The position numbers were made by a program, and so were the translations under genes. From the IMG/VR virus record IMGVR_UViG_3300010885_019455, positions 1 to 49,387 of that record: a stretch of 49,387 nucleotides of DNA; one strand, given 5' to 3'. The notes beneath the pieces were generated by a model that saw nothing but the letters and a program-made list of their open reading frames with translations, searched no databases and had not been told where the DNA came from. Below are positions 1 to 49,387 of the stretch, piece after piece (the stretch's first letter is position 1; the number at the start of each line of letters is the position of its first letter). The DNA is from a virus.

Positions 1-71
1 ACTTGAGGAGCCTTGAGAGGAGTGATAATAACCATTAATCCTTTTTTTCTTATAAATAAAGTATAACCTTT

Positions 72-112
72 ACAAAACGAATACGATTGGGTGTTGATAA
101 TAATAATGTAAC
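72..112 (+). promoter_or_regulatory. Repeated phage promoter-like motif, copy 1
   Basis: First of eight copies of a bipartite motif: an A-rich stretch ending in (C/T)ACGA, then TGATAATAATAATGTAAC starting exactly 13 nt after the first base of (C/T)ACGA. Here TACGA is at 82-86 and TGATAA starts at 95. It lies 15 nt before the 127 gene. The fixed spacing and the positions in front of genes or RNAs indicate a promoter; which sigma factor reads it is inference. Confidence 0.7.
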
Positions 113-126
113 TAAAAAATAATAAT

Positions 127-405
127 ATGAAAGTAGTAAAAAGTAGAATTGAGTATTTTAGCGTTGATTACGATAGAAGAGTATTAATTATTAAAGAGGG
201 TATTGTAATTGTGGGTATTGATTTCATGCAAGGTGATGAACCGTATGACTTTACGGGTAAAAACGGCGACCCTAGTATCTTAGCGGTTTACAATGCATCA
301 AATCCGTATTTATCCGGCGATACCGAAAACGAATGTGTTAATCAAGCGATTAATATATGGTTTGAATTAACGGTTATTAATCCACTATATGAAAAAATAG
401 TATAA
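127..405 (+). CDS. Small hypothetical early protein (92 aa)
   Basis: A 92-residue acidic protein with no domain I recognise, the first gene after promoter copy 1. It begins MKVVKSRIEY; the first seven codons closely resemble the start of the gene at 2079 (MQVVKSKDVV), although the rest does not obviously match. There is no signal peptide or membrane segment. The start is the first ATG in the frame, with an A/T-rich leader and no Shine-Dalgarno sequence. Function unknown. Confidence 0.7.
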   Translation: MKVVKSRIEYFSVDYDRRVLIIKEGIVIVGIDFMQGDEPYDFTGKNGDPSILAVYNASNPYLSGDTENECVNQAINIWFELTVINPLYEKIV

Positions 406-436
406 TAAACATGTTGTCCACTAAAAATAGTGAAAT

Positions 437-477
437 ACAAAGCAAATACGATGGTAAAATGATAATAATAATGTAAC
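437..477 (+). promoter_or_regulatory. Repeated phage promoter-like motif, copy 2
   Basis: TACGA at 447-451 and TGATAATAATAATGTAAC starting at 460: the same 13-nt spacing as copy 1. It sits in the 86-nt gap between the 127 gene and the 492 gene, right before the latter. Confidence 0.7.
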
Positions 478-491
478 TAAATATATATAAT

Positions 492-665
492 ATGAAAGAA
501 TTTCAAGTAGAAGTGTGTGAAACACTTATTAGAATAGTAACGGTTGAAGCTCAAAGTGAAGAACAAGCACTTGAGTTTGTGAGATACGATTATAACAATG
601 CAGAATTAGTGTTGGATAGCGATGACTTTTTTGATGTAGACTTTAACTTAGTAAACCAAGATTAA
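492..665 (+). CDS. DpnD/PcfM-like small protein (57 aa)
   Basis: A 57-residue acidic protein beginning MKEFQVEVCETLIRIVTVEA and continuing with SEEQALEFV and VLDSDDFFDVDF. This alternating pattern matches what I remember of the DpnD/PcfM-like C-terminal domain (V-E-V-x-E-T-L-x-R-x-V-x-V-x-A near the start, L-D-x-x-D-F near the end), a short domain found in phages and mobile elements with no settled function. It is the first gene after promoter copy 2 and is followed after 1 nt by the 667 gene. The assignment is from memory of the family. Confidence 0.65.
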   Translation: MKEFQVEVCETLIRIVTVEAQSEEQALEFVRYDYNNAELVLDSDDFFDVDFNLVNQD

Positions 666-666
666 T

Positions 667-801
667 ATGAGGGAAGTTTTTGGAATAGTGGTAGGCGGTT
701 GTATATGTGCAATACTAATAATATGTGTGGTAACTTTTGCATACGCCTTATACGACCACATTAAAGAACAAGAAAATAATAGAAAAGATGGAAGAATATA
801 G
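667..801 (+). CDS. Small single-span membrane protein (44 aa)
   Basis: A 44-residue protein with one hydrophobic segment at about residues 5-28 (rich in I, V, G and C), followed by a charged tail ending KDGRI. This predicts one transmembrane helix with a short polar C-terminus. It starts 1 nt after the DpnD/PcfM-like gene and its end overlaps the next gene by 14 nt in another frame, which suggests translational coupling. Function unknown. Confidence 0.55.
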   Translation: MREVFGIVVGGCICAILIICVVTFAYALYDHIKEQENNRKDGRI

Positions 802-919
802 CGACTGCTGTGGTGCACCAAGACATCACATATTTGATGAATTATGCGGTGATTGTTTAGAACACTGTTCATTTGACGAAGAAGAAGATTATCCTTGCGA
901 TATAATAAATGAATTTTAA
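788..919 (+). CDS. Cys-rich zinc-ribbon-like protein (43 aa)
   Basis: A 43-residue protein with DCCGAP near the N-terminus and LCGDCLEHC about ten residues later. The paired cysteines (CC...CxxC) resemble the small phage zinc-ribbon proteins of the CCGA...CxxCxEH type. I chose the ATG at 788 rather than one at 737 in the same frame because the extra 17 residues would lie wholly inside the membrane-protein gene and are not zinc-ribbon-like. The rest is acidic (DEEEDY). Function unknown. Confidence 0.6.
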   Translation: MEEYSDCCGAPRHHIFDELCGDCLEHCSFDEEEDYPCDIINEF

Positions 920-931
920 TTAATAAGAAAT

Positions 932-1240
932 ATGAGTAACAAAATAACAACGGATTCGGTGGATGCATTTTTTGCCGGTCAAAAATTTAATAGAGAAAAT
1001 ATGCGGGTTGACGTATATGATGATGCATCAAGACTTGTATTGCATGGTAATGTTATTGCAATAAAAAATTACAAAGGTGTTTATATATCAACTCAAGGAT
1101 GGGAAACACGTACTACATTCTCAAGACTAAGAGAAGTGTTACGTAGAGTATCACCTAGCTCAAGACTGTATACTAAGCGGTACGTATTATACCTTAATGA
1201 CAAAGAATGGAATGGTAACTTTAAACTAATCAACGACTAA
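932..1240 (+). CDS. Conserved phage protein of unknown function (102 aa)
   Basis: A 102-residue protein with TTDSVDAFFAGQKFNREN, then LHGNVIA, ISTQGWETRTTFSRL and YLNDKEWNG. The order DAFxxGxxFxxxN / LHGNxIA / ISTxGWxTxTTxxRL / YLNxKEWxG recalls a family seen in many phages of Gram-positive and Gram-negative hosts that has no known function. It starts 12 nt after the previous stop and is soluble by appearance. Confidence 0.65.
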   Translation: MSNKITTDSVDAFFAGQKFNRENMRVDVYDDASRLVLHGNVIAIKNYKGVYISTQGWETRTTFSRLREVLRRVSPSSRLYTKRYVLYLNDKEWNGNFKLIND

Positions 1241-1242
1241 TT

Positions 1243-1344
1243 ATGAAACTAAGAAAAAGATTTATCCGAAGAATATTAACAAGAATTGCATTTGAATTCC
1301 GTGAAGGTGCACGAAATGCATCATACATAATCAATAACCCATAA
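1243..1344 (+). CDS. Very small basic protein (33 aa)
   Basis: A 33-codon reading frame (start MKLRKRFIRRILTR, end INNP) located 2 nt after the 932 gene and 11 nt before the 1356 gene. It is strongly basic, with Arg/Lys in the first half. The tight fit between neighbours supports it as a gene, but size alone makes it uncertain. Function unknown. Confidence 0.4.
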   Translation: MKLRKRFIRRILTRIAFEFREGARNASYIINNP

Positions 1345-1355
1345 AATATATAACT

Positions 1356-1619
1356 ATGACTAGAATTAACGAATTAACTAAAACAGATAGAGTAGAATTT
1401 TTTAATGAAATTGTAAAACAACACAACCTCGACCATGCAATAAGTTGTGTTAGAGATAACAACCGATTATCCGAGTGTTGTGCATTCCATAAAACCGGTA
1501 ACGAATCCTATTGGAGAGATTTATACGACAATGGTTATCCTACAGTTGAAATGACTATAACTGAAATTGAGAAAAAACTAGGTCTAATGCGTAACACATT
1601 GAGAATAATCATTAACTAA
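1356..1619 (+). CDS. Small hypothetical protein (87 aa)
   Basis: An 87-residue protein starting MTRINELTKTDRVEFFNEIV. It carries a CC pair (SECCAFHK) and an earlier Cys (SCVRDN), but not a clear zinc site. No homologous family recognised. It is the last gene before promoter copy 3 and probably part of the transcript started at copy 2. Confidence 0.6.
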   Translation: MTRINELTKTDRVEFFNEIVKQHNLDHAISCVRDNNRLSECCAFHKTGNESYWRDLYDNGYPTVEMTITEIEKKLGLMRNTLRIIIN

Positions 1620-1661
1620 TACAGAACAAACACGAACCCATATTGATAATATAAATGTAAC
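1620..1661 (+). promoter_or_regulatory. Repeated phage promoter-like motif, copy 3
   Basis: CACGA at 1631-1635 and TGATAATATAAATGTAAC starting at 1644, again with 13-nt spacing. It lies in the 58-nt gap between the 1356 and 1678 genes. Confidence 0.7.
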
Positions 1662-1677
1662 TAATAAATAATATACT

Positions 1678-1854
1678 ATGAATAAAATTAAATTTTTACC
1701 GGCTAACAGATTACTACTAAACAAAGTACCATACAAAGGCTACACTGTTGGTAACTTGCCGCCATCATTCGCATTCATATACGATGCTGATAACGAAACT
1801 GAAGGCATAACATCATTTTTTAATTACAAAGGTTTAACTTATATACGAGAATAA
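1678..1854 (+). CDS. Small hypothetical protein (58 aa)
   Basis: A 58-residue protein starting MNKIKFLPANRLLLNK and ending GLTYIRE, the first gene after promoter copy 3. The next gene starts 1 nt after its stop. There is no recognisable motif, signal peptide or membrane segment. Function unknown. Confidence 0.55.
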   Translation: MNKIKFLPANRLLLNKVPYKGYTVGNLPPSFAFIYDADNETEGITSFFNYKGLTYIRE

Positions 1855-1855
1855 T

Positions 1856-2077
1856 ATGACAATGAAAGAACTAATCGCCTATAGCGAAAACAAACGTAAG
1901 CAAAAATGTTTGCAGCACCACAAAGCCGTTGTTGCTATACACGGTAACTGTAAGCCGTTCACTCAAAAGCAGTACAACCAAGTGACCACAAAACAAAAAG
2001 CTAATTTCACTAAAGGTAAAAGCTTTGCATTCAAGGGGTTATGGAATCATAATAATATTAATTTAAAAACAGTATAA
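1856..2077 (+). CDS. Small basic hypothetical protein (73 aa)
   Basis: A 73-residue, very basic protein rich in Lys, Gln and His (MTMKELIAYSENKRKQK and a later KQKANFTKGK segment). The charge suggests possible nucleic-acid contact, but no known fold is visible. It is packed 1 nt from both neighbours, in the copy 3 operon. A second in-frame ATG two codons downstream could be the true start. Confidence 0.55.
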   Translation: MTMKELIAYSENKRKQKCLQHHKAVVAIHGNCKPFTQKQYNQVTTKQKANFTKGKSFAFKGLWNHNNINLKTV

Positions 2078-2078
2078 T

Positions 2079-2291
2079 ATGCAAGTAGTAAAAAGTAAAG
2101 ATGTAGTTGTAGGTCAATCATATTATTTAGACCCTACTATGACCACTTATGGCAAGGTAGTAAGCAATGAAAACGGTAGTGTATACTTTGAATTAGAATC
2201 AAAAAACGACGGTTATTATATAGCTGAAGACAATAATACAGTAGGCTTCCATGTAAGCCCTTATATTGAATTTATATTTAAAAACAACTAA
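2079..2291 (+). CDS. Small hypothetical protein (70 aa)
   Basis: A 70-residue protein that looks mostly beta-strand (GQSYYLDP, GKVVSNENGSVYFELE, FHVSPYIEFIF). The N-terminal codons resemble those of the 127 gene (M-x-V-V-K-S). No function recognised. It starts 1 nt after the previous stop and ends 2 nt before the 2294 gene. Confidence 0.6.
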   Translation: MQVVKSKDVVVGQSYYLDPTMTTYGKVVSNENGSVYFELESKNDGYYIAEDNNTVGFHVSPYIEFIFKNN

Positions 2292-2293
2292 CT

Positions 2294-2443
2294 ATGAGTA
2301 ACAGAGATAAAGCAATGCTTGAGTGTGACAAATTCCACTTATGGCTACGAGATAAAGTACAAAATGTGCATTACGCTAACAACGAAAAAATGGCTGAAGC
2401 GTATGCTAGAGTTTATAAAAGTGCGATGACAAATACAGTCTAA
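2294..2443 (+). CDS. Small hypothetical protein (49 aa)
   Basis: A 49-residue, probably helical protein starting MSNRDKAMLECDKFHLWLRD, the last gene of the copy 3 run. Its stop codon overlaps the upstream part of promoter copy 4. No known family recognised. Confidence 0.5.
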   Translation: MSNRDKAMLECDKFHLWLRDKVQNVHYANNEKMAEAYARVYKSAMTNTV

Positions 2444-2472
2444 ACACGAATAACAATTGATAATAATAATAT
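2437..2472 (+). promoter_or_regulatory. Repeated phage promoter-like motif, copy 4
   Basis: CACGA at 2445-2449 and TGATAATAATAATATATG starting at 2458, with 13-nt spacing. The final ATG of that string, at 2473, is the start of the next gene. If the motif contains the -10 element, the transcript would have a very short leader or none. Confidence 0.65.
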
Positions 2473-2676
2473 ATGACAACGATACAAAGCAAACTAAGAG
2501 ACAAAGCATTCTCAAAAATGAGTAATCTTACAGTAGAAGTAAGAGATATAGAAAACGATATAAAATATGGTTTATCTATATTAGATGAAGATCAACTACA
2601 AAACATGGTAAGAAAAACAAAAGAAGATTTACAGTTATGGAGTTACATAGCTGAACTAGTAGAAAAAGATATTTAA
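2473..2676 (+). CDS. Small helical hypothetical protein (67 aa)
   Basis: A 67-residue protein of heptad-like helical composition (MTTIQSKLRDKAFSKMSN, then VRDIENDIKYGLSILDEDQL). It probably folds as a helical hairpin or coiled coil. The ATG lies only 15 nt after the start of TGATAA in promoter copy 4. Function unknown. Confidence 0.6.
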   Translation: MTTIQSKLRDKAFSKMSNLTVEVRDIENDIKYGLSILDEDQLQNMVRKTKEDLQLWSYIAELVEKDI

Positions 2677-2696
2677 TAACAAACTAAAAAAAAATT

Positions 2697-3059
2697 ATGG
2701 AATCAGTAAACAGAACATTCGAATTATGTAAAGAATCAATTAAGTTATCACCGTCAAGTATTTTCTCTAACGACGACGTAACAAGACTTATTGAGCAAGT
2801 TAAACAAGATGTATTAAAATTAATTGAAGAAGAAAAACCAGCAGAAGCACCAGAATTAACAGCATTCAAACTAGATGTATTACAAGCATTCAGACATGAA
2901 CTAGACGATACCCGCTATGGCGAATATGTTGATCAAGATTCAGCGGAGTTTAATATAAGCTATGACAATAGAATTGAACTATCAAACATTGATATAAATG
3001 TAGATGAATTAGAAAACGCTTTAGAGCGAGCATTTGAAAGAGCAGACGCAGGTAACTAA
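2697..3059 (+). CDS. Acidic hypothetical protein (120 aa)
   Basis: A 120-residue, strongly acidic protein. The N-terminal half is helical with an EEEKPAEAPE hinge; the C-terminal half holds DTRYGEYVDQDSAEFNISYD and a Glu-rich helix ending AFERADAGN. No family recognised. It lies between the 2473 and 3074 genes with 14-20 nt gaps, so is probably cotranscribed from promoter copy 4. Confidence 0.6.
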   Translation: MESVNRTFELCKESIKLSPSSIFSNDDVTRLIEQVKQDVLKLIEEEKPAEAPELTAFKLDVLQAFRHELDDTRYGEYVDQDSAEFNISYDNRIELSNIDINVDELENALERAFERADAGN

Positions 3060-3073
3060 TAAATATATATACT

Positions 3074-3507
3074 ATGAACTTAAGAAACTTATTAAAAGAA
3101 ATCAATGATAACGGTGGTGTATCATACAATATTACAACAGGCGATTATAATCCTACTAACGGTTACATGGTATCATTACCAGGTTATGAAATGACTTTTG
3201 ATAAAGTTAGCGAGCAAGATATAAAAGATTATATATCTAAAACTTAGAGGCTTTGCTGTTAGAATATGATAATGCTTACTTTGGAGCATGGGTTGATCGA
3301 GATCTAATATACTTCGATGTATCAGTAAAAATTGATAATTTATATGAAGCATGTCATGCAGGTATTGTTAATGAACAATTAGCAATCTACGACAATGCAA
3401 ATGCGGTTGCTATACACCTGCCGTCTCCTCAAAAGTCTGGCACATTTACGCAACAAGCAACATATAATAAACAAGCAGCAGATCGTGTTGTTGAGGCATA
3501 TACTTGA
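3074..3507 (+). pseudogene. Split gene: two halves of one phage protein family, broken by a frameshift
   Basis: Residues 1-57 are read from ATG 3074 and end at a stop at 3245-3247; they include GGVSYNITTG and the motif GYMVSLPGYE. The rest (about 85-88 codons) continues in the -1 frame from about 3244 to 3507 and includes AYFGAWVDRDLIYFDVSVKI and QLAIYDNANAVAIHL. In family members I remember from phages of Gram-positive bacteria, GYMVSLxGYE, a G-x-W-V-x-x-G/D-x-x-Y-x-D-x-S segment and an IAIYD segment lie in one continuous protein of about 140 residues. The joint sits at a run of four A's followed by CTTAG. It could be a real indel, a sequencing or assembly slip, or recoding. The second half alone could start at TTG 3253. 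Confidence 0.7.
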
Positions 3508-3534
3508 GCAAGAACTTATATTGATAATAATAAT
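3501..3534 (+). promoter_or_regulatory. Repeated phage promoter-like motif, copy 5, driving a noncoding stretch
   Basis: CAAGA at 3509-3513 (one mismatch to CACGA) and TGATAATAATAATGTT starting at 3522, with the standard 13-nt spacing. Unlike other copies, no gene follows for 350 nt; the first downstream element is a foldable RNA starting near 3535. This copy is the best argument that the motif is transcriptional rather than translational. Confidence 0.65.
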
Positions 3535-3623
3535 GTTGATCTCTGGGACTACGTAAATTCATTCCGCTAAGTTTGGTTGTAGTCGAATTGCAAATAAAGA
3601 ATTTAACCGGGTTGCAAATCAAC
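3535..3623 (+). ncRNA. Predicted structured RNA upstream of the tRNA-like gene
   Basis: An 89-nt segment closed by GTTGAT (3535-3540) pairing with ATCAAC (3618-3623), with an inner helix GACTAC (3547-3552) / GTAGTC (3579-3584). AATTC (3556-3560) in the loop of that helix can pair with GAATT (3585-3589), which would make a pseudoknot. The 5' end lies 13 nt after TGATAA of promoter copy 5. It lacks a T-arm, so it is not a tRNA. Expression and function are unproven; it may be a processed leader. Confidence 0.4.
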
Positions 3624-3626
3624 ATA

Positions 3627-3750
3627 AGTCAGGTGGCGGAATTGGTAGACGCTAAAAAACTGCACTGAGGTTAAGCGATCCTCACATTAAATAAAAAATT
3701 GATCAACGCAGGAGTGCGGGAGCTTACAGGTTCGAGTCCTGTCCTGACTA
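3627..3750 (+). tRNA. tRNA-Leu-like gene with an abnormal, enlarged middle region
   Basis: Both ends are canonical for tRNA-Leu. The acceptor stem is AGTCAGG (3627-3633) with CCTGACT (3743-3749) and discriminator A3750. A D-arm GCG...CGC around AATTGGTAGA follows, and the T-arm is ACAGG-TTCGAGT-CCTGT (3726-3742). The 73 nt between the D- and T-arms are about twice the expected length. One helix, CTGCA (3660-3664) with TGCGG (3715-3719), would place CTGAGG, with a GAG (Leu) anticodon, in the loop, followed by about 43 extra nt that contain a TGAGG/CCTCA hairpin (3666-3684). No CCA is encoded. It may be a degenerate tRNA, one with a small insertion or intron, or a tRNA-like decoy. Confidence 0.6.
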
Positions 3751-3755
3751 CAAAT

Positions 3756-3829
3756 TAAGGTGCTTATCGCTGCTGGGCATTTCTCGGTAGTATCTGGATA
3801 TAAGCTAAGTGTGAGATCGTCAAGCCTTA
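3756..3829 (+). ncRNA. Predicted structured RNA downstream of the tRNA-like gene
   Basis: A 74-nt segment closed by TAAGG (3756-3760) and CCTTA (3825-3829), with an inner perfect helix GCTTAT (3762-3767) / ATAAGC (3800-3805). It starts 5 nt after the tRNA-like gene and ends just before the A-rich part of promoter copy 6. It holds no open frame of note. It could be part of the same primary transcript as the tRNA-like RNA or act as a processing or terminator-like structure. Confidence 0.35.
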
Positions 3830-3869
3830 CAAAACAAACACGAATATTAATTGATAATAATAATGTAAC
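3828..3869 (+). promoter_or_regulatory. Repeated phage promoter-like motif, copy 6
   Basis: CACGA at 3839-3843 and TGATAATAATAATGTAAC starting at 3852: 13-nt spacing and a perfect match to the consensus. It precedes the 3885 gene by 15 nt and separates the RNA stretch from the next gene run. Confidence 0.75.
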
Positions 3870-3884
3870 TAAAACAAATTAACT

Positions 3885-4325
3885 ATGAATATATTTTATT
3901 TAGACAGAGATCCTGTTAAAGCGGCAGAACAACATTATAATAAGCATGTTGTCAAAATGGTATTAGAAGCAGCGCAATTACTTTGTACTGCCCATCATTT
4001 ATCCGGCAATCCAGATGATGTACCATATAAGAAAACACATATGAATCATCCATCAGCAGTATGGGTACGATCATCACGAGCTAATTACTTATGGTGTTAT
4101 GAATATATGTTAGCGTTAGGAGCAGAATATACACGTCGTTATAAAAAGCATCATTTAACTATTGCAAAGTGTCGCGGTGTATTATCTAAAGTACCTCATG
4201 CTATACATGCTGAAGATTTTTGCGACCCGCCCCAATGTATGCCAGCCGAATACAAAATGGCCGATGCAGTTGACGGTTATAAAAAATATTACGAAATTGG
4301 TAAAGCTCACTTAAAAGATAAATAA
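3885..4325 (+). CDS. Conserved phage DKHVVKM-type protein, distantly endonuclease V-like (146 aa)
   Basis: A 146-residue protein starting MNIFYLDRDPVKAAEQHYNK, followed by HVVKMVLEAAQLLCTAHH, KKTHMNHPSAVWVRSS, a helix ending EYTRRY, and a late MPAEYKMADAV...YKKYYEIGKAH. This pattern is common in cyanophages and other marine phages. The order of HP-x-x-x-W, EYxxR and MPxEY...YxxYY is reminiscent of T4 endonuclease V (pyrimidine-dimer glycosylase), but the catalytic Thr2 of that enzyme is absent (position 2 is Asn), so activity should not be assumed. First gene after promoter copy 6; the next starts 1 nt after its stop. Confidence 0.65.
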   Translation: MNIFYLDRDPVKAAEQHYNKHVVKMVLEAAQLLCTAHHLSGNPDDVPYKKTHMNHPSAVWVRSSRANYLWCYEYMLALGAEYTRRYKKHHLTIAKCRGVLSKVPHAIHAEDFCDPPQCMPAEYKMADAVDGYKKYYEIGKAHLKDK

Positions 4326-4326
4326 T

Positions 4327-4572
4327 ATGGAACAAACAGCAATAGAATTAGAAAATATATTGAATATTCTTTACAATATAAAAGATGATGTTTTTTATTT
4401 TAAAGAGTATGGAAATGATTTAATATCAAGTTTTGTTGAACAAGCCAAACAAATTGAAAAACAACAACAAGTTTATAGTGAAGAAGATATGAATGATTAT
4501 GCAAATTATCGTTTACTAATTAAGAAATCATTAAGCCCTAAAGAATGGTTTGAACAATTTAAAAAGAAATAA
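4327..4572 (+). CDS. Small protein with EWFEQFKKK tail (81 aa)
   Basis: An 81-residue helical, acidic protein with QQQVYSEEDMNDYANYRL and a C-terminal LSPKEWFEQFKKK. The Y-S-E-E-x-M-x-x-Y-A segment plus a terminal E-W-F-E-x-F-K-K-K tail recurs in many small Bacteroidota phage proteins; the 10171 protein here has a related ending (QDWYEHYKNK). Function unknown. It starts 1 nt after the previous stop and ends 3 nt before the next ATG. Confidence 0.65.
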   Translation: MEQTAIELENILNILYNIKDDVFYFKEYGNDLISSFVEQAKQIEKQQQVYSEEDMNDYANYRLLIKKSLSPKEWFEQFKKK

Positions 4573-4575
4573 GAT

Positions 4576-4815
4576 ATGAAAAAAGTAGTAACAATAAATT
4601 ATATGGATATTGAACTTGTTGTAACAGGTTATTATGAAGAAGGTACAGATTCTGTGCAATATGATGCGGATTTTCTTGGCTATCCAGGCGATCCTGCAAC
4701 ATTTGAAGCAGATGAAATATACGTAAGCGATTCTAATACAAACATTATAGATATGTTTGTTAGTTTACAATTACAAGAGATTGAAGATTTAGTATTAATT
4801 AAATTAACAGAATAA
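4576..4815 (+). CDS. Conserved small acidic phage protein (79 aa)
   Basis: A 79-residue acidic, beta-rich protein: VTGYYEEGTDSVQYDADFLG, then PATFEADEIYVSDSNTNIID and a C-terminal helix LQLQEIEDLVL. The TGYYE, P-A-x-F-E-x-x-E-I-Y and LxEIEDL pieces recall a small protein family spread across phages; role unknown. Tightly packed (2-3 nt gaps) in the copy 6 operon. Confidence 0.6.
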   Translation: MKKVVTINYMDIELVVTGYYEEGTDSVQYDADFLGYPGDPATFEADEIYVSDSNTNIIDMFVSLQLQEIEDLVLIKLTE

Positions 4816-4817
4816 CT

Positions 4818-5021
4818 ATGAAAAGAACTAAAGATTTAATAGATCAGATGATGGAATACGAATCAGGATTGTTGAGTGATCCTGAAACATTGGAGATGTT
4901 TTCAACAATTGTAAAAGAAAAAATGCAATATAGTTTGCAAGGACATTATGGTAGGACTGTTACTAGTCTTATAATAGATGGTTGGTTAGATAGACACGGC
5001 CAAATTTTAAAAGAAATTTAA
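4818..5021 (+). CDS. Conserved small phage protein (67 aa)
   Basis: A 67-residue protein with IDQMMEYESGLLSDPETLEM and SLQGHYGRTVTSLIIDGWLD. The YESGxLS...ETLxxF and LQGHYGRTxxxLI segments match a well-spread phage protein family with no known function. It follows the 4576 gene by 2 nt. Confidence 0.65.
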   Translation: MKRTKDLIDQMMEYESGLLSDPETLEMFSTIVKEKMQYSLQGHYGRTVTSLIIDGWLDRHGQILKEI

Positions 5022-5034
5022 AAACAAATAAGAT

Positions 5035-5232
5035 ATGAAACAATTCCTAACATTCACAATAACATGGATAGCCAGTAATCTATCAATACCATTCTGGATG
5101 GTTGGTCACGTACATTTAACTGTTAATGTATATGAAGACATACACGAAATAATAGCTTCATTGGGAATGAATATAATTGTTGCTATAGGATTTATAATTG
5201 AATACAAAACAAACACGAACCAAAAACGATAA
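5035..5232 (+). CDS. Small membrane protein with two spans (65 aa)
   Basis: A 65-residue protein with hydrophobic segments at about residues 4-24 (FTITWIASNLSIPFWMVG) and 42-56 (LGMNIIVAIGFII), joined by a polar loop with HLTVNVYEDIHE, and a basic tail. Two transmembrane helices are likely. Its last codons overlap promoter copy 7. Function unknown; an envelope role is possible. Confidence 0.6.
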   Translation: MKQFLTFTITWIASNLSIPFWMVGHVHLTVNVYEDIHEIIASLGMNIIVAIGFIIEYKTNTNQKR

Positions 5233-5237
5233 TATAT
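5204..5237 (+). promoter_or_regulatory. Repeated phage promoter-like motif, copy 7
   Basis: CACGA at 5214-5218 and CGATAATATATATG starting at 5227, 13-nt spacing with one mismatch in TGATAA. It overlaps the end of the 5035 gene. The next gene's ATG (5238) sits exactly where the motif's own ATG lies in the other copies, which suggests a leaderless or near-leaderless message. Confidence 0.6.
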
Positions 5238-5504
5238 ATGAGATTAAACGTAAGACTATCACAAGAAGATATTAATAAAATAGCTGATACAGTTGTAGAA
5301 AAAATACTAAGGAAACAATTAGAATATGATTATGCTTATGATCAATCATATCAACAGAATTTAACTTATGATATGGTATTACAACAAATGGTTGGATTAC
5401 AATTATTATTATCAGAGTATGTAACAACTGAAGATTATGAGAAAGCAGAGCTTACTAAAATGAAAATAAAACAACTTAAAGTAATATTAGATAAATTAAA
5501 ATGA
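5238..5504 (+). CDS. Helical protein with a UVR-like motif (88 aa)
   Basis: An 88-residue helical protein. It starts MRLNVRLSQEDINKIADTVV and ends with TTEDYEKAELTKMKIKQLK. The latter resembles the UVR motif of UvrB/UvrC and Clp regulators (D-Y-E-K-A-x-x-x-x-x-x-I-x-x-L), which mediates helix-hairpin pairing. In small phage proteins this motif gives no firm function. First and only gene directly after promoter copy 7. Confidence 0.55.
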   Translation: MRLNVRLSQEDINKIADTVVEKILRKQLEYDYAYDQSYQQNLTYDMVLQQMVGLQLLLSEYVTTEDYEKAELTKMKIKQLKVILDKLK

Positions 5505-5577
5505 TAATTAAAATGCGACGATAGGTTGTTAATTAGTTATAGTAGCAGGCTAATGTCACACTTTTAAATTTAATATA

Positions 5578-6198
5578 ATGCATGATGAAAGAAATATAGA
5601 ATACTTAAATAAACGAAGAATATTATATAGACAAGATCCTGTTAATGATAAGTGTTCAACAGAGTATGATTGGGGTTATTACTTTGAAAATGGAACTCGC
5701 GAATGCTATACATTATTTAACTCACGAGCTCAAATCAACACATATAAGTCATTGAAATGGCATTTGTATGTATTATGGTATCTTAATCATTCAATGAGTC
5801 AGGATCAGTTTGAAACGCTTGCAAAATATATATGTACAAGATCTAATGGGTTTGTTACTTTTAATATATCAGAGCATGCTTTAGAAAATATATTATATGA
5901 TGTTAGCATGGTTGATTTAGAAAAACCACCACCAAACAAATTGCGTAAGATTATATTTAAAGACAATACAGGTTTAACAACGTCTGAAAAACTATCTATT
6001 GTGGGACATATAATTGGTAAAAGTAAAAAAGTAACTGAATCTGATATATATGAAGCAATGATTTACATGCATGATCTATCCCAGAAAATAACAATAAAGA
6101 ATATTGCAGAGCATTTTAAATGTTCAACAAGAACAATACATCGTAATATGAGTAATGAACTTAAAAAAGAAAAAGAATTATTAAATAAACAATTATGA
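5578..6198 (+). CDS. HTH-containing phage regulator-like protein (206 aa)
   Basis: A 206-residue protein. The N-terminal two thirds have aromatic-rich, unrecognised sequence (TEYDWGYYFENGTRECYTLF, SLKWHLYVLWYLNHSMS). The C-terminal 60 residues hold a helix-turn-helix: MIYMHDLSQKITIKNIAEHF followed by KCSTRTIHRNMSNELKKEKE. This pattern is shared with proteins I recall from Bacteroidota and marine phages; it suggests DNA binding, perhaps transcription control. It overlaps the next gene by 4 nt and heads the run leading to the sigma factor. Upstream, a TGTCACA at 5554-5560 matches the half-site of the operator at 7172. Confidence 0.65.
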   Translation: MHDERNIEYLNKRRILYRQDPVNDKCSTEYDWGYYFENGTRECYTLFNSRAQINTYKSLKWHLYVLWYLNHSMSQDQFETLAKYICTRSNGFVTFNISEHALENILYDVSMVDLEKPPPNKLRKIIFKDNTGLTTSEKLSIVGHIIGKSKKVTESDIYEAMIYMHDLSQKITIKNIAEHFKCSTRTIHRNMSNELKKEKELLNKQL

Positions 6199-6401
6199 AA
6201 TTAATACCAATACAAAAAGCAAAAGCATTGTATAATCATTATGATGATTTGTTAAATAAGGATTTTATGAATCCAATTATAAATCACAATCAATTAATAG
6301 AGTGCTCATTAATAGCAGTTAATTTAGTTTTAAACTCAAATGATATTGATGGTGAATATTCTTATTATTTAGAAATTAAAAAAGAAATTGAAAACCTATG
6401 A
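6195..6401 (+). CDS. Small conserved phage protein, paralog of the 14114 protein (68 aa)
   Basis: A 68-residue helical protein starting MKLIPIQKAKALYNHYDDLL and ending with ECSLIAVNLVLNSN...YYLEIKKEIENL. The ending aligns with the 14030 protein (RAVNLVINSVELE...YWQEVKNEIEKL), so these are paralogs of a family common in Bacteroidota phages. Its ATG overlaps the stop of the HTH gene and its stop overlaps the sigma-factor start by 4 nt, indicating translational coupling. Function unknown. Confidence 0.65.
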   Translation: MKLIPIQKAKALYNHYDDLLNKDFMNPIINHNQLIECSLIAVNLVLNSNDIDGEYSYYLEIKKEIENL

Positions 6402-7156
6402 AAAGTTACAACTTACAAAATTACTTAAGATATAAGAAAGATGTTATTGTTGGGCAACCAATTAATAAAGCATGGAGTGAATATACCAGAGATGAATTGA
6501 TTAACAAGTTTTTACCATTAGTTGAAAACATATCTAGAAAATTTTCTACCTCACAACAAGCATCAGGTGTAATGGATATTACAGATCTAATACAAGAAGG
6601 AAGTTATGGATTAATACAAGCAGTCAATAGATTAGACTGGACACAATTAAACGATTCTAAGGACATAGAAAAAACATTGAAGTCATTCTTATCAAAAAGA
6701 ATTAAAGGCTCGATTAGAAGAGCATTAGATATTAATAGAGGCAATATAAAACTGCCAGAACATAAATTAATTGAGATCAGAAAAGATAATGGCCAAAATA
6801 AAGAAATGGTTGCAATGTTTTTTAATTCTATATTCTTAAGCATCGACGAACAGCTTAATGATGAAGACGAAGAGAATATGTTATACCAAGTTAAAGATGA
6901 TTCTGAACCGTATAATATATGTATTATGAATGCTTATCTCACTTCATTATTAAAAAGACATTTGAATCAAGAAGAATACGATGTGTTAAGATTAAGTTAC
7001 GGTTTAGATTGTGATAAACATTCTGCTGTAGCAATTGCAGAGAAGTTAAACTTCCAAGGTAAAAGTTCTTATGTAAGAGTTTACGAATTAAAAAAGCAAG
7101 CAATCGCTAAATTAATCAATAACGTCGACTCCTCACAAGTACTTGACTTTCTTTAA
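6398..7156 (+). CDS. Phage sigma-70-family factor
   Basis: A 252-residue sigma factor. Region 2 is at about residues 31-81 (DELINKFLPLVENISRKF, DITDLIQEGSYGLIQAVNRL). A region-3-like linker resembling primary sigma factors (LSIDEQLNDEDEENMLYQV) is at about 147-165, and region 4 with its HTH is at about 182-242 (LTSLLKRHLNQEEYDVLRL, AVAIAEKL). It would redirect host RNA polymerase to phage promoters, with the eight repeated motifs at 72-10089 as the obvious candidates (inference). It overlaps the previous gene by 4 nt. Region 1 is absent and the core-binding and -10-reading helices look degenerate, as is normal for phage sigma factors. Confidence 0.85.
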   Translation: MKSYNLQNYLRYKKDVIVGQPINKAWSEYTRDELINKFLPLVENISRKFSTSQQASGVMDITDLIQEGSYGLIQAVNRLDWTQLNDSKDIEKTLKSFLSKRIKGSIRRALDINRGNIKLPEHKLIEIRKDNGQNKEMVAMFFNSIFLSIDEQLNDEDEENMLYQVKDDSEPYNICIMNAYLTSLLKRHLNQEEYDVLRLSYGLDCDKHSAVAIAEKLNFQGKSSYVRVYELKKQAIAKLINNVDSSQVLDFL

Positions 7157-7171
7157 GTTAAATTAAAAATC

Positions 7172-7200
7172 TGTCACAAATAAGGTATATATTTGTGACA
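7172..7200. promoter_or_regulatory. Palindromic operator overlapping a host-type promoter
   Basis: A perfect 11-bp inverted repeat: TGTCACAAATA (7172-7182), 7-nt spacer, TATTTGTGACA (7190-7200). The right arm overlaps TATATTTG at 7188-7195, an exact match to the Bacteroidota -7 element TAnnTTTG. No T-run follows, so it is not a terminator. It lies between the sigma factor (stop 7156) and the ERF gene (ATG 7249), and fits a repressor or activator site controlling the recombination-replication genes. A clear -33 element was not found. Confidence 0.65.
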
Positions 7201-7248
7201 AAACACGTAATTATATTAATAAGAACATTAACAATTAAATCAAATTAT

Positions 7249-7812
7249 ATGGCAACAAAAACGAATGAAAAAGAGTTAACACTAAATGAAAAGTTAGCCA
7301 CAATACAAACCAAGTTTAAATCTAAGAAGTCTAGGTTTAATTCTTTTGGTAAGTACAATTTTAGATCTGCTGAAGATATATTAGAAGCAATCAAACCGTA
7401 CTTGCTTGAGCTTGGCGTATCAGTTGTAGTAACTGAAAGACTTTTAACCGGTCATGATTCAATTTTTCCTATTATGGAAACTACAGCAATCATATCTGAT
7501 AACTTAAGTAATATTACAGCAACAGCAATTGTAGGAGTTGACTTAGAACAAAAAGGTATGCAGATGCCTCAGAAGTTTGGATCAGCATCAAGTTATGGTA
7601 AAAAGTATGCGCTTGGTAATCTATTATTAATTGATGATACTCAAGATGCAGATGCTACAAATAATCATGATACTAAAAAGCCTGCGACAACTAAACCAAA
7701 ATTAGAAGGTGAAGCTTTAGTTAAAGCAAAAGAATATTTAGAGAAAGGTGGTAGCTTAGATGCTATTAAAACTAAATATGATGTATCACCTGAAATATTA
7801 GCAACTCTATGA
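7249..7812 (+). CDS. ERF-family single-strand annealing protein
   Basis: A 187-residue protein with the ERF-family core: LATIQTKFKSKKSRFNSFGK followed by YNFRSAEDILEAIKPYL, then MQMPQKFGSASSYGKKYALG and LLIDDTQDAD. ERF proteins anneal complementary single strands in phage recombination and end repair. I start it at ATG 7249, not at a GTG at 7195 in the same frame, because the extra 18 residues would lie in the operator-promoter region and do not look like ERF sequence. After about residue 145 comes a Lys/Thr-rich linker and a short C-terminal helical unit. It overlaps the exonuclease gene by 4 nt (ATGA), giving an annealase-exonuclease pair. Confidence 0.85.
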   Translation: MATKTNEKELTLNEKLATIQTKFKSKKSRFNSFGKYNFRSAEDILEAIKPYLLELGVSVVVTERLLTGHDSIFPIMETTAIISDNLSNITATAIVGVDLEQKGMQMPQKFGSASSYGKKYALGNLLLIDDTQDADATNNHDTKKPATTKPKLEGEALVKAKEYLEKGGSLDAIKTKYDVSPEILATL

Positions 7813-8549
7813 CAGAAAAAGAAATCAAAGCAGCATTAAAAAGATTGGATAACGACGAAGATTATTATGGAGAGTTTGGTAAACAGTTCTTATCAAATTC
7901 AAACATAAGATCTTTGTTGAAGGATCCATTATCTTTTAATCAACCAATCACAAACAATCCTAATTTAATAATAGGTAGTTACTTCCATACATTAATACTT
8001 GAACCTGATAAACTAGAACGTATAAAAATTATCGATGCATCAACCCGAAATACTACAAAGTATAAAGAATTATCTGAAGGTGAAATGTGTTTGTTACAAC
8101 ACGAAGCAGATAGTATACAGTTATTAAGAGATACCGTTATGGAAAACAAAATAGCACGTGATCTTATACAAGACATTGATGTTGAATATGAAGTACCAGG
8201 TATATTAGAACTAAGTGGCGAATGGTGGAAATTAAAAGCAGATATTAAAAATAATACGCAATCATTAGTAGTAGATCTTAAAACAACTTCTGATATTGAT
8301 AAGTTTAGATATTCAGCAAAAGAATATAATTATGATAGTCAAGCATATATTTATTCTACATATTTTAATATGGACATGGTATTTATAGCTGTTGATAAGA
8401 AGTCTAGAAAGATTGGTATTTACGATTGTTCACCACAATTTTTAGAATCAGGTAAAGACAAAGTAGAACGAGCAGTGGAAGCTTACAGATTATTCCACAA
8501 AACAGAGAATTTTGATATTAAAAATTATTGTATAACCGAAACGCTTTAA
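7809..8549 (+). CDS. PD-(D/E)XK exonuclease (RecE/exonuclease VIII-like)
   Basis: A 246-residue nuclease-like protein. The core is around residues 135-180: WWKLKADIKNNTQSLVVDLK, TTSDIDKF and a Q-A-Y-Y-type helix (YNYDSQAYIYSTYF). The spacing D (KAD) - VDLKTT - QAxxY is that of phage exonucleases related to RecE (PDDEXK_1/DUF3799-like). It would resect double-stranded ends so the overlapping upstream ERF protein can anneal them. An N-terminal SYFHTLILEP motif, also typical of this family, supports the call. 5' overlap with ERF is 4 nt. Confidence 0.8.
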   Translation: MTEKEIKAALKRLDNDEDYYGEFGKQFLSNSNIRSLLKDPLSFNQPITNNPNLIIGSYFHTLILEPDKLERIKIIDASTRNTTKYKELSEGEMCLLQHEADSIQLLRDTVMENKIARDLIQDIDVEYEVPGILELSGEWWKLKADIKNNTQSLVVDLKTTSDIDKFRYSAKEYNYDSQAYIYSTYFNMDMVFIAVDKKSRKIGIYDCSPQFLESGKDKVERAVEAYRLFHKTENFDIKNYCITETL

Positions 8550-8553
8550 TTAA

Positions 8554-8766
8554 ATGAGTACATTTTTAAGTAGATTACAAGAAGAACAAGAAGAATTATC
8601 AGACAAAGTATTTAAGCTGCATGATTTTGTAAATAACAGTCCTATATATAATACAACAAGTATTGTACAACAAAAATTGTTGCTTACTCAATTATTAGCA
8701 ATGAAAATATATTTAAATACATTAGACGAAAGACTACTTGATTTATCACCCCAAACAAATAACTAA
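8554..8766 (+). CDS. Small helical-hairpin protein, possible Acb2/Tad1-type sponge (70 aa)
   Basis: A 70-residue all-helical protein: MSTFLSRLQEEQEELSDKVF, KLHDFVNNS, then VQQKLLLTQLLAMKIYLNTL and DERLLDL. The pattern F-L-x-R-L-x-x-E-x-x-E-L-x-x-K-x-x-K-L-x-x-F, a short loop, then Q-x-x-L-L-x-x-Q-L-x-A-M-x-x-Y-x-x-x-L-x-x-R-L matches small phage proteins recently grouped with the Acb2/Tad1 hairpin domain, whose studied members bind cyclic nucleotide signals of CBASS or Thoeris defence. This is from memory of the pattern; ligand binding is not shown. It starts 4 nt after the exonuclease stop. Confidence 0.6.
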   Translation: MSTFLSRLQEEQEELSDKVFKLHDFVNNSPIYNTTSIVQQKLLLTQLLAMKIYLNTLDERLLDLSPQTNN

Positions 8767-8791
8767 AATAATTAACTAAACCCTTTAAACC

Positions 8792-8962
8792 ATGAAAAAA
8801 GTAATTTTAACATTAGCAACAGTAACAACGTTATTAGTATCTTGTAATGACAAGAAAGCAGAAGCAGCACAAACAACAGACACGGTCAAAGTGGCTGATT
8901 CAATGAGTACAGATTCTACAACAGTAGATTCAACACAAATTGATACAACAAAAACAAAGTAA
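8792..8962 (+). CDS. Small phage-encoded lipoprotein (56 aa)
   Basis: A 56-residue protein with a clear lipoprotein signal peptide: MKKVILTLATVTTLLVSCND. The lipobox is LVSC with Cys18 as the lipidated residue. The mature part is only about 39 residues, rich in Ser, Thr and Asp (DSMSTDSTTVDSTQIDTTKT), so it looks like an unstructured, surface-tethered tail. Phage lipoproteins of this size are often superinfection-exclusion factors (as in T5 or TP-J34), but that role is inference. It lies between the hairpin-protein gene and the SSB-like gene. Confidence 0.7.
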   Translation: MKKVILTLATVTTLLVSCNDKKAEAAQTTDTVKVADSMSTDSTTVDSTQIDTTKTK

Positions 8963-8989
8963 TTATTAATTAATAAACAATTAAATCTT

Positions 8990-9313
8990 ATGGCTAGTAT
9001 AATAAAAGCGAGCATCAACTTAAATGAAATTCCAAAACACAAGATTATCGATGGTAAGAAAGGAAAATACTTACCCATCACAATTACATTAAATGATGAA
9101 GTAGATCAGTTTGGCAATCAAGGGCCAGTGCAGGTTGAACAATCAAAAGAAGAAAGAGAATCAAAAGCAGCAAAAGTTTATCTTGGTAATGTAAAAGTTG
9201 TATGGACTAATGGTCAAAATGTAGAAGCTGCTCCAAGAACTGATGGTCAATCCGCTCCTACCCCAAAACGAGCACCGGCTCCTGTAGTCGAGGATGATTT
9301 ACCTTTTAACTAA
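8990..9313 (+). CDS. Single-stranded DNA-binding-like protein (107 aa)
   Basis: A 107-residue protein with an N-terminal beta-rich half (ASIIKASINLNEIPKHKI, GKYLPITITLND, AKVYLGNVKVVW) and a Pro/Ala-rich linker ending in VVEDDLPFN. The acidic tail with D-D-L-P-F is the hallmark of bacterial and phage SSB proteins, which recruit partners through it. The beta-rich part fits an OB fold, though short. Its location between the recombination module and the primase-helicase supports an SSB role. Confidence 0.7.
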   Translation: MASIIKASINLNEIPKHKIIDGKKGKYLPITITLNDEVDQFGNQGPVQVEQSKEERESKAAKVYLGNVKVVWTNGQNVEAAPRTDGQSAPTPKRAPAPVVEDDLPFN

Positions 9314-9326
9314 GGGTTTTTAGTAA

Positions 9327-9914
9327 TCCCGTAAATACAAAACTAAATGAAAATTAAGTGCATAGGCTGTAATGAAACATTACATATATCTGAATTCTAC
9401 AAACACAAAGCCGGCGTGCATGGAGTGCTTGCGAGATGTAAGAAATGTGTAAAGGTACAGCGAAGTAAAAATTACGAATATAGAATAGCAGACCCTAAGT
9501 TTGTGCAATCTGAACGTCAAAGAGGCAGAGAAAAATATGCTAGATTAAATTATAAAGAAATTAATAGAGAAAAAATGCAAGATCCAGCTAGAAAATTAAA
9601 ACATAGAATACGAACCGCCGCATATTCTTTATTAAACAAAAGAGTAAATTCTAGTACTTTATTAGGCTGTTCTCATGATGAATTTTTTAAACATATAGAA
9701 TCAAAATTCAAAAACGGAATGAGTTGGGATAATATAAATGAATGGCATTTAGATCATATAGTTCCTTTAAGTTGGTGTAGTACAAATGAAGAATTATTTA
9801 TATATTCGCATTATTCAAATATACAGCCTTTATTCGCAATAGACAATTTAAGAAAAAGCGATAACTATATAGGTTAATTTTAAATTATAAATGTACCTAT
9901 AGCGCTTCCCGTAA
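9327..9914. repeat. 8-bp direct repeats flanking the HNH gene
   Basis: TCCCGTAA occurs at 9327-9334, in the gap before the HNH gene, and at 9907-9914, just after it. They may be traces of insertion of the endonuclease gene. At 8 bp in AT-rich DNA chance is possible, but the motif is GC-rich for this genome. Confidence 0.3.
9347..9877 (+). CDS. HNH endonuclease, free-standing
   Basis: A 176-residue protein. The N-terminus is a zinc-ribbon (CIGCNETLHISEFYKH and ARCKKCVKVQ: CxxC...CxxC). The middle is basic and helical, and the C-terminus holds the HNH nuclease core: SWDNINEWHLDHIVPLSW followed by NIQPLFAIDNLRKSDNYIG. The W-H-L-D-H-I-x-P and N-x-x-P-L-x-x-x-x-N-x-x-K pattern is that of phage HNH enzymes, most of which are homing-type. 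It sits between the SSB-like gene and the primase-helicase. Confidence 0.85.
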   Translation: MKIKCIGCNETLHISEFYKHKAGVHGVLARCKKCVKVQRSKNYEYRIADPKFVQSERQRGREKYARLNYKEINREKMQDPARKLKHRIRTAAYSLLNKRVNSSTLLGCSHDEFFKHIESKFKNGMSWDNINEWHLDHIVPLSWCSTNEELFIYSHYSNIQPLFAIDNLRKSDNYIG

Positions 9915-9919
9915 GAATA

Positions 9920-9942
9920 GCCTTTAGGTCTTTTTTTAAGGC
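9920..9942 (+). promoter_or_regulatory. Hairpin after the HNH gene
   Basis: GCCTT (9920-9924) pairs with AAGGC (9938-9942) around a 13-nt loop containing seven T's. It lies in the 230-nt gap between the HNH gene and the truncated primase start. It may be a weak terminator or a leader structure; a second GCCTTTAG copy lies near 9987. Confidence 0.35.
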
Positions 9943-9998
9943 AGAACAAATGTTTGGAACAGCGAAAGCAGAACTTAGTTTAGACAGCCTTTAGTAGT

Positions 9999-10033
9999 TA
10001 GTTAGACCCCATTAATTGGGGTTTTTCTAACTA
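9999..10033 (+). terminator. Intrinsic terminator before promoter copy 8
   Basis: ACCCC (10006-10010) and GGGGT (10018-10022) form a stem with a 7-nt loop, followed by a T-run (10022-10026). An outer pairing TAGTTAGA (9999-10006) with TCTAACTA (10026-10033) is possible, so alternative folds exist. It would end transcription from the ERF-HNH run shortly before promoter copy 8. Confidence 0.75.
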
Positions 10034-10048
10034 TAATAAGTAGCGCTT

Positions 10049-10090
10049 ACAATCTGAACACGATTGTATTATGATAATATATATGTAACA
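10049..10090 (+). promoter_or_regulatory. Repeated phage promoter-like motif, copy 8
   Basis: CACGA at 10059-10063 and TGATAATATATATGTAAC starting at 10072, with 13-nt spacing. It follows the terminator at 9999-10033 directly, a terminator-promoter boundary. It would drive the small genes and the primase-helicase. Confidence 0.7.
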
Positions 10091-10105
10091 AATTAAATTT
10101 AATAA

Positions 10106-10147
10106 ATGCAAACAACAGAGATAAACGGTTTCTTGCTATACACATAA
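10106..10147 (+). pseudogene. Truncated duplicate of the primase-helicase start (13 codons)
   Basis: An ATG-to-stop frame encoding MQTTEINGFLLYT. The primase-helicase at 10910 begins MTIQTTEINGFLIDN, so nine residues (QTTEINGFL) are shared and then the copy stops. It lies 16 nt downstream of promoter copy 8, where the primase start would be expected. Between the copy and the intact gene are three small genes. I read it as a remnant or partial duplication from insertion of those genes. Confidence 0.7.
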
Positions 10148-10170
10148 ATAAACTAAAAACAAATAATATT

Positions 10171-10449
10171 ATGAAAGAATTAACAAAATGCTATTGTGGT
10201 CATACTACAACTTGTGATTGTGGACCTGAAGAACCTAAACAAGAAAAACTTGAAGAAGCTGCTAAAAGATATTCTTATGGAGGCAGAGAAGGAGGTCACA
10301 GAACACCATTTCTTGAAGGTGTTAAATGGCAACAAGAAAGAAGTTATAGTGATATGCAAGAGTATGCAGAATTTTGCATTGAATGTGATAGGAAACAAAT
10401 GCCTTTATTATTAGTTCAAGATTGGTACGAACATTATAAAAACAAATAA
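10171..10449 (+). CDS. Small phage protein with Cys-rich N-terminus and EWFEQFKKK-like tail (92 aa)
   Basis: A 92-residue protein. The N-terminus MKELTKCYCGHTTTCDCGPE has four cysteines in a possible zinc site. The middle, AAKRYSYGG...FLEGVKWQQE, and the end, YSDMQEYAEFCIEC...VQDWYEHYKNK, match the small-protein family of the 4327 gene (YSEEDMNDYA...EWFEQFKKK). It lies between the truncated primase start and the intact primase gene, in a segment that looks inserted. Function unknown. Confidence 0.65.
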   Translation: MKELTKCYCGHTTTCDCGPEEPKQEKLEEAAKRYSYGGREGGHRTPFLEGVKWQQERSYSDMQEYAEFCIECDRKQMPLLLVQDWYEHYKNK

Positions 10450-10453
10450 AATT

Positions 10454-10627
10454 ATGGAAACACAAACAAAAGAAAAATTAGACTATTCCTCTTGGAGAAA
10501 AAAGAATACAGTAATGTTAATAAGAGGTGGATGGTTTGGAAATCAAACCCCTTGTTATGTAGGTGATGCAAGACCTAAAACAGAAAAAGAATGGGAAGTA
10601 TTGTTTGAAGAATTTAAAAACAAATAA
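10454..10627 (+). CDS. Small hypothetical protein with FEEFKNK tail (57 aa)
   Basis: A 57-residue protein starting METQTKEKLDYSSWRKKNTV and ending KEWEVLFEEFKNK. The end resembles the EWFEQFKKK-type tails of the 4327 and 10171 proteins, possibly by exchange of gene ends. Its last codons belong to the first unit of a 26-bp tandem duplication. Function unknown. Confidence 0.5.
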   Translation: METQTKEKLDYSSWRKKNTVMLIRGGWFGNQTPCYVGDARPKTEKEWEVLFEEFKNK

Positions 10628-10658
10628 GATTAGAACAATTTAAAAACAAATAAGATTA
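10607..10658 (+). repeat. 26-bp tandem duplication
   Basis: Two head-to-tail 26-bp units, 10607-10632 and 10633-10658, differ at one base (G or C at the fourth position). Unit 1 encodes the last codons and stop of the 10454 gene; unit 2 repeats them as a noncoding leader and ends on the first base of the next ATG (10658). It is a recent duplication of a gene-end/leader module. Confidence 0.85.
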
Positions 10659-10906
10659 TGAAAAAAGAATTTATACAAGTAGAAATAGAAGTTTATGACA
10701 AAGAACTTGCTGATATTGGTATTGAGTCAAAAGAATCAATTTGGGCCGATGCTGTTATAAATAACTCTGAAGTAACAGCCATAAGAGCTTCATTAGATAA
10801 CAACGATAGGTGTATTATATATTTAAAAAATGGAGATAGCTTTATAGTTAGGATGCATTTTTATGAAGCGGTATATTTATTTACTAATAATAAATTTGAA
10901 AAATAA
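10658..10906 (+). CDS. Small hypothetical protein (82 aa)
   Basis: An 82-residue protein, probably beta-rich (FIQVEIEVYDKELADIG, RCIIYLKNGDSFIVRMHFYE). No family recognised. It ends 3 nt before the primase-helicase start, so the two are likely translated from the same message. Confidence 0.6.
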   Translation: MKKEFIQVEIEVYDKELADIGIESKESIWADAVINNSEVTAIRASLDNNDRCIIYLKNGDSFIVRMHFYEAVYLFTNNKFEK

Positions 10907-10909
10907 TAT

Positions 10910-12643
10910 ATGACCATACAAACAACCGAAATTAATGGTTTCCTTATCGATAACTTTAATCAATATAAATTGGAAGAGGGTAAGACGCAGGGTATATGCC
11001 CTATATGCTCATCAGATAGAAAACCTAAGAATGAAAAAGCAAAATGTGCTTCTTATGATTGGGAAAGAGGTATTGGTACTTGTCATAACTGTTCTAAAAC
11101 ATTTCAGCTTCATACTTACCAGCGCAAAGGTAAAAGCGAAAAAGTATATGTTAAACCTGAGAGAGATGCGGTTATTGATTCTGGATTAGATTATCCATAC
11201 AATGAAAAAGTATTAAAGTGGTTTAATGATCGGGGTATATCACAAACAACATTACAAGAATTAAGAATATCAGAGGGTAGGGAATTTATGCCTCAAACTG
11301 GCAAAACTGAAAATGCTATACATTTTAATTACTTTGTTGGCGATCAACTTATCAATATAAAATATCGCGACGGCAAAAAGAATTTTAAATTATATAAAGG
11401 TGCTGAAAAAGTTTTTTATAATATCAACAGCATTGTAGGTTTTGAATATTGTGTTATTGTTGAAGGTGAAATGGATGTTCTTGCATTACACGAAGCAGGA
11501 ATAACTAATGCAATATCTGTTCCAAATGGTGCAACATTAGGCACAAACAATCTTGAGTACTTAGATAATTGTATTGATTATTTTGATGACAAAGAAAGAA
11601 TCATTATTGCGGTTGATTCTGATCCAGCTGGTCAAGCATTACAAACAGAGTTAGTCAGAAGATTAGGCTCTGAAGTTTGTTATATCGCATCCTTTGAAGA
11701 TTGCAAAGATGCAAATGAATATTTACTTAAATACGGTCCTGAAGCTCTATCACAAAGAATTTCAAGATCTAAACCTGTTCCTTTAGAAAATGTTACAACT
11801 TTTAGAGATATTGAAGATGAAGTTACGGACTTTGTTCGAAACGGATTCAAACCTGGTTTCCAAGTTGGCTTGGATAATTTTGATAATATTTTTTCTACGT
11901 ACACTGGTCAATTCATTACTGTTACCGGTATACCGTCTTCTGGTAAGTCTGATTTCGTAGATCAAATGGTTATTGGGTATAATGAAAAGTATGGTTGGAA
12001 AACAGCTTATGCTTCACCTGAGAATACCCCAACATATTTGCATGCTCATAAGTTAATGCGTAAAACATGGCAAGGTATGCCTACAGTAGCAGATATTAAT
12101 TCTGATAGATGGAATCAAGTTGCTGATCATGTTAATGACAATTACTTTTTTATTGATATGGAACGGTATACATTAGATTCAGTCCTTAGAAAAGGAGCAG
12201 AGCTTGTTAAACGCAAAGGAATCAAATGTTTAGTTATTGATCCATTTAATAAAGTAAGAGATCACGATGCTTCTGGAGATGTTAATGTTTATACATTGGA
12301 ATACTTAAGTAAGATTGAAATCTTTGCTAAGAAGTATGATGTATTAGTTATGGTAGTAGCTCACCCTACAAAAATGTATAAAGACGCAAAAGGTAATATT
12401 GAAGAACCTACTATGTATAATATTAAAGGTGGTGGTGAATGGTATGATGCTTCTTATCATGGTTTATTAGTTCATAGAAACTACGAAGATAAAACTGTTA
12501 AGGTTAAAGTATTAAAATGTAAGTTTCAAAACCTTGGAGAGAATGGTGCAGAATGTCATTTCAAATGGGATCCAGCTTCAGGTTGTTTTATTCCTCATAT
12601 ACCAATTGATACTTCTAACGACAAATTACCATGGGAACTATAA
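10910..12643 (+). CDS. Primase-helicase (T7 gp4/Twinkle type)
   Basis: A 577-residue bifunctional replication protein. An N-terminal zinc-binding primase domain has CPIC at 30-33 and CHNC at 58-61. The TOPRIM domain has EGEMD at 185-189 and DSD at 236-238. The DnaB-like helicase core has Walker A GIPSSGKS at 340-347 and Walker B LVIDPF with Asp444, followed by VVAHPTKM. It would make RNA primers and unwind the fork. The gene ends with PWEL. Its first codons recur at 10106-10147 directly behind promoter copy 8, so the gene appears to have been moved away from its promoter by insertion of three small genes. Confidence 0.92.
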   Translation: MTIQTTEINGFLIDNFNQYKLEEGKTQGICPICSSDRKPKNEKAKCASYDWERGIGTCHNCSKTFQLHTYQRKGKSEKVYVKPERDAVIDSGLDYPYNEKVLKWFNDRGISQTTLQELRISEGREFMPQTGKTENAIHFNYFVGDQLINIKYRDGKKNFKLYKGAEKVFYNINSIVGFEYCVIVEGEMDVLALHEAGITNAISVPNGATLGTNNLEYLDNCIDYFDDKERIIIAVDSDPAGQALQTELVRRLGSEVCYIASFEDCKDANEYLLKYGPEALSQRISRSKPVPLENVTTFRDIEDEVTDFVRNGFKPGFQVGLDNFDNIFSTYTGQFITVTGIPSSGKSDFVDQMVIGYNEKYGWKTAYASPENTPTYLHAHKLMRKTWQGMPTVADINSDRWNQVADHVNDNYFFIDMERYTLDSVLRKGAELVKRKGIKCLVIDPFNKVRDHDASGDVNVYTLEYLSKIEIFAKKYDVLVMVVAHPTKMYKDAKGNIEEPTMYNIKGGGEWYDASYHGLLVHRNYEDKTVKVKVLKCKFQNLGENGAECHFKWDPASGCFIPHIPIDTSNDKLPWEL

Positions 12644-12656
12644 AAAATAAATAATT

Positions 12657-12902
12657 ATGAAAATAGAAAGTAAAGGCCACGCTATAGAATCCTTAATTAA
12701 TTGTATGCCTTATCCTAAATTAATAAAAGATATTGATTTAGATAAAAAAGCTTGTATATATTTTACATGGAGAAGCTGCAGATATAAACTAGAATTAGAC
12801 TCAGGCCTTGTATGGGTTGTTGAAGGCAATTTTTTAGAAGGTAGAGATAATTCAATTTTAATAGAAAAACTATTAGAAATTGAAGAAGCAAAAAGATTTT
12901 AA
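12657..12902 (+). CDS. Small hypothetical protein (81 aa)
   Basis: An 81-residue protein (MKIESKGHAIESLINCMPYP, ACIYFTWRSCRYKLELDSGL, a helical end IEKLLEIEEAKRF). It looks alpha/beta. No family recognised. It lies between primase-helicase and the 12908 gene with 5-13 nt gaps. Confidence 0.6.
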   Translation: MKIESKGHAIESLINCMPYPKLIKDIDLDKKACIYFTWRSCRYKLELDSGLVWVVEGNFLEGRDNSILIEKLLEIEEAKRF

Positions 12903-12907
12903 AGTAT

Positions 12908-13249
12908 ATGGGCAGTGGATTTAAAAAAGAAACTGTTGATATGGGTAATTATGCAGCCAATGACAGAGAACAAGCAGCTAAAGATTGGTGTATAAAAAAT
13001 AAAATATATGTTTCACCAACAGCAAAGAATGCTTCAGAATGGTATCTTACTATAATAAATAATGGCAAAGAAACACAAAGCCCATTAACATATAAAAAAG
13101 TAGAAATCTGGAAAGAACTTTTTAAATTCTATACTTATTACTATGATAAATACAGTGGAGTTGAAGTAATTAAAAAGGTAGAACCTAAAAAAGTTATTAA
13201 AGAAGAAATTGAAAAACCTAAACAAATAATTAATTATGAACTATTCTAA
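12908..13249 (+). CDS. Hypothetical Lys-rich protein (113 aa)
   Basis: A 113-residue protein with aromatic-rich middle (EIWKELFKFYTYYYDKYSG) and a Lys/Glu-rich tail with repeated K-K-V and E-K-P (KKVEPKKVIKEEIEKPKQ). No domain recognised. Its last 14 nt overlap the start of the ThyA-like gene in another frame. Confidence 0.55.
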   Translation: MGSGFKKETVDMGNYAANDREQAAKDWCIKNKIYVSPTAKNASEWYLTIINNGKETQSPLTYKKVEIWKELFKFYTYYYDKYSGVEVIKKVEPKKVIKEEIEKPKQIINYELF

Positions 13250-14021
13250 TATGATACAACAGTATGAAGAACAATATCGAGATTTATTGCAAGAATGCCT
13301 TATTAGAGGCGTTACAAGAGCTGACAGGACTGGAGTTGGTAGTAGATCAATATTTAATGCTAGTTTAAAGATTGATGTTTCAAAACAATTTCCTATTATA
13401 ACTGGTAGAAAAATGTTTCAAAAAACATTTGATACAGAATTTGAATGGTTTATGAATGGTGAAACTAATATAAAACGTTTTAAAAATGCTGGCGTAAAGA
13501 TATGGGATGCTTGGGCAGATGATAATGGTGATCTTGGTCCTGTATATGGTTATCAAATGAGAAACTTTAATAATCAAGGCATTGATCAAATGAAAAACGT
13601 TATTAAAAGTTTAATAATGGAACCAGATAGCAGAAGACATATTATTAGTCTATGGAATCCAGCACAAATTAAAGATATGAGATTGCCACCGTGTTATTTA
13701 TATTTTCAATTCTTTGTAGAAGATGGTAAACTTAATATGTTTGCGTTACAAAGATCAGGTGATTTATTTTTAGGAATTCCGTATGATGTAGCATTGTTTA
13801 CAGAAGTACTTTTATATGTAAGTACATTAACGGAATACAAACCAAATTTATTAGAGATACAGATAATTGATGCACATATTTATAATAATCAAATAGAGTC
13901 TGTTAACAAATATTTGCAACAACCAATGTTTGCATTACCAACTTACGAATATAGATTAAATGAATTAAAACTAATTAATTATAATCACGGTCCTGTAATT
14001 ACAGCAAAAATAGCCGTTTAA
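13236..14021 (+). CDS. thyA: ThyA-family enzyme, possibly acting on dCMP
   Basis: A 261-residue thymidylate synthase fold. Conserved pieces are TRADRTGVGSRSIF (residues 27-40), KIWDAWADDNGDLGPVYGYQ (88-107), EPDSRRHI (129-136), the nucleophile Cys153 in LPPCY, QRSGDLFLGIPYD (172-184) and DAHIY (212-216). Two substitutions stand out: the residue aligned with E. coli Asn177, which reads uracil O4/N3, is Asp184, and that aligned with His147 is Tyr154. Asp at the first position is characteristic of dCMP hydroxymethylases such as T4 gp42. So the product may be a modified dCMP rather than dTMP. The C-terminus ends IAV as in active enzymes. The symbol refers to the family. Confidence 0.85.
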   Translation: MNYSNMIQQYEEQYRDLLQECLIRGVTRADRTGVGSRSIFNASLKIDVSKQFPIITGRKMFQKTFDTEFEWFMNGETNIKRFKNAGVKIWDAWADDNGDLGPVYGYQMRNFNNQGIDQMKNVIKSLIMEPDSRRHIISLWNPAQIKDMRLPPCYLYFQFFVEDGKLNMFALQRSGDLFLGIPYDVALFTEVLLYVSTLTEYKPNLLEIQIIDAHIYNNQIESVNKYLQQPMFALPTYEYRLNELKLINYNHGPVITAKIAV

Positions 14022-14029
14022 ATCAAATT

Positions 14030-14311
14030 ATGACACCAAAAGAAAATAATCAATGGTTTATAGTAATCGATGAACCATATAAATGGGTAGAAGATATAAA
14101 AATAAATAACATTATGACACCAAAAGAAAGAGCAACAAAATTAAGACTTCATTATTCTATTATTTTAAATTTATCACAAAAAGATAGGTTAGTAGTTAAT
14201 TCTTGTTTAAGAGCAGTTAACCTTGTTATAAATAGTGTAGAATTAGAAAATGTTTCAGATAACTTTTATAAATATTGGCAAGAAGTAAAAAACGAAATAG
14301 AAAAATTATGA
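14030..14311 (+). CDS. Small conserved phage protein with a duplicated start (93 or 65 aa)
   Basis: The core, from the second ATG at 14114, is 65 residues: MTPKERATKLRLHYSIILNL, then RAVNLVINSVELE and YWQEVKNEIEKL, a common phage family with a paralog at 6195. The frame extends upstream to an ATG at 14030 whose first codons are identical (MTPKE); the 28 residues in between (NNQWFIVIDEPYKWVEDI and on) look unrelated. Both copies of ATGACACCAAAAGAAA are preceded by similar A/T-rich leaders. Either start may be used; the start region has been duplicated around an inserted segment. Its stop overlaps the next ATG. Confidence 0.6.
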   Translation: MTPKENNQWFIVIDEPYKWVEDIKINNIMTPKERATKLRLHYSIILNLSQKDRLVVNSCLRAVNLVINSVELENVSDNFYKYWQEVKNEIEKL

Positions 14312-14649
14312 CAAAAGATTTAACAAAATGCAATTGGGATAACTGTAATAATGACAGAGTTTATAAAACTAGTATATATTGCAAAGAGCATAATAATCTT
14401 TATAGCTTATCTAGGAAGTTTGGTATTAGCAAAGATGAAGTATTAATATTAAAAGATAAAAAATATTGTGATATTTGTGAAAATCCTTTTTTAGATAGCA
14501 AAATTTATATTGATCATTGTCATACAAACGGTAATGTTAGGGGAGTATTATGTTGGCACTGTAATATTTTATTAGGACACGCATTCGATAATACCGATAT
14601 TTTAACTAAAGCAGTAACTTATTTAAACAAAAATGAAAGAAAATATTGA
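14308..14649 (+). CDS. Recombination endonuclease VII-like (T4 gp49 family)
   Basis: A 113-residue nuclease of the endonuclease VII (PF02945) type: a zinc cluster with CDICENP and a later CWHCN, and the catalytic segment YIDHCHTNGNVRGVLCWHCN. T4 gp49 resolves branched DNA before packaging. I start it at ATG 14308, which overlaps the previous stop (ATGA), rather than at a TTG at 14275. An extra N-terminal Cys/His group (CNWDNCNND, IYCKEH) may bind a second zinc ion. Stand-alone copies also act as mobile or homing nucleases, so resolvase activity is a family inference. Confidence 0.85.
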   Translation: MTKDLTKCNWDNCNNDRVYKTSIYCKEHNNLYSLSRKFGISKDEVLILKDKKYCDICENPFLDSKIYIDHCHTNGNVRGVLCWHCNILLGHAFDNTDILTKAVTYLNKNERKY

Positions 14650-15511
14650 AAATTCTACAGGTAAATATTACATTTATCATATTCCGACTAAAAAAATAGG
14701 AGTTACACGTAATCTTAATAAGAGAGTAACTATAGCACAAGGCTATAAGATTGGAGAATATGAAGTTCTGGAATCATCTGAAGATATAGATTATATATCA
14801 AGAAGAGAGTCAGAGCTTCAACGTTTATACGGCTACAAAGTAGATCGAGATTCTTATAAAAAAGTAATTAATAAACCTAAAAAATCAAATCAAATGAAAT
14901 TAAACGTAACAGATCAAACAACAACATTTCCATGCCCTGTAAATAAACTGAAGGGACAACTATTGGATGCAGTAGGATTAGTTTGGGAAACGCCATTTGG
15001 CAACTATTTATTAAATAAAGAAATGATTGATTGGATTATATCTAATGCAAAAGTTTCAATGTTTAATACTAATCGATGCTTTGTATATAATAAAGCCTTA
15101 CATGAAGCCGTAGCAGCTAATTTTAATCCTATTAATCATATAGAGCAAACACTTGTTGCTAAAACAGAAGAACAACCAACTACTTATGATTTAATAAGAA
15201 TATGGGCTAGCGATAAAGGTATATTATCGAGCGGCGATCCAAAGACACAATATATAAAGTTAATGGAAGAGTCTGGTGAATTAGCAAGAGCAATATTAAA
15301 AGAAGACAAAAGTGAATTCATTGATGCTATTGGTGATATGGTTGTTGTATTAACAAATTTAGCCGCAATTAAAGGATTAAGAATTGAAGACTGTGTTGAT
15401 AGTGCTTATAATGAAATTAAAAATAGAAAAGGTTCAATGAAAAATGGAACTTTCGTAAAGAACATGACATTAAATCCATATCCAGGTGTAACAATTAAAA
15501 CAACTTTATAA
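14633..15511 (+). CDS. Fusion of a GIY-YIG-like domain and a MazG pyrophosphohydrolase (292 aa)
   Basis: Residues 10-80 (KYYIYHIPTKKIGVTRNLNK, then RRESELQRLYGY) look like a reduced GIY-YIG-type domain: the strand pair and the Arg of the nuclease are present, but the motif is degenerate. Residues about 185-270 are MazG-like: EESGELARA with the paired Glu at 212-216 and EFIDAIGDMVVVL with Glu228 and Asp232/Asp235, where metal ions bind. MazG enzymes cut NTPs or dNTPs to monophosphates. A Met at 88 could give a MazG-only product. Between the ThyA-like enzyme and RNR it may adjust dNTP pools. It overlaps the endonuclease VII gene by 17 nt. Confidence 0.7.
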   Translation: MKENIENSTGKYYIYHIPTKKIGVTRNLNKRVTIAQGYKIGEYEVLESSEDIDYISRRESELQRLYGYKVDRDSYKKVINKPKKSNQMKLNVTDQTTTFPCPVNKLKGQLLDAVGLVWETPFGNYLLNKEMIDWIISNAKVSMFNTNRCFVYNKALHEAVAANFNPINHIEQTLVAKTEEQPTTYDLIRIWASDKGILSSGDPKTQYIKLMEESGELARAILKEDKSEFIDAIGDMVVVLTNLAAIKGLRIEDCVDSAYNEIKNRKGSMKNGTFVKNMTLNPYPGVTIKTTL

Positions 15512-15512
15512 T

Positions 15513-15767
15513 ATGACAGAAAAAAGTATTAAGTTTCGAGACCCAGTAGTTGAAAGAGTAGTAGACAAATTCATTTCAAGATCTGATGTAGGCTTTAAAA
15601 AATATGGCGTTACAATGGATCAAGATCAATCAAGAATATTTGAATGGCTTAATCATTTACAAGAAGAATTAATGGATGCTATTTTGTATTTACAAAAAGC
15701 TAAAGAAGTTTATTCAGAAGATCTTATGGATGCTGTAGTAAGAAGAATTGAAAAGAATGCGGACTAG
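15513..15767 (+). CDS. MazG-like small protein, possible dNTP pyrophosphohydrolase (84 aa)
   Basis: An 84-residue helical protein with VDKFISRSDVGFKKYGVTMD and EWLNHLQEELMDAILYLQKA. R-S-x-V-G-x-x-K-Y-G-x-T-x and W-L-x-H-L-Q-E-E-L-M-D-A-x-L-Y-L-x-K are features of a phage family close to MazG and dATP/dGTP diphosphohydrolases, with the E-E-x-x-D forming the metal site. It starts 1 nt after the GIY/MazG stop and overlaps the next gene by 11 nt. Substrate unknown. Confidence 0.65.
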   Translation: MTEKSIKFRDPVVERVVDKFISRSDVGFKKYGVTMDQDQSRIFEWLNHLQEELMDAILYLQKAKEVYSEDLMDAVVRRIEKNAD

Positions 15768-16200
15768 TAAAAAGAAAGGACCTGTAGTAGCAAAGAAAGT
15801 GATGTATGATGGCGTCACTTTCGCTTCAGGACTTGAGAAGTATATGTACAAAGCATTAAAAGATGCTGGTATAAAATTTCATTATGAGTATAAAACTTAT
15901 GAACTCATACCTGCTTTTAATTTTGACAATGATTGTTTTGAAAGACAATCTAATAGTAAAGGTGATTTTATAAATAGAGGTAATAAGAAAGTACTTAATT
16001 TGAAATACACCCCAGACTTTGAAGGTGAAACTTTTATTATTGAAACAAAAGGTAGAGCTAATGATTCATTTCCATTGCGGTATAAACTTTTTAAAAAATA
16101 TATGAAGGATAATAATGATAAAAGGACGTTGTATAAACCCCAAAAAAATTCTGAATGCGACGAGACAGTACGCTTAATTCTTTTGAAGCAAAAAGAATAG
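15757..16200 (+). CDS. DUF1064-like PD-(D/E)XK phage endonuclease (147 aa)
   Basis: A 147-residue protein. It has GVTFASGLEKYMYKALKDAG, then YEYKTYELIP, and the nuclease core LKYTPDFEGETFIIETKGRA: PDF (Asp), then E-T-K-G, as in DUF1064 / endonuclease I-like phage enzymes. The S-x-x-E near the start is the usual first acidic residue. It may cut branched or recombining DNA. I chose ATG 15757, which overlaps the end of the MazG-like gene, over a TTG at 15748. Confidence 0.75.
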   Translation: MRTSKKKGPVVAKKVMYDGVTFASGLEKYMYKALKDAGIKFHYEYKTYELIPAFNFDNDCFERQSNSKGDFINRGNKKVLNLKYTPDFEGETFIIETKGRANDSFPLRYKLFKKYMKDNNDKRTLYKPQKNSECDETVRLILLKQKE

Positions 16201-16325
16201 CTAGACAAAAATATGCAGAAAGACATATTGAAAAATGGTATATGTGGTCATTTGAAACATTTGGTAAAATAAGATACAAAGAACTTATGAAAACAATAGA
16301 TGCATTTACACTAACTAATCCTTAA
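16155..16325 (+). CDS. Small basic hypothetical protein (56 aa)
   Basis: A 56-codon frame (MRRDSTLNSFEAKRIARQKY, then MWSFETFGKIRYKELM) that overlaps the end of the nuclease gene by 46 nt and fills the space up to the next gene. It is basic and rich in aromatic residues. No family recognised; the long overlap lowers confidence, but the rest of the gap has no other frame. Confidence 0.5.
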   Translation: MRRDSTLNSFEAKRIARQKYAERHIEKWYMWSFETFGKIRYKELMKTIDAFTLTNP

Positions 16326-16335
16326 AAATAATATT

Positions 16336-16494
16336 ATGACTTACAATGAAGATCCAAGATCTACACAATGGACGCTTGAAATAGGGTTCTATCCAGGCTT
16401 ATTATTTGGATATAGAGTTTATGAATATGATGATGCACTATTACATGTATTATATATACCATTTATAGATATATCACTTGAAATAAGTAAATAA
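16336..16494 (+). CDS. Small hypothetical protein (52 aa)
   Basis: A 52-residue acidic protein (MTYNEDPRSTQWTLEIGFYP, GLLFGYRVYEYDDALLHVLY, ending SLEISK), probably beta-rich. Similar short proteins with a WTLEIGFYPG(xx)FG motif are familiar from other phages, with unknown function. It precedes the 16515 gene by 20 nt. Confidence 0.55.
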   Translation: MTYNEDPRSTQWTLEIGFYPGLLFGYRVYEYDDALLHVLYIPFIDISLEISK

Positions 16495-16514
16495 TAATAA
16501 CTAAAACTAAAACA

Positions 16515-16760
16515 ATGAAAGAAAACGAGTTAATCGGAATGAGGAACAAAATAGAATCACTCACTAATATTGTAAAGTATATATTGGAAGAGGTCCAAAA
16601 CATTAAGACTTTAGCGTCTGGCACATTTGAAACGGTTAGATTTATGCCAGAATATGAAGCAGCTGTACAAAAGCTAGCTGAGAAAGTTAAAGCCGCAGCA
16701 GCAGGAAATATTGAAGTTAAAGACGAAGAAATAGTAACCCCTAAATTAGAAATAGATTAA
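16515..16760 (+). CDS. Small coiled-coil protein upstream of RNR (81 aa)
   Basis: An 81-residue protein. The N-terminal half is a coiled-coil-like helix (MRNKIESLTNIVKYILEEVQ), followed by LASGTFETVRFMPEYEAAVQ and an Ala-rich, acidic tail. The G-T-x-E-T-x-x-x-M-P-x-Y-E-x-A segment recurs in phages of varied hosts; role unknown. It ends 1 nt before the RNR start, so the two are likely translationally coupled. Confidence 0.65.
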   Translation: MKENELIGMRNKIESLTNIVKYILEEVQNIKTLASGTFETVRFMPEYEAAVQKLAEKVKAAAAGNIEVKDEEIVTPKLEID

Positions 16761-16761
16761 C

Positions 16762-18630
16762 ATGAGTTTAAGCCTAGACAAACAAATTTTAAGTGATATT
16801 ACCGTATACACAAAGTATGCAAAGTATGTGCCGTCAAAAGAACGAAGAGAAACGTGGAATGAATTAGTAACCAGGAATATGGAAATGCACATTACCAAAT
16901 TTCCGCATTTAAAAGAATCAATTGAACAAATTTATAAGAACTTTGTATTTAATAAAAAAGTATTGCCTTCAATGCGAAGCTTACAATTTGGTGGCAAAGC
17001 TGTTGAACTTAATAATGCTCGCATTTATAATTGCGCTTTTCTGCCTATTGATAATATCCGCAGTTTTTCTGAAACTATGTTTTTACTTTTGGGAGGAACT
17101 GGTGTTGGCTATTCGGTGCAGAATCACAACATTGATAAATTACCTGAAATAAGAAAACCAAACTACGATCGTAAGAAACGTTATGTTGTACAGGACAGCA
17201 TTATTGGTTGGGCGGATGCAATAAAAACATTGTTTAAATCATACACTGGGGAATTAACTTCACATATTGAATTTGATCTTTCTGATATTAGACAAAAAGG
17301 TGCATTACTTGTAACAGCAGGAGGTAAAGCGCCAGGACCAGAACCATTAAGATTAGCATTGGTTAAAATTGAAGCCATCCTTCGTGAAAAAGAAGATAGA
17401 TCTAAATTAACAGATATTGAATGTCACGATATTCAGTGTCATATTGCCGATGCGGTTTTAGCGGGCGGAATTAGAAGAGCAGCAATGATCTCATTGTTTG
17501 ACTTAGATAGTAATGCAATGTTAAATTGTAAAGCTGGTAGTTGGTGGGAAAACAATTCTCAAAGAGGTAGAGCTAATAACTCTGTTGTTTTAGTACGCCA
17601 TAAGATTGATAAGAAAACATTTGATAAGGTATGGGAACGTATTGAAGCATCTGGATCAGGTGAACCTGGAATATATCTTACTAATGATAAAGATTGGGGT
17701 ACAAACCCTTGTTGTGAGATTGCTTTACGACCATATCAATTCTGTAACTTAACAGAAATTAATATGTCTAATATTGAAAGTCAAGAAGATTTTAATGCAA
17801 GATCTTCAGCAGCATCATTCTTAGGTACGTTGCAAGCATCGTATTCAGACTTCCATTATCTTCGTGATATATGGAGAAAGAATACAGAAAAAGATGCATT
17901 GCTTGGTGTATCAATGACTGGTATTGCATCTAAATCAAATCTAGAATTAAATTATGAAGAAGCAGCAGAAGTCGTTAAACAAACCAATAGAGAAACAGCT
18001 AAATTACTTGGAATTAATGCTGCAGCTAGAACAACAGCAGTTAAGCCAGCGGGTACGACTAGCCTTGTACTTGGTACCTCTAGCGGTATTCATGCTTGGC
18101 ATAATGATTATTATATTCGCCGTATGCGTTTAGGTAAGAATGAAGCAATATACACTTATCTTGCAATCAATCATCCAGAATTGTTAGAAGATGAATATTT
18201 TAATCCTACATTACAATCAGTAATTTCTGTACCTCAGAAAGCGCCAGAAGGAGCAATAACAAGATATGAATCTACATTAGATCTATTAGAAAGAGTAAAA
18301 CTTATATCTAGAGATTGGGTTAAGACTGGCCATGATAAAGGTAACAATACTCATAATGTATCTTGTACCGTTTCCGTTAGAGATGATGAATGGAAAATTG
18401 TAGGTGAATGGATGTGGGCTAATAAAGAATACTATAATGGATTATCTGTTTTACCATATAACGGTGGAACATACAAACAAACTCCATTTGAAGATTGTAC
18501 TAAAGAAGTATATGAACAAATGATGTCTACATTAAAAGACGTTGATCTATCAAGAGTAATTGAGATACAAGATAATACTAACTTTGCTGATTCAGCAGCT
18601 TGTGGAGGAGGTAATTGTGAAGTTGTATAG
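16762..18630 (+). CDS. nrdJ: Class II (B12-dependent) ribonucleotide reductase, monomeric RTPR type
   Basis: A 622-residue adenosylcobalamin-dependent ribonucleotide reductase. It matches the Lactobacillus leichmannii enzyme at all catalytic positions I could align: Cys91 (RIYNC; RTPR C119), Asn315/Cys317/Glu319 in NPCCEI (N406/C408/E410, C408 being the radical Cys), Cys328 in QFCNL eleven residues on (C419), and a C-terminal pair Cys614/Cys619 in CGGGNC (C731/C736). It makes deoxynucleotides without oxygen but needs host B12. Last + strand gene before the central terminator. Confidence 0.95.
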   Translation: MSLSLDKQILSDITVYTKYAKYVPSKERRETWNELVTRNMEMHITKFPHLKESIEQIYKNFVFNKKVLPSMRSLQFGGKAVELNNARIYNCAFLPIDNIRSFSETMFLLLGGTGVGYSVQNHNIDKLPEIRKPNYDRKKRYVVQDSIIGWADAIKTLFKSYTGELTSHIEFDLSDIRQKGALLVTAGGKAPGPEPLRLALVKIEAILREKEDRSKLTDIECHDIQCHIADAVLAGGIRRAAMISLFDLDSNAMLNCKAGSWWENNSQRGRANNSVVLVRHKIDKKTFDKVWERIEASGSGEPGIYLTNDKDWGTNPCCEIALRPYQFCNLTEINMSNIESQEDFNARSSAASFLGTLQASYSDFHYLRDIWRKNTEKDALLGVSMTGIASKSNLELNYEEAAEVVKQTNRETAKLLGINAAARTTAVKPAGTTSLVLGTSSGIHAWHNDYYIRRMRLGKNEAIYTYLAINHPELLEDEYFNPTLQSVISVPQKAPEGAITRYESTLDLLERVKLISRDWVKTGHDKGNNTHNVSCTVSVRDDEWKIVGEWMWANKEYYNGLSVLPYNGGTYKQTPFEDCTKEVYEQMMSTLKDVDLSRVIEIQDNTNFADSAACGGGNCEVV

Positions 18631-18698
18631 TTATCTTGGTACAAAATGTTGGGTTTATACTTTATATATAAATCAAATATAATAAGCATATAAATTGA

Positions 18699-18730
18699 TA
18701 AAGGGGACCACGTTATGTGAATCCCCTTTA
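18699..18730. terminator. Bidirectional terminator between the convergent gene blocks
   Basis: A perfect 9-bp stem TAAAGGGGA (18699-18707) / TCCCCTTTA (18722-18730) around a 14-nt loop with a further CAC/GTG pairing. It lies between the 3' ends of nrdJ (+) and the giant virion protein (-), where transcription from both sides must stop. T-tracts are modest, so efficiency may rely on the stem. Confidence 0.85.
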
Positions 18731-18747
18731 TTGGTTATTAGAACTTT

Positions 18748-18781
18748 TAGGTATGGTGCCTATTTATCTTTGTTCTTTTTA
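18748..18781 (+). terminator. Possible second terminator after nrdJ
   Basis: TAGGTA (18748-18753) and TGCCTA (18757-18762) pair around a 3-nt loop with one G-T pair, followed by a T-rich tract to 18781. It could be a weak backup terminator for + strand transcription. It ends at the stop of the convergent giant gene. Confidence 0.4.
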
Positions 18782-21700
18782 TTAACCCATTTTTCTTTTC
18801 TTCATTCTTTTTTCTCTTCTTTCTTTTGCTTTTTTTGCTTTATAGATAAATCTTTGTTCAGGAGATAGCTTCATTAATTTTTCTTTTTCAATCTCTCTAT
18901 TTCTTTTTCTAGTTTCAATAGCCTTCTCAATACCCTCTTCTTTACGCTTTACCTTAGCTGCTGCTTTAATGGTTTCATTCTCTTCGTTCTTAACGTTAAG
19001 TTCCCAATCTTTCCATCCTAATGCTAATGCAGTTCTTTGTAATTTAGTATTTCTGGAATCCATTACTTCAGATATGTTATTAATTTTTTCAATAACTCTA
19101 TCTAGTGGCAGGTTAGTAGTTGCAACAGCAATATTCCCGGCTATTCTATAATTAGGCGATAAATTTAATTTACCATCTCTTGTAACTTCCCATCCTCGTT
19201 CAGCAATAACATCTTCTTCAAACTTACTGATTCTAATTGCTCCATAAAGTTTTCTTGCTTTTGAACTTATAGGTGGTGATACACTTGTTAAGGCTAATAC
19301 GGTATAGGCATGATCTGCAAACATTTCTTTTTCTTCTTGTTTGAAGTACTCCATCACAGTGTTTTTTACAGTAGCAATAGCCGCCCCGTATACACCTGAA
19401 CCTCTTAATAAGGTATCAGCCATACCATTAATCATATTTGTTACTTTATCCTCTTGCTTTTTCTTTAACTTTTCGTAGGCTTTTAATTCCTCTTTAGTCA
19501 TCTTAGAAGTATCAGGTTCATCCTCGTCATCATAACCTAATGGTATAAATAATGCAGATTGCAAGGCTGAGAATAACATATTTTGTAATGCTCCGTAATA
19601 TACAATTTTAGATATATTTGTTTTCCAATCTCCGCGTCTATTAACTAAGTCTGACGCAGCTTTTTTGATCAATCTATTGTATTGCATTGGAGTATTACCA
19701 AAAGCTAGTATAATGCGTCCTAGCGCAGTCGTTTGTTGCTTTGATACATACATTGGATCAGCAGATTGCATTGACTGATCTGTTATTCTTGAAAAGTCGC
19801 TAAATGCTTTTTCTTCTGCTTCTTGTTGAGTGTTACCGGCTTTCAAATATGTGTTAACTCTATTTCTATAAAATGTTGCACCACTCACCGCAATAGAAAA
19901 ACTATCCGCCGCTTGAGTAGGTGTAAACCCTATTTTTTGTAAATAAGATATAACTCCATAAAATTTGTTTTTAGCAGTACTTGCAGCATTTGCAATCTCT
20001 GCTTGGGTAACATCGGCTTTTAATCCAGATCTTCTTTCTCTTAATTTATCAGAATTAATAATCATCGCAAAGTCAGCCCAATATTGTTTCTGGTTAAGGA
20101 AAGCTTTACCTGCTTTATATGGATTATTATCATTCCAGTTTATAAAGTTAATTGCTGATATGGTTTGTAATAATGCTGATCTAGTATTAAAGAACATAAT
20201 TGCAGCTGTAGAACCATTAATCCAGTTCATCCAAATGTTTGTTACTCTATCTGTGCCTTCAGGTCTATTCTTACCGTTCTTCATTCTATATAAAGAATCT
20301 TCTAAAGCTTCTCTTACGTTTGTACCATATATAGATTGTATCTTGTTTAGGTTTTCTTTTGTAAATATTGCATCAGCATTCTCTATAAACTCTTCAAGAT
20401 ATTTTTTTCTACCAGCTCCCTCGGTAATATTGTGAAGATCTGATATAATAGTTTCGCTATCCCAAGTAGTTGAAGGATCAATCCATCCACCATCTTGTCT
20501 ACCGGTTATTGACAATGCGTTAGCAAAAGCCAATAGATCTGGGTTTTGTTTTACAAAGTATAATAATTTGTTCTTATCAGTTCTTGATAAACCCGGCACG
20601 TCTTTACCTGCAGAAGACCAAAGATAAACCCTAACAGCTTGATCATAAGTAAAACCTTTATCTGGTGTTAACTTCACAAGTTTCTTTTTAATATCAGGAA
20701 AGTTGTCAAGCAACATTTTATATTCTTTTCTAATAGATTGACGTACTGAATCTAAAGTATTAATACCTTTAACATACGGCACAGTCAAGTTCTTATCAAA
20801 AAATTCTTGATCTTGTTCTCCTTGTTTACCTTTACCTGCAAACATATAAGTTGTTAAACCTCTAAAATCGTCAGCTGAAGGTGGCACAAAGAATGATAAT
20901 GTATTTTTTTTAATACCCGTTCTCTTTGCAACTACATCAGACACTTTTGTAAATGCAGCAACACCGGTGTTTCTCTCTAATATATCATTGAATTCAAAAT
21001 CCAATGTTCTACTAAACTTAATATTTGCTTTATCTTCTAAAACAGAGGTATCTATTATTGCAATACTCTTTGTTGTTTTATCTGAAACTTGTGCCCCATC
21101 TGTATAACTTATAGCTTTTATGCCATCTTTGCGTAAACTTTCAAACAAGGTATCTATATCTTTTCTGCTTAATGAATTTTCAAATCTAGGATCTATTAAT
21201 TCGTAAAAAGATGATTCTTCAACAGTAAAATCTTTATCTACTGGTTTTAAATTTAATTCCTCTATTTTATTAATAGCAATATCTTCATTAACTAAATCCG
21301 ATTTTTTAACAAGAAATTCCTGTACTTTACCATCATTCATTCTAGCGTATTCATTCGCTTCTCTTATATCAGTAGCAAAGAAGTTTACGCCTTTTCTTCC
21401 AATCTCTTTTAGGTTTTTTCCTATTGGTGCTCCAGCATATATGGTAGTATAATCATTTACTGATTTGCTATACTTATTTACTTTTGGCTTGCCATTGTCA
21501 ATTAAATCATTTGATCTAGTTAGTTTAGGATATTTTGAAATTATATATACCCCATCTTCATAAAAAGCGTTCCATCCTAATTTGTCAGCATAAGTTTCCG
21601 CCATTGCGTTATATAGCTTTTTTCTGCTTGGCTCTTCGGCTGTAAATATAAGTCCTTCTGTTCCATTATTTTTTATATAATCTAATACGCCATTTATAAC

Positions 21701-24700
21701 AACGCCAAATACTTCAAAAGCGTCTTTAGATCCAGTTATTTCTACAGAGCCATCTTCATCTGAAAAAGCTAAATTTAAAGTGCCTCCCTCGTAAGACCCT
21801 AATAAATTTGCTTCTTCTTCTTCTAAATTATATTTCTTTATTAAGTTATTTAAAATTTTTTGCTCTTTAGTGGGGTAATTAAATATACCAGTATCTCTTA
21901 AACTTAGAGAATATTCTTTATTATTTACATTAAAATAAGTAATACTTCCACTATCTTGAATATCCCATTTTAAATCTTGTTTTGAATTTAATGAAAATTT
22001 AGAAGTTGCTTCGGGATCTTTTGGCATGTTGTTTTCAACAAACTCGTTTAATTGCTTTTCTGCATTTTTAACAGTCTCAATATTTAAACCTTGATTTAGG
22101 GATTCCATTAAGAAACCAGATCCTTCACGGTCTTCTATTACACCCACGGCATAATCTACAGCTCTGTTCATTCCAAGAATAATATCGTTAGGAACCACAC
22201 CCCAATAGTTTTCAATTTCTTTTGCTAATTGGTCAAGTAACTCATAAGAAGTTTCAGTGCTTAATCTTCTTAAGTTATTTGCATTTATAAAATCTGATAC
22301 TGTAGATATTGATTTGCTTAATTTGCTTTGAGATATATTATTTAAAGCAGCCTTCTCATTTTGTATATTTTGTCTATGCTGCTCAAATGATTTAATTAAA
22401 CTCGCCATATTATTTCCATATAGCTCAATTGCATATCTAGTAAAATCTTTTTTATTTTCTATAAAGTAAAAAGGATCCATCATTTGTTTTACTCCTGACT
22501 TGTCTAATTTTTTTGAAAGTGCTTCCGGTACAGCTATTACTTTGTAGTTTTCAAATATTTCATTTTCTGTAATATTATCGTTTTTATTAATATATTTGTC
22601 TATTAACTGAGCTAAAACAACTCTAGCCGGTTTTGTATGTTCATATATATATTTTGTATTTCTTCCAGCGTATATAATACCTACTACTGGGGCAGCGGAC
22701 CTTATTACACTATTAGCATTGTTAGACAAAAGAGTGAACATAGCAGCTTGATAAGAAGAAGTTAAACCTATTTCAGGGTCTGTTAATTTTTCACCCCACC
22801 ACTTTGCTGCATATACTGTCATTTGTCTAGCTGCTTCACTTCTTATTTGATCTTTTTTAACATCTATTGTTCCGTCTAAAATATTATCGTGAATTTTATT
22901 AATTTTCTTAAATCCAGAATAATTTTTCGCCAACATTCCTTCATTAATATTATTAGTATCTTTACCAAATGCTGTTTTTCTAGCTTTATTTAAAGATAAG
23001 TTAAACATAGTTTTTGCACTTTTCTTTATTCCAGGTCTAAATAAAGATATAATATTACCGCTATTTATAGTTGTTGGTGCCCACATAGAATTTAACATTG
23101 CAGTACCAACTTTATCTCCTTCTTTTAATAAAAGATCAACCATAAAATTTTGATTAAGTTCTTTTAATTTTTCAACATTTTTTGAATCTTTATAAAACCT
23201 AGCTACTGAAATATCTGCACTTAATCGTTTCCAAACATCTTCTCCAAAATCTTGTTCTTTGCCAATGTTTGAAAAATAATATCCTGTATTTTTTTCATAC
23301 TCTAATGGTTCTGCACCTTCCCAAAATTTATAATTTCTTGTTAATATATATTTTAAGCTTGCTGCAACTTCATTTATTTGATCTTCATTCCAATCATTCG
23401 CAAATATGTTAGATAGCATGCTTTTAATATTAACAGTTTCAAAATTTGTTAAATTTGCAATAGCTTTACCTAAAGCTGTAGAATTATTTTCAAGATCTAA
23501 TATTAATTCAGCATTTAAAGAATATTTAATATTACCTCTTTCAGCTAATCTATCTAAATTTTCTACAGTAACTTTACCAAGTTCCGCTCCTAACATTTCT
23601 TGGTTTTTTTGTAAAGCTTGATAAATTGGCCCTCCAGATAACATATCGTCAGAAATTAAATCAAATGCCAATTCTTCACTCATTGCTTTAGCCAATGCTT
23701 CTTTTCTACCTCTTAATGGCAATCCAGTTACTGGATCTATAATTGAATCTAAGAAAACGTCATCCGGAACATTATTAGCTACATTTGGTAATCTTCTAAC
23801 TAATTCCGCTCCTGATGTTCTACCTGCCAAATCTGTTTCAACAGATTCTCTGTCTACTTTTTTACCAATCCAATCGGGAAAACTAGTCCATTGACCATTA
23901 ATCCTTTTTTGAACAGCAAATGGCATACCTCCTGATACAGTTTTTCCATTGTCTTTACCCATTAACCAAGTAGTGGTCATGTTTTCAAGTACAGGCTTTT
24001 TATTCGTTAATAAGAATTTCCTAAGTTGCCCATCTTCTTTTCCACCCATTGCTCTTTTAATATCAATGTCCGCCTGCCTACCAATCTCAGTACGTATCTC
24101 ATTAATTATAGGAGCCGTTGTTCTATTAAGAGTAGTTTTTTCGTCAATTCTAGATTTCAATGTTCTTATTATAGGCAATATTTTTGCTTGAACATCTGTA
24201 ATTACCTCTGGTGAAAATACACCAGATTCTAAAATGTTTTGATATTTTTTTCTTTCTGGTAATGATTGAGTTTTTACTTCAACATCTTCATTAGAAAGTT
24301 TAGTCATTTCAGTAACATCTTCTGTAAATACAACATCCGCTACTTGCCCAGATTTTAATGCAGCCTTCATCCTATTTGCTAGCTGAGCATTTATATAGCC
24401 ATATAAACTATCATTCTTAGAAGGATCAAATTTCTGTATGTAGGGCAGCATTGATACTTTTACATAACTAGTCATCTCTTCCATGCTAAAACCGTCTAAT
24501 CCTCCTTTGTTTTTGTTGGTAAGATCAATGATTGTACCATTAGAAGTTCTATAGTTCCTAGATTTAACTTTAACCATTTTATCTAGCTCATTGTAAATTG
24601 CTGGATTGTTTGGATTAAAACCTTTTGGATCATTACCAATTGCATCTAATTTAGCTTTTGCTTTTGCAGCTGCTTCACTTATTTCAGTTGGCTCTTTTTG

Positions 24701-27700
24701 TGTTGTATCTTTTTTAGTTACTTCTTTTTTAACAACTTTTTTTTCTTCTTCGTATGTTCTTTTAGATTCTTCAAACTCTTCTTGTTCAAGTTTTTCCATT
24801 TCTGATTCATACTTGTCCCAATCAATTTCATTGTTAGATAATTGTAAATCTAACTTTTCCATTCTTTCTTCAATAGACTTTGAAAATGCAGGTGATATTG
24901 GTCCTTTTTTTGTTTCAGAAACCAATTTACCTTTTGCGGCAGAAGTAAATAGTTTTTTTATTGCTTTATTATCAGTTCCGCCTTTTTGTATAGAAGCATT
25001 ATAGTCACGTATAAAATTGAATACGTCACGCCCTGAATCAAATGTTATATCAATTAACCCTAGATCTTGAAGATATCTTCTAATAGTATCACCCAACTTT
25101 GTAAAGAATGATTCATTATATTTTACATTGCCAGTTAGGAGGGCATCGGAAAAAATTGTTAATAATTCTTCATTTTTAATTCCTTCGCTTTTATCACCAT
25201 AATTACCTTCAAGTCTAATTAAAACTTTTTCATTTAAATATAATTCAGGATTTGAAGATAATAAATAGTTTCTTAATTGTTTTCCTAATTCAATTTGGGT
25301 GTCTACATTGCTCAATGTTTTTTCCATTAGCTTATGTAAAAATTCGTGGGAGCCCACAGAAACAGATTTTTGCTTTATTGCTTGTCTTTTGTTTATTACA
25401 ATATAACTTTTACCGGTTTTATCATTTGTTATTATACCACCATCAGCACCAGTAAATCCATTAATATCAGCTTCCTCAGCTGTTACTAATTTTTGTTGAA
25501 CTAAGCCTTTTAATTTTGTTCTAGCTTCAGTTAAATTATTAGCTAATATTACTTCTACATTAGCACTTTCCCCTAACTTTTTTGCTGCATCAAGATTTTC
25601 TTGAAATTCTTTTTCTCTAACTTCACCTAAATCAATTCCCTCTTTTTTATAAATATTTTTTGTTTGGAGTTCTATTTTCTTAAGCATGGTCTTTTTTTCA
25701 TCCTCATTAAGATCAGGATTAAAAGATGCCTCTACTCTTTTAGAATTTAAGTCTATTAATTGAGCTCTGCTTATAGGAGATAATGGCTGACCAAACGTTC
25801 TAACATTTTCAATACCGCTTGTTAATGTATTTAACTTGGTTTGTTCTATAACATAATTCCTTTTAAGAACTTCTAAATCTGTTTCTTTTGATTTTGAATC
25901 AGACTCATTGATGGCATTGGCTTTATTAATAAAATCAGCCATTTTAGAAACCGATTTATTAATAGAATTAAATGTATCAATAGGCATTGCGTCAATATCA
26001 GAAATGGTTTTTTCTAATAAAGTGGTACTTTCGGCCTTTAATATGGATTCTCTTTTAACTAAAGCTTCTTGTTGTACGCTAGATAAGTCTTTATTAAATT
26101 CAAGTTCATGTAATATGGCGGCTAATCCCCTTGCGTTGTCGCTAAGTTTTTGAGCAGTAGTTTTACTCATAAACGGTCTTATAATAGCTCCACCTATTAA
26201 AGGAGCTCCGGCTAATACGGTAGTAAGTATACCAGCATCTTTAATTGTTGCCCCCATATTATCTAATAAGTTTACCTCTTTACCAAGTACAAACTTGTCA
26301 AGTATATTATGACCAGCAGTAGTCAGTACCTCAGACGGAACTTCCTCTGCGTATGCTTCTCCTAAATTTATACCGGCTTGTTTAGCGAATTTTTTACCAG
26401 TAGCCACTTCAAAATCAAACCATTTTCCAGGTTCTTTTTTTGCAACATTCATAAAAAACCCTCTACCTTTTTCTAATATTTTACCAGTAGACTTTTCAAA
26501 TACACCTTCAACATATCCAAATGCAGCAGGAGCAACAATTAATTGCATTGCAGTATAATTTGGCTTTACAAAAACACCATCTTCTGTATAATATCCATTA
26601 CGCTCTTCATTAACCATGTCAAGATATTTACTTCCTGTTGCAACTGCAGCCATACTAGCTGTTTGGCGATTAAGAATTAAATAATCTTTAGCAAACTTAC
26701 CTGTTTTAGCTAATAATGATTTAGAGGCTGAAGCGACTGCTTGTTCTCCTGCACTTCCACCTCGTGTTAATATCATTAATGCTATGTTTGGAGCCTGTGT
26801 TATTAATAAATCACCTGCTTTTTCAAAATTTGCTTCTATCCCGCCTTCTCTTGGTTTTGCATAATTATAAGTAAGTTCTTCTTCGTATCTTTCTTTATTT
26901 TCTGCCAATGCGGTCTTTATCGCAGTAAATGGATTTGCAATTCCAGTAATTTCTTTAATATTTAAAGCGTCATATACCATTTCAGTTGGCTGATAAGTGT
27001 ATGAAGCAAACCCTAATAAATCATTTGCTGCCATCTTAAAATTAGTAGCTATTTTTTTGCCCACTCCAGACCAGGAATAGTCCCTACTAAACATATCACT
27101 TTGCAAGTCTAAGTCATCTATGTTTTTTGATGAAGCAACTATTTTTTTAGAAGTTTCATTCCTTAATTCAGAAAGATCATCCAAATCTTTAATTAAAGTA
27201 TTTCTTTTTGTTATAAGATCATTTTCAATATTTATTTCGTCTTGTGTTTGAAATTTATATCCTTCCGGTTTTAGTTTTTCATTAATCTTATTTATATCAT
27301 TAATATTTTTTTCAACACTTTTTTCTAAACCATCTCGAAATATAGTATTTTTTACATAGTCAAGTTCTTCTTTACCTTTGGTTTTTACAGTATAATTGTT
27401 TACTATTTCCTTTGCTGTTTCGCTTATATTTGTAGTGTCTTCTAAAGCATCTCTAAATTTACTTTCTTGTATTTTTTTTATATTTTCCGCTTTCCATAAT
27501 CCAGCGGCTTGTTGCAATATTTCGTCTTCTGAAAATTTATTAAGTAAATTTTTAGATTTTAACTGTGCTTTTATTTTTTTAACTTGTTCTGGAAATGCTT
27601 GATATTTTTCTTTAACAGCATTAAGTCCGAGTGCTGTTGGCGACTCTTTTGCCATTAAACCATAATTATCACCTCCAGTATTGGTTACTTGTTGTACTGT

Positions 27701-28372
27701 ATTATTTTTAGCTATCTCTAAATTTATAAATTCATCTAAGCCTAGTACTTCCTCGTCAGTTACTTTAGCCGCAGTTTTTGCGTCTTCATACCATTTCTTT
27801 GCTTCGTCATTATTTTTTAAAGCAAGGCGGGACATTCTTGCCTCAAATGCAATTTTTTCTTCTTCTAATTGTTTTGCTTTTTCTGCTTCTTTTTTCTTTG
27901 CTGCTTTAAATGCTTCGTAGCCAAAACTTCCAGGAACAGCATTAGGATCCGCTTCGCCCATTTGTGCCGCAAGTCTTAATCTAGCAGCATTAAAATCAGG
28001 TTCTTGCGCCTTATTATCAACCCGTTTTTTAGTTGTTGCTTTCTTTTCTTGAGCTTTCTTTTGTGTTTGAAAAGCATCTACTAGTGCTTCTACTCCAAAA
28101 GGCGTAATAGCAGGAAATAACTTTTTCTTACCATTCGATGCCAATGAAGGCTTTTTTGAAGACGAAACCGATTTTGGTTTTTCCTTTAGCACAGTGGTTG
28201 GTTTCTTTACAACTGCGCTCTGAGACTTTCCCGGCTTTTCTTTTTCATTTTCTTTTTTAGTTAAACCGTTGTCATTTATAATGTCATCAAAGCTTTTGTT
28301 GTTTTCTAAAGCAGCTGCTTCAATTTCTTCTATAGTATATTCTTCTCCTTTGCTATTAAAATACTGTGCCAT
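18782..28372 (-). CDS. Giant internal virion / ejection-type protein (3196 aa) with polyvalent enzyme-like domains
   Basis: A 3196-residue protein, the last gene of the late operon. It begins with a YFNSKGEEYTIEEIEAAALE-type motif found in phage internal virion proteins, followed by Lys/Glu-rich coiled coils. An HEFLH (His1009-His1013) zinc-peptidase-like motif follows. Around residues 2240-2270 is a GNAT-like segment (FTAEEPSRKKLYNAMAE). Around 2308-2390 is an ADP-ribosyltransferase-like segment (TTIYAGAP, FFATDIREANEYA, SFYELIDP). Near 2895-2945 FGNTPMQYNR and a hydrophobic stretch (LFSALQSALFIPLG) suggest membrane insertion. The tail is very basic. It would be injected with the DNA to breach the envelope and act on host targets. 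Enzyme domains are recalled by pattern and untested. Confidence 0.8.
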   Translation of the reverse strand: MAQYFNSKGEEYTIEEIEAAALENNKSFDDIINDNGLTKKENEKEKPGKSQSAVVKKPTTVLKEKPKSVSSSKKPSLASNGKKKLFPAITPFGVEALVDAFQTQKKAQEKKATTKKRVDNKAQEPDFNAARLRLAAQMGEADPNAVPGSFGYEAFKAAKKKEAEKAKQLEEEKIAFEARMSRLALKNNDEAKKWYEDAKTAAKVTDEEVLGLDEFINLEIAKNNTVQQVTNTGGDNYGLMAKESPTALGLNAVKEKYQAFPEQVKKIKAQLKSKNLLNKFSEDEILQQAAGLWKAENIKKIQESKFRDALEDTTNISETAKEIVNNYTVKTKGKEELDYVKNTIFRDGLEKSVEKNINDINKINEKLKPEGYKFQTQDEINIENDLITKRNTLIKDLDDLSELRNETSKKIVASSKNIDDLDLQSDMFSRDYSWSGVGKKIATNFKMAANDLLGFASYTYQPTEMVYDALNIKEITGIANPFTAIKTALAENKERYEEELTYNYAKPREGGIEANFEKAGDLLITQAPNIALMILTRGGSAGEQAVASASKSLLAKTGKFAKDYLILNRQTASMAAVATGSKYLDMVNEERNGYYTEDGVFVKPNYTAMQLIVAPAAFGYVEGVFEKSTGKILEKGRGFFMNVAKKEPGKWFDFEVATGKKFAKQAGINLGEAYAEEVPSEVLTTAGHNILDKFVLGKEVNLLDNMGATIKDAGILTTVLAGAPLIGGAIIRPFMSKTTAQKLSDNARGLAAILHELEFNKDLSSVQQEALVKRESILKAESTTLLEKTISDIDAMPIDTFNSINKSVSKMADFINKANAINESDSKSKETDLEVLKRNYVIEQTKLNTLTSGIENVRTFGQPLSPISRAQLIDLNSKRVEASFNPDLNEDEKKTMLKKIELQTKNIYKKEGIDLGEVREKEFQENLDAAKKLGESANVEVILANNLTEARTKLKGLVQQKLVTAEEADINGFTGADGGIITNDKTGKSYIVINKRQAIKQKSVSVGSHEFLHKLMEKTLSNVDTQIELGKQLRNYLLSSNPELYLNEKVLIRLEGNYGDKSEGIKNEELLTIFSDALLTGNVKYNESFFTKLGDTIRRYLQDLGLIDITFDSGRDVFNFIRDYNASIQKGGTDNKAIKKLFTSAAKGKLVSETKKGPISPAFSKSIEERMEKLDLQLSNNEIDWDKYESEMEKLEQEEFEESKRTYEEEKKVVKKEVTKKDTTQKEPTEISEAAAKAKAKLDAIGNDPKGFNPNNPAIYNELDKMVKVKSRNYRTSNGTIIDLTNKNKGGLDGFSMEEMTSYVKVSMLPYIQKFDPSKNDSLYGYINAQLANRMKAALKSGQVADVVFTEDVTEMTKLSNEDVEVKTQSLPERKKYQNILESGVFSPEVITDVQAKILPIIRTLKSRIDEKTTLNRTTAPIINEIRTEIGRQADIDIKRAMGGKEDGQLRKFLLTNKKPVLENMTTTWLMGKDNGKTVSGGMPFAVQKRINGQWTSFPDWIGKKVDRESVETDLAGRTSGAELVRRLPNVANNVPDDVFLDSIIDPVTGLPLRGRKEALAKAMSEELAFDLISDDMLSGGPIYQALQKNQEMLGAELGKVTVENLDRLAERGNIKYSLNAELILDLENNSTALGKAIANLTNFETVNIKSMLSNIFANDWNEDQINEVAASLKYILTRNYKFWEGAEPLEYEKNTGYYFSNIGKEQDFGEDVWKRLSADISVARFYKDSKNVEKLKELNQNFMVDLLLKEGDKVGTAMLNSMWAPTTINSGNIISLFRPGIKKSAKTMFNLSLNKARKTAFGKDTNNINEGMLAKNYSGFKKINKIHDNILDGTIDVKKDQIRSEAARQMTVYAAKWWGEKLTDPEIGLTSSYQAAMFTLLSNNANSVIRSAAPVVGIIYAGRNTKYIYEHTKPARVVLAQLIDKYINKNDNITENEIFENYKVIAVPEALSKKLDKSGVKQMMDPFYFIENKKDFTRYAIELYGNNMASLIKSFEQHRQNIQNEKAALNNISQSKLSKSISTVSDFINANNLRRLSTETSYELLDQLAKEIENYWGVVPNDIILGMNRAVDYAVGVIEDREGSGFLMESLNQGLNIETVKNAEKQLNEFVENNMPKDPEATSKFSLNSKQDLKWDIQDSGSITYFNVNNKEYSLSLRDTGIFNYPTKEQKILNNLIKKYNLEEEEANLLGSYEGGTLNLAFSDEDGSVEITGSKDAFEVFGVVINGVLDYIKNNGTEGLIFTAEEPSRKKLYNAMAETYADKLGWNAFYEDGVYIISKYPKLTRSNDLIDNGKPKVNKYSKSVNDYTTIYAGAPIGKNLKEIGRKGVNFFATDIREANEYARMNDGKVQEFLVKKSDLVNEDIAINKIEELNLKPVDKDFTVEESSFYELIDPRFENSLSRKDIDTLFESLRKDGIKAISYTDGAQVSDKTTKSIAIIDTSVLEDKANIKFSRTLDFEFNDILERNTGVAAFTKVSDVVAKRTGIKKNTLSFFVPPSADDFRGLTTYMFAGKGKQGEQDQEFFDKNLTVPYVKGINTLDSVRQSIRKEYKMLLDNFPDIKKKLVKLTPDKGFTYDQAVRVYLWSSAGKDVPGLSRTDKNKLLYFVKQNPDLLAFANALSITGRQDGGWIDPSTTWDSETIISDLHNITEGAGRKKYLEEFIENADAIFTKENLNKIQSIYGTNVREALEDSLYRMKNGKNRPEGTDRVTNIWMNWINGSTAAIMFFNTRSALLQTISAINFINWNDNNPYKAGKAFLNQKQYWADFAMIINSDKLRERRSGLKADVTQAEIANAASTAKNKFYGVISYLQKIGFTPTQAADSFSIAVSGATFYRNRVNTYLKAGNTQQEAEEKAFSDFSRITDQSMQSADPMYVSKQQTTALGRIILAFGNTPMQYNRLIKKAASDLVNRRGDWKTNISKIVYYGALQNMLFSALQSALFIPLGYDDEDEPDTSKMTKEELKAYEKLKKKQEDKVTNMINGMADTLLRGSGVYGAAIATVKNTVMEYFKQEEKEMFADHAYTVLALTSVSPPISSKARKLYGAIRISKFEEDVIAERGWEVTRDGKLNLSPNYRIAGNIAVATTNLPLDRVIEKINNISEVMDSRNTKLQRTALALGWKDWELNVKNEENETIKAAAKVKRKEEGIEKAIETRKRNREIEKEKLMKLSPEQRFIYKAKKAKERREKRMKKRKMG

Positions 28373-28390
28373 ATATATAATTATTATTTT

Positions 28391-29794
28391 TTAATTTAAT
28401 TTTGTTTTACCACCCAACAAATATTTTTTAACCTGTTCTTTAATGTCTCCATCTTCTATATCAAATTTTGTACCACTATTAGCACCTGGGGTTGCAATAT
28501 ACCAATTTCCACTAGTAGATCTTGTAACTTTTTTCTTATTATATTCAAAGTCTCCTGCTTCTCCTCCTTTCATTGCGTCTATATTTTCTATTAAGCTTTT
28601 TCTTTCAGCTTCAGCCTTTTGCTGCTTTTTATTATTTGTATTGGTGTTTGTATCACCTGTTTGAACCTCTTCTGTTTTTCTGGTCTCTTCTATAACTCTT
28701 TCAGGTGATTCATCATCTTCTGTTTTAGGTATAGTTTTAATTAAAGCGTCTGCAATGAAATCTCTAACTCTCTGAGTACGTTCAGGTGATAAATCAGTAT
28801 ATAAATCTGCAAGATCATCTCCATTACCAACTACATAGTGATTGTAAATAGCTTGAATACTGCCTTCTTTAGCTAACCCGGCTATGGAGGCATCAATTTG
28901 CATAGATAAAGCAGCCTTCACTTTTTCAGCATCTGGTTCTAAATAATTCTTTTTAATAACTGTATAAACGTCCTTATCAGCTTTATTATTTGTTACAGTA
29001 GATTTGTTTACTTCCTTCTTAGTTTGTTCCACAGAAGTGGTATAATCCCTTAACAAATTACCTTTACCATCAAATACACTTGGATTACTTTTCATTAAAT
29101 TTTCAATAATACCAGTCATTGGCTTTATTGTTTTTAATCCACCGTTTTCGTCCAACATTTTGTTTATTTGATCACTACTCTTCCAGTCCGTTAATTCTGT
29201 ATATCCAAAAGGCTCATCCTCACCTTCGTTCATCATTCCGCTATAAAATTTTATTCTTGGCTTGTAATTGTTTTCAAAATCATAATCTAACTCTATTTTT
29301 CCCGGAGACAAATTTCCAGCAACCGCCATTGAATGCATAAGGGACGGATCGTTTTGCATAGAAAATCCACCAGTCATACCTATATTAGATATATTTTTAG
29401 AATATCCTTCTCCTAAAGACGCTATGTTCTGTACTAGCCCCGCTGTTTCCTCGATTGCTGCTAATATATTTTGTTCTTTTAAACGATCCTCCGCTATATT
29501 TTTACTTTTACCAAAAGCAATATCTTTTTGAATTCTTTCGTATTCAGCAAGCAATGGTGCACATGCCTGCTGTATATTCATAGATGGATTTAACTTTTGT
29601 GCTTTACTAGCAAATGACCTGGCTTTAGCCACGTTTATATCAATATCTTCTTTAAGTTTTTGATTTTTTTTCCCAATCTCAATAAAGGCATTGGTCATTT
29701 GTCTAGAAGAGGCATTTATGTTTTCTTGTAAATCTCTCCAATGTTGCCCTGACTGTGTATCTACTAATATTTCTGGATTTGAGTACGCTCCCAT
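28391..29794 (-). CDS. Internal virion-type protein (467 aa)
   Basis: A 467-residue protein, mostly helical in the first third (QTGQ-like start GAYSNPEILVDTQSGQHWRD, then long charged helices), with a C-terminal Gln/Asn/Thr-rich linker (TGDTNTNTNNKKQQKAEAE) and a final globular unit with SGNWYIATPG. It lies between the 247-aa protein and the giant protein, a position typical of T7 gp14-16-like ejection components. Function by position only. Confidence 0.65.
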   Translation of the reverse strand: MGAYSNPEILVDTQSGQHWRDLQENINASSRQMTNAFIEIGKKNQKLKEDIDINVAKARSFASKAQKLNPSMNIQQACAPLLAEYERIQKDIAFGKSKNIAEDRLKEQNILAAIEETAGLVQNIASLGEGYSKNISNIGMTGGFSMQNDPSLMHSMAVAGNLSPGKIELDYDFENNYKPRIKFYSGMMNEGEDEPFGYTELTDWKSSDQINKMLDENGGLKTIKPMTGIIENLMKSNPSVFDGKGNLLRDYTTSVEQTKKEVNKSTVTNNKADKDVYTVIKKNYLEPDAEKVKAALSMQIDASIAGLAKEGSIQAIYNHYVVGNGDDLADLYTDLSPERTQRVRDFIADALIKTIPKTEDDESPERVIEETRKTEEVQTGDTNTNTNNKKQQKAEAERKSLIENIDAMKGGEAGDFEYNKKKVTRSTSGNWYIATPGANSGTKFDIEDGDIKEQVKKYLLGGKTKLN

Positions 29795-29818
29795 ATATTT
29801 TTATTAATTATTTTATTA

Positions 29819-30562
29819 TTACACTTTAGGCATACCTGCTTTCGCCGTTACAAAATTACCCAATGCGCCACTTATTCCACTAACCATACCTGTTAAAGCT
29901 CCTGTTCTATCTGCTTGAGCTTGCATTTCTCGAGCTTGTGCCCCCTGTAATTGTCCAGCAACTCTGTCCATTTTTTGTTGTTCTCTATTTTCTCTAACAC
30001 CAAACATGAATGATTTGCCAGCTGCTTCCGCTGCTTGCACACGTTGTGCTTCGCTAAGCTGAACATTTTGGATTCTTTGCTTCTCACCCATTTTAGCTTC
30101 TTGCAATTGAGCTTCTCCCTGTGCTCTTAATTTTTCATTATTAGCCTCTTGAGATTCAAGATTAGAAGATATGCCTTGTTTTGCTTTTAATGCTGCTGTA
30201 GCTAAAGCGGTTGCTCCACCCGCACTTGCCCCCGTTTCTTTTAATGTGTCTAATGTATTTGCTAATGAAATATCAATTTGTTCTGCTTCAAATTTAGTAG
30301 CATTTGTAGCAACACCTAAATTTGCATAAGGATTACTTAACATACCTGATAAATCTTTTGCAATACTGCTCATATCTTTTGTAGTTTCATAAGGATTAAT
30401 AATAGCTTGTCTACTATTTTCCAAACTTATAAGTTCTGCTCCTAGTCTATCTTTTTCAGCAGCAGCCGCTCTTTGTCTTTTCTTAGCTTGGCCACCACCG
30501 ATTAGTCCACCTATAACAGATGCACCTACGCTGCCAAGCATTCCTGCAACAACCATACTCAT
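29819..30562 (-). CDS. Internal virion protein with Gly-rich membrane-like N-terminus (247 aa)
   Basis: A 247-residue protein. The first 20 residues, MSMVVAGMLGSVGASVIGGL, form a Gly-rich hydrophobic segment; the rest is long, Ala/Gln/Glu-rich helix (AQLQEAKMGEKQRIQNVQ, QLQGAQAREMQAQA), ending with a second small hydrophobic stretch (GMVSGISGALGNFVTAKAGM). This layout matches small internal core or ejection proteins of podoviruses that insert into the host envelope. It sits directly before the 467-aa and giant proteins. Confidence 0.7.
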   Translation of the reverse strand: MSMVVAGMLGSVGASVIGGLIGGGQAKKRQRAAAAEKDRLGAELISLENSRQAIINPYETTKDMSSIAKDLSGMLSNPYANLGVATNATKFEAEQIDISLANTLDTLKETGASAGGATALATAALKAKQGISSNLESQEANNEKLRAQGEAQLQEAKMGEKQRIQNVQLSEAQRVQAAEAAGKSFMFGVRENREQQKMDRVAGQLQGAQAREMQAQADRTGALTGMVSGISGALGNFVTAKAGMPKV

Positions 30563-30565
30563 ATA

Positions 30566-31039
30566 TTATTCTTTTAATAGTTTATATTCATCATATTGTT
30601 TATATGATACACAAGCTAATCTATCTTCTAATTCATCTATATCCGTAATATTATCAGGATTAGGGTGAACATTAACAAAGATAGAATCTTCTAATGCACA
30701 TATAATTCTTTTTGTTCCTTCAGGAGCATTCACATAACAAGGGGCTACATAATTTGCAGCACCCTCATCTGTAGATATTAATAATTCTCCTTTTAATAGA
30801 AACCATGTATGCGAAAATTTATGTAATTTTCCAATCACTACACTATCTTTTTGCATAAACATCTCTCTTATATATACTCCGTGTGAAAATGAATGTTTCA
30901 ACGGAAATAAATCTGTATTACCTTTTGCAATATTAGGACCTTCCATAGCTAGCATAGTTTGTTCTAGGCGTTCCACTTTATCAATGTATTCCTGGCTAAC
31001 TATTCTATGCTCTTTTTGTGGTTCTAATTTGTTATCCAT
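30566..31039 (-). CDS. Cupin-fold phage protein (157 aa)
   Basis: A 157-residue protein with a single cupin-like beta-barrel: FSHGVYIREMFMQKDSVVIG, HKFSHTWFLLKGELLISTDE, PEGTKRIICALEDSIFVNVH. The H-x-x-x-H-T-x-F-L-L-x-G-x-x and P-x-G-x-K-R segments recall a family spread across marine phages and often placed among tail/virion genes. It could be structural rather than enzymatic; the His residues could bind a metal. Start by position 12 nt after the 508-aa gene. Confidence 0.7.
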   Translation of the reverse strand: MDNKLEPQKEHRIVSQEYIDKVERLEQTMLAMEGPNIAKGNTDLFPLKHSFSHGVYIREMFMQKDSVVIGKLHKFSHTWFLLKGELLISTDEGAANYVAPCYVNAPEGTKRIICALEDSIFVNVHPNPDNITDIDELEDRLACVSYKQYDEYKLLKE

Positions 31040-31050
31040 TATATTTAATT

Positions 31051-32577
31051 TTAGTAAGATGAATCTATGTATTCAGAAGATACAGCAAATAATTCCGCGC
31101 TTTTGTTTAAGCTTGCATTAGTATAATTCATTCTAACTGTTGCTGTTGTTCCTTTAACGCCTGTCATTGAGTTACCCCATACAATTTCACTATTTGCTGC
31201 TGGTGTAATATTAACAAGATTTGCAAAATATTTATCTTCTTTCCTTTTGAATGAATTTGTAAATAATTGTAATTCTAAATCAGCAAGAGTCGTAGTATAA
31301 GTTGCTTTAGATACAGGGACCGAAACATCAGAGTCAGTATAAAATGATAAAGTTTCCCAACCTGGACCTCCTTCATAATTAATTGTTTTAAAAGTTTTAA
31401 CTAATGAAACTTCTGGATTAAATATAACTTCAACTGCTGAATCATAAGTAATACCATAGAAACTACCCCATCCTGTATTGCTTGGAGAATAATGTTTCCA
31501 TATTTCACCGTTTTTAAATGTATAGAAGTTATTTCTTAAACTTCCACCTTGGTTTGGTTTATAATCGAAGAAACTTGTCCACCCTGCTACATCTTCATCA
31601 AACGTTAAGGTTTTATAAGTTCCATCTACAGGTTGCATTGATAAAACATATTCTTTATTATGCATGTCCCACATACCTAGTATAAAACCATTGTTACCAA
31701 TTTCAGAAAGATTATCTCTAAAGAAATCTCCCATACCATATTCTGATATTTCAGATATACCATCTTGTGATAATCTTAATACTACATTTCTGTTTCTATC
31801 AACAAAGTACTTACGGAAGCCATAAACAGCAAAACTTTCTGGATTAGTACCAATACCATAGTTACCAGCATAAGCTTGAACCTGACCGATTACCATAGCC
31901 CCAGATGTTGTTATTGGTTGTCCTTCTGCTGAATAGATAGCGTCTTTGTCAATTAATGCTTGACTAACTTTGAATTCTTGGAATATAATTAAGTTTGTAT
32001 CTTCTGAATATAACTTTTGAATAGAACCATTTGTTGGATCTAAGCTTCTTGTTATGTCTTCTCCTACAGAAAATTCATTTGTTTTATTAACTCCTGTTCT
32101 TGAATTAAATACTCCTGAATATATCAAAGAGTTTTGCCTATGCTGCTGTTGTGGTCTGTCTTCTACTATATAGGCTTTAACACCTAAATCAACATTAGTA
32201 TTGTTATACCCACCTCTAATTCTTGCTTCTTCAACAAACCAATCTGACTCAACTGGTTCATAAGCTGCTGGTATATAATCAAAGTTTGTTATTGGTCCAA
32301 AAGTTAATACTTCCGCATCATCAATATCAACTGCTTCACTTAATATAAATTCAGTAGCACTTGTTTTTTTATATACATAAGGATTAGGCACAGGAGCACC
32401 ATCCCAGCTAACATTTTGACCAACACCTATATTTCCATTCGCTTCTGTTATAATTATAGTAGCAGAATCTACAACAGCTGCATCGAGCACAGCCGTTGTA
32501 TTTTCTACTTCTACTATTGTATCTAACTTCTTTAACCAAAAAGAGTTAAAGTATTTTAATTCTAATATTGCTGCCAT
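31051..32577 (-). CDS. Tail protein resembling the C-terminal part of a muzzle/stabilisation protein (508 aa)
   Basis: A 508-residue beta-rich protein. Pieces such as EDTNLIIFQEFKVSQALIDK, IYSAEGQP, VIGQVQAYAGNYGI, NPESFAVYGFRKYFVDRNRN and LRLSQDGISEISEYGMGDFF are, as I recall, found in the C-terminal part of larger tail stabilisation proteins of marine and crAss-like podoviruses. Here they form a separate gene 67 nt after the 1712-aa protein, so the usual single protein may be split in two. Confidence 0.65.
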   Translation of the reverse strand: MAAILELKYFNSFWLKKLDTIVEVENTTAVLDAAVVDSATIIITEANGNIGVGQNVSWDGAPVPNPYVYKKTSATEFILSEAVDIDDAEVLTFGPITNFDYIPAAYEPVESDWFVEEARIRGGYNNTNVDLGVKAYIVEDRPQQQHRQNSLIYSGVFNSRTGVNKTNEFSVGEDITRSLDPTNGSIQKLYSEDTNLIIFQEFKVSQALIDKDAIYSAEGQPITTSGAMVIGQVQAYAGNYGIGTNPESFAVYGFRKYFVDRNRNVVLRLSQDGISEISEYGMGDFFRDNLSEIGNNGFILGMWDMHNKEYVLSMQPVDGTYKTLTFDEDVAGWTSFFDYKPNQGGSLRNNFYTFKNGEIWKHYSPSNTGWGSFYGITYDSAVEVIFNPEVSLVKTFKTINYEGGPGWETLSFYTDSDVSVPVSKATYTTTLADLELQLFTNSFKRKEDKYFANLVNITPAANSEIVWGNSMTGVKGTTATVRMNYTNASLNKSAELFAVSSEYIDSSY

Positions 32578-32644
32578 AAGTTATATAATCACATGTTTTT
32601 CGTTTTTTTTAGTTTAATTATAGTATTTTACGTTAATAAAGCTA

Positions 32645-35600
32645 TTAGGCTGGAGCTTGATAATATACATTATAACTATAATTTGCAATAGGCAACGGTC
32701 CTGAGTTAGCATTATTTTGTCCAACCCAAGCTGTTTGAGAATTTGGCGTAGGTATTATTTGTTCTATTACCTCTCCGTCAGCATCAAATTTAGCACAATA
32801 GAAAGGTGTTTCGGTATATTTGCCCGTTTCATCTGGATCATAATTTTTAGTTGTTCTAAATACATAAAATCTATTAGCGACCGGTGGAATCCATTTCTCA
32901 GTAAAATTATCGTCTGTATAAAATCTTTTTATTTCAGTGCCTTCTATTGTATTTGCATATAATGCTCCTAGACTTTCGTTATCAAGTGCCGTTTCAATAT
33001 TCAAATTACCTCCCGCTAAACTTCCTGCTGTACCTGCAAATTCGTTAATTAATTGTAAAGCAATTTTATTTGGATTACCATCAACATTTATTGCAGCAAT
33101 ATATCCTATAAAGCTACTCACGGAAGCAGAATTAAATATATAAAATAAACCTGGGACAATTTGATTATTGGTGTTTGTTAAAATAACTTCTGTTGCAAGA
33201 TCTCCTATACTAATTGTTCCAGATGTTATGTCATTTACTGGTGAATTATATTCTAACCCTCTTGTAGCATCTTGTGTTTCATAAGGAACTCCAGATGGAT
33301 AATTTCCAACATATTCTTCTACTCCTGTATAATAGGTATAATAATTTGTTATCGGTATTAAAAGCCCAGGTAACGTTTGTGTATAAGAATAATTTGCATC
33401 TTCCCCGTAAAACCTAACAGTTGGGTATGTGCCTTGTGTATTTGTAAGTACATTTATTATTTTTACCCCAATAGCATACTCATATAATGTAGGCTCTGCC
33501 TCAATGGTAAAAGAAGTTGTTAATGCTTGTTCTTGTCCATAGATGAGAGTTCCGCCATCGTCAATTGTTGTAACAATTAGGGGACCTATTTTATAAGCAG
33601 GATTTCCAAAGTTGTTTTCATTATTGGTTTGTGCCCAAGCTGTTGGTGTACCTGAGATATATGGTCTTTTATATAAATATATTTCCGCTTCAGCTCTTAT
33701 TGTAGCAATGCCTAAAGCAGGATTACAAAGTCCGGGAGCAGGTACATCTAACTTTATTTTAACTCTATATTCACCTTCACTTAAACCTGTTGGCAATATA
33801 GGGCCTTCACCAAAATCAGATGCATTTTTAACTTCTACGTTTTCAACAAACTGGTATACACCACCAGATCCAGGAATTATTGGCATATAAGCATTATTAG
33901 GCGAATTATTAGGCCCTATATAAATCATACCATAAGGAGCTGATCCACCTTCGCAGGTAGTTTGTCCATTTATATTAAGAGTACTCTCGTATTCAGGTCT
34001 TAACCAAAACGGAACGGGTTCATCACCTACATTTATAGTTAACTCAATAGTAGCAGATTTTGTACCAAAGGTTGTTCCCTCAACTGGTAAAATTGCGCCA
34101 GTAGATGTATTAACAGCATCTTGTACTTTTATTACTAAGTTATATATACCTAAAGGCACTTGATCGTCTATTAATTCTAATAAGCCGCTATATGCACCTA
34201 TTTGGAAGTAAGGTCCTGGATCACCACTATCTATACTCCATTTTAATCCAGTTTCAGATAATAAAAATGAACCATTGTTTGCTTCTAATGTTACAAAGCT
34301 AGTTGTATTTTGTGTTATATTATAATTTTCTTCTGTTGTAGTTATAATTGGTGAACTATTGCCCAATCTACCCTCTATAGTTAATGTTGCTGAAATAGGT
34401 TGTTCTGGATCAGAAAGATCTTCTACATTAAATGTAAAGGTATAAGATTCTTTTTCAGCAGCATTGTTATTAAATACAAAAGTAGATGTTGGAGTTATAA
34501 ATAACCTATATAAATCGTTTGTACCATCATTAGTTGCTTCTATTCCAAAATCACCTAATCTACTAACACCACTTCCGTCAAAAATTGTATCAATAGTAAC
34601 TGTTGTATTTGATATAATAATACCGTTTTGATTTAAAACATAAAATTCATCAGTTATGTATTTTGAATCTTCGTCTCCTGCTCCGTCCCCACCTCCATCA
34701 GGGTCTTGCCATTCAAAATGGGTATAATTAACATTGCCAAAACTTACAGGACCATCAAAACCAGTTAATACATCTGCGTTCAAATCAGATATTAGTCCTG
34801 TAGTTGCTGTTTCCCAAAACAATTCTAATAGACTTTGCTCAGGCCTTGTTTCATATACACTTAAAAAAGGAATCATGTCAGAAGCTATAACCCCAATTTC
34901 ATTAACCGTAGAAACTCTGCCTATTAAAGGTTTTGTTTGCAATTGATAAAAATTTAATCCTGCTGTACCACTTAAATTATCTTCAGAACTATCCAAAAAA
35001 TTAAACTCATCAGCTGAAGCAATTGATGTAACAGTATCTGCTTTTCTAGTTGGAAAATATTGTACATTTTCTGCTCGTGTAATTATAAAAGTAACATAAG
35101 GATCTCCATTTGGATTTGCTCCCGCAGTTAATACCCAGTTTGGAGAAGATATTGTTATAGTGCCTGTGGTGCCAACAATTTCGTTAGAAACAACAACAGT
35201 ATTACCTAGCCATCTATACGGACTTGGTTTTGTCCCTCCTAAAGGAGGATCATTATCCACAGGAGCATTGGCTTCTACACATTGTATTCCGTCTCCAGCG
35301 CTTATTAATGTATAATCTGGGTTTGTAACGGTGTCATATTCTATAGTAGTTACTTTAGCTGAATAATCAGGGTCTTCTCCTGTTATTTCTAATGTTGCTT
35401 TTGTATTCTCTACTCTACCATACAGCTGCACGCTACTTCTATATTGTTTTTGGTCAGGACCAACTTCTGATAAATCTCTTGGGACTTTATTAATATTATC
35501 ATTAATTAATACAATGTGAGATGTGTTACCCGTTTCACTAACCGGAAATTGTGTAGTATTTATACCATTTTGTAATCTGGAAGTAGCTGTAACTCCAGTG

Positions 35601-37783
35601 CCAGCATATACCACTTGCGATCCTGAAGTTTGATTCTTAGGATAACCATTTAGCATTCCTGGAAGATATACATTATAGTAATCTTGCTCTTGTTGTTTAA
35701 CAACTATTTTATAAGAATACCATCCAATAGGATTGTATTTGTAAGAAAATTTAATATCTTTAACCTCTCCCTCTTGTGCTACATATAAATATATATCGTT
35801 AACTCTACCGCTTGTATCTATTGTATACTCATTGGCGTTTAAAGTAGGAACTGGATCCGATAATACTTTTACGTAATCTGTATAAAATCCTCTAACTATA
35901 TCACCTTCAGCTGGAGGCGTATTAGTTGCTGCAGTTATATCTAAAGTATACGTGTATGTTGTATCTGTTATCGTTGATGCTGTAATTGCAAACCCTGAAT
36001 TTGAAGTAGGTATTGCATACAAACCAGGTTGACCATTAGGTATATATTTTTCCTGATCTATTGGACTACCTAAATATAATATTAGGGCATCTCCAAACCA
36101 AGAGCGTACGTCTTCAAATAAAATAGAATTTTCATAGCTTGAATAAACAGTTGATCCTTTTGCATATTCACCACCACCTATACTAAGACCTGTTAAATCG
36201 CTTGAAGATAGAATAACCGGAGATTGCCTACCAAACTTATCAGCCATTACAAAACCTACTTGATAATTTCTATTCTTTTTTAATGTATGATTTGGATATT
36301 CTATAAAGTTTGTTCTGTTTGTTGACTTTGGCTGTACGGATATATAATAATTTATAGAAGATAATGAGGTATATTTATCGTAATAATTACCATAAATTAT
36401 TCTATTACCAGCTGATTCTTGAGCTCTCGCTCTTACTGGAACCTTATCATAGACCCTTACTGTTTGATCTTCAGGTAATGTTTTATATGGTTTTTGTGAT
36501 TGGTATGGTTGTACATAATAATTATTATCAGTATTTAATGCGGTATTTATAGCGCTTATTGGTAATGTTTCAAAAACTTTTACAGCCGTAGAATCTGATT
36601 CTTTATATAAAATATCAATCTCTGCTATTTTATAACTATTAGTAAGATTACCTATTTTATCAGGAAACGGAACTATCAGTTCAATGTTGTTTACGTTGTT
36701 TTCAAACCAATTTATTACTGTACTTCTATATGCGTCTGTTTCGTTACCGGCTATAAAATATCCTTTTTGTTTAGGTATATAAGCTATTTGAGTAAAAGGA
36801 GCCATTAAAGAATATTCATTATCATCGTATTTAAAACGATAACTAAATCTAACATATTTATCTTCTAAAAAAGCAGGATCCCCAGGCCAAGCAGGCACGG
36901 AGGACTTATCTGACATTGTTGAGATTAAAAAAGTTAATTGATCTCCTTCTGCAATAGGTATAGTTGGTGCTTCATACAGTGTTACTCTTTGCTCATCAAT
37001 GTCATAGTCTGCAACTGTTATATATTCACTACCAGATATATTATCCGAAATTATTGTCATTCCTTCAACAATTATAGGAACTCCACCTGCGGGAAATCCT
37101 ACATCAAATACTGTACTACTACCTACACTAGCAACTTCTACAACTACTTTTCTGTATAATGATATAGGTTCTATAGGAGCATACTTAGCCACAGAAATTT
37201 GTTCTTCTGTAGTATAATAGTTTATACTTGTTAAAGCATTTGCTACGTTTATTTTTCTAGGTTGGTTTCTATTATCAGTCCAGAACAATAAACCTTCTAC
37301 TAAATTTACACCTGTTATTTTAAATTCTTTATTTTTTGCTAAATTTAGAAATGTGCCTTCTACTAGTGTAACGTATGTTTCAGGTGAATCAAAATCATAC
37401 ATTGCTATTTTCATTTTCCATTCTGTTATACCGTCTGTAAACGGTGCATCCTCTGGAAAAGTTATTAAATTTGGATTTGGATCAGTATAGTTTGTTAAAA
37501 ATTGAAATACACGATTATTTTGATTATCCATAAATATACCAATACATTCTAATTCTGGTATATAATCTGGATTAGGTGTTTCTGTTCCAGGTAAAAATTC
37601 ACCATTATAAGTATCTAATAATAGTTCATTGCCTAAAACATTTTTTAATGATCCAATATCGTCAGCTTCTGATTTACCTACTGAAATATTATTTGCATAT
37701 CTATATTCCCCATTAGGGATAAGTCTATCGTCTAAGTCTTGGTTCATTTTAGACTTTAGAAAACTATTTTTTACTTCTGCCAT
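32645..37783 (-). CDS. Large tail protein, muzzle/stabilisation-like with Ig/cadherin-type insert (1712 aa)
   Basis: A 1712-residue, beta-rich protein. It begins AEVKNSFLKSKMNQDLDDRL, then IPNGEYRYANNISV and LKNVLGNELL, the signature opening of tail stabilisation/muzzle proteins in marine and crAss-like podoviruses. Near residues 970-1000 is PFLSVYETRPEQSLLELFWE, also typical. A cadherin/Ig-like section follows (about 1060-1260, SYTFTFNVEDLSD, NIVIKVQD-type strands), and the C-terminus is rich in Gly, Asn, Thr and Tyr, as in adhesins. It probably forms the distal tail tube and perhaps receptor-binding arms. Domain limits are approximate. Confidence 0.75.
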   Translation of the reverse strand: MAEVKNSFLKSKMNQDLDDRLIPNGEYRYANNISVGKSEADDIGSLKNVLGNELLLDTYNGEFLPGTETPNPDYIPELECIGIFMDNQNNRVFQFLTNYTDPNPNLITFPEDAPFTDGITEWKMKIAMYDFDSPETYVTLVEGTFLNLAKNKEFKITGVNLVEGLLFWTDNRNQPRKINVANALTSINYYTTEEQISVAKYAPIEPISLYRKVVVEVASVGSSTVFDVGFPAGGVPIIVEGMTIISDNISGSEYITVADYDIDEQRVTLYEAPTIPIAEGDQLTFLISTMSDKSSVPAWPGDPAFLEDKYVRFSYRFKYDDNEYSLMAPFTQIAYIPKQKGYFIAGNETDAYRSTVINWFENNVNNIELIVPFPDKIGNLTNSYKIAEIDILYKESDSTAVKVFETLPISAINTALNTDNNYYVQPYQSQKPYKTLPEDQTVRVYDKVPVRARAQESAGNRIIYGNYYDKYTSLSSINYYISVQPKSTNRTNFIEYPNHTLKKNRNYQVGFVMADKFGRQSPVILSSSDLTGLSIGGGEYAKGSTVYSSYENSILFEDVRSWFGDALILYLGSPIDQEKYIPNGQPGLYAIPTSNSGFAITASTITDTTYTYTLDITAATNTPPAEGDIVRGFYTDYVKVLSDPVPTLNANEYTIDTSGRVNDIYLYVAQEGEVKDIKFSYKYNPIGWYSYKIVVKQQEQDYYNVYLPGMLNGYPKNQTSGSQVVYAGTGVTATSRLQNGINTTQFPVSETGNTSHIVLINDNINKVPRDLSEVGPDQKQYRSSVQLYGRVENTKATLEITGEDPDYSAKVTTIEYDTVTNPDYTLISAGDGIQCVEANAPVDNDPPLGGTKPSPYRWLGNTVVVSNEIVGTTGTITISSPNWVLTAGANPNGDPYVTFIITRAENVQYFPTRKADTVTSIASADEFNFLDSSEDNLSGTAGLNFYQLQTKPLIGRVSTVNEIGVIASDMIPFLSVYETRPEQSLLELFWETATTGLISDLNADVLTGFDGPVSFGNVNYTHFEWQDPDGGGDGAGDEDSKYITDEFYVLNQNGIIISNTTVTIDTIFDGSGVSRLGDFGIEATNDGTNDLYRLFITPTSTFVFNNNAAEKESYTFTFNVEDLSDPEQPISATLTIEGRLGNSSPIITTTEENYNITQNTTSFVTLEANNGSFLLSETGLKWSIDSGDPGPYFQIGAYSGLLELIDDQVPLGIYNLVIKVQDAVNTSTGAILPVEGTTFGTKSATIELTINVGDEPVPFWLRPEYESTLNINGQTTCEGGSAPYGMIYIGPNNSPNNAYMPIIPGSGGVYQFVENVEVKNASDFGEGPILPTGLSEGEYRVKIKLDVPAPGLCNPALGIATIRAEAEIYLYKRPYISGTPTAWAQTNNENNFGNPAYKIGPLIVTTIDDGGTLIYGQEQALTTSFTIEAEPTLYEYAIGVKIINVLTNTQGTYPTVRFYGEDANYSYTQTLPGLLIPITNYYTYYTGVEEYVGNYPSGVPYETQDATRGLEYNSPVNDITSGTISIGDLATEVILTNTNNQIVPGLFYIFNSASVSSFIGYIAAINVDGNPNKIALQLINEFAGTAGSLAGGNLNIETALDNESLGALYANTIEGTEIKRFYTDDNFTEKWIPPVANRFYVFRTTKNYDPDETGKYTETPFYCAKFDADGEVIEQIIPTPNSQTAWVGQNNANSGPLPIANYSYNVYYQAPA

Positions 37784-37789
37784 TTAATT

Positions 37790-39019
37790 TTAGTGTTTAA
37801 TCCATTTTGATTTTCCTCTCATAACCTGCGTAAATTCTTCTAACTTAATATTAGATAATCTAATTTTAGCATTTCTTAATTTAGCACTTCTTTCTCTTTT
37901 AAGTCGTTGTACTAAATATTCAGGTTGATTAGCTCTAGTAGATATTATTGAATGTAATATATGTGCATACATCGCTTCTTCTGCCATCTTAGGTATCTTG
38001 CTATCTAATTCGTAAGCTAAACCATCAGATATGTATTCAAGTACAATTAGCATGTCGATTAAATTACTTGAGAATGATATTTTACCTTCTCTATCATTTA
38101 TTGTAAATGTACCGTTGTAGTTTGCGTATTGTGGATCCATACCATATCTTCTACCGTAATATCCATAATCATATCCATTGTTCCATCCATCACCATAACC
38201 ATCTCCTCCAAAATTAGCAACCCCGTTAACTAAATTAATTAATCTACCGTTATTTACGCTTTTCCATCTTTCTTCAGTTATCGAGGTTCCATCGATGTTT
38301 TCATCATAACCACTCTGTATAGGTTGTCCATTATTACTTTGTATTGGTGTACTAAACGGATCAATAGTTAACGATGTAGGATAAATAGGGTGTTTAACTC
38401 CCTGTCTGTCGATCCATGATATTTTTACATAGTTAACATAGTCTTGTGGTAATATAACACTTAGGCTATGAGGCACAGTTAACTCCTGCGATTTTACACT
38501 TTTTAATACATCATAACTAAATTCTTGTAATCCACGTTTTGCATGAAACAATACATCAGTTCTTTTAACATCCGGTATAAGCTTATTAACCCCAACGTAA
38601 GCCACAATAAAATTATTTATGACATCATCTAAGGTAATATAAGAATAACCTCCATAATTGTCTTCTACGGTGTTCCCATAAGCATCACGATCGCCATAAT
38701 CACCACCATCAATTGCTTTAAGCTGTACAACAACGTATCTATATTGCGGAACGGCTGTTGCAAATATAATTGTATTTTTAAATAATGTATATTCAAGTAT
38801 ATATTCTGTAAAATCTATACCGTCTGTACTAGTGTATAATTTAAAATTATTTAAAGCATAAGCAGATTCATTTGGATCCCAACTACCTAAATATAAATCT
38901 GTGTCAAAAGTAAATGTAAAATTTGTTTGACCAGCTACATCTGTTACTTGAAACCCCTGTGAACCAGCATAATATTGTCTATTTGTTTCGGTAATTAAAC
39001 CGCCATCTGGAAATGCCAT
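37790..39019 (-). CDS. Head-tail connector / tail tube-type protein (409 aa)
   Basis: A 409-residue protein. It contains LDDVINNFIVAYVGVNKLIP, a long helix (FHAKRGLQEFSYDVLKS), VPHSLSVILPQDYVNYVKIS, and a Gly/Tyr-rich loop (GGDGYGDGWNNGYDYGYYGR) before ISFSSNLIDMLIVLEYISDG. The pattern is one I associate with ring/adaptor proteins near the tail hub of crAss-like podoviruses. It lies between the 307-aa and 1712-aa proteins (6-7 nt gaps), so it is coexpressed with them. Confidence 0.65.
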   Translation of the reverse strand: MAFPDGGLITETNRQYYAGSQGFQVTDVAGQTNFTFTFDTDLYLGSWDPNESAYALNNFKLYTSTDGIDFTEYILEYTLFKNTIIFATAVPQYRYVVVQLKAIDGGDYGDRDAYGNTVEDNYGGYSYITLDDVINNFIVAYVGVNKLIPDVKRTDVLFHAKRGLQEFSYDVLKSVKSQELTVPHSLSVILPQDYVNYVKISWIDRQGVKHPIYPTSLTIDPFSTPIQSNNGQPIQSGYDENIDGTSITEERWKSVNNGRLINLVNGVANFGGDGYGDGWNNGYDYGYYGRRYGMDPQYANYNGTFTINDREGKISFSSNLIDMLIVLEYISDGLAYELDSKIPKMAEEAMYAHILHSIISTRANQPEYLVQRLKRERSAKLRNAKIRLSNIKLEEFTQVMRGKSKWIKH

Positions 39020-39025
39020 GTGCTA

Positions 39026-39949
39026 TTAAGATTTTGAATTTGTTTGTTCTGCTTGAATTTGTGATGCAGCAACTTGAATTATTTGTGGGTCTTTTATAAC
39101 AACACCTGAATATAACAATATTTTTGTTATAACATTTGTCTGTTCTGAAACCATTAATTCAAATTGTTGTGAAGTATTAGGGTTATATGTGTATGTATAA
39201 AATGGAGCTGTAGCTGTAAAGTTCCATATAACATCTTTTGGTTTTCTAACAAAAGAGGCTGATACACCTGTAGTTATTGTATCTGGATAAACATTTAGTT
39301 TTTCGTCTGTGTATATATATAAAGGATATTTTTTTGTCGGTTTTGTTAAAGGTGATTTATTTATATATAATAAGTTATTTCGTTGCACTCTCTGCATCTC
39401 TATTGTATCATCATATATTACAGTACCTAATCTGTAAAAGTCATTAGCAGTAACTGTAACAAGTACATTAAACACTGTAGTTGGTGTACTGGTTAATGTT
39501 ATAGTATTGCTTGCTACAGAATATTCTGATGGATTCTGTAAAACACCATCAAAATAAACTTTTAGCAAACCATTTTGTATTTGGGCTTGTGTTAAATTTG
39601 TTAACGTATAGTTTTGTTGTCCAATAGCTGTAACAAAAACAGGTTCTGAATATATAGTAGAACCAGAAGAAGTTGGTAAATCCCATTCGCTATTACCTAC
39701 ATAAGTACAATTACCTATAGTTTTAAATACAGCTAATTGCTCATCTAAATTTTTAATCCTATCAGCATATTCGCTATCATTATCAGGTACTCTTAATTGT
39801 TGATTAAGATTATCAAAATAATCCTCGAATATTTCAAGTTGAACTTGAGTTGCTATTTTATTAAACTCATCAGGCGTCATGTAACCACGTTGCTCTTTAT
39901 TAAGTATTAATAAAACGGTTTTGTAAACTGTATCTACGTTTATTGCCAT
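39026..39949 (-). CDS. Head-completion / connector-type protein (307 aa)
   Basis: A 307-residue protein: helical N-terminal third (VDTVYKTVLLILNKEQRGYM, TPDEFNKIATQVQLEIFEDY), then beta-rich (GQQNYTLTNLTQAQIQNGLL, YSVASNTITLTSTPTT) and a late FELMVSEQTNVITKILLYSG. The N-terminal P-D-E-F-N-x-x-A-x-x-x-Q-x-E-I-F-E-x-Y segment recalls adaptor proteins downstream of the capsid gene in Bacteroidota and marine podoviruses. Assigned by position and pattern. Confidence 0.65.
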   Translation of the reverse strand: MAINVDTVYKTVLLILNKEQRGYMTPDEFNKIATQVQLEIFEDYFDNLNQQLRVPDNDSEYADRIKNLDEQLAVFKTIGNCTYVGNSEWDLPTSSGSTIYSEPVFVTAIGQQNYTLTNLTQAQIQNGLLKVYFDGVLQNPSEYSVASNTITLTSTPTTVFNVLVTVTANDFYRLGTVIYDDTIEMQRVQRNNLLYINKSPLTKPTKKYPLYIYTDEKLNVYPDTITTGVSASFVRKPKDVIWNFTATAPFYTYTYNPNTSQQFELMVSEQTNVITKILLYSGVVIKDPQIIQVAASQIQAEQTNSKS

Positions 39950-39973
39950 TTTGCTTATTTTATTATAATATAT

Positions 39974-39999
39974 GAGCGGTAACCGCTAAGCCACCGCTC
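39974..39999 (-). promoter_or_regulatory. Intergenic hairpin before the 307-aa gene
   Basis: A 7-bp inverted repeat GAGCGGT (39974-39980) / ACCGCTC (39993-39999) with an internal AGCGGTTACCGCT that can fold alternatively. It lies in the 69-nt gap between two late genes. There is no T-run, so it could be an RNA-processing or attenuation structure rather than a terminator. Confidence 0.45.
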
Positions 40000-40018
40000 T
40001 ATATATTAATATTACGTG

Positions 40019-40906
40019 TTAATCTATTTTTTTCTCTATAGACCTGTAAACTTCTATACCTTCATCTGTTTTGAAGAAAGCAGCCATAGCTGAGTATGGG
40101 TTTTCATCAAATGGTACAGTCATTAACTTTCTATTGTTCGATGCCCATGCAAATGTACGTTGATCTTGAGATAATACTATAATATTAGCTTCAACAGCTC
40201 GAATAGCTACATTTCTAAGTAGTACATTTTCATCGTTTGCTAAATCAATAAATAAGTATGGATTGTTTCTAGCGAATAACATCAAGTCTCTTTTAATTTC
40301 TTTAGAAGTCATTTTAGAAACTTTAGATCCAATCTCAACTCTTAATATTGCTTCAGCTTCATCAATATCCATTTCTCTAGCCGCATTCATTGCATCTAAT
40401 TGAATGTCCATATCTTCTAAATCATCTGTTGCCATCATAACAGGATCAAACTCTACGTATTTTCTGTTTAGGTCAGGGTGATATAAAGATAATAGTTTTT
40501 GTAAATTTTGTTTTTCTTTAGGTACAGTTAAAGTACCGTTCTTAAATATGATATGTCCCAAAGTTGCTTCTCCTTTTTGATCTTCAACAAAAACAGAGTT
40601 TTGGTTCGTAGCATATCTTAATTCCTTTTGTTCACCTGCATCTTTGTCAAACCATAACAATGGAAATCTACCTGTATGTCTTGAAGCTATAGTATAAGTT
40701 AACGGTGAATGTGGGCCAGATAAAATATATGTTCTATCTTTAATTTCCCATTTTGGTTTTGCTGGTTGAGGTTTTTCCTTAACAAGTTTTTCTTCTATAT
40801 ATGTTTCTTCAACAATTTGTTCGATTTTTTCAAATGCGTTTTCTGGTTCAACGTATGTACTAGGTTGAGTAATTTTTGCTTTAGTAGCAGTTTTAGCTTG
40901 TGCCAT
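40019..40906 (-). CDS. Head-associated virion-type protein (295 aa)
   Basis: A 295-residue protein. A Lys/Glu/Pro-rich N-terminal tail (to about residue 50) precedes DRTYILSGPHSPLTYTIASR and a beta-rich section; the second half is helical (DIQLDAMNAAREMDIDEAEA, FARNNPYLFIDLANDENVLL). No firm family. Its position right after the capsid gene and terminator suggests a head or neck component. Its leader repeats the 26-nt sequence found before the scaffold-like gene. Confidence 0.6.
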   Translation of the reverse strand: MAQAKTATKAKITQPSTYVEPENAFEKIEQIVEETYIEEKLVKEKPQPAKPKWEIKDRTYILSGPHSPLTYTIASRHTGRFPLLWFDKDAGEQKELRYATNQNSVFVEDQKGEATLGHIIFKNGTLTVPKEKQNLQKLLSLYHPDLNRKYVEFDPVMMATDDLEDMDIQLDAMNAAREMDIDEAEAILRVEIGSKVSKMTSKEIKRDLMLFARNNPYLFIDLANDENVLLRNVAIRAVEANIIVLSQDQRTFAWASNNRKLMTVPFDENPYSAMAAFFKTDEGIEVYRSIEKKID

Positions 40907-40929
40907 GATAAAATATTATATAATTAATT
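40904..40929 (-). repeat. 26-nt identical leader, copy A
   Basis: The 26 nt ending in the start codon of the 295-aa gene are identical to those ending in the start codon of the scaffold-like gene (43632-43657). The sequence is A/T only apart from the C of ...ATCATG and contains TATAATATTTTATC. It may be a strong A/T-rich translation start or an internal late promoter. Confidence 0.7.
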
Positions 40930-40947
40930 ATTGTTTATTAAAAGAGT

Positions 40948-40983
40948 AAAAATTACCCCCGTAGATTCAACGAGGGTAAAATT
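40948..40983 (-). terminator. Strong intrinsic terminator after the major capsid gene
   Basis: On the - strand, ACCCTCGT and ACGGGGGT form an 8-bp stem (one T-G pair) around TGAATCT, flanked by TTT/AAA pairs and followed by TTTTT. It lies 16 nt after the capsid stop. A terminator at this place is common in phages and would make capsid messages more abundant than those of the genes beyond. Confidence 0.85.
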
Positions 40984-40998
40984 TACAATTATTTATAC

Positions 40999-42456
40999 TT
41001 ATGCTGAAGCAGTGAATAACACGAAGTTATTAGCACCTTGCACACATAAACATCTTTCAGATAAGAAGTGTACCTCCATTGCATCTAAGTCAGATGTGTA
41101 AGCACCTCCAACAGATCCAGTGATCCAAGATTTCATTCTTCTGTCATCAGCTTGTGCAGCTCTATAACGTACGTGTAAGAATGGTCTACGGATGTTAGTT
41201 CCTAAAATTTGATCGTAAACTGTAGAAGTTCCAGCAGGAATTAATACACCTTCGATTGAACTACCAACACCTGTCATTGCTCCACGAGTAGAAGCATCGT
41301 TTAAGTATTTCCAGTCAGTTTTGTAGAAGTCATAAGAACCTCTTCTGAATCCAGAGAAACCTAAGTTAAGTGCCATCTCAGATGAGTTTTCAAATAAACC
41401 GTAAGCAACACCACCTGCAGCTCCAGAAGATAAAGATGCTAACATATCATCAAAATCTAAAGATAATTGGCGGTTTAAGAATAACATGTTTTCTTCAATT
41501 GCCCCCTGAGTATCTAAGTTTTTCAAGATAGAATCGAAATCAGCTAATCCAGAAGCAGCAGTAAAGTTATTTAAAACGTTACCTCTATCTTCTACAGCAG
41601 AGAATAAACCTTGAGTACCTTTTTTACCAGCAGCTAATGCAGCAGATCCTGTTGCGGCTAATTCACCTTCAACAACGGTCATTTCTAAATAGTCTTCAAA
41701 ACGTAATCTTGTTTCAGATTCAGCTTTTAAGTACCAGTAGTAACCATCAGCTCCATCTTCAGTAGTAATTTCTACCCATCCAATTTGTGCAGTATCAGAT
41801 CCGTTGATAACATATTTGTTACGGATAATTACTGGTGAGTTATTGAACTGAGTGAATGAAGGAGTAATACTAGTATAATTATCTCCCGTTAAAGTAGATC
41901 CTTTTTTGTATTCAGAACCATAAACGAAGATTTTTAAATCGTCCATTGCATCTGTAAATCCAGCAGCAGCTAAAGTAGCAGCAGTATAAGGAGCAACAGT
42001 TAAAGCACCTGTAGTAATATTACTAGCAGTAACAATAGCTTTTACTTCTAATCCTGTAGCAGGATTCATAATAACAATTGTTTGGTTGATTGAAATAACG
42101 TTTTGTACAAAATCTTTTGGATTTGCAGGGGTTAAATCAACAGGAATAGTTAATGTATTTCCAGAAGCACTGTTTACATCTACTCCTGTATATGCAACGT
42201 GTAATCTGTTTTGTTCAGACCAGATAACTTGGTCAGATGACATAGGCATTTCTGCCCCTACCATACGTAAGAAACCAGATAATGTTCTGTTTCCATAACG
42301 TTCTACCTCAGCTTCATAAACTTCTGGTAAATATTGTTGTGCGAACGATACAAAATTTGCGTTAGCTGGATCTGTAAAGTTTAAATAGTTTGTCTCTAAA
42401 GCTTGTTGTTTTTGAGACGGCTTGATTGTACCGAAATTCGGTGTTACATTTGCCAT
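40999..42456 (-). CDS. Major capsid protein
   Basis: A 485-residue protein. It begins MANVTPNFGTIKPSQKQQAL; helices with FAQQYLPEVYEAEVERYGNR, TLSGFLRMVGAEMPMSSDQV and a C-terminal RRPFLHVRYRAAQADDRRMK follow. Size, position between the scaffold-like gene and connector genes, and the strong terminator behind it fit an HK97-fold capsid protein of the crAss-like/Cellulophaga podovirus kind. The fold is inferred from context and remembered pattern. Confidence 0.75.
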   Translation of the reverse strand: MANVTPNFGTIKPSQKQQALETNYLNFTDPANANFVSFAQQYLPEVYEAEVERYGNRTLSGFLRMVGAEMPMSSDQVIWSEQNRLHVAYTGVDVNSASGNTLTIPVDLTPANPKDFVQNVISINQTIVIMNPATGLEVKAIVTASNITTGALTVAPYTAATLAAAGFTDAMDDLKIFVYGSEYKKGSTLTGDNYTSITPSFTQFNNSPVIIRNKYVINGSDTAQIGWVEITTEDGADGYYWYLKAESETRLRFEDYLEMTVVEGELAATGSAALAAGKKGTQGLFSAVEDRGNVLNNFTAASGLADFDSILKNLDTQGAIEENMLFLNRQLSLDFDDMLASLSSGAAGGVAYGLFENSSEMALNLGFSGFRRGSYDFYKTDWKYLNDASTRGAMTGVGSSIEGVLIPAGTSTVYDQILGTNIRRPFLHVRYRAAQADDRRMKSWITGSVGGAYTSDLDAMEVHFLSERCLCVQGANNFVLFTASA

Positions 42457-42473
42457 AATTGTTTTTGTTTAGT

Positions 42474-43634
42474 TTAAAATTTGCTTTTTATTCTTAATTT
42501 TGTTGAATCAACACCATTAATAGCTTTTACTTTAAACCCTCCTACATTAATTTCTCCAGCAGACGTTTGTCTAGGTTCTGTAGAAATATTATTAGATTTT
42601 GCTAACATCTCTTTAATTGCGTCAGCCTTCCCTTGTTCGTAAAAATGGTTTGCAATACTATCAGTATTTTCAGCGGCATACATTGCTTTATGATAACCAT
42701 TCATGTCTGTTACTTCACCTTTATCATTTAAGAACTTCTTAAGTAGGTTTGTAATGTTTGATTGTTTATCAGCAATAGCTTCAGTGTTCTGTAGATTAAA
42801 CCTGAACGTTTTTCCACCAGCATTGAAATCAAAACCTTTGAAATCCTGTGTAAAAAACTTTTTAGTATTATCTTTAAACGCCGAATGCATTTGCTCAACT
42901 GATTGTTGATCCTCTTTATATCGGTTGAAAAAATCAATTGCTTTTTGTTGATCTGGATGTACATTAGACTTTAATTTAATTTCGTCGTAATATTTACTTT
43001 TAAGATCTTCTAAAAAGTTCTTGGCTTTACCAACTTCTTCTTTGAAAGCGATACGCTTCTTTTTAATTTCTCGCTCATCATCCTCATCTTCATCATACGA
43101 AAACGTTTCTTCCATGTAAAAGTCAATTTCGTCTAAATCTAAATGTGGCTTTGTTTTTTTGTAATATTCTTTTAATAAAACTTCTGGATCTACTTTTGAA
43201 TAATCCGTATTTAAACGAGTATAATCATTAATGTCCCCTCCTGTTTCTTCCATAAACGCAATTAACTTTTCTACATTTTCTGGCAATGGTTTACCTGATA
43301 CTTTTAAATCATTAATTGCTTTATCTGCTTCTGCTTCAAGTTCTTTAGCTTCTTCAGTATTAGTTTCAATATTAACTACTACTACTTCTTGCTCTTCACC
43401 TTGATTGGTAATGCCGTCTTGTTGGGTGTTTCCTTCGACCACTTCTTGCAATCCCACTTGGGACTGTTCTGGCTGTAGCACGCCTTCATCTGTTGTTTGC
43501 TCTTGAATGGCATTGTCTTCTGGTTTAATTGTTAAATCTACTTTTGCAATTGATTGAACTGATGCATCTTTTACAACAGGAACCCTTGCTTTTTTAATTT
43601 TAAAGTCACCTTCTTGCTTAATTGTTTCTTCCAT
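42474..43634 (-). CDS. Scaffold-like head assembly protein (386 aa)
   Basis: A 386-residue, highly charged and mostly helical protein. The first 140 residues are acidic and Gln/Glu/Val-rich (VLQPEQSQVGLQEVVEGNTQ); later helices include YSKVDPEVLLKEYYKK and DEDEDDEREIKKKRIAFKEE; the end is basic. Between portal and capsid genes, such proteins usually scaffold the prohead. Function by position and composition. Confidence 0.65.
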   Translation of the reverse strand: MEETIKQEGDFKIKKARVPVVKDASVQSIAKVDLTIKPEDNAIQEQTTDEGVLQPEQSQVGLQEVVEGNTQQDGITNQGEEQEVVVVNIETNTEEAKELEAEADKAINDLKVSGKPLPENVEKLIAFMEETGGDINDYTRLNTDYSKVDPEVLLKEYYKKTKPHLDLDEIDFYMEETFSYDEDEDDEREIKKKRIAFKEEVGKAKNFLEDLKSKYYDEIKLKSNVHPDQQKAIDFFNRYKEDQQSVEQMHSAFKDNTKKFFTQDFKGFDFNAGGKTFRFNLQNTEAIADKQSNITNLLKKFLNDKGEVTDMNGYHKAMYAAENTDSIANHFYEQGKADAIKEMLAKSNNISTEPRQTSAGEINVGGFKVKAINGVDSTKLRIKSKF

Positions 43635-43657
43635 GATAAAATATTATATAATTAATT
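43632..43657 (-). repeat. 26-nt identical leader, copy B
   Basis: Second copy of the 26-nt leader at 40904-40929, ending in the ATG of the scaffold-like gene. The flanking bases differ, so the match is limited to the leader itself. Confidence 0.7.
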
Positions 43658-43665
43658 GTTTTGTT

Positions 43666-46083
43666 CTATTTAGGAGAGAACTGCTCCAAACCAAATCCAC
43701 CTAGATTATCAAATCCTGCTGATTCAAAATCTTTTGGTAATGTATTATTTTGTCTTTGTTCAATCAATTCAGATTGTTGTGTGGCTTGTAACTTTGTTCT
43801 TTGATCTTTACGATCTTCCATTTTGTTAAGTTTTTCTTGAGCTTGAGCAACCTGCATTTCTGCTAATTGCATTTGATAACTAAATTCTTCTGCCATCAAT
43901 TGTTTCTTTATCAATGCTTCTTGTTGCATCTTTTGAATCTCAAACTGTAACTTAGACTGTTCTAATTGTATCTTTTGTTCTGTAATTGCTTGTTGCTTTT
44001 GTACTTCAGCCATTGCTGTTTCCTGCGCTAACTGAGCATTTGCTTGTGCTTGTGCTTGAATATTAGCTTGCTGATTAGCTTGATCCCTATCCATTTTTTT
44101 CTTTCTCTTGTATTTAAGAGATTGATTAGCTAACTTAATATTCTTAATTTGTCTTAAGTCAATAGCGTCTTCAAGATCAATTCCGCCTGATTGTAAAGCA
44201 ACTTGTATGTTTTGTTCTAATTGTGCTTGCTCTTCATCGTCAGGTTCTAATTCTAAGAATATACCAAAATCATGTAAATTTAAATTTTGTAATTCTTTTA
44301 ATGTTTCAACTGATGAAACCGATATACTTTGCATTAATGAACTTGCTGTTAGCGGGAAGTTTAATGAATCGGCAACTCTTCTTGAAATGTTTTCACATAC
44401 ACGTAAGGTTAAATATAAACTAGATTGTAATATATGCCTTGTTGCTGTGTTTGAATTTGCTGCTGCCATTTTTTGTAATCCTACTAAAGCATCTCTATCA
44501 GGTGTACTAGCATCTCTTGCTTCATTCAATCCGGTTACATCACGTATCATCTGTAAATAATATTGATATGTTTGTATCAATGATTGTATCTTACCACTAC
44601 CTGATGAAGTTTGTAATTCCTGAATCGGCACCTTAGCTCTATTCATATCACCATCCTGTGTCATGGATCTACCAACTATACTACCTGTTTGGAAATACAT
44701 ATTTAATGCTTCTGCCGCATTATATTTTGTACCATTACCTAAATCAACCTCAGCTAATCCATCAACATCGACAAATACACCATCAGGAACTAATCTAGCT
44801 AATACTTGTTGTATCTTTAAATGTGTTAACTGGATCATATCTGCAAATCCTGTTATACGACTTACTAATGATTCAATTCTACCTTTGTACATTCTTGGTG
44901 CACAAATAGCATAATTCATTTGAACTCTTGTTGTATCAGCAAATGGTCTTGTCATATTTTCTGCTAGTTTCCATTCTAACATTTTTTCGTGACCTAATAT
45001 TTTTGCTCCTGAGTATATAACTTCTATACTTCTTGATACTTTACTAAATGAATCATTTTCTGGCGGATTAAAATCATCTGTTTTTTCCAATGCTTTCTCT
45101 AAACCAACATCTGTTTGTTTAATTTTAAACACTTGGTTAGAAAATGTTTTATACTCAAAATATAACACCTGTACATTAGAAGTGTCATAATCTTGTCCGT
45201 AATAGTTACGAGTATAATTTACATCACCTGGATATTTTTCAATCTCTTCTAAGTCAGCTTTTGTTAAATGTGGAAATTGCATTTTAACCTCTTCTAACGT
45301 AATAGATTTAACTTCACCAACATAATATATATCTTCAAAGTTTGGATCCTCTGTGTAAGAGTAAACAAGGTTAGCAGGATCAACATAATCTATTGTTACT
45401 CCTTCTGCTTTATTCCAATTTGTTTTTGTTGCCGCAATACCCAAAACAACTAAATCATAATTTAATCTTTTGTTTATTAACGGATATTTATTATTATCTA
45501 ATATTTGATTTATTACTTCTTCTTCTGCTATTTCAATTTCTTGTTTATAGCTTAGTTGCATCCTAATTTCTAACTCTTCTTTATCTTCTGGTAAATTATC
45601 AGGATCAGGACTACTGTACATATTTGCTCCTAAAGTACCTTGTATTTTATCCAATAAAGGTTTAGTAAGCATATCTTTTAATATATTAGCCGCAAACCCT
45701 GTTCTTTTCTTAATTGAATCAGGATCTTGTGCGTATGCTTTAATATCGTAGTTCTTACTAGATATACCGTTAACAACGATGTCAACAAATTTAGGTATAA
45801 CTGGAACAGGTTTCCAGTCAAGATTCAAATAAGATAAATCACCATTGATTGATAATTCATCTTTATACTTTTGAACCGGTTGTTCTCCTCTAGCATATAA
45901 TCTTAATCTGTGAAAGTTTTGCCAGTTGGATCCCCATCTGTTTCCAGCTCCTCCAACTCTATCTCCTCTAAACCATTCGTTTTCAATAGCTCTACCGACC
46001 AAGGCCCCGTATTCGTAGCTTTGTTTCTCTGAATCCGGTACTACCTGACTAGGAAAAGAACTATTATTATTAGTATAAACCAT
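43666..46083 (-). CDS. Portal protein (805 aa)
   Basis: An 805-residue protein. Residues 1-140 include SEKQSYEYGALVGRAIENEW, RLYARGEQPVQKYKDELS and YLNLDWKPVPVIPKFVDIVV, pieces I recall from portals of crAss-like phages. The middle is alpha/beta (core), and the last 140 residues form a long Gln/Ala-rich helix (QANIQAQAQANAQLAQETAM), the barrel region inside the head. As the twelve-fold ring at the DNA entry vertex it pairs with the upstream terminase (3-nt gap). Confidence 0.85.
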   Translation of the reverse strand: MVYTNNNSSFPSQVVPDSEKQSYEYGALVGRAIENEWFRGDRVGGAGNRWGSNWQNFHRLRLYARGEQPVQKYKDELSINGDLSYLNLDWKPVPVIPKFVDIVVNGISSKNYDIKAYAQDPDSIKKRTGFAANILKDMLTKPLLDKIQGTLGANMYSSPDPDNLPEDKEELEIRMQLSYKQEIEIAEEEVINQILDNNKYPLINKRLNYDLVVLGIAATKTNWNKAEGVTIDYVDPANLVYSYTEDPNFEDIYYVGEVKSITLEEVKMQFPHLTKADLEEIEKYPGDVNYTRNYYGQDYDTSNVQVLYFEYKTFSNQVFKIKQTDVGLEKALEKTDDFNPPENDSFSKVSRSIEVIYSGAKILGHEKMLEWKLAENMTRPFADTTRVQMNYAICAPRMYKGRIESLVSRITGFADMIQLTHLKIQQVLARLVPDGVFVDVDGLAEVDLGNGTKYNAAEALNMYFQTGSIVGRSMTQDGDMNRAKVPIQELQTSSGSGKIQSLIQTYQYYLQMIRDVTGLNEARDASTPDRDALVGLQKMAAANSNTATRHILQSSLYLTLRVCENISRRVADSLNFPLTASSLMQSISVSSVETLKELQNLNLHDFGIFLELEPDDEEQAQLEQNIQVALQSGGIDLEDAIDLRQIKNIKLANQSLKYKRKKKMDRDQANQQANIQAQAQANAQLAQETAMAEVQKQQAITEQKIQLEQSKLQFEIQKMQQEALIKKQLMAEEFSYQMQLAEMQVAQAQEKLNKMEDRKDQRTKLQATQQSELIEQRQNNTLPKDFESAGFDNLGGFGLEQFSPK

Positions 46084-46086
46084 CTA

Positions 46087-48309
46087 TTATATTATTTTTG
46101 AACTAAAACCTTCGTTATTATATTTTTTGAAACCTAGTGATACCGTGTCTTTTATAGCGCGGAATACAGGTGTGTAAGCGTTTTTGTTACAAGCCATTAT
46201 AGCTAAACCTGAACTAATAGTAGCATCATGCTTAGTTCTATTGCCTATATTAAATCTAGACCAGTCATTTAAAGTTTTTTGGAAATACATATTACCATAA
46301 CCTCCTTCTAATAATCCTACATTTCTGTCTATATAAGATTCGATTGCTGCAGCATGCGCTTGTAACATATCCTGTGAAGCTGAAGGTATACCACCAATTT
46401 CTTTTTCTGCTGGTGATAAGTTATTATATACTTTATCAGGTCTATTCATTGAATAACCTCTATAACCTCTTCTCTTTAAATAATAAAGCAATCTAGGTTT
46501 GTTATTCTCTGCTAATATTGGCATTCCATAAAATACCAAAGCCATTAAAACATCCTCAAAGAATATCTCAGCTGTTTGTGGTCTAGCTATGTATTCTAAA
46601 AAGAAAAGACTAGGTGGAACATCTTCCATTGAGAATTTTGTTAATCCGTGTAATGCACCTTTTGATCCTCTGCTTTCATCAACAGTTCCTGATATATCAT
46701 AGCTATCACAACCAAATGCACCGCAATGTTCGTTACCAGGGTATTTAACTCCATTCTTTATAATCACACGATTTTGTAGATTTAGCGGTGGAATCCAAGA
46801 AATTAAAAATCTACCATCTTTATTTGGTACAAATATAACTTTAGTATCTTGTATACCGTTCTCCCATTGGAAGCTACCTTGTGTTAAAACATTTGAGTTT
46901 CTTAGATCATCATTGTAATCTATTTGCTCATATATTTTTGTAAGATTAAATAAAGATTGCTTTGCTTCATCTCTGAATGCATGTTGTTCTGTTCTTGGAA
47001 ACTGTCTGTAGTATTCGTTTAATGCGTCTTGATCTGATTTTAAACCATCAACTTCATTTTGCCAATGTTCAATAACCCCATAATCAATCCACATATCATC
47101 TGCTCCTTTAACCGGCTGTTCTGGTGTTAAGAAAACAGGCATACCATATCTATCTATGAAACCCTCAAAGTTCCATTCCATTGGTATAAATAAAGAATAT
47201 AATCCAGAACTAGTTTGACCATTACGGTTACGCTTAGTTACATCTGAACTATAATATAATTTTTTAAAATTGTCTCCTCCTTTATCTAAAGCATTTGAAG
47301 TTGAACCCATCATACACTTACCAACAATCTTACTACCTAATCTTACACAGGTTTTTGTGACACGCCAGTTATTTAAAATGTTGTCAGGTTTCTCCCATTT
47401 ACCACTCTCGTCATGAACTAATAATCTTAACTTTTCACCATCATAGCTATTGTCTCCAGTATTCTTCCAATCAATTGTGGTATCTAATCCTTCAAGTTCT
47501 TCTAATTGTTCTTGAGCATCTAATTTTCTTCTTGTTAATTTTGATGCAGGTATTCTATAAGCTAATTCTGTTTTTGGACGGTCCATACCATCTTGAATTG
47601 GTTTAAAGAAAAAAGGATAGTTTATTGATATAGGTACAACCTTATCTGTAAACATTTTCTTTGCATCGGCTCCTGACTTAGATAGTATTCCATATCTTGT
47701 ATCGGAACTTAAGGTAGCTTGATTAACTAATTCTGCAGATGACATAAATGAAAATCCTGAACGTCTATTCTTTAAATAGCACATACCATAACATCTATTA
47801 TCCGCTTTACAAGCTTCCCAGAATATGAAAAACACTCTATTTGATTCACGAAAATCTGGAGCTCCAACGTCAATCTTGCTCCATTGTAAATACATATAAT
47901 GTGTGCCAGTTATATAAGTTGGTACACCATTATTATAAAAAGAAAAACCTTCTTCTCTGTATTTAAACTCTGCGTCAATAAAGTCGTACCAGTTTTCTTT
48001 GAATTTATCTGGATATTTATTCCAATCAAATACACTTTTGATACGCTCAAGCTCTTTTGGATATACAGCTTGTTCCCAATATTGTTCTTCTTTCTTAGTA
48101 GATCTTTTATAAGCATTTTCAATATAGGGTAATGCAATCTTTAAATTTTGTATTTCTACAATTTCTCCAATCTTACCTGTTTTGCTTATAACAACTACAT
48201 CGTGTTCTTTATTATATCCGTATTCCCACTTCTTGCTTTTATTAAGTCTACTTATAATAGAAGGCTTAATATGATTATCTAAAGTGGTTATTAAATTTTG
48301 TTCGTACAT
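46087..48309 (-). CDS. terL: Large terminase subunit
   Basis: A 740-residue packaging motor. The ATPase part carries a variant Walker A, LKNRRSGFSFM (residues 179-189), Walker B LRLLVHDESGKWE (295-306, with Asp300/Glu301) and a coupling segment MGSTSNALDKGGDNF. The nuclease part begins near FGCDSYDISG (Asp535 a likely metal ligand). TGTHYMYLQWSKIDVG and RPKTELAYRIPASK are typical of terminases from crAss-like and marine podoviruses. The N-terminal 100 residues are an extra domain. It overlaps the start of the preceding small gene's stop by 1 nt. Confidence 0.9.
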   Translation of the reverse strand: MYEQNLITTLDNHIKPSIISRLNKSKKWEYGYNKEHDVVVISKTGKIGEIVEIQNLKIALPYIENAYKRSTKKEEQYWEQAVYPKELERIKSVFDWNKYPDKFKENWYDFIDAEFKYREEGFSFYNNGVPTYITGTHYMYLQWSKIDVGAPDFRESNRVFFIFWEACKADNRCYGMCYLKNRRSGFSFMSSAELVNQATLSSDTRYGILSKSGADAKKMFTDKVVPISINYPFFFKPIQDGMDRPKTELAYRIPASKLTRRKLDAQEQLEELEGLDTTIDWKNTGDNSYDGEKLRLLVHDESGKWEKPDNILNNWRVTKTCVRLGSKIVGKCMMGSTSNALDKGGDNFKKLYYSSDVTKRNRNGQTSSGLYSLFIPMEWNFEGFIDRYGMPVFLTPEQPVKGADDMWIDYGVIEHWQNEVDGLKSDQDALNEYYRQFPRTEQHAFRDEAKQSLFNLTKIYEQIDYNDDLRNSNVLTQGSFQWENGIQDTKVIFVPNKDGRFLISWIPPLNLQNRVIIKNGVKYPGNEHCGAFGCDSYDISGTVDESRGSKGALHGLTKFSMEDVPPSLFFLEYIARPQTAEIFFEDVLMALVFYGMPILAENNKPRLLYYLKRRGYRGYSMNRPDKVYNNLSPAEKEIGGIPSASQDMLQAHAAAIESYIDRNVGLLEGGYGNMYFQKTLNDWSRFNIGNRTKHDATISSGLAIMACNKNAYTPVFRAIKDTVSLGFKKYNNEGFSSKII

Positions 48310-48587
48310 TATTTAGACCTCCCTTCTGCAAAGCCTTTAAAAACTTTACTTGCTTTTTCGCTAGATTCTTGTAGTTCTAATTTTTGTCTTTCTTCTTCAA
48401 TACGGTTAAGTATTTCGAAAGCATCGAAAATAGCTAACTTTTTTGTTGCTGCTGCATTCTTTAATTTGTCTGCGGCTAAGTCATCTTCTCCATTATCTAA
48501 GATAGCTTCTTCAGCAACCTTAATCAGTTCCAATACCGCTTTGTGCCCAGCTTTTATAATGTTGTTTTTTGTTTCTTCTATGTCCAT
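48309..48587 (-). CDS. Small helical protein next to terminase (possible small terminase subunit, 92 aa)
   Basis: A 92-residue helical protein directly upstream of terL (1-nt overlap). It begins MDIEETKNNIIKAGHKAVLE, followed by KVAEEAILDNGEDDLAADKL and RIEEERQKLELQESSEKASK. Size and location fit a small terminase subunit, but no HTH is clear. The GIY-YIG gene just upstream begins with a related sequence (MNIEETKQNI). Confidence 0.6.
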   Translation of the reverse strand: MDIEETKNNIIKAGHKAVLELIKVAEEAILDNGEDDLAADKLKNAAATKKLAIFDAFEILNRIEEERQKLELQESSEKASKVFKGFAEGRSK

Positions 48588-48590
48588 GTA

Positions 48591-49130
48591 TTAAATAAAA
48601 TATAATTTTTTAACCGTATTCTTATGAATACCTAAAGCTAATGCCGCTTGCCTTAATGAAGGATATTCAATATTATTTATAACGATTGGAATCCTATTTT
48701 TTTTACTTAAACAATTTTTTAATTTTGATTCTTCTGACGCTTTTCTACCCGTTAAAGTTTCCTTTATCCTACGACGTCGTAACCATTCTAAATCATCATT
48801 TAACACGCTAGTTCCCTCTCCACCGCAAGTCATATTACATAATGAACCTGTTTTTAAATCAACTCTTCCATATAACTTTATAAACTCTATTTCTTTTTCT
48901 ATAGCTTGCTCTTTCGTTAAATTATCAAAAAGAATTTCTATATCATAAGCAGTTTTATTAATTATACTTTTCCAAAACGTTGATCTATCTTTTTTATTAT
49001 ATGGTCTATCAACGCTTTTACCAATGCCAATATAAAATGGAATATTTTTGTCTAATCGTATATGTCTATAAACAATCCAATCATTTGGCCCATTTTGGGT
49101 TATATTCTGCTTCGTTTCCTCTATATTCAT
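48591..49130 (-). CDS. GIY-YIG homing endonuclease with NUMOD repeats (179 aa)
   Basis: A 179-residue protein. Residues 17-100 are a GIY-YIG nuclease: DWIVYRHIRLDKNIPFYIGI, the catalytic Arg segment (VDRPYNKKDRSTFWKSI), Glu in IEFIKLYGR, and MTCGGEGT. Next come NUMOD3-like RRRIKETLTGRKASEESKLK and NUMOD1-like VINNIEYPSLRQAALALGIH, DNA-binding modules typical of homing endonucleases. Its first residues (MNIEETKQNI) match the start of the next gene, and its 5' 50 nt overlap the GroES-like gene. It looks like a mobile insertion next to terminase. Confidence 0.85.
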   Translation of the reverse strand: MNIEETKQNITQNGPNDWIVYRHIRLDKNIPFYIGIGKSVDRPYNKKDRSTFWKSIINKTAYDIEILFDNLTKEQAIEKEIEFIKLYGRVDLKTGSLCNMTCGGEGTSVLNDDLEWLRRRRIKETLTGRKASEESKLKNCLSKKNRIPIVINNIEYPSLRQAALALGIHKNTVKKLYFI

Positions 49131-49387
49131 ATTTAATTACAATATCATTTGATTTCATACAGTATAATCGTTTACCTTCTATGATAAACTCAAATTCCCC
49201 GTATGGTTTATATCCTACTAAGTCACCTGGCACTATTTTCGCTTCATTTAAGGAGCTATTACCGTATTTTAGTATTCCAATAAGTCTTTGCTCTTTTTCT
49301 AAGCTAAAACTGTTATTATTTTTTATAGGTTGCACAAAGCAACGATCACCAAAAGCTTTCCAATTACCCGTGTCACCATATAAATAT
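49081..49387 (-). CDS. GroES-like co-chaperonin, partial (start beyond window)
   Basis: The 3' part of a GroES-like gene. The frame is open to the window edge; the last 102 residues include AFGDRCFVQPIKNN, QRLIGILKYGN, VPGDLVGYKPYGEFEFIIEG and KRLYCMKSNDIVIKYE. D-R-x-x-V, the G-D-x-V loop and E-G-x-x-L-Y-x-x-x-x-x-D-I-V match GroES strands. Phage co-chaperonins (as T4 gp31) help host GroEL fold the capsid protein, which fits its place at the head of the late operon. Its end overlaps the GIY-YIG gene by 50 nt. Confidence 0.7.
   Translation of the reverse strand, partial: YLYGDTGNWKAFGDRCFVQPIKNNNSFSLEKEQRLIGILKYGNSSLNEAKIVPGDLVGYKPYGEFEFIIEGKRLYCMKSNDIVIKYEYRGNEAEYNPKWAK

Follow-up and report, generated by a model that had tools for sequence, protein, structure and literature searches.

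A repeated promoter-like motif in the early region of Bacteroidota podoviruses and the phage sigma factor that may read it

The early region of the phage described here contains several copies of a motif, hereafter class 1, that is shared by a large clade of Bacteroidota podoviruses. The placement of these copies provides good support for their being phage-specific promoters. Class 1 appears to have replaced the host promoter type in this clade, and the sigma factor encoded by the phage is a plausible reader of it.

The eight sequences proposed by an initial sequence-only reading are all found in the window (the whole stretch of 49,387 nt that was analysed) where that reading placed them, all on the + strand and with their two blocks in one register. 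The matrix scan that it had recommended was run: the eight sites, which score 29-50 bits with the matrix built from them, outrank every other place on both strands. Seven of them are solid (38-50 bits), any other place reaching at most 8.6 bits; this best non-site overlaps a true site and the maximum is otherwise 8.0 bits (both strands). In 20 Markov-shuffled windows, the matrix maximum was 12.5 bits. When each site was left out of the matrix in turn, all eight still scored above all non-sites. However, the count of eight has to be read as seven solid sites and a doubtful one (3501/3522), since the leave-one-out score of the latter is only 5.5, within the chance range, since it reads AAG rather than ACG and lacks the TACA block, and since the corresponding stretch of L085, whose sigma is 99% identical, has no such site. 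The pattern ACG-N10-GATAATA occurs eight times on the + strand and never on the - strand (0.15 expected). The doubtful site is not among these eight matches, and one of them, at 40157, falls within a late gene by chance. The late operon contains no true site, in agreement with the initial reading. The sites and the terminator that precedes the last one are the following:

71..108, + strand: putative class-1 early promoter 1, TACAAAACGAATACGA at 71-86, -10 GATAAT at 96-101, predicted +1 G108, ahead of ORF 127-405; orthologous site in L085 at 346
436..473, + strand: putative class-1 early promoter 2, -10 at 461-466, predicted +1 G473, ahead of ORF 492-665; kept in L086
1620..1657, + strand: putative class-1 early promoter 3, -10 at 1645-1650, predicted +1 G1657, ahead of ORF 1678-1854; kept in L085 and L086
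2434..2471, + strand: putative class-1 early promoter 4, -10 at 2459-2464, predicted +1 A2471, near-leaderless (ATG of ORF 2473-2676 2 nt past the predicted +1); kept in L085 and L086
3498..3535, + strand: doubtful eighth site, TGATAATAATAATG retained, degenerate upstream block (ATATACTTGAGCAAGA), lies before a tRNA-like sequence
3828..3865, + strand: putative class-1 early promoter 6, -10 at 3853-3858, predicted +1 G3865, ahead of ORF 3885-4325; near-identical in L085, L086 and L232
5203..5240, + strand: putative class-1 early promoter 7, -10 at 5228-5233, predicted +1 at about 5238-5240, i.e. the ATG of ORF 5238-5504; final class-1 site before the HTH and sigma genes, present in L085, L086 and L087
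10004..10027, + strand: intrinsic terminator, GACCCCATTAATTGGGGTTTTTC, immediately before promoter 8; fold (9998-10030) of -15.2 kcal/mol, z -4.6
10048..10085, + strand: putative class-1 early promoter 8, -10 at 10073-10078, predicted +1 G10085; directly after the terminator, heads an inserted small-ORF cassette ahead of the primase

Relative to the predicted +1, GATAAT lies at -12 to -7, with TACAAA 19 nt upstream of it. Therefore, the geometry of the sites resembles that of sigma-70-family promoters, contrary to what had been stated about their spacing. The unusual parts are an extra ACGA block (-25 to -22) and the bases themselves. E. coli-type TTGACA-N16-18-TATAAT promoters share the geometry of class 1 but differ in their bases, TATAAT being found in L365 only. 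The upstream block is an 11-bp direct repeat, TACRA-N6-TACGA, extending from -37 to -22 (identity of 0.64 at a shift of 11 versus 0.16-0.34) and thus spaced by one helical turn. PhoB-type promoters, which like T4 MotA-type promoters are activator-dependent, have a similar layout, in which about 9 nt separate an 11-bp direct repeat from the -10, although the half-site sequence differs.

The counts in relatives were obtained from 84 loci carrying a related sigma gene. The sigma strand of these loci has 391 copies of ACG-N10-GATAATA, the opposite strand a single copy, while no other spacing from N5 to N15 exceeds 14 occurrences. A control scan of whole records with an N9 spacing (one base short) gave almost nothing, and a scan of the viral collection with a 14-base pattern retrieved single background matches only. 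Among the 399 class-1 sites of relatives, 379 are located in the early region, and the same 379 precede the sigma gene. Only three of the 399 lie inside a + ORF versus 42% of random positions; equal frequency inside coding regions, named beforehand as counter-evidence, was thus not observed. Furthermore, an ORF starts within 40 nt of 82% of the sites, site-to-ATG distances peak at 5 nt (leaderless, the predicted +1 coinciding with the ATG) and at about 25 nt, and the predicted +1 is a purine in 99% of the sites. Early placement, ORF avoidance, ATG distances and purine at +1 give the initial proposal of phage-specific promoters a solid footing.

Bacteroidota sigma-A promoters carry TTTG / TAnnTTTG (PMC9723704). 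They belong to the presumed host group and have a similar -10-to-start distance, but class 1 lacks TAnnTTTG at -12 to -5 and has GATAATA as -10. Upstream of the genes of six sigma-less relatives, TAnnTTTG was found 69 times versus 12.6 expected and the class-1 core was never found. By contrast, 67 sigma-carrying loci have 31 TAnnTTTG versus 32.4 expected and 174 class-1 cores versus 0.5. The stated dissimilarity to the Bacteroidota -33/-7 consensus therefore holds and can be extended, the -7 box being enriched nowhere in sigma-carrying relatives, whole genomes included. Since these relatives show no excess of the host signal, the phages appear to turn on their genes by a start signal of their own. 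In two MAG genomes that share bins with relatives of the phage, TAnnTTTG is used and neither phage motif is. Among other host sigma factors, the sigma-54 and ECF motifs of F. psychrophilum are unlike class 1 (PMC9723704).

Downstream of promoter 7 are located the genes and the second type of site that bear on recognition:

5578..6198, + strand: HTH protein, 206 aa, adjoining sigma upstream in sigma-carrying relatives
6398..7156, + strand: sigma factor of the phage (sigma-70 family, 252 aa), with FliA (1rp3) as best solved relative over residues 29-242
7188..7221, + strand: class-2 promoter-like site, ahead of ERF, GTAATTATAT at 7207 with a degenerate -35 in this phage, predicted +1 A7221

The suggestion that this sigma factor reads class 1 is plausible and stands in part: the presence of sigma in every record with an early module, the non-host -10 and the likeness to FliA speak for it, whereas the location of the sites before the sigma gene and the lack of tracking of the upstream block do not. 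Of 30 long contigs chosen by the class-1 pattern alone, 24 carry sigma. However, this co-occurrence opposes one clade to outgroups and therefore represents few independent events. Close sigma-less relatives were rejected as a natural knock-out, all being fragments without the early module. FliA (sigma-28), to which the phage sigma is closest among solved relatives, has promoters with the consensus TAAA-N15-GCCGATAA, whose -10 includes GATAA. Class 1 differs from them by the absence of GCC before GATAA (-14 and -13 are mostly T/A), by TAAA not being conserved at the FliA distance and by its additional ACGA block.

Region 2.4 is the most conserved part of sigma (0.90), as GATAATA is in the motif. 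Mantel tests comparing motif and sigma distances indicate that the -13 base and the region following the -10 diverge along with sigma (r 0.36, partial 0.30), whereas the -35 block (r 0.08) and the ACGA block (r 0.00) do not track it. Because the upstream block fails this test, co-evolution is not claimed. This block differs among lineages without a matching change in sigma region 4, and the region 4.2 helices are ordinary in lineages with AAGGTT, CGAAAC, CCCC..AACTA or ACGGAC. In L365, the -10 reads TATAAT while the 2.4 helix is unchanged, and a search for region 2.4 residues explaining this -12 change or the -8 change of L309 found none.

With moderate confidence, we propose that class-1 sites are early promoters whose -10 is recognized by the FliA-like phage sigma and whose upstream block is recognized by a second factor, with or without sigma region 4. 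Host core RNA polymerase would start about 6 nt after GATAATA, producing leaderless or short-leader (about 18-20 nt) mRNAs of small early genes, the final transcripts of the early stretch encoding the HTH protein and the phage sigma. Both this start and the reading of the -10 by sigma are inferred. GATAAT(A) would be read by a non-housekeeping sigma, most likely that of the phage, and TACRA-N6-TACGA by a second phage or virion factor, acting either alone or jointly with sigma region 4. Since class-1 sites precede the sigma gene, sigma would be needed before being made; the first dose may come from leaky transcription or from the virion. Class-2 sites would then carry middle and late transcription.

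Class 2 (TGTAAA-N15-GTAA[T/G]TATA) is found immediately downstream of the sigma gene and in front of the late operon, i.e. where a sigma acting in mid-infection would be expected to act. It occupies the same place (after sigma, ahead of ERF) in 82 of 85 sigma loci and is unchanged in most lineages with altered class-1 blocks. Hence, it is also possible, and we hold this tentatively, that the phage sigma reads class 2 only, as middle and late promoters, class 1 being used by host polymerase in the manner of activator-dependent promoters, with a factor other than this sigma (a DNA-binding protein of the host or one delivered by the virion) bound to the 11-bp repeat; recognition by host polymerase plus another factor had rightly been left equally open. 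The position of class 1 before the sigma gene, the invariance of class 2 and an upstream repeat of one helical turn that sigma does not track all fit this explanation. So does phage 7-11, whose sigma serves late promoters, its early ones being of host type (PMC8948821). Phages 7-11 and phiEco32, likewise lytic podoviruses, each encode a sigma-70-family factor that reads conserved, bipartite, phage-specific promoters not found in the host (PMC8948821, PMC4331800). However, these promoters are late (and middle) and the early ones are of host sigma-70 type, whereas the repeated motif is early here, with no enrichment of host-type promoters; the positional counterpart of the 7-11 late promoters is class 2. 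Against recognition through a host sigma, GATAATA hardly varies and has none of the host bases T-8, T-6 and G-5, although activator promoters of a host sigma should retain traces of TAnnTTTG. The -10s of classes 1 and 2 share A-11, A-8, T-7 and A-6, unlike the host box. Moreover, the adjoining HTH protein likewise fails to track the upstream block (r 0.03).

Phages with their own sigma usually begin infection with host-type promoters. In this large environmental clade, they seem to be absent and an early signal of the phages' own stands in for them; the start-up of infection becomes a direct, testable question. A rather unlikely reading is that host-type promoters are used at no stage, a virion factor (the phage sigma itself or a partner binding the direct repeat) redirecting host polymerase from the very start of infection, to class 1 at first and to class 2 after further sigma has been produced. 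If so, the clade would be a natural series of early-promoter dialects.

It is improbable that class 1 merely corresponds to very strong host housekeeping promoters. The early position of the sites, the resemblance to TAnnTTTG of a TATAnATG overlapping the -10 region and the TTG at the right distance in lineage B would agree with this. Nevertheless, TAnnTTTG is enriched in sigma-less relatives and the two MAG genomes but not in these phages, taking TATAnATG as a -7 box would place +1 downstream of the start codon in about 50 genes, and TTTG/TTG at -33 is conserved in lineage B but not in other lineages. The start-up problem would be solved if the giant virion protein (18782-28372, 3196 aa) concealed an RNA polymerase like that of N4 or crAss-like phages; its gene is late, clade-wide and not found in sigma-less relatives. 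This explanation is very improbable: the protein has no catalytic signatures of either polymerase type, neither profile nor fold identifies a polymerase in its conserved C-terminal domain (weak evidence, the model being of moderate confidence), and the site geometry is sigma-70-like. Finally, another intergenic repeat (RNA leader, operator, replication or recombination site) is hardly credible despite the long conserved stretch and operator-like direct repeat, given the location on a single strand before start codons, the leaderless peak with a purine at +1 and the terminator before one site.

In uncultured phages, these motifs make it possible to sort genes into early, middle and late ones. 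In addition, the promoter and sigma variants offer a natural series for studying how promoters are recognized in Bacteroidota, a group with few expression tools. No motif was detected in the 3.9 kb upstream in L094 and no clear consensus in L313 and L095; L084, considered as a motif-free sigma locus, was rejected as a misassembled contig. The variants include TACAAAC, CGAAAC, AAGGTT, ACGGAC, CCCC..AACTA, GATATT and TATAAT, and the ortholog of promoter 7 in L234 (at 6791) has the variant proper to that genome.

All eight plus-strand copies of a phage-specific promoter motif that the sequence-only reading had placed at 72, 437, 1620, 2437, 3501, 3828, 5204 and 10049 were located in the window sequence. 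Aligned on GATAATA, seven of them share the consensus TACARANNNRA[CT]ACGA-N9-GATAATA (class 1), but the site at 3501 departs from it: it has AAG in place of ACG, scores 5.5 with a matrix built without it and has no counterpart found in L085, a close relative with a 99% identical sigma factor. It is therefore doubtful as a true class-1 copy. Elsewhere in the window, on both strands, the matrix gave a best score of 8.6 bits, the maximum in Markov shuffles used as control being 12.5 bits. An intrinsic terminator lies directly upstream of the site at 10048. Comparison with the related contig L084 (8740-8960) reveals a cassette inserted ahead of the primase gene (window 10038-10906). Besides this class-1 promoter, it carries three small ORFs and, at 10107, a second, truncated copy of the primase start.

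The anatomy of class 1 was derived from 355 unique sites selected by their core, so that the informative positions are those outside ACG and GATAATA. Upstream, the consensus is T-37 A-36 C-35 A-34 A/G-33 and A-28 A-27 [TC]-26, followed by ACG at -25 to -23, A-22 and GATAATA at -12 to -6; the predicted +1 is a purine in 99%. The two upstream blocks are repeats of each other with an 11 bp shift (identity 0.64 versus 0.16-0.34 at other shifts). The motif avoids coding regions, only 3 of 399 sites being embedded in a plus-strand ORF versus 42% of random positions. With ORF starts assigned mechanically, 82% of sites have one within 40 nt (30% for random positions), and the distance from GATAATA to ATG peaks at 5 nt and near 25 nt. 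If GATAAT occupies -12 to -7, the 5-nt peak places ATG at +1.

The sigma gene matched at least 326 loci in viral contigs, which in IMG/VR are often fragments, partly redundant and sometimes misassembled, and three in cellular MAG contigs. Nearly all sigma loci with enough upstream sequence harbor class 1, and de novo pattern counting, with no motif supplied, recovered it in most loci. Across sigma loci, ACG-N10-GATAATA occurs 391 times on the sigma strand versus once on the opposite strand, neighbouring spacings being rare, and eight sigma-less relatives have zero or one core each. Conversely, 24 of 30 contigs selected by the class-1 pattern alone encode sigma; in at least three of the other six, class-1 sites lie close to the contig end and sigma may have been cut off. 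As these relatives share ancestry, this co-occurrence represents few independent events. In two genomes (G040 55767-56520 and G060 65743-66500), stops break the sigma frame into two pieces that overlap, which may reflect a frameshift, a pseudogene or an assembly error.

Flavobacterial sigma-A promoters have TAnnTTTG as their -7 box (PMC9723704). Counted in the sequence ahead of genes, this box exceeds chance in six sigma-less relatives (69 observed versus 12.6 expected) but not in 67 sigma-carrying loci (31 versus 32.4), whereas the class-1 core is found 0 and 174 times, respectively; whole-genome counts agree. This supports the proposed difference of class 1 from the Bacteroidota -33/-7 type. 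Hence, class 1 appears, from these counts, to have replaced the host-type promoter in sigma-carrying phages. Two MAG genomes with binned related phages use TAnnTTTG and neither phage motif, although binning does not prove host identity.

Some relatives keep the class-1 layout with altered bases:
GATATT: L309
TATAAT: L365
CGAAAC: L342, L355, L314
AAGGTTGACACGA: L088, L091
CCCC..AACTA: L333
ACGGACTTA, without ACGA: L234/L236
TTACAAACAAAA, without ACGA: L304, L346, L363
Because the bases change in concert at all sites of a genome, these dialects point to one trans-acting reader of class 1 per genome.

A second conserved, promoter-like motif (class 2), TGTAAA-N15-GTAA[T/G]TATA, typically occurs at two places per genome. 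In 82 of 85 loci, a candidate copy follows the sigma stop and precedes ERF; the motif is also found on the opposite strand, in front of the late operon:
window 7188-7221: class-2 site after the sigma gene
L088 2894, L091 2391, L335 1749, L342 4421 (-): class-2 sites in relatives
The window copy at 7207 has no clear TGTAAA. Since a late gene in the relative L347 is leaderless, we infer that the class-2 -10 is AA[TG]TAT, preceded by TG, with a 17-nt spacer to TGTAAA. A perfect 11-bp inverted repeat, TGTCACAAATA...TATTTGTGACA (window 7172-7202), overlaps the class-2 site and is absent from the corresponding place in L085.

Conclusions on promoters and their reader are drawn from sequence throughout. 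The phage sigma belongs to the sigma-70 family by profile and fold, FliA being its closest solved relative (model mean pLDDT 72), and region 2.4 is its most conserved part. Distance tests covering 41 genomes show that divergence at the -13 base and in the region after the -10 follows that of sigma (r 0.36), unlike divergence in the -35 block (r 0.08) and the ACGA block (r 0.00). Taken together with the second motif, these tests leave two live assignments: sigma would read both classes, or class 2 only. We lean slightly towards sigma reading both, since the near-invariant class-1 -10 is not host-like and resembles those of FliA and class 2. Both assignments would face a start-up problem because no host-type promoter is evident.

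Terminase and portal have 30-64% matches to Flavobacterium elemo phages, Cellulophaga and other flavobacterial podoviruses. The plus strand encodes ERF, exonuclease, primase-helicase, thymidylate synthase, MazG and ribonucleotide reductase, and the minus strand structural genes, with weak crassvirus matches for a muzzle-like protein. Relatives measure 60-70 kb, which suggests that the 49 kb record is incomplete. The clade shares the conserved C-terminal 750 aa of a 3196-aa late protein (18782-28372), which were not detected in sigma-less relatives and match no family or fold.

Other elements were observed in the window and its relatives:
window 3628-3748; L327 5383-5503; L299 2539-2660; L234 1307-1430: tRNA-like sequence, GTCAGGTGGCGGA...GGTTCGARTCCTGTCCTGAC, whose core is enlarged and variable
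L240 3761 onwards; L232 8464; L090 2144; L092 702: conserved non-coding stretch GGCCTGRCTTTGAAATAGYGTCGGAAGAGTAGACTCCG... after a class-1 site
window 5508-5570; L240 3880-3940; L232 5650-5690: hairpin GTGACRTTAGCC...GGCTAATGTCAC (z about -4) that recurs, with T's after it
The tRNA-like sequence received no ARAGORN or Rfam call; its place in L085 is taken by another tRNA-like element. The non-coding stretch, with no match in Rfam, is probably a small RNA. The hairpin also occurs downstream of promoter 7, before the HTH-sigma genes. Finally, a sigma-less relative (L098 43500-50000; L099, MW202828.1) with an annotated repressor gene carries about 15 copies of the palindrome GTGTCGTTAACGACAC in its early region, which look like an operator array.

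Follow-up and report, generated by a model that had tools for sequence, protein, structure and literature searches.

The locus studied here raises the question of whether a stretch of about 300 nt without a gene, located in the early region of a phage genome, encodes RNAs of its own, and what such RNAs would be made for. The window, meaning the whole stretch of DNA analyzed, is a virus record of 49,387 bases. It contains genes for terminase, portal and head proteins, and its portal protein is 41–52% identical to those of the Flavobacterium phage elemo, the Maribacter phage Panino and the metagenomic phage MW202828. By these sequence comparisons, the window phage can be placed among the podovirus-like phages of Flavobacteriia. 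Here, the early genes are located on the plus strand (1–18.6 kb) and the structural genes on the minus strand.

The gene-free gap of the early region

Analysis of the open reading frames revealed no credible gene from the stop codon at 3507 to the ATG at 3885, which bears out the gene-free stretch noticed in an earlier, sequence-only reading of this DNA. The last ORF before the gap (3253–3507, plus strand; ORF list) resembles phrog_17808, a family of unknown function (PHROGs, E 3e-8). The gene following it (3885–4325, plus strand) is conserved, belongs to phrog_624 (PHROGs, E 3e-48; 31 viral relatives) and, in relatives, anchors the array by synteny. The same reading called the gap striking for this genome, and rightly so: it is the largest of the early region, and its GC content reaches 0.50 per 100 nt vs. 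0.30 for the early region. The second largest early gap (9878–10170) contains a terminator-like hairpin, a T run and an early promoter.

Within the gap, three consecutive foldable segments had been proposed, and their coordinates were right within about 2 nt. The thermodynamic z-scores of the three segments, termed RNAs A, B and C, are weak (−1.8, −1.2, and +0.15, respectively). Due to this, single-sequence folding was dropped as evidence and the proof of structure rests on comparison with relatives. Their loci were gathered by DNA patterns and by two genes, of which the downstream gene gave 31 loci and a sigma-like gene 14. Compensatory changes, the absence of which the first reading had named as refuting, were found in relatives for all three segments, which makes the case for a noncoding RNA array stronger than in the first reading. 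As far as sequence comparison can tell, 3535–3830 is noncoding and contains three independently conserved structured RNAs, which are almost certainly real.

RNA A, a three-way junction

RNA A (3535–3623, plus strand) was defined by alignment, folding, pair counts and a covariance model. Its stems are P1 (3535–3540/3618–3623), P2 (3547–3552/3579–3584) and P3 (3588–3593/3612–3617), the loop of the latter containing the conserved motif ATAAAGAAnnTAaCCGGkT. Nine sequences, the window and eight relatives, could be aligned, and RNAalifold finds the three-way junction unaided. Here, 95.6% of cells are paired and 11 of 20 pairs have changed on both sides, compared with at most 43.3% and at most two pairs in slid registers. 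The closing and inner stems predicted earlier for the two outer segments, A and C, are thereby supported by the pair counts of the relatives (for RNA C see below).

The covariance model of RNA A finds one copy in each of nine of 29 records, the window included. Furthermore, an independent tenth RNA A, outside the training set, was recovered in the contig L299 with 62.9 bits (E 2e-13). A search of all viral contigs with the conserved-loop pattern gave 80 matches, most of them chance-like, and none beyond this group of phages could be clearly assigned to the family. For both RNA A and RNA C, nothing in Rfam 15 matched significantly with E values up to 5; the sole signal was a chance match to snoR60 of 15 bits (cut-off 40). 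A tRNA-like RNA lies directly 3′ of RNA A in the window, G001, G002, G004, G008, G014, G016 and L299.

RNA C, a second family present in cultured phages

RNA C (3754–3832, plus strand) was delimited by alignment, pair counts and a covariance model, together with its presence in 64 elemo phages. It consists of P1 (3756–3760/3825–3829), P2 (3762–3767/3800–3805) and an inner hairpin (around 3769–3790), and contains the conserved sequence AGTATCnGGA. Among eight distinct sequences, 92.9% of cells are paired and eight of 21 pairs are compensated (slid registers at most 44% and at most four pairs). The closing stem is supported best, occurring as AAGG/CCTT, TAGG/CCTA, TAAG/CTTA and ATAG/CTAT. Judged by these comparisons, RNA C is a second new RNA family.

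RNA C occurs in 64 cultured elemo phage records of Flavobacterium sp. BAL314 at 99% identity or more; the elemo match is 100% identical to the query, which itself came from the elemo group. The model also matches the relatives G009 and G010. In elemoE, the only one of these phages inspected, RNA C ends about 3 nt 5′ of a tRNA-Met gene and overlaps a doubtful ORF of 38 amino acids. Directly 3′ of that tRNA-Met, about 315 nt are unannotated (L290:1348–1665) and may hold further RNAs. The presence of RNA C in dozens of cultured Flavobacterium phages means that at least one member of the array is open to immediate study.

RNA B, a tRNA shell with a replaced anticodon arm

The middle segment, RNA B (3627–3750, plus strand), had been described as carrying the ends of a tRNA-Leu. 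This is supported by the Rfam tRNA model, a scan for acceptor and T arms, and the pair counts of an alignment; the missing anticodon arm and the large family described below were absent from that description. RNA B has an acceptor stem (3627–3633/3743–3749), a D stem (3636–3638/3650–3652), a T stem (3726–3730/3738–3742) with the loop TTCGAGT, and A73 at 3750. The acceptor stem of 7 bp and the T stem of 5 bp are perfect and are compensated across relatives. In short-stretch and single-record searches, RNA B scores 34 bits against the Rfam tRNA model (RF00005; cut-off 29), with an insert of 68 nt where the anticodon arm belongs; a whole-window Rfam scan with fast filters did not report it as a tRNA. 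No 5-bp anticodon stem with a 7-nt loop and U33 is present. ARAGORN finds no tRNA at this position in normal mode, and in intron mode reads it as a tRNA-Cys with a 32-nt intron.

The anticodon arm of RNA B is replaced by a conserved central domain (3653–3725, plus strand) with hairpins at 3666–3670/3680–3684 and 3707–3710/3715–3718 and an AU hairpin at about 3686–3703. A long stem CTGCACT/AGTGCGG, suggested by single-sequence folding, was superseded by the CGCA/TGCG hairpin, which shows compensation in L292. A probe of 17 nt taken from the center matched ten other viral contigs, and all ten matches are tRNA-like RNAs with the same center. This center sits on the acceptor stems AGTCAGG/CCTGACT, AGTTAGG/CCTAACT, AGCAAGG/CCTTGCT and GGTCAAG/CTTGACC, compensated throughout except for one mismatch in L293. 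Compensation is also seen in the D stems (GCG/CGC, GTG/CAC), in several kinds of T stem and in the central hairpin (CGCA/TGCG or CGCT/AGCG), and three members have extra inserts in the D loop. Over 24 pairs, counted in ten of the 11 sequences with a near-duplicate omitted, 99.6% of cells are paired and eight pairs are compensated (slid registers at most 45% and one pair); the helix within the probe is invariant by construction of the search. Across the 11 viruses the center hardly varies, while coordinated changes affect four of the seven acceptor pairs, one pair of the D stem and two of the T stem. Since a nearly invariant center is carried by different acceptor stems, the center would be the functional payload. 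RNA B very probably does not decode.

A wider viral family of tRNA-like RNAs

The pattern of the constant ends was found in at least 120 viral stretches. All loci taken together contain at least 175 distinct elements in at least 103 loci, 63–183 nt long and up to seven per locus. At least 41 loci contain two or more elements, and in all 72 neighboring pairs both elements share a strand, with a median gap of 231 nt. The search itself dictated constant ends, but not diverse centers. By a crude k-mer threshold, the centers form about 129 clusters, 105 of them singletons. A canonical anticodon arm is present in five of 164 elements (one on average in shuffled centers), vs. 300 of 382 (79%) ordinary tRNAs from the same loci, for which the placement test was similar though a little more lenient. 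ARAGORN in normal mode assigns 70 of the 175 elements to 38 different anticodons, hardly above the 56–65 calls obtained with shuffled centers. The centers fold better than shuffled sequences (mean z −0.85, s.e. 0.09, n = 159). One subfamily displays a compensated 4-bp hairpin with a loop of 3–4 nt; by eye, other centers contain a tetraloop or a likely pseudoknot.

Among 84,980 cellular species genomes the full pattern was not found. The 3′ end was present in six contigs of metagenome-assembled genomes (MAGs; L284–L289, GTDB), where the elements belong to the same family; the bins are assigned to Bacteroidota, Neisseriaceae and Helicobacteraceae. The simplest reading is that these are probably phage contigs binned into MAGs. 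A blastn search of 50,697 phage records gave no exact AGTCAGG element. Related tRNA-like RNAs that lack a proper anticodon arm and differ in their acceptor stems are present in Panino (4941–5032, in an unannotated gap), MW202828 (523–630) and elemo, where the RNA is annotated as tRNA-Ala and its anticodon loop is irregular. The acceptor and T arm scan gave 31 hits, ordinary tRNAs included, vs. 0.7 in shuffled sequence.

Taken from these sequences, the chassis of RNA B defines a large and apparently undescribed viral family, in which the center has been swapped for many RNA domains. No account of an anticodon-less family was found in the literature searched, which covered a minority of bioRxiv preprints and subscription papers. 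Because the codon-reading arm is replaced by other domains, members probably cannot take part in translation. Programs for tRNA detection miss such elements or assign arbitrary anticodons, and therefore some tRNA counts and anticodon lists of phages are probably wrong.

Comparison with known systems

tRNA-like RNAs and structured phage RNAs near tRNAs are kinds of RNA already known. RNA B resembles a class II tRNA of the Leu type (RF00005) in its 7-bp acceptor stem, Leu-like D arm GGCGGAATTGGTAGACGC, T arm with TTCGANT, and A73. In contrast to a tRNA, it contains about 70 nt of another conserved structure instead of the anticodon arm, and within the family anticodons are assorted or missing. 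With tmRNA (SsrA) it shares the principle that tRNA-like ends close a different RNA domain in place of the anticodon arm. However, RNA B keeps a D stem and is far shorter, and the family has many unrelated centers. Neither a tmRNA call by ARAGORN nor an Rfam tmRNA match was obtained for RNA B, and this identity was rejected.

GOLLD and ROOL are structured phage RNAs of unknown function which lie near tRNAs or contain them (PMC12286853). These are hundreds of nucleotides long, have conserved cores of their own and form cages, unlike the RNAs described here; no Rfam covariance match to them exists in the window or in nine relatives. Theta ribozymes are small structured RNAs lying flush with the ends of phage tRNAs (PMC10879173). 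There, an HDV-like fold is located at tRNA 3′ ends, whereas a tRNA-like RNA or tRNA gene follows 3′ of RNA A and, in elemoE, of RNA C. With the HDV-like Rfam models nothing was matched, RNAs A and C included, either at the gathering score or with E values up to 5. Phage tRNAs that defeat tRNA-attacking defenses are likewise small phage RNAs with tRNA ends, but they decode and replace a lost tRNA (PMC11555353). RNA anti-CRISPRs (Racr) are small noncoding phage RNAs acting on a host defense (PMC10651486). An anti-defense role would be common to both, although it is only proposed for the array RNAs, and Racr mimic CRISPR repeats and have no tRNA-like chassis.

Transcription of the array

The array had been called promoter-bounded, which holds on its 3′ side and fails on its 5′ side. 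A position-weight matrix trained on 68 sites of relatives, with the window excluded, found seven strong promoter sites of 30–40 bits in the window, all else scoring at most 3.2 bits. These early promoters (94, 459, 1643, 2457, 3851, 5226, and 10071) all lie on the plus strand and have the consensus TTACAAactaAAcACGA-N7-TTGATAATA; a sigma-like factor is encoded by the phage at 6398–7156. The proposed 3′ motif turned out to be the strongest of the seven: an early promoter of 40.1 bits (3827–3866, plus strand, TTGATAATA at 3851) belonging to the next operon, with an upstream element overlapping the 3′ strand of the RNA C stem P1.

The motif proposed at 3501–3534 (plus strand) did not stand up to the same scan and was rejected. 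Only a −10 half-site is present (ATTGATAATAATAATG at 3520), the conserved TTACAA..AAcACGA element being absent. The −10 part of this site (3521) is intact with 14.3 bits and the upstream part gives −24.2 bits, so that the total of −9.9 bits ranks 54th, within the noise. In relatives, too, there is usually no such site before the start of RNA A. Because the 5′ site lacks its upstream element, the array is most likely transcribed by read-through, as the 3′ tail of the operon starting at the 2433–2466 promoter. In the matrix scan, this early promoter (2433–2472, plus strand) has 37.3 bits and precedes the operon 2473–3507.

Turnover of array content

The content of the array varies between near relatives around a fixed neighbor gene. 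In G001, the adjoining protein is 98% identical to that of the window and the RNA content is different. The order A-B-C of the window is replaced by A and a tRNA-like RNA in G005, by A and a mini tRNA-like RNA in G014, by a pseudoknot-like RNA, A and a mini in G001 and G002, and by A and two tRNA-like RNAs in G011. The island of G007 consists of a tRNA-Met and a tRNA-like RNA of 160 nt. In L299, one island runs from a pseudoknot-like RNA through RNA A and a mini tRNA-like RNA to RNA B of the window.

Proposed function and alternative explanations

It is established that features of the acceptor stem and T arm guide RNase P and the 3′ processing of tRNAs, and that an A73 end can receive CCA. 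RNA B keeps the acceptor stem, D stem, T arm and A73, which are the features recognized by tRNA-processing enzymes. From this biology we infer that host RNase P and 3′ processing would cut both ends of RNA B and, since RNAs A and C are 3 and about 5 nt away, release these as well, and that RNA B would be trimmed and stable. The noncoding tail of the early operon would thus give rise to three separate stable RNAs. In this model, to which we assign a probability of about one half, an early operon ends in the array, which is processed and supplies effector RNAs. The tRNA-like part would serve as a chassis for processing and stability, and the function proper would lie in the interchangeable center, which would be aimed at an RNA-binding or RNA-cutting target of the host during take-over or counter-defense. 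Such a role appears to be the most economical reading of arrays whose content turns over quickly. No protein partner was found for the array RNAs. An antisense action on the phage's own genome was rejected, since the longest matches of the window RNAs lie within the shuffled range.

More tentatively, and with the odds somewhat against it, bacterial viruses may share one tRNA-like chassis without an anticodon and load it, in the manner of cassettes, with many unrelated RNA effector domains, which would make up a modular system of take-over or counter-defense with no known counterpart. If true, phages would have in this tRNA shell, with its conserved and interchangeable domains that do not decode, a general route to stable effector RNAs, and the shell would also offer access to new host targets. 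Recombination between the repeated ends could make part of the diversity without any function.

The retention of acceptor stem, T arm and A73 while decoding is lost would also fit to decoys or sponges, which occupy host enzymes attacking or modifying tRNAs (CCA-end toxins, tRNA nucleases, and modification enzymes), the center tuning which of them is bound. Phage tRNAs are known to counter tRNA-attacking defenses, namely PtuAB of retron-Eco7 and PrrC (PMC11555353). Nevertheless, these cases supply functional decoding tRNAs, and one center almost unchanged on several acceptors points to the center and not the acceptor as the working part; decoys are therefore possible but rather unlikely. The close spacing of B to A (3 nt) and C (about 5 nt), the tRNA-Met gene about 3 nt after RNA C in elemoE, and the tRNA-like RNA directly following RNA A in the window and the relatives named above are all in line with processing punctuation, by which RNase P would cut the operon transcript and free A, C or the upstream mRNA. 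Punctuation alone, however, needs neither a conserved center of 70 nt nor more than 100 different centers, which makes it improbable as the whole explanation.

A 5′ leader or riboswitch-like control of the phrog_624 gene, which the island adjoins in many relatives, is less probable still. The best promoter of the window sits between the array and this gene, which thus has its own start, and RNA C has other neighbors in elemo and G009. The 34 bits in Rfam and the tRNA-Cys call in intron mode would agree with chance folds beside an ordinary tRNA that has a short intron or beside a tRNA pseudogene in decay, but this reading is largely refuted and hardly credible. Intron calls are about as frequent after shuffling of the centers (130–136 vs. 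141 of 175), by which the intron was rejected. The pseudogene was rejected by the conserved center and the compensated stems, and decay would have cost the acceptor and T stems.

Additional RNAs at related loci

Several further elements were observed beside those described. A likely H-type pseudoknot RNA, CGTGGGAAACAGCACGTAATGCTG, is located 5′ of RNA A in L132 (G001), L134 (G002), L135 (G004) and L299:4700–4790(−). The mini tRNA-like RNA directly 3′ of RNA A, AACTAAG...TGGGGTTCGATTCCCCTTTTAGTT, is as short as 69 nt, so that an ordinary anticodon arm would not fit (L132:4178–4271, L134:12079–12147(−), L135:12739–12807, L145:12253–12321, L146, and L299). Noncoding islands of about 400–470 nt in G023 (L149:1957–2349 and 5079–5548), each with a terminal tRNA-like acceptor and T arm, are possibly larger members of the same architecture. 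In Panino (PP540027, 27513–27899), a tRNA-Asp, a tmRNA and a tRNA-Thr are annotated in mutual overlap; the tmRNA call is probably false, and tRNA-like RNAs may lie there. Another conserved noncoding RNA, GGYCTGGCTYTGAAATANRGTCGRAAGAGTRGACTCCG, is found just after an early promoter in relatives (L134:9214–9251(−), L135:8305–8342, L136:12156–12193(−), L145:6990–7027, L146:8950–8987, and others), and the window seems to start just 3′ of the position of this RNA.

Follow-up and report, generated by a model that had tools for sequence, protein, structure and literature searches.

Location and genomic context of the giant gene

The stretch of DNA analysed here (the window, 49,387 nucleotides) is a 49-kb virus contig from IMG/VR, in which an open reading frame with an ATG start runs on the minus strand from 18782 to 28372 and encodes a protein of 3196 residues. 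The gene had been put forward in an earlier, sequence-only reading that assigned no strand to it; the ORF proved to be real, and the motifs quoted at that time were all found at the residues given for them (HEFLH at 1009, EEPSRKKLYNAM at 2246, IYAGAP at 2311, FFATDIREANEYA at 2331 and YELIDP at 2390). Little support was found for the membrane-active parts that had also been suggested: the protein contains one clearly hydrophobic 19-mer only, at residues 713–731. The giant gene is the final gene of a co-directed virion cassette, whose upstream part (28391–48309, minus strand) encodes terminase, portal, capsid and tail proteins together with two small internal-protein-like genes. The terminase shows 64% identity to that of MW202828, an unclassified podovirus from a spring, 44% to those of Flavobacterium phages of the genus Elemovirus and 31–39% to those of Cellulophaga and Tenacibaculum phages. 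In several of these terminase-related phages the virion cassette also ends in a giant gene (3859 aa, 3694 aa and 1871–1935 aa); gp123 of Cellulophaga phage phi18:3 (1935 aa) and Elemovirus gp21 share with the window protein both the same gene order and the place as last gene of the cassette. Elemovirus gp21 is annotated as a structural protein, whilst the record of phi18:3 gp123, the positional equivalent, annotates it as a virion protein on the basis of MS/MS. With the window gene last in its cassette and gp123 detected in virions, the window protein would probably be part of the virion as well, as judged by position only.

Domain organisation and family of relatives

Searches with the whole protein as a single sequence against Pfam, PHROGs and PDB sequences gave no significant match, and domain calls therefore required family alignments. 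We assembled a family of 48 distinct long members from IMG/VR and from metagenome bins, which was extended to distant members via the C-terminal core, the GNAT-like part and the ART part. Comparison with these relatives shows an N-terminal region that varies among them (residues 1–919; 25616–28372), followed by a zincin-like metallopeptidase domain (920–1158; 24899–25615; from alignments, model and structural matches) and a conserved middle region (1160–1612; 23537–24895). Behind this lie a swapped cargo module (1620–2016; 22325–23515), a conserved spacer module (2021–2124; 22001–22312), a GNAT-like cargo module related to DUF6934 (2129–2299; 21476–21988) and an ART-PolyVal-like cargo module (2304–2451; 21020–21463), the last two called from profiles and a model, before the protein closes with a conserved C-terminal core region (2456–3196; 18785–21007), all on the minus strand.

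Over the last ~700 residues the IMG/VR relatives are 92–95% identical to the window protein, with one at 76%. Outside this core, stretches are unrelated or absent among relatives in a module-like pattern: with regard to the eight closest relatives, the stretch 1612–2000 is common to L004 only, the GNAT-like part (2112–2290) is present in L002, L004 and L008 only and the ART part is found in none of them. Another member of the family (L046, 7205–10597) carries a zeta-toxin/AAA_33 kinase-like P-loop domain as a further kind of cargo. The core itself gave no significant Pfam or PHROG match; it may resemble LPD38, a phage-type polyvalent C-terminal domain, and the LPD38 profile found no match in 18 diverse cores.

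Neither a 645-aa diverged core nor the C-terminal half (1584 aa) of the window protein found a relative in 50,697 phage records, and the first 863 residues of the window protein and an ART homologue likewise found no match in this collection. Amongst bacterial assemblies the carrier family was encountered in metagenome bins only, mostly of Bacteroidota. Three carrier genes (L119, L121 and L122) come from contigs assigned to a Woesearchaeota metagenome bin, which is probably a binning error given that the remaining family occurs in Bacteroidota-type material.

The zincin-like domain is present in every relative

The HEFLH motif (residues 1009–1013; 25334–25348, minus strand) would supply zinc ligands and the catalytic glutamate, with E1069 (25166–25168) as the predicted third zinc ligand: H1009, E1010, H1013 and E1069 are invariant in 20–22 homologues of 25–98% identity, as in the HExxH...E ligand set. 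HEFLH is not a chance match: from its composition, this protein is expected to contain only ~0.002 HExxH motifs, and each of the 48 distinct members has one such motif (HExxH or HExxxH) ahead of its core, although a few match the profile only weakly. In L006 and L009, where the domain at first sight seems to be lost, a divergent zincin was found by profile. The structural model of the domain is middling (pLDDT 68), and its top structural matches are zincins (lethal-factor-type and PPEP peptidases), albeit at Z about 5; an Elemovirus structural protein is among the viral matches, and the alignment profile gave chance-level matches only against PDB sequences. The zincin proposed in the sequence-only reading is supported by its invariant ligands, with a structural match that is weak. 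No other enzyme-like domain is shared by all relatives, and such universality is more in keeping with a protease that processes the giant protein than with an optional effector directed at the host.

GNAT-like and ART-like cargo modules

The profile of the GNAT-like module corresponds to DUF6934 and scores above the curated cut-off in the relative L042. A model of residues 2112–2470, which covers the GNAT-like and ART domains together, is of good quality (mean pLDDT 83), and the structural neighbours of model residues 18–172 belong almost without exception to the GNAT superfamily, albeit with modest Z values of 6.5–7.7; Foldseek by itself gave weak GNAT matches only against the PDB. These results uphold the earlier suggestion of an acetyltransferase-like segment. 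Past the central strand, the window protein reads T2213-G-S-K-D-A2218 where the family has T-G-x-G-N-A: G-N-A/S is kept in 18/18 aligned homologues, and the alteration to S-K-D-A occurs in the window alone. We infer that this loop corresponds to the acyl-CoA pyrophosphate-binding loop of GNAT enzymes.

In case of the ART module, no relatives were found by the window sequence alone, but they were recovered once an alignment was used as the query. The window copy is 54–65% identical to its closer homologues, and 4 of 6 aligned homologues match Pfam PF18760 (ART-PolyVal; best E 4.8e-5), whereas the window copy on its own does not. The best PDB match to the ART part of the model is chain B of 9k3a from the pre-ejectosome of cyanophage A4 (Z 8.5, rmsd 4.0 over 128 residues, 12% identity), Alt-type phage ADP-ribosyltransferases are among the weaker viral matches and the alignment profile found chance-level matches only among PDB sequences. 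The ART assignment of the sequence-only reading is accordingly confirmed by the homologues and by a good model; of the three folds it had named, those of the GNAT-like and ART segments are well modelled and that of the zincin is matched weakly. The active-site triad of the ART survives in part. Polyvalent ARTs use His, Tyr and Asp (Iyer et al., PMC5512222), and the window ART keeps Y2342 in strand 2 and D2425 in strand 5 but has A2313 in place of the strand-1 histidine. Of 24 aligned copies, 17 have His at this position, 4 have Asn, 1 has Thr and 2 (the window and L018) have Ala, whilst Tyr and Asp are kept. Catalysis by the window copies of both modules is uncertain given A2313 and the altered acyl-CoA loop, and their activity is best described as putative on folds that are right; the proposal that they modify host proteins is correspondingly weakened for the window, both active-site regions being altered. 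Values of dN/dS of 0.14–0.20 (with dS partly saturated) indicate that the two modules remain under purifying selection.

The point at which the ART module was gained or lost can be read directly from a relative with an empty site: L004 reads DLIDNNKPKETMYSKS-LDFEFND where the window reads DLIDNGKPKVNKYSKS-[ART]-ANIKFSRT-LDFEFND, and over the 600 nt past the ART site, six relatives that lack the ART are 89–94% identical to the window. The exchange took place exactly at a short peptide tag, and one such tag stands on each side of the module. In four further members (L027, L031, L032 and L082) an ART has FDFDDT...VLYTMPG in front of it and AEEFAKNGSKL... behind it, apparently as an insertion in a HAD-like domain; as this site differs from that in the window, the ART module is mobile.

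A short peptide tag marks the cargo junctions

In its strict form we defined the tag as [K/Q/M]-[F/Y]-S-[K/L/R]. The window junctions (all minus strand) read PAFSKS at 1162 (relaxed tag AFSK, 1162–1165; 24878–24889), IKYSLN at 1616 (KYSL, 1616–1619; 23516–23527), SKLSKS at 2017 (relaxed tag KLSK, 2017–2020; 22313–22324, placed by local-alignment ends), SKFSLN at 2125 (KFSL, 2125–2128; 21989–22000), NKYSKS at 2300 (KYSK, 2300–2303; 21464–21475) and IKFSRT at 2452 (KFSR, 2452–2455; 21008–21019). Relatives have VQQAKIKFSLTSKQDLKW ahead of the GNAT-like module and IQQAKIKFSKT ahead of the core. In the 48 proteins 136 strict tags were observed against 37 expected from shuffles, an excess that is significant individually in only 22 of them; for the window protein alone the numbers are 5 and 0.84 (P 0.0025). 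Loci from metagenome bins that were collected after the tag had been defined contain 27 tags against 10.3 expected, and 200 shuffles never gave more than 18. The tags are concentrated in the cargo region between zincin and core, with 2.13 per 1000 residues compared to 0.30 before and 0.15 after it (7–14x). They also coincide with the ends of local alignments: the median distance is 1 residue, whereas randomly chosen positions give 33 and the string lacking its serine gives 45, a strong effect that does not translate into a clean P value, as neither alignment ends nor family members are independent. In the model of residues 2112–2470, three tags fall in or at the edge of low-confidence linkers.

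The tag serines are encoded by TCN codons in about 45% of cases and by AGY codons in 56%, and the junctions of the window use TCA, TCT, AGC and AGT. Since both unrelated codon sets are used, it is the peptide and not the DNA that is conserved. The tag is not universal in the family, as 7 of the 48 members, all with a zincin, lack a strict tag ahead of the core; nor is it general, since the positional giant proteins of the cultured relatives elemoA and MW202828 contain an HExxH but hardly any tags. Neither of these two matches the core, zincin, GNAT-like or ART profiles of the window. In the open-access literature we found no description of such a tag.

A proposed cassette-bearing carrier protein

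A self-processing polyprotein would be expected to combine, as is seen here, an ever-present protease with a tag where its cargo modules meet. We hence consider it somewhat better than an even bet that the window encodes a virion-carried polyvalent protein of a podovirus-like aquatic Bacteroidota phage, that is, a cassette-bearing polyprotein that is cut at its tags, probably by its own zincin. Here, one zincin protease, the middle region and the ~700-residue C-terminal core form a fixed frame, which leaves room for cargo modules that can be exchanged: in the window, a module without a fold call, the GNAT-like module and an extra ART, with junctions sharing the short tag in flexible linkers. 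The protein would be packaged in the head and leave it together with the DNA, after which cutting at the tags, most likely by the zincin of the protein itself, would release cargo modules that may then act separately inside the host. A stronger version of this reading, which we hold tentatively and at less than even probability, is that of a true polyprotein in a large uncultivated family of Bacteroidota DNA phages, in which effector cassettes are swapped at the [K]-[F/Y]-S tag and cut by the universal zincin, much as RNA-virus polyproteins are cleaved at their cut sites.

The main rival keeps the injected polyvalent protein but lets it act as an uncut chain, with the tag serving as a module cap or docking peptide that would assist folding, packaging or passage through the portal. 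The conservation of the peptide at module starts would suit this, as would the N4 virion RNA polymerase, which retains a zincin and yet is packaged uncut (PMC5512222). On the other hand, the tags stand outside the folded modules, in linkers modelled at low confidence, and precede very different folds, so that a recognition site suits them better than a structural cap, and a zincin kept in every member also speaks for cutting; we regard the uncut chain as rather unlikely. That the ART and GNAT-like parts of the window have decayed or been repurposed, for example as binding domains, in a protein mainly for DNA ejection or structure with the zincin as sole active enzyme, seems somewhat unlikely to us: both A2313 and the T-G-S-K-D-A loop depart from the family pattern, but constraint persists at the dN/dS values above, and a residue other than His in 7 of the 24 ART homologues indicates that the histidine may be dispensable in this branch. 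The original proposal of the sequence-only reading, with zincin, GNAT and ART all acting on host targets in the first minutes of infection, fares less well and is now improbable; all three folds are present and T4 Alt shows that a phage ART can be injected (PMC5512222), but the zincin is universal, unlike optional effectors, and the active-site positions of the other two are altered in the window copy. Finally, we rejected as very improbable a tag that is purely a DNA-level recombination site for cassette swapping, as module exchange exactly at the tags would be explained but not the use of both unrelated sets of serine codons, four of which occur at the junctions of the window gene.

Comparison with known systems

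For polyvalent proteins, (auto)processing by a zincin and injection were proposed by Iyer et al. in 2017 (PMC5512222), and the window protein resembles these giant multi-domain phage proteins in combining zincin, ART and GNAT-like domains. Two hallmarks of the class are seen here, namely a gene encoded with late or virion genes, in this case within the virion cassette, and several disparate activities in one ORF. The window family differs in that the zincin is fixed in all members, near-identical phages swap cargo and the junctions are tagged; the text of Iyer et al., searched for linkers, boundaries and a cut site, describes none, and the H-Y-D site of polyvalent ARTs contrasts with a window ART that has no histidine. 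Other delivered proteins share individual aspects with the window protein. The N4 virion RNA polymerase and the P1 Dar/DdrB proteins are packaged in the head and delivered with the DNA, and the N4 polymerase and DdrB contain a zincin domain (PMC5512222); their cargo differs from that of the window, and no such tag has been described for them. T4 Alt is an injected ADP-ribosyltransferase, as is proposed for the window ART, but it is a stand-alone protein with an R-S-E active site (PMC5512222) and not a module of a giant carrier. The cyanophage A4 pre-ejectosome protein is assembled inside a podovirus head, although its likeness to the window ART is at fold level only.

What is new is the construction principle, in which a fixed zincin and core are combined with exchangeable cassettes whose junctions are tagged. 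The 2017 proposal of zincin-driven domain release named no cut site, and the tag reduces this question to a single peptide. Reading between tags also provides a rule by which effector modules missed by profile searches can be found in giant phage proteins, and if cassettes are indeed swapped at tags, the carrier would be a natural delivery frame whose payload differs between nearly identical phages.

Other genes of the window

Several further genes of the window merit mention. On the plus strand, a 252-residue sigma-70-like protein (6398–7156), with Sigma70_r2 just over the cut-off, is a candidate phage sigma factor, and a small lipoprotein-like ORF of 56 residues (8792–8962; MKKVILTLATVTTLLVSCNDKK...) is possibly a surface protein of the infected cell. 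A 292-residue protein (14633–15511, plus strand) carries a C-terminal MazG domain behind an N-terminus that by eye is GIY-YIG-like or similar. A ribonucleotide reductase of 622 residues (16762–18630, plus strand) shows weak matches to the barrel and to a B12-dependent insertion domain, and its gene block runs opposite to the virion genes. Within the virion cassette, a 157-residue protein (30566–31039, minus strand) matches short tail fibre and tail fibre adhesin PHROGs.
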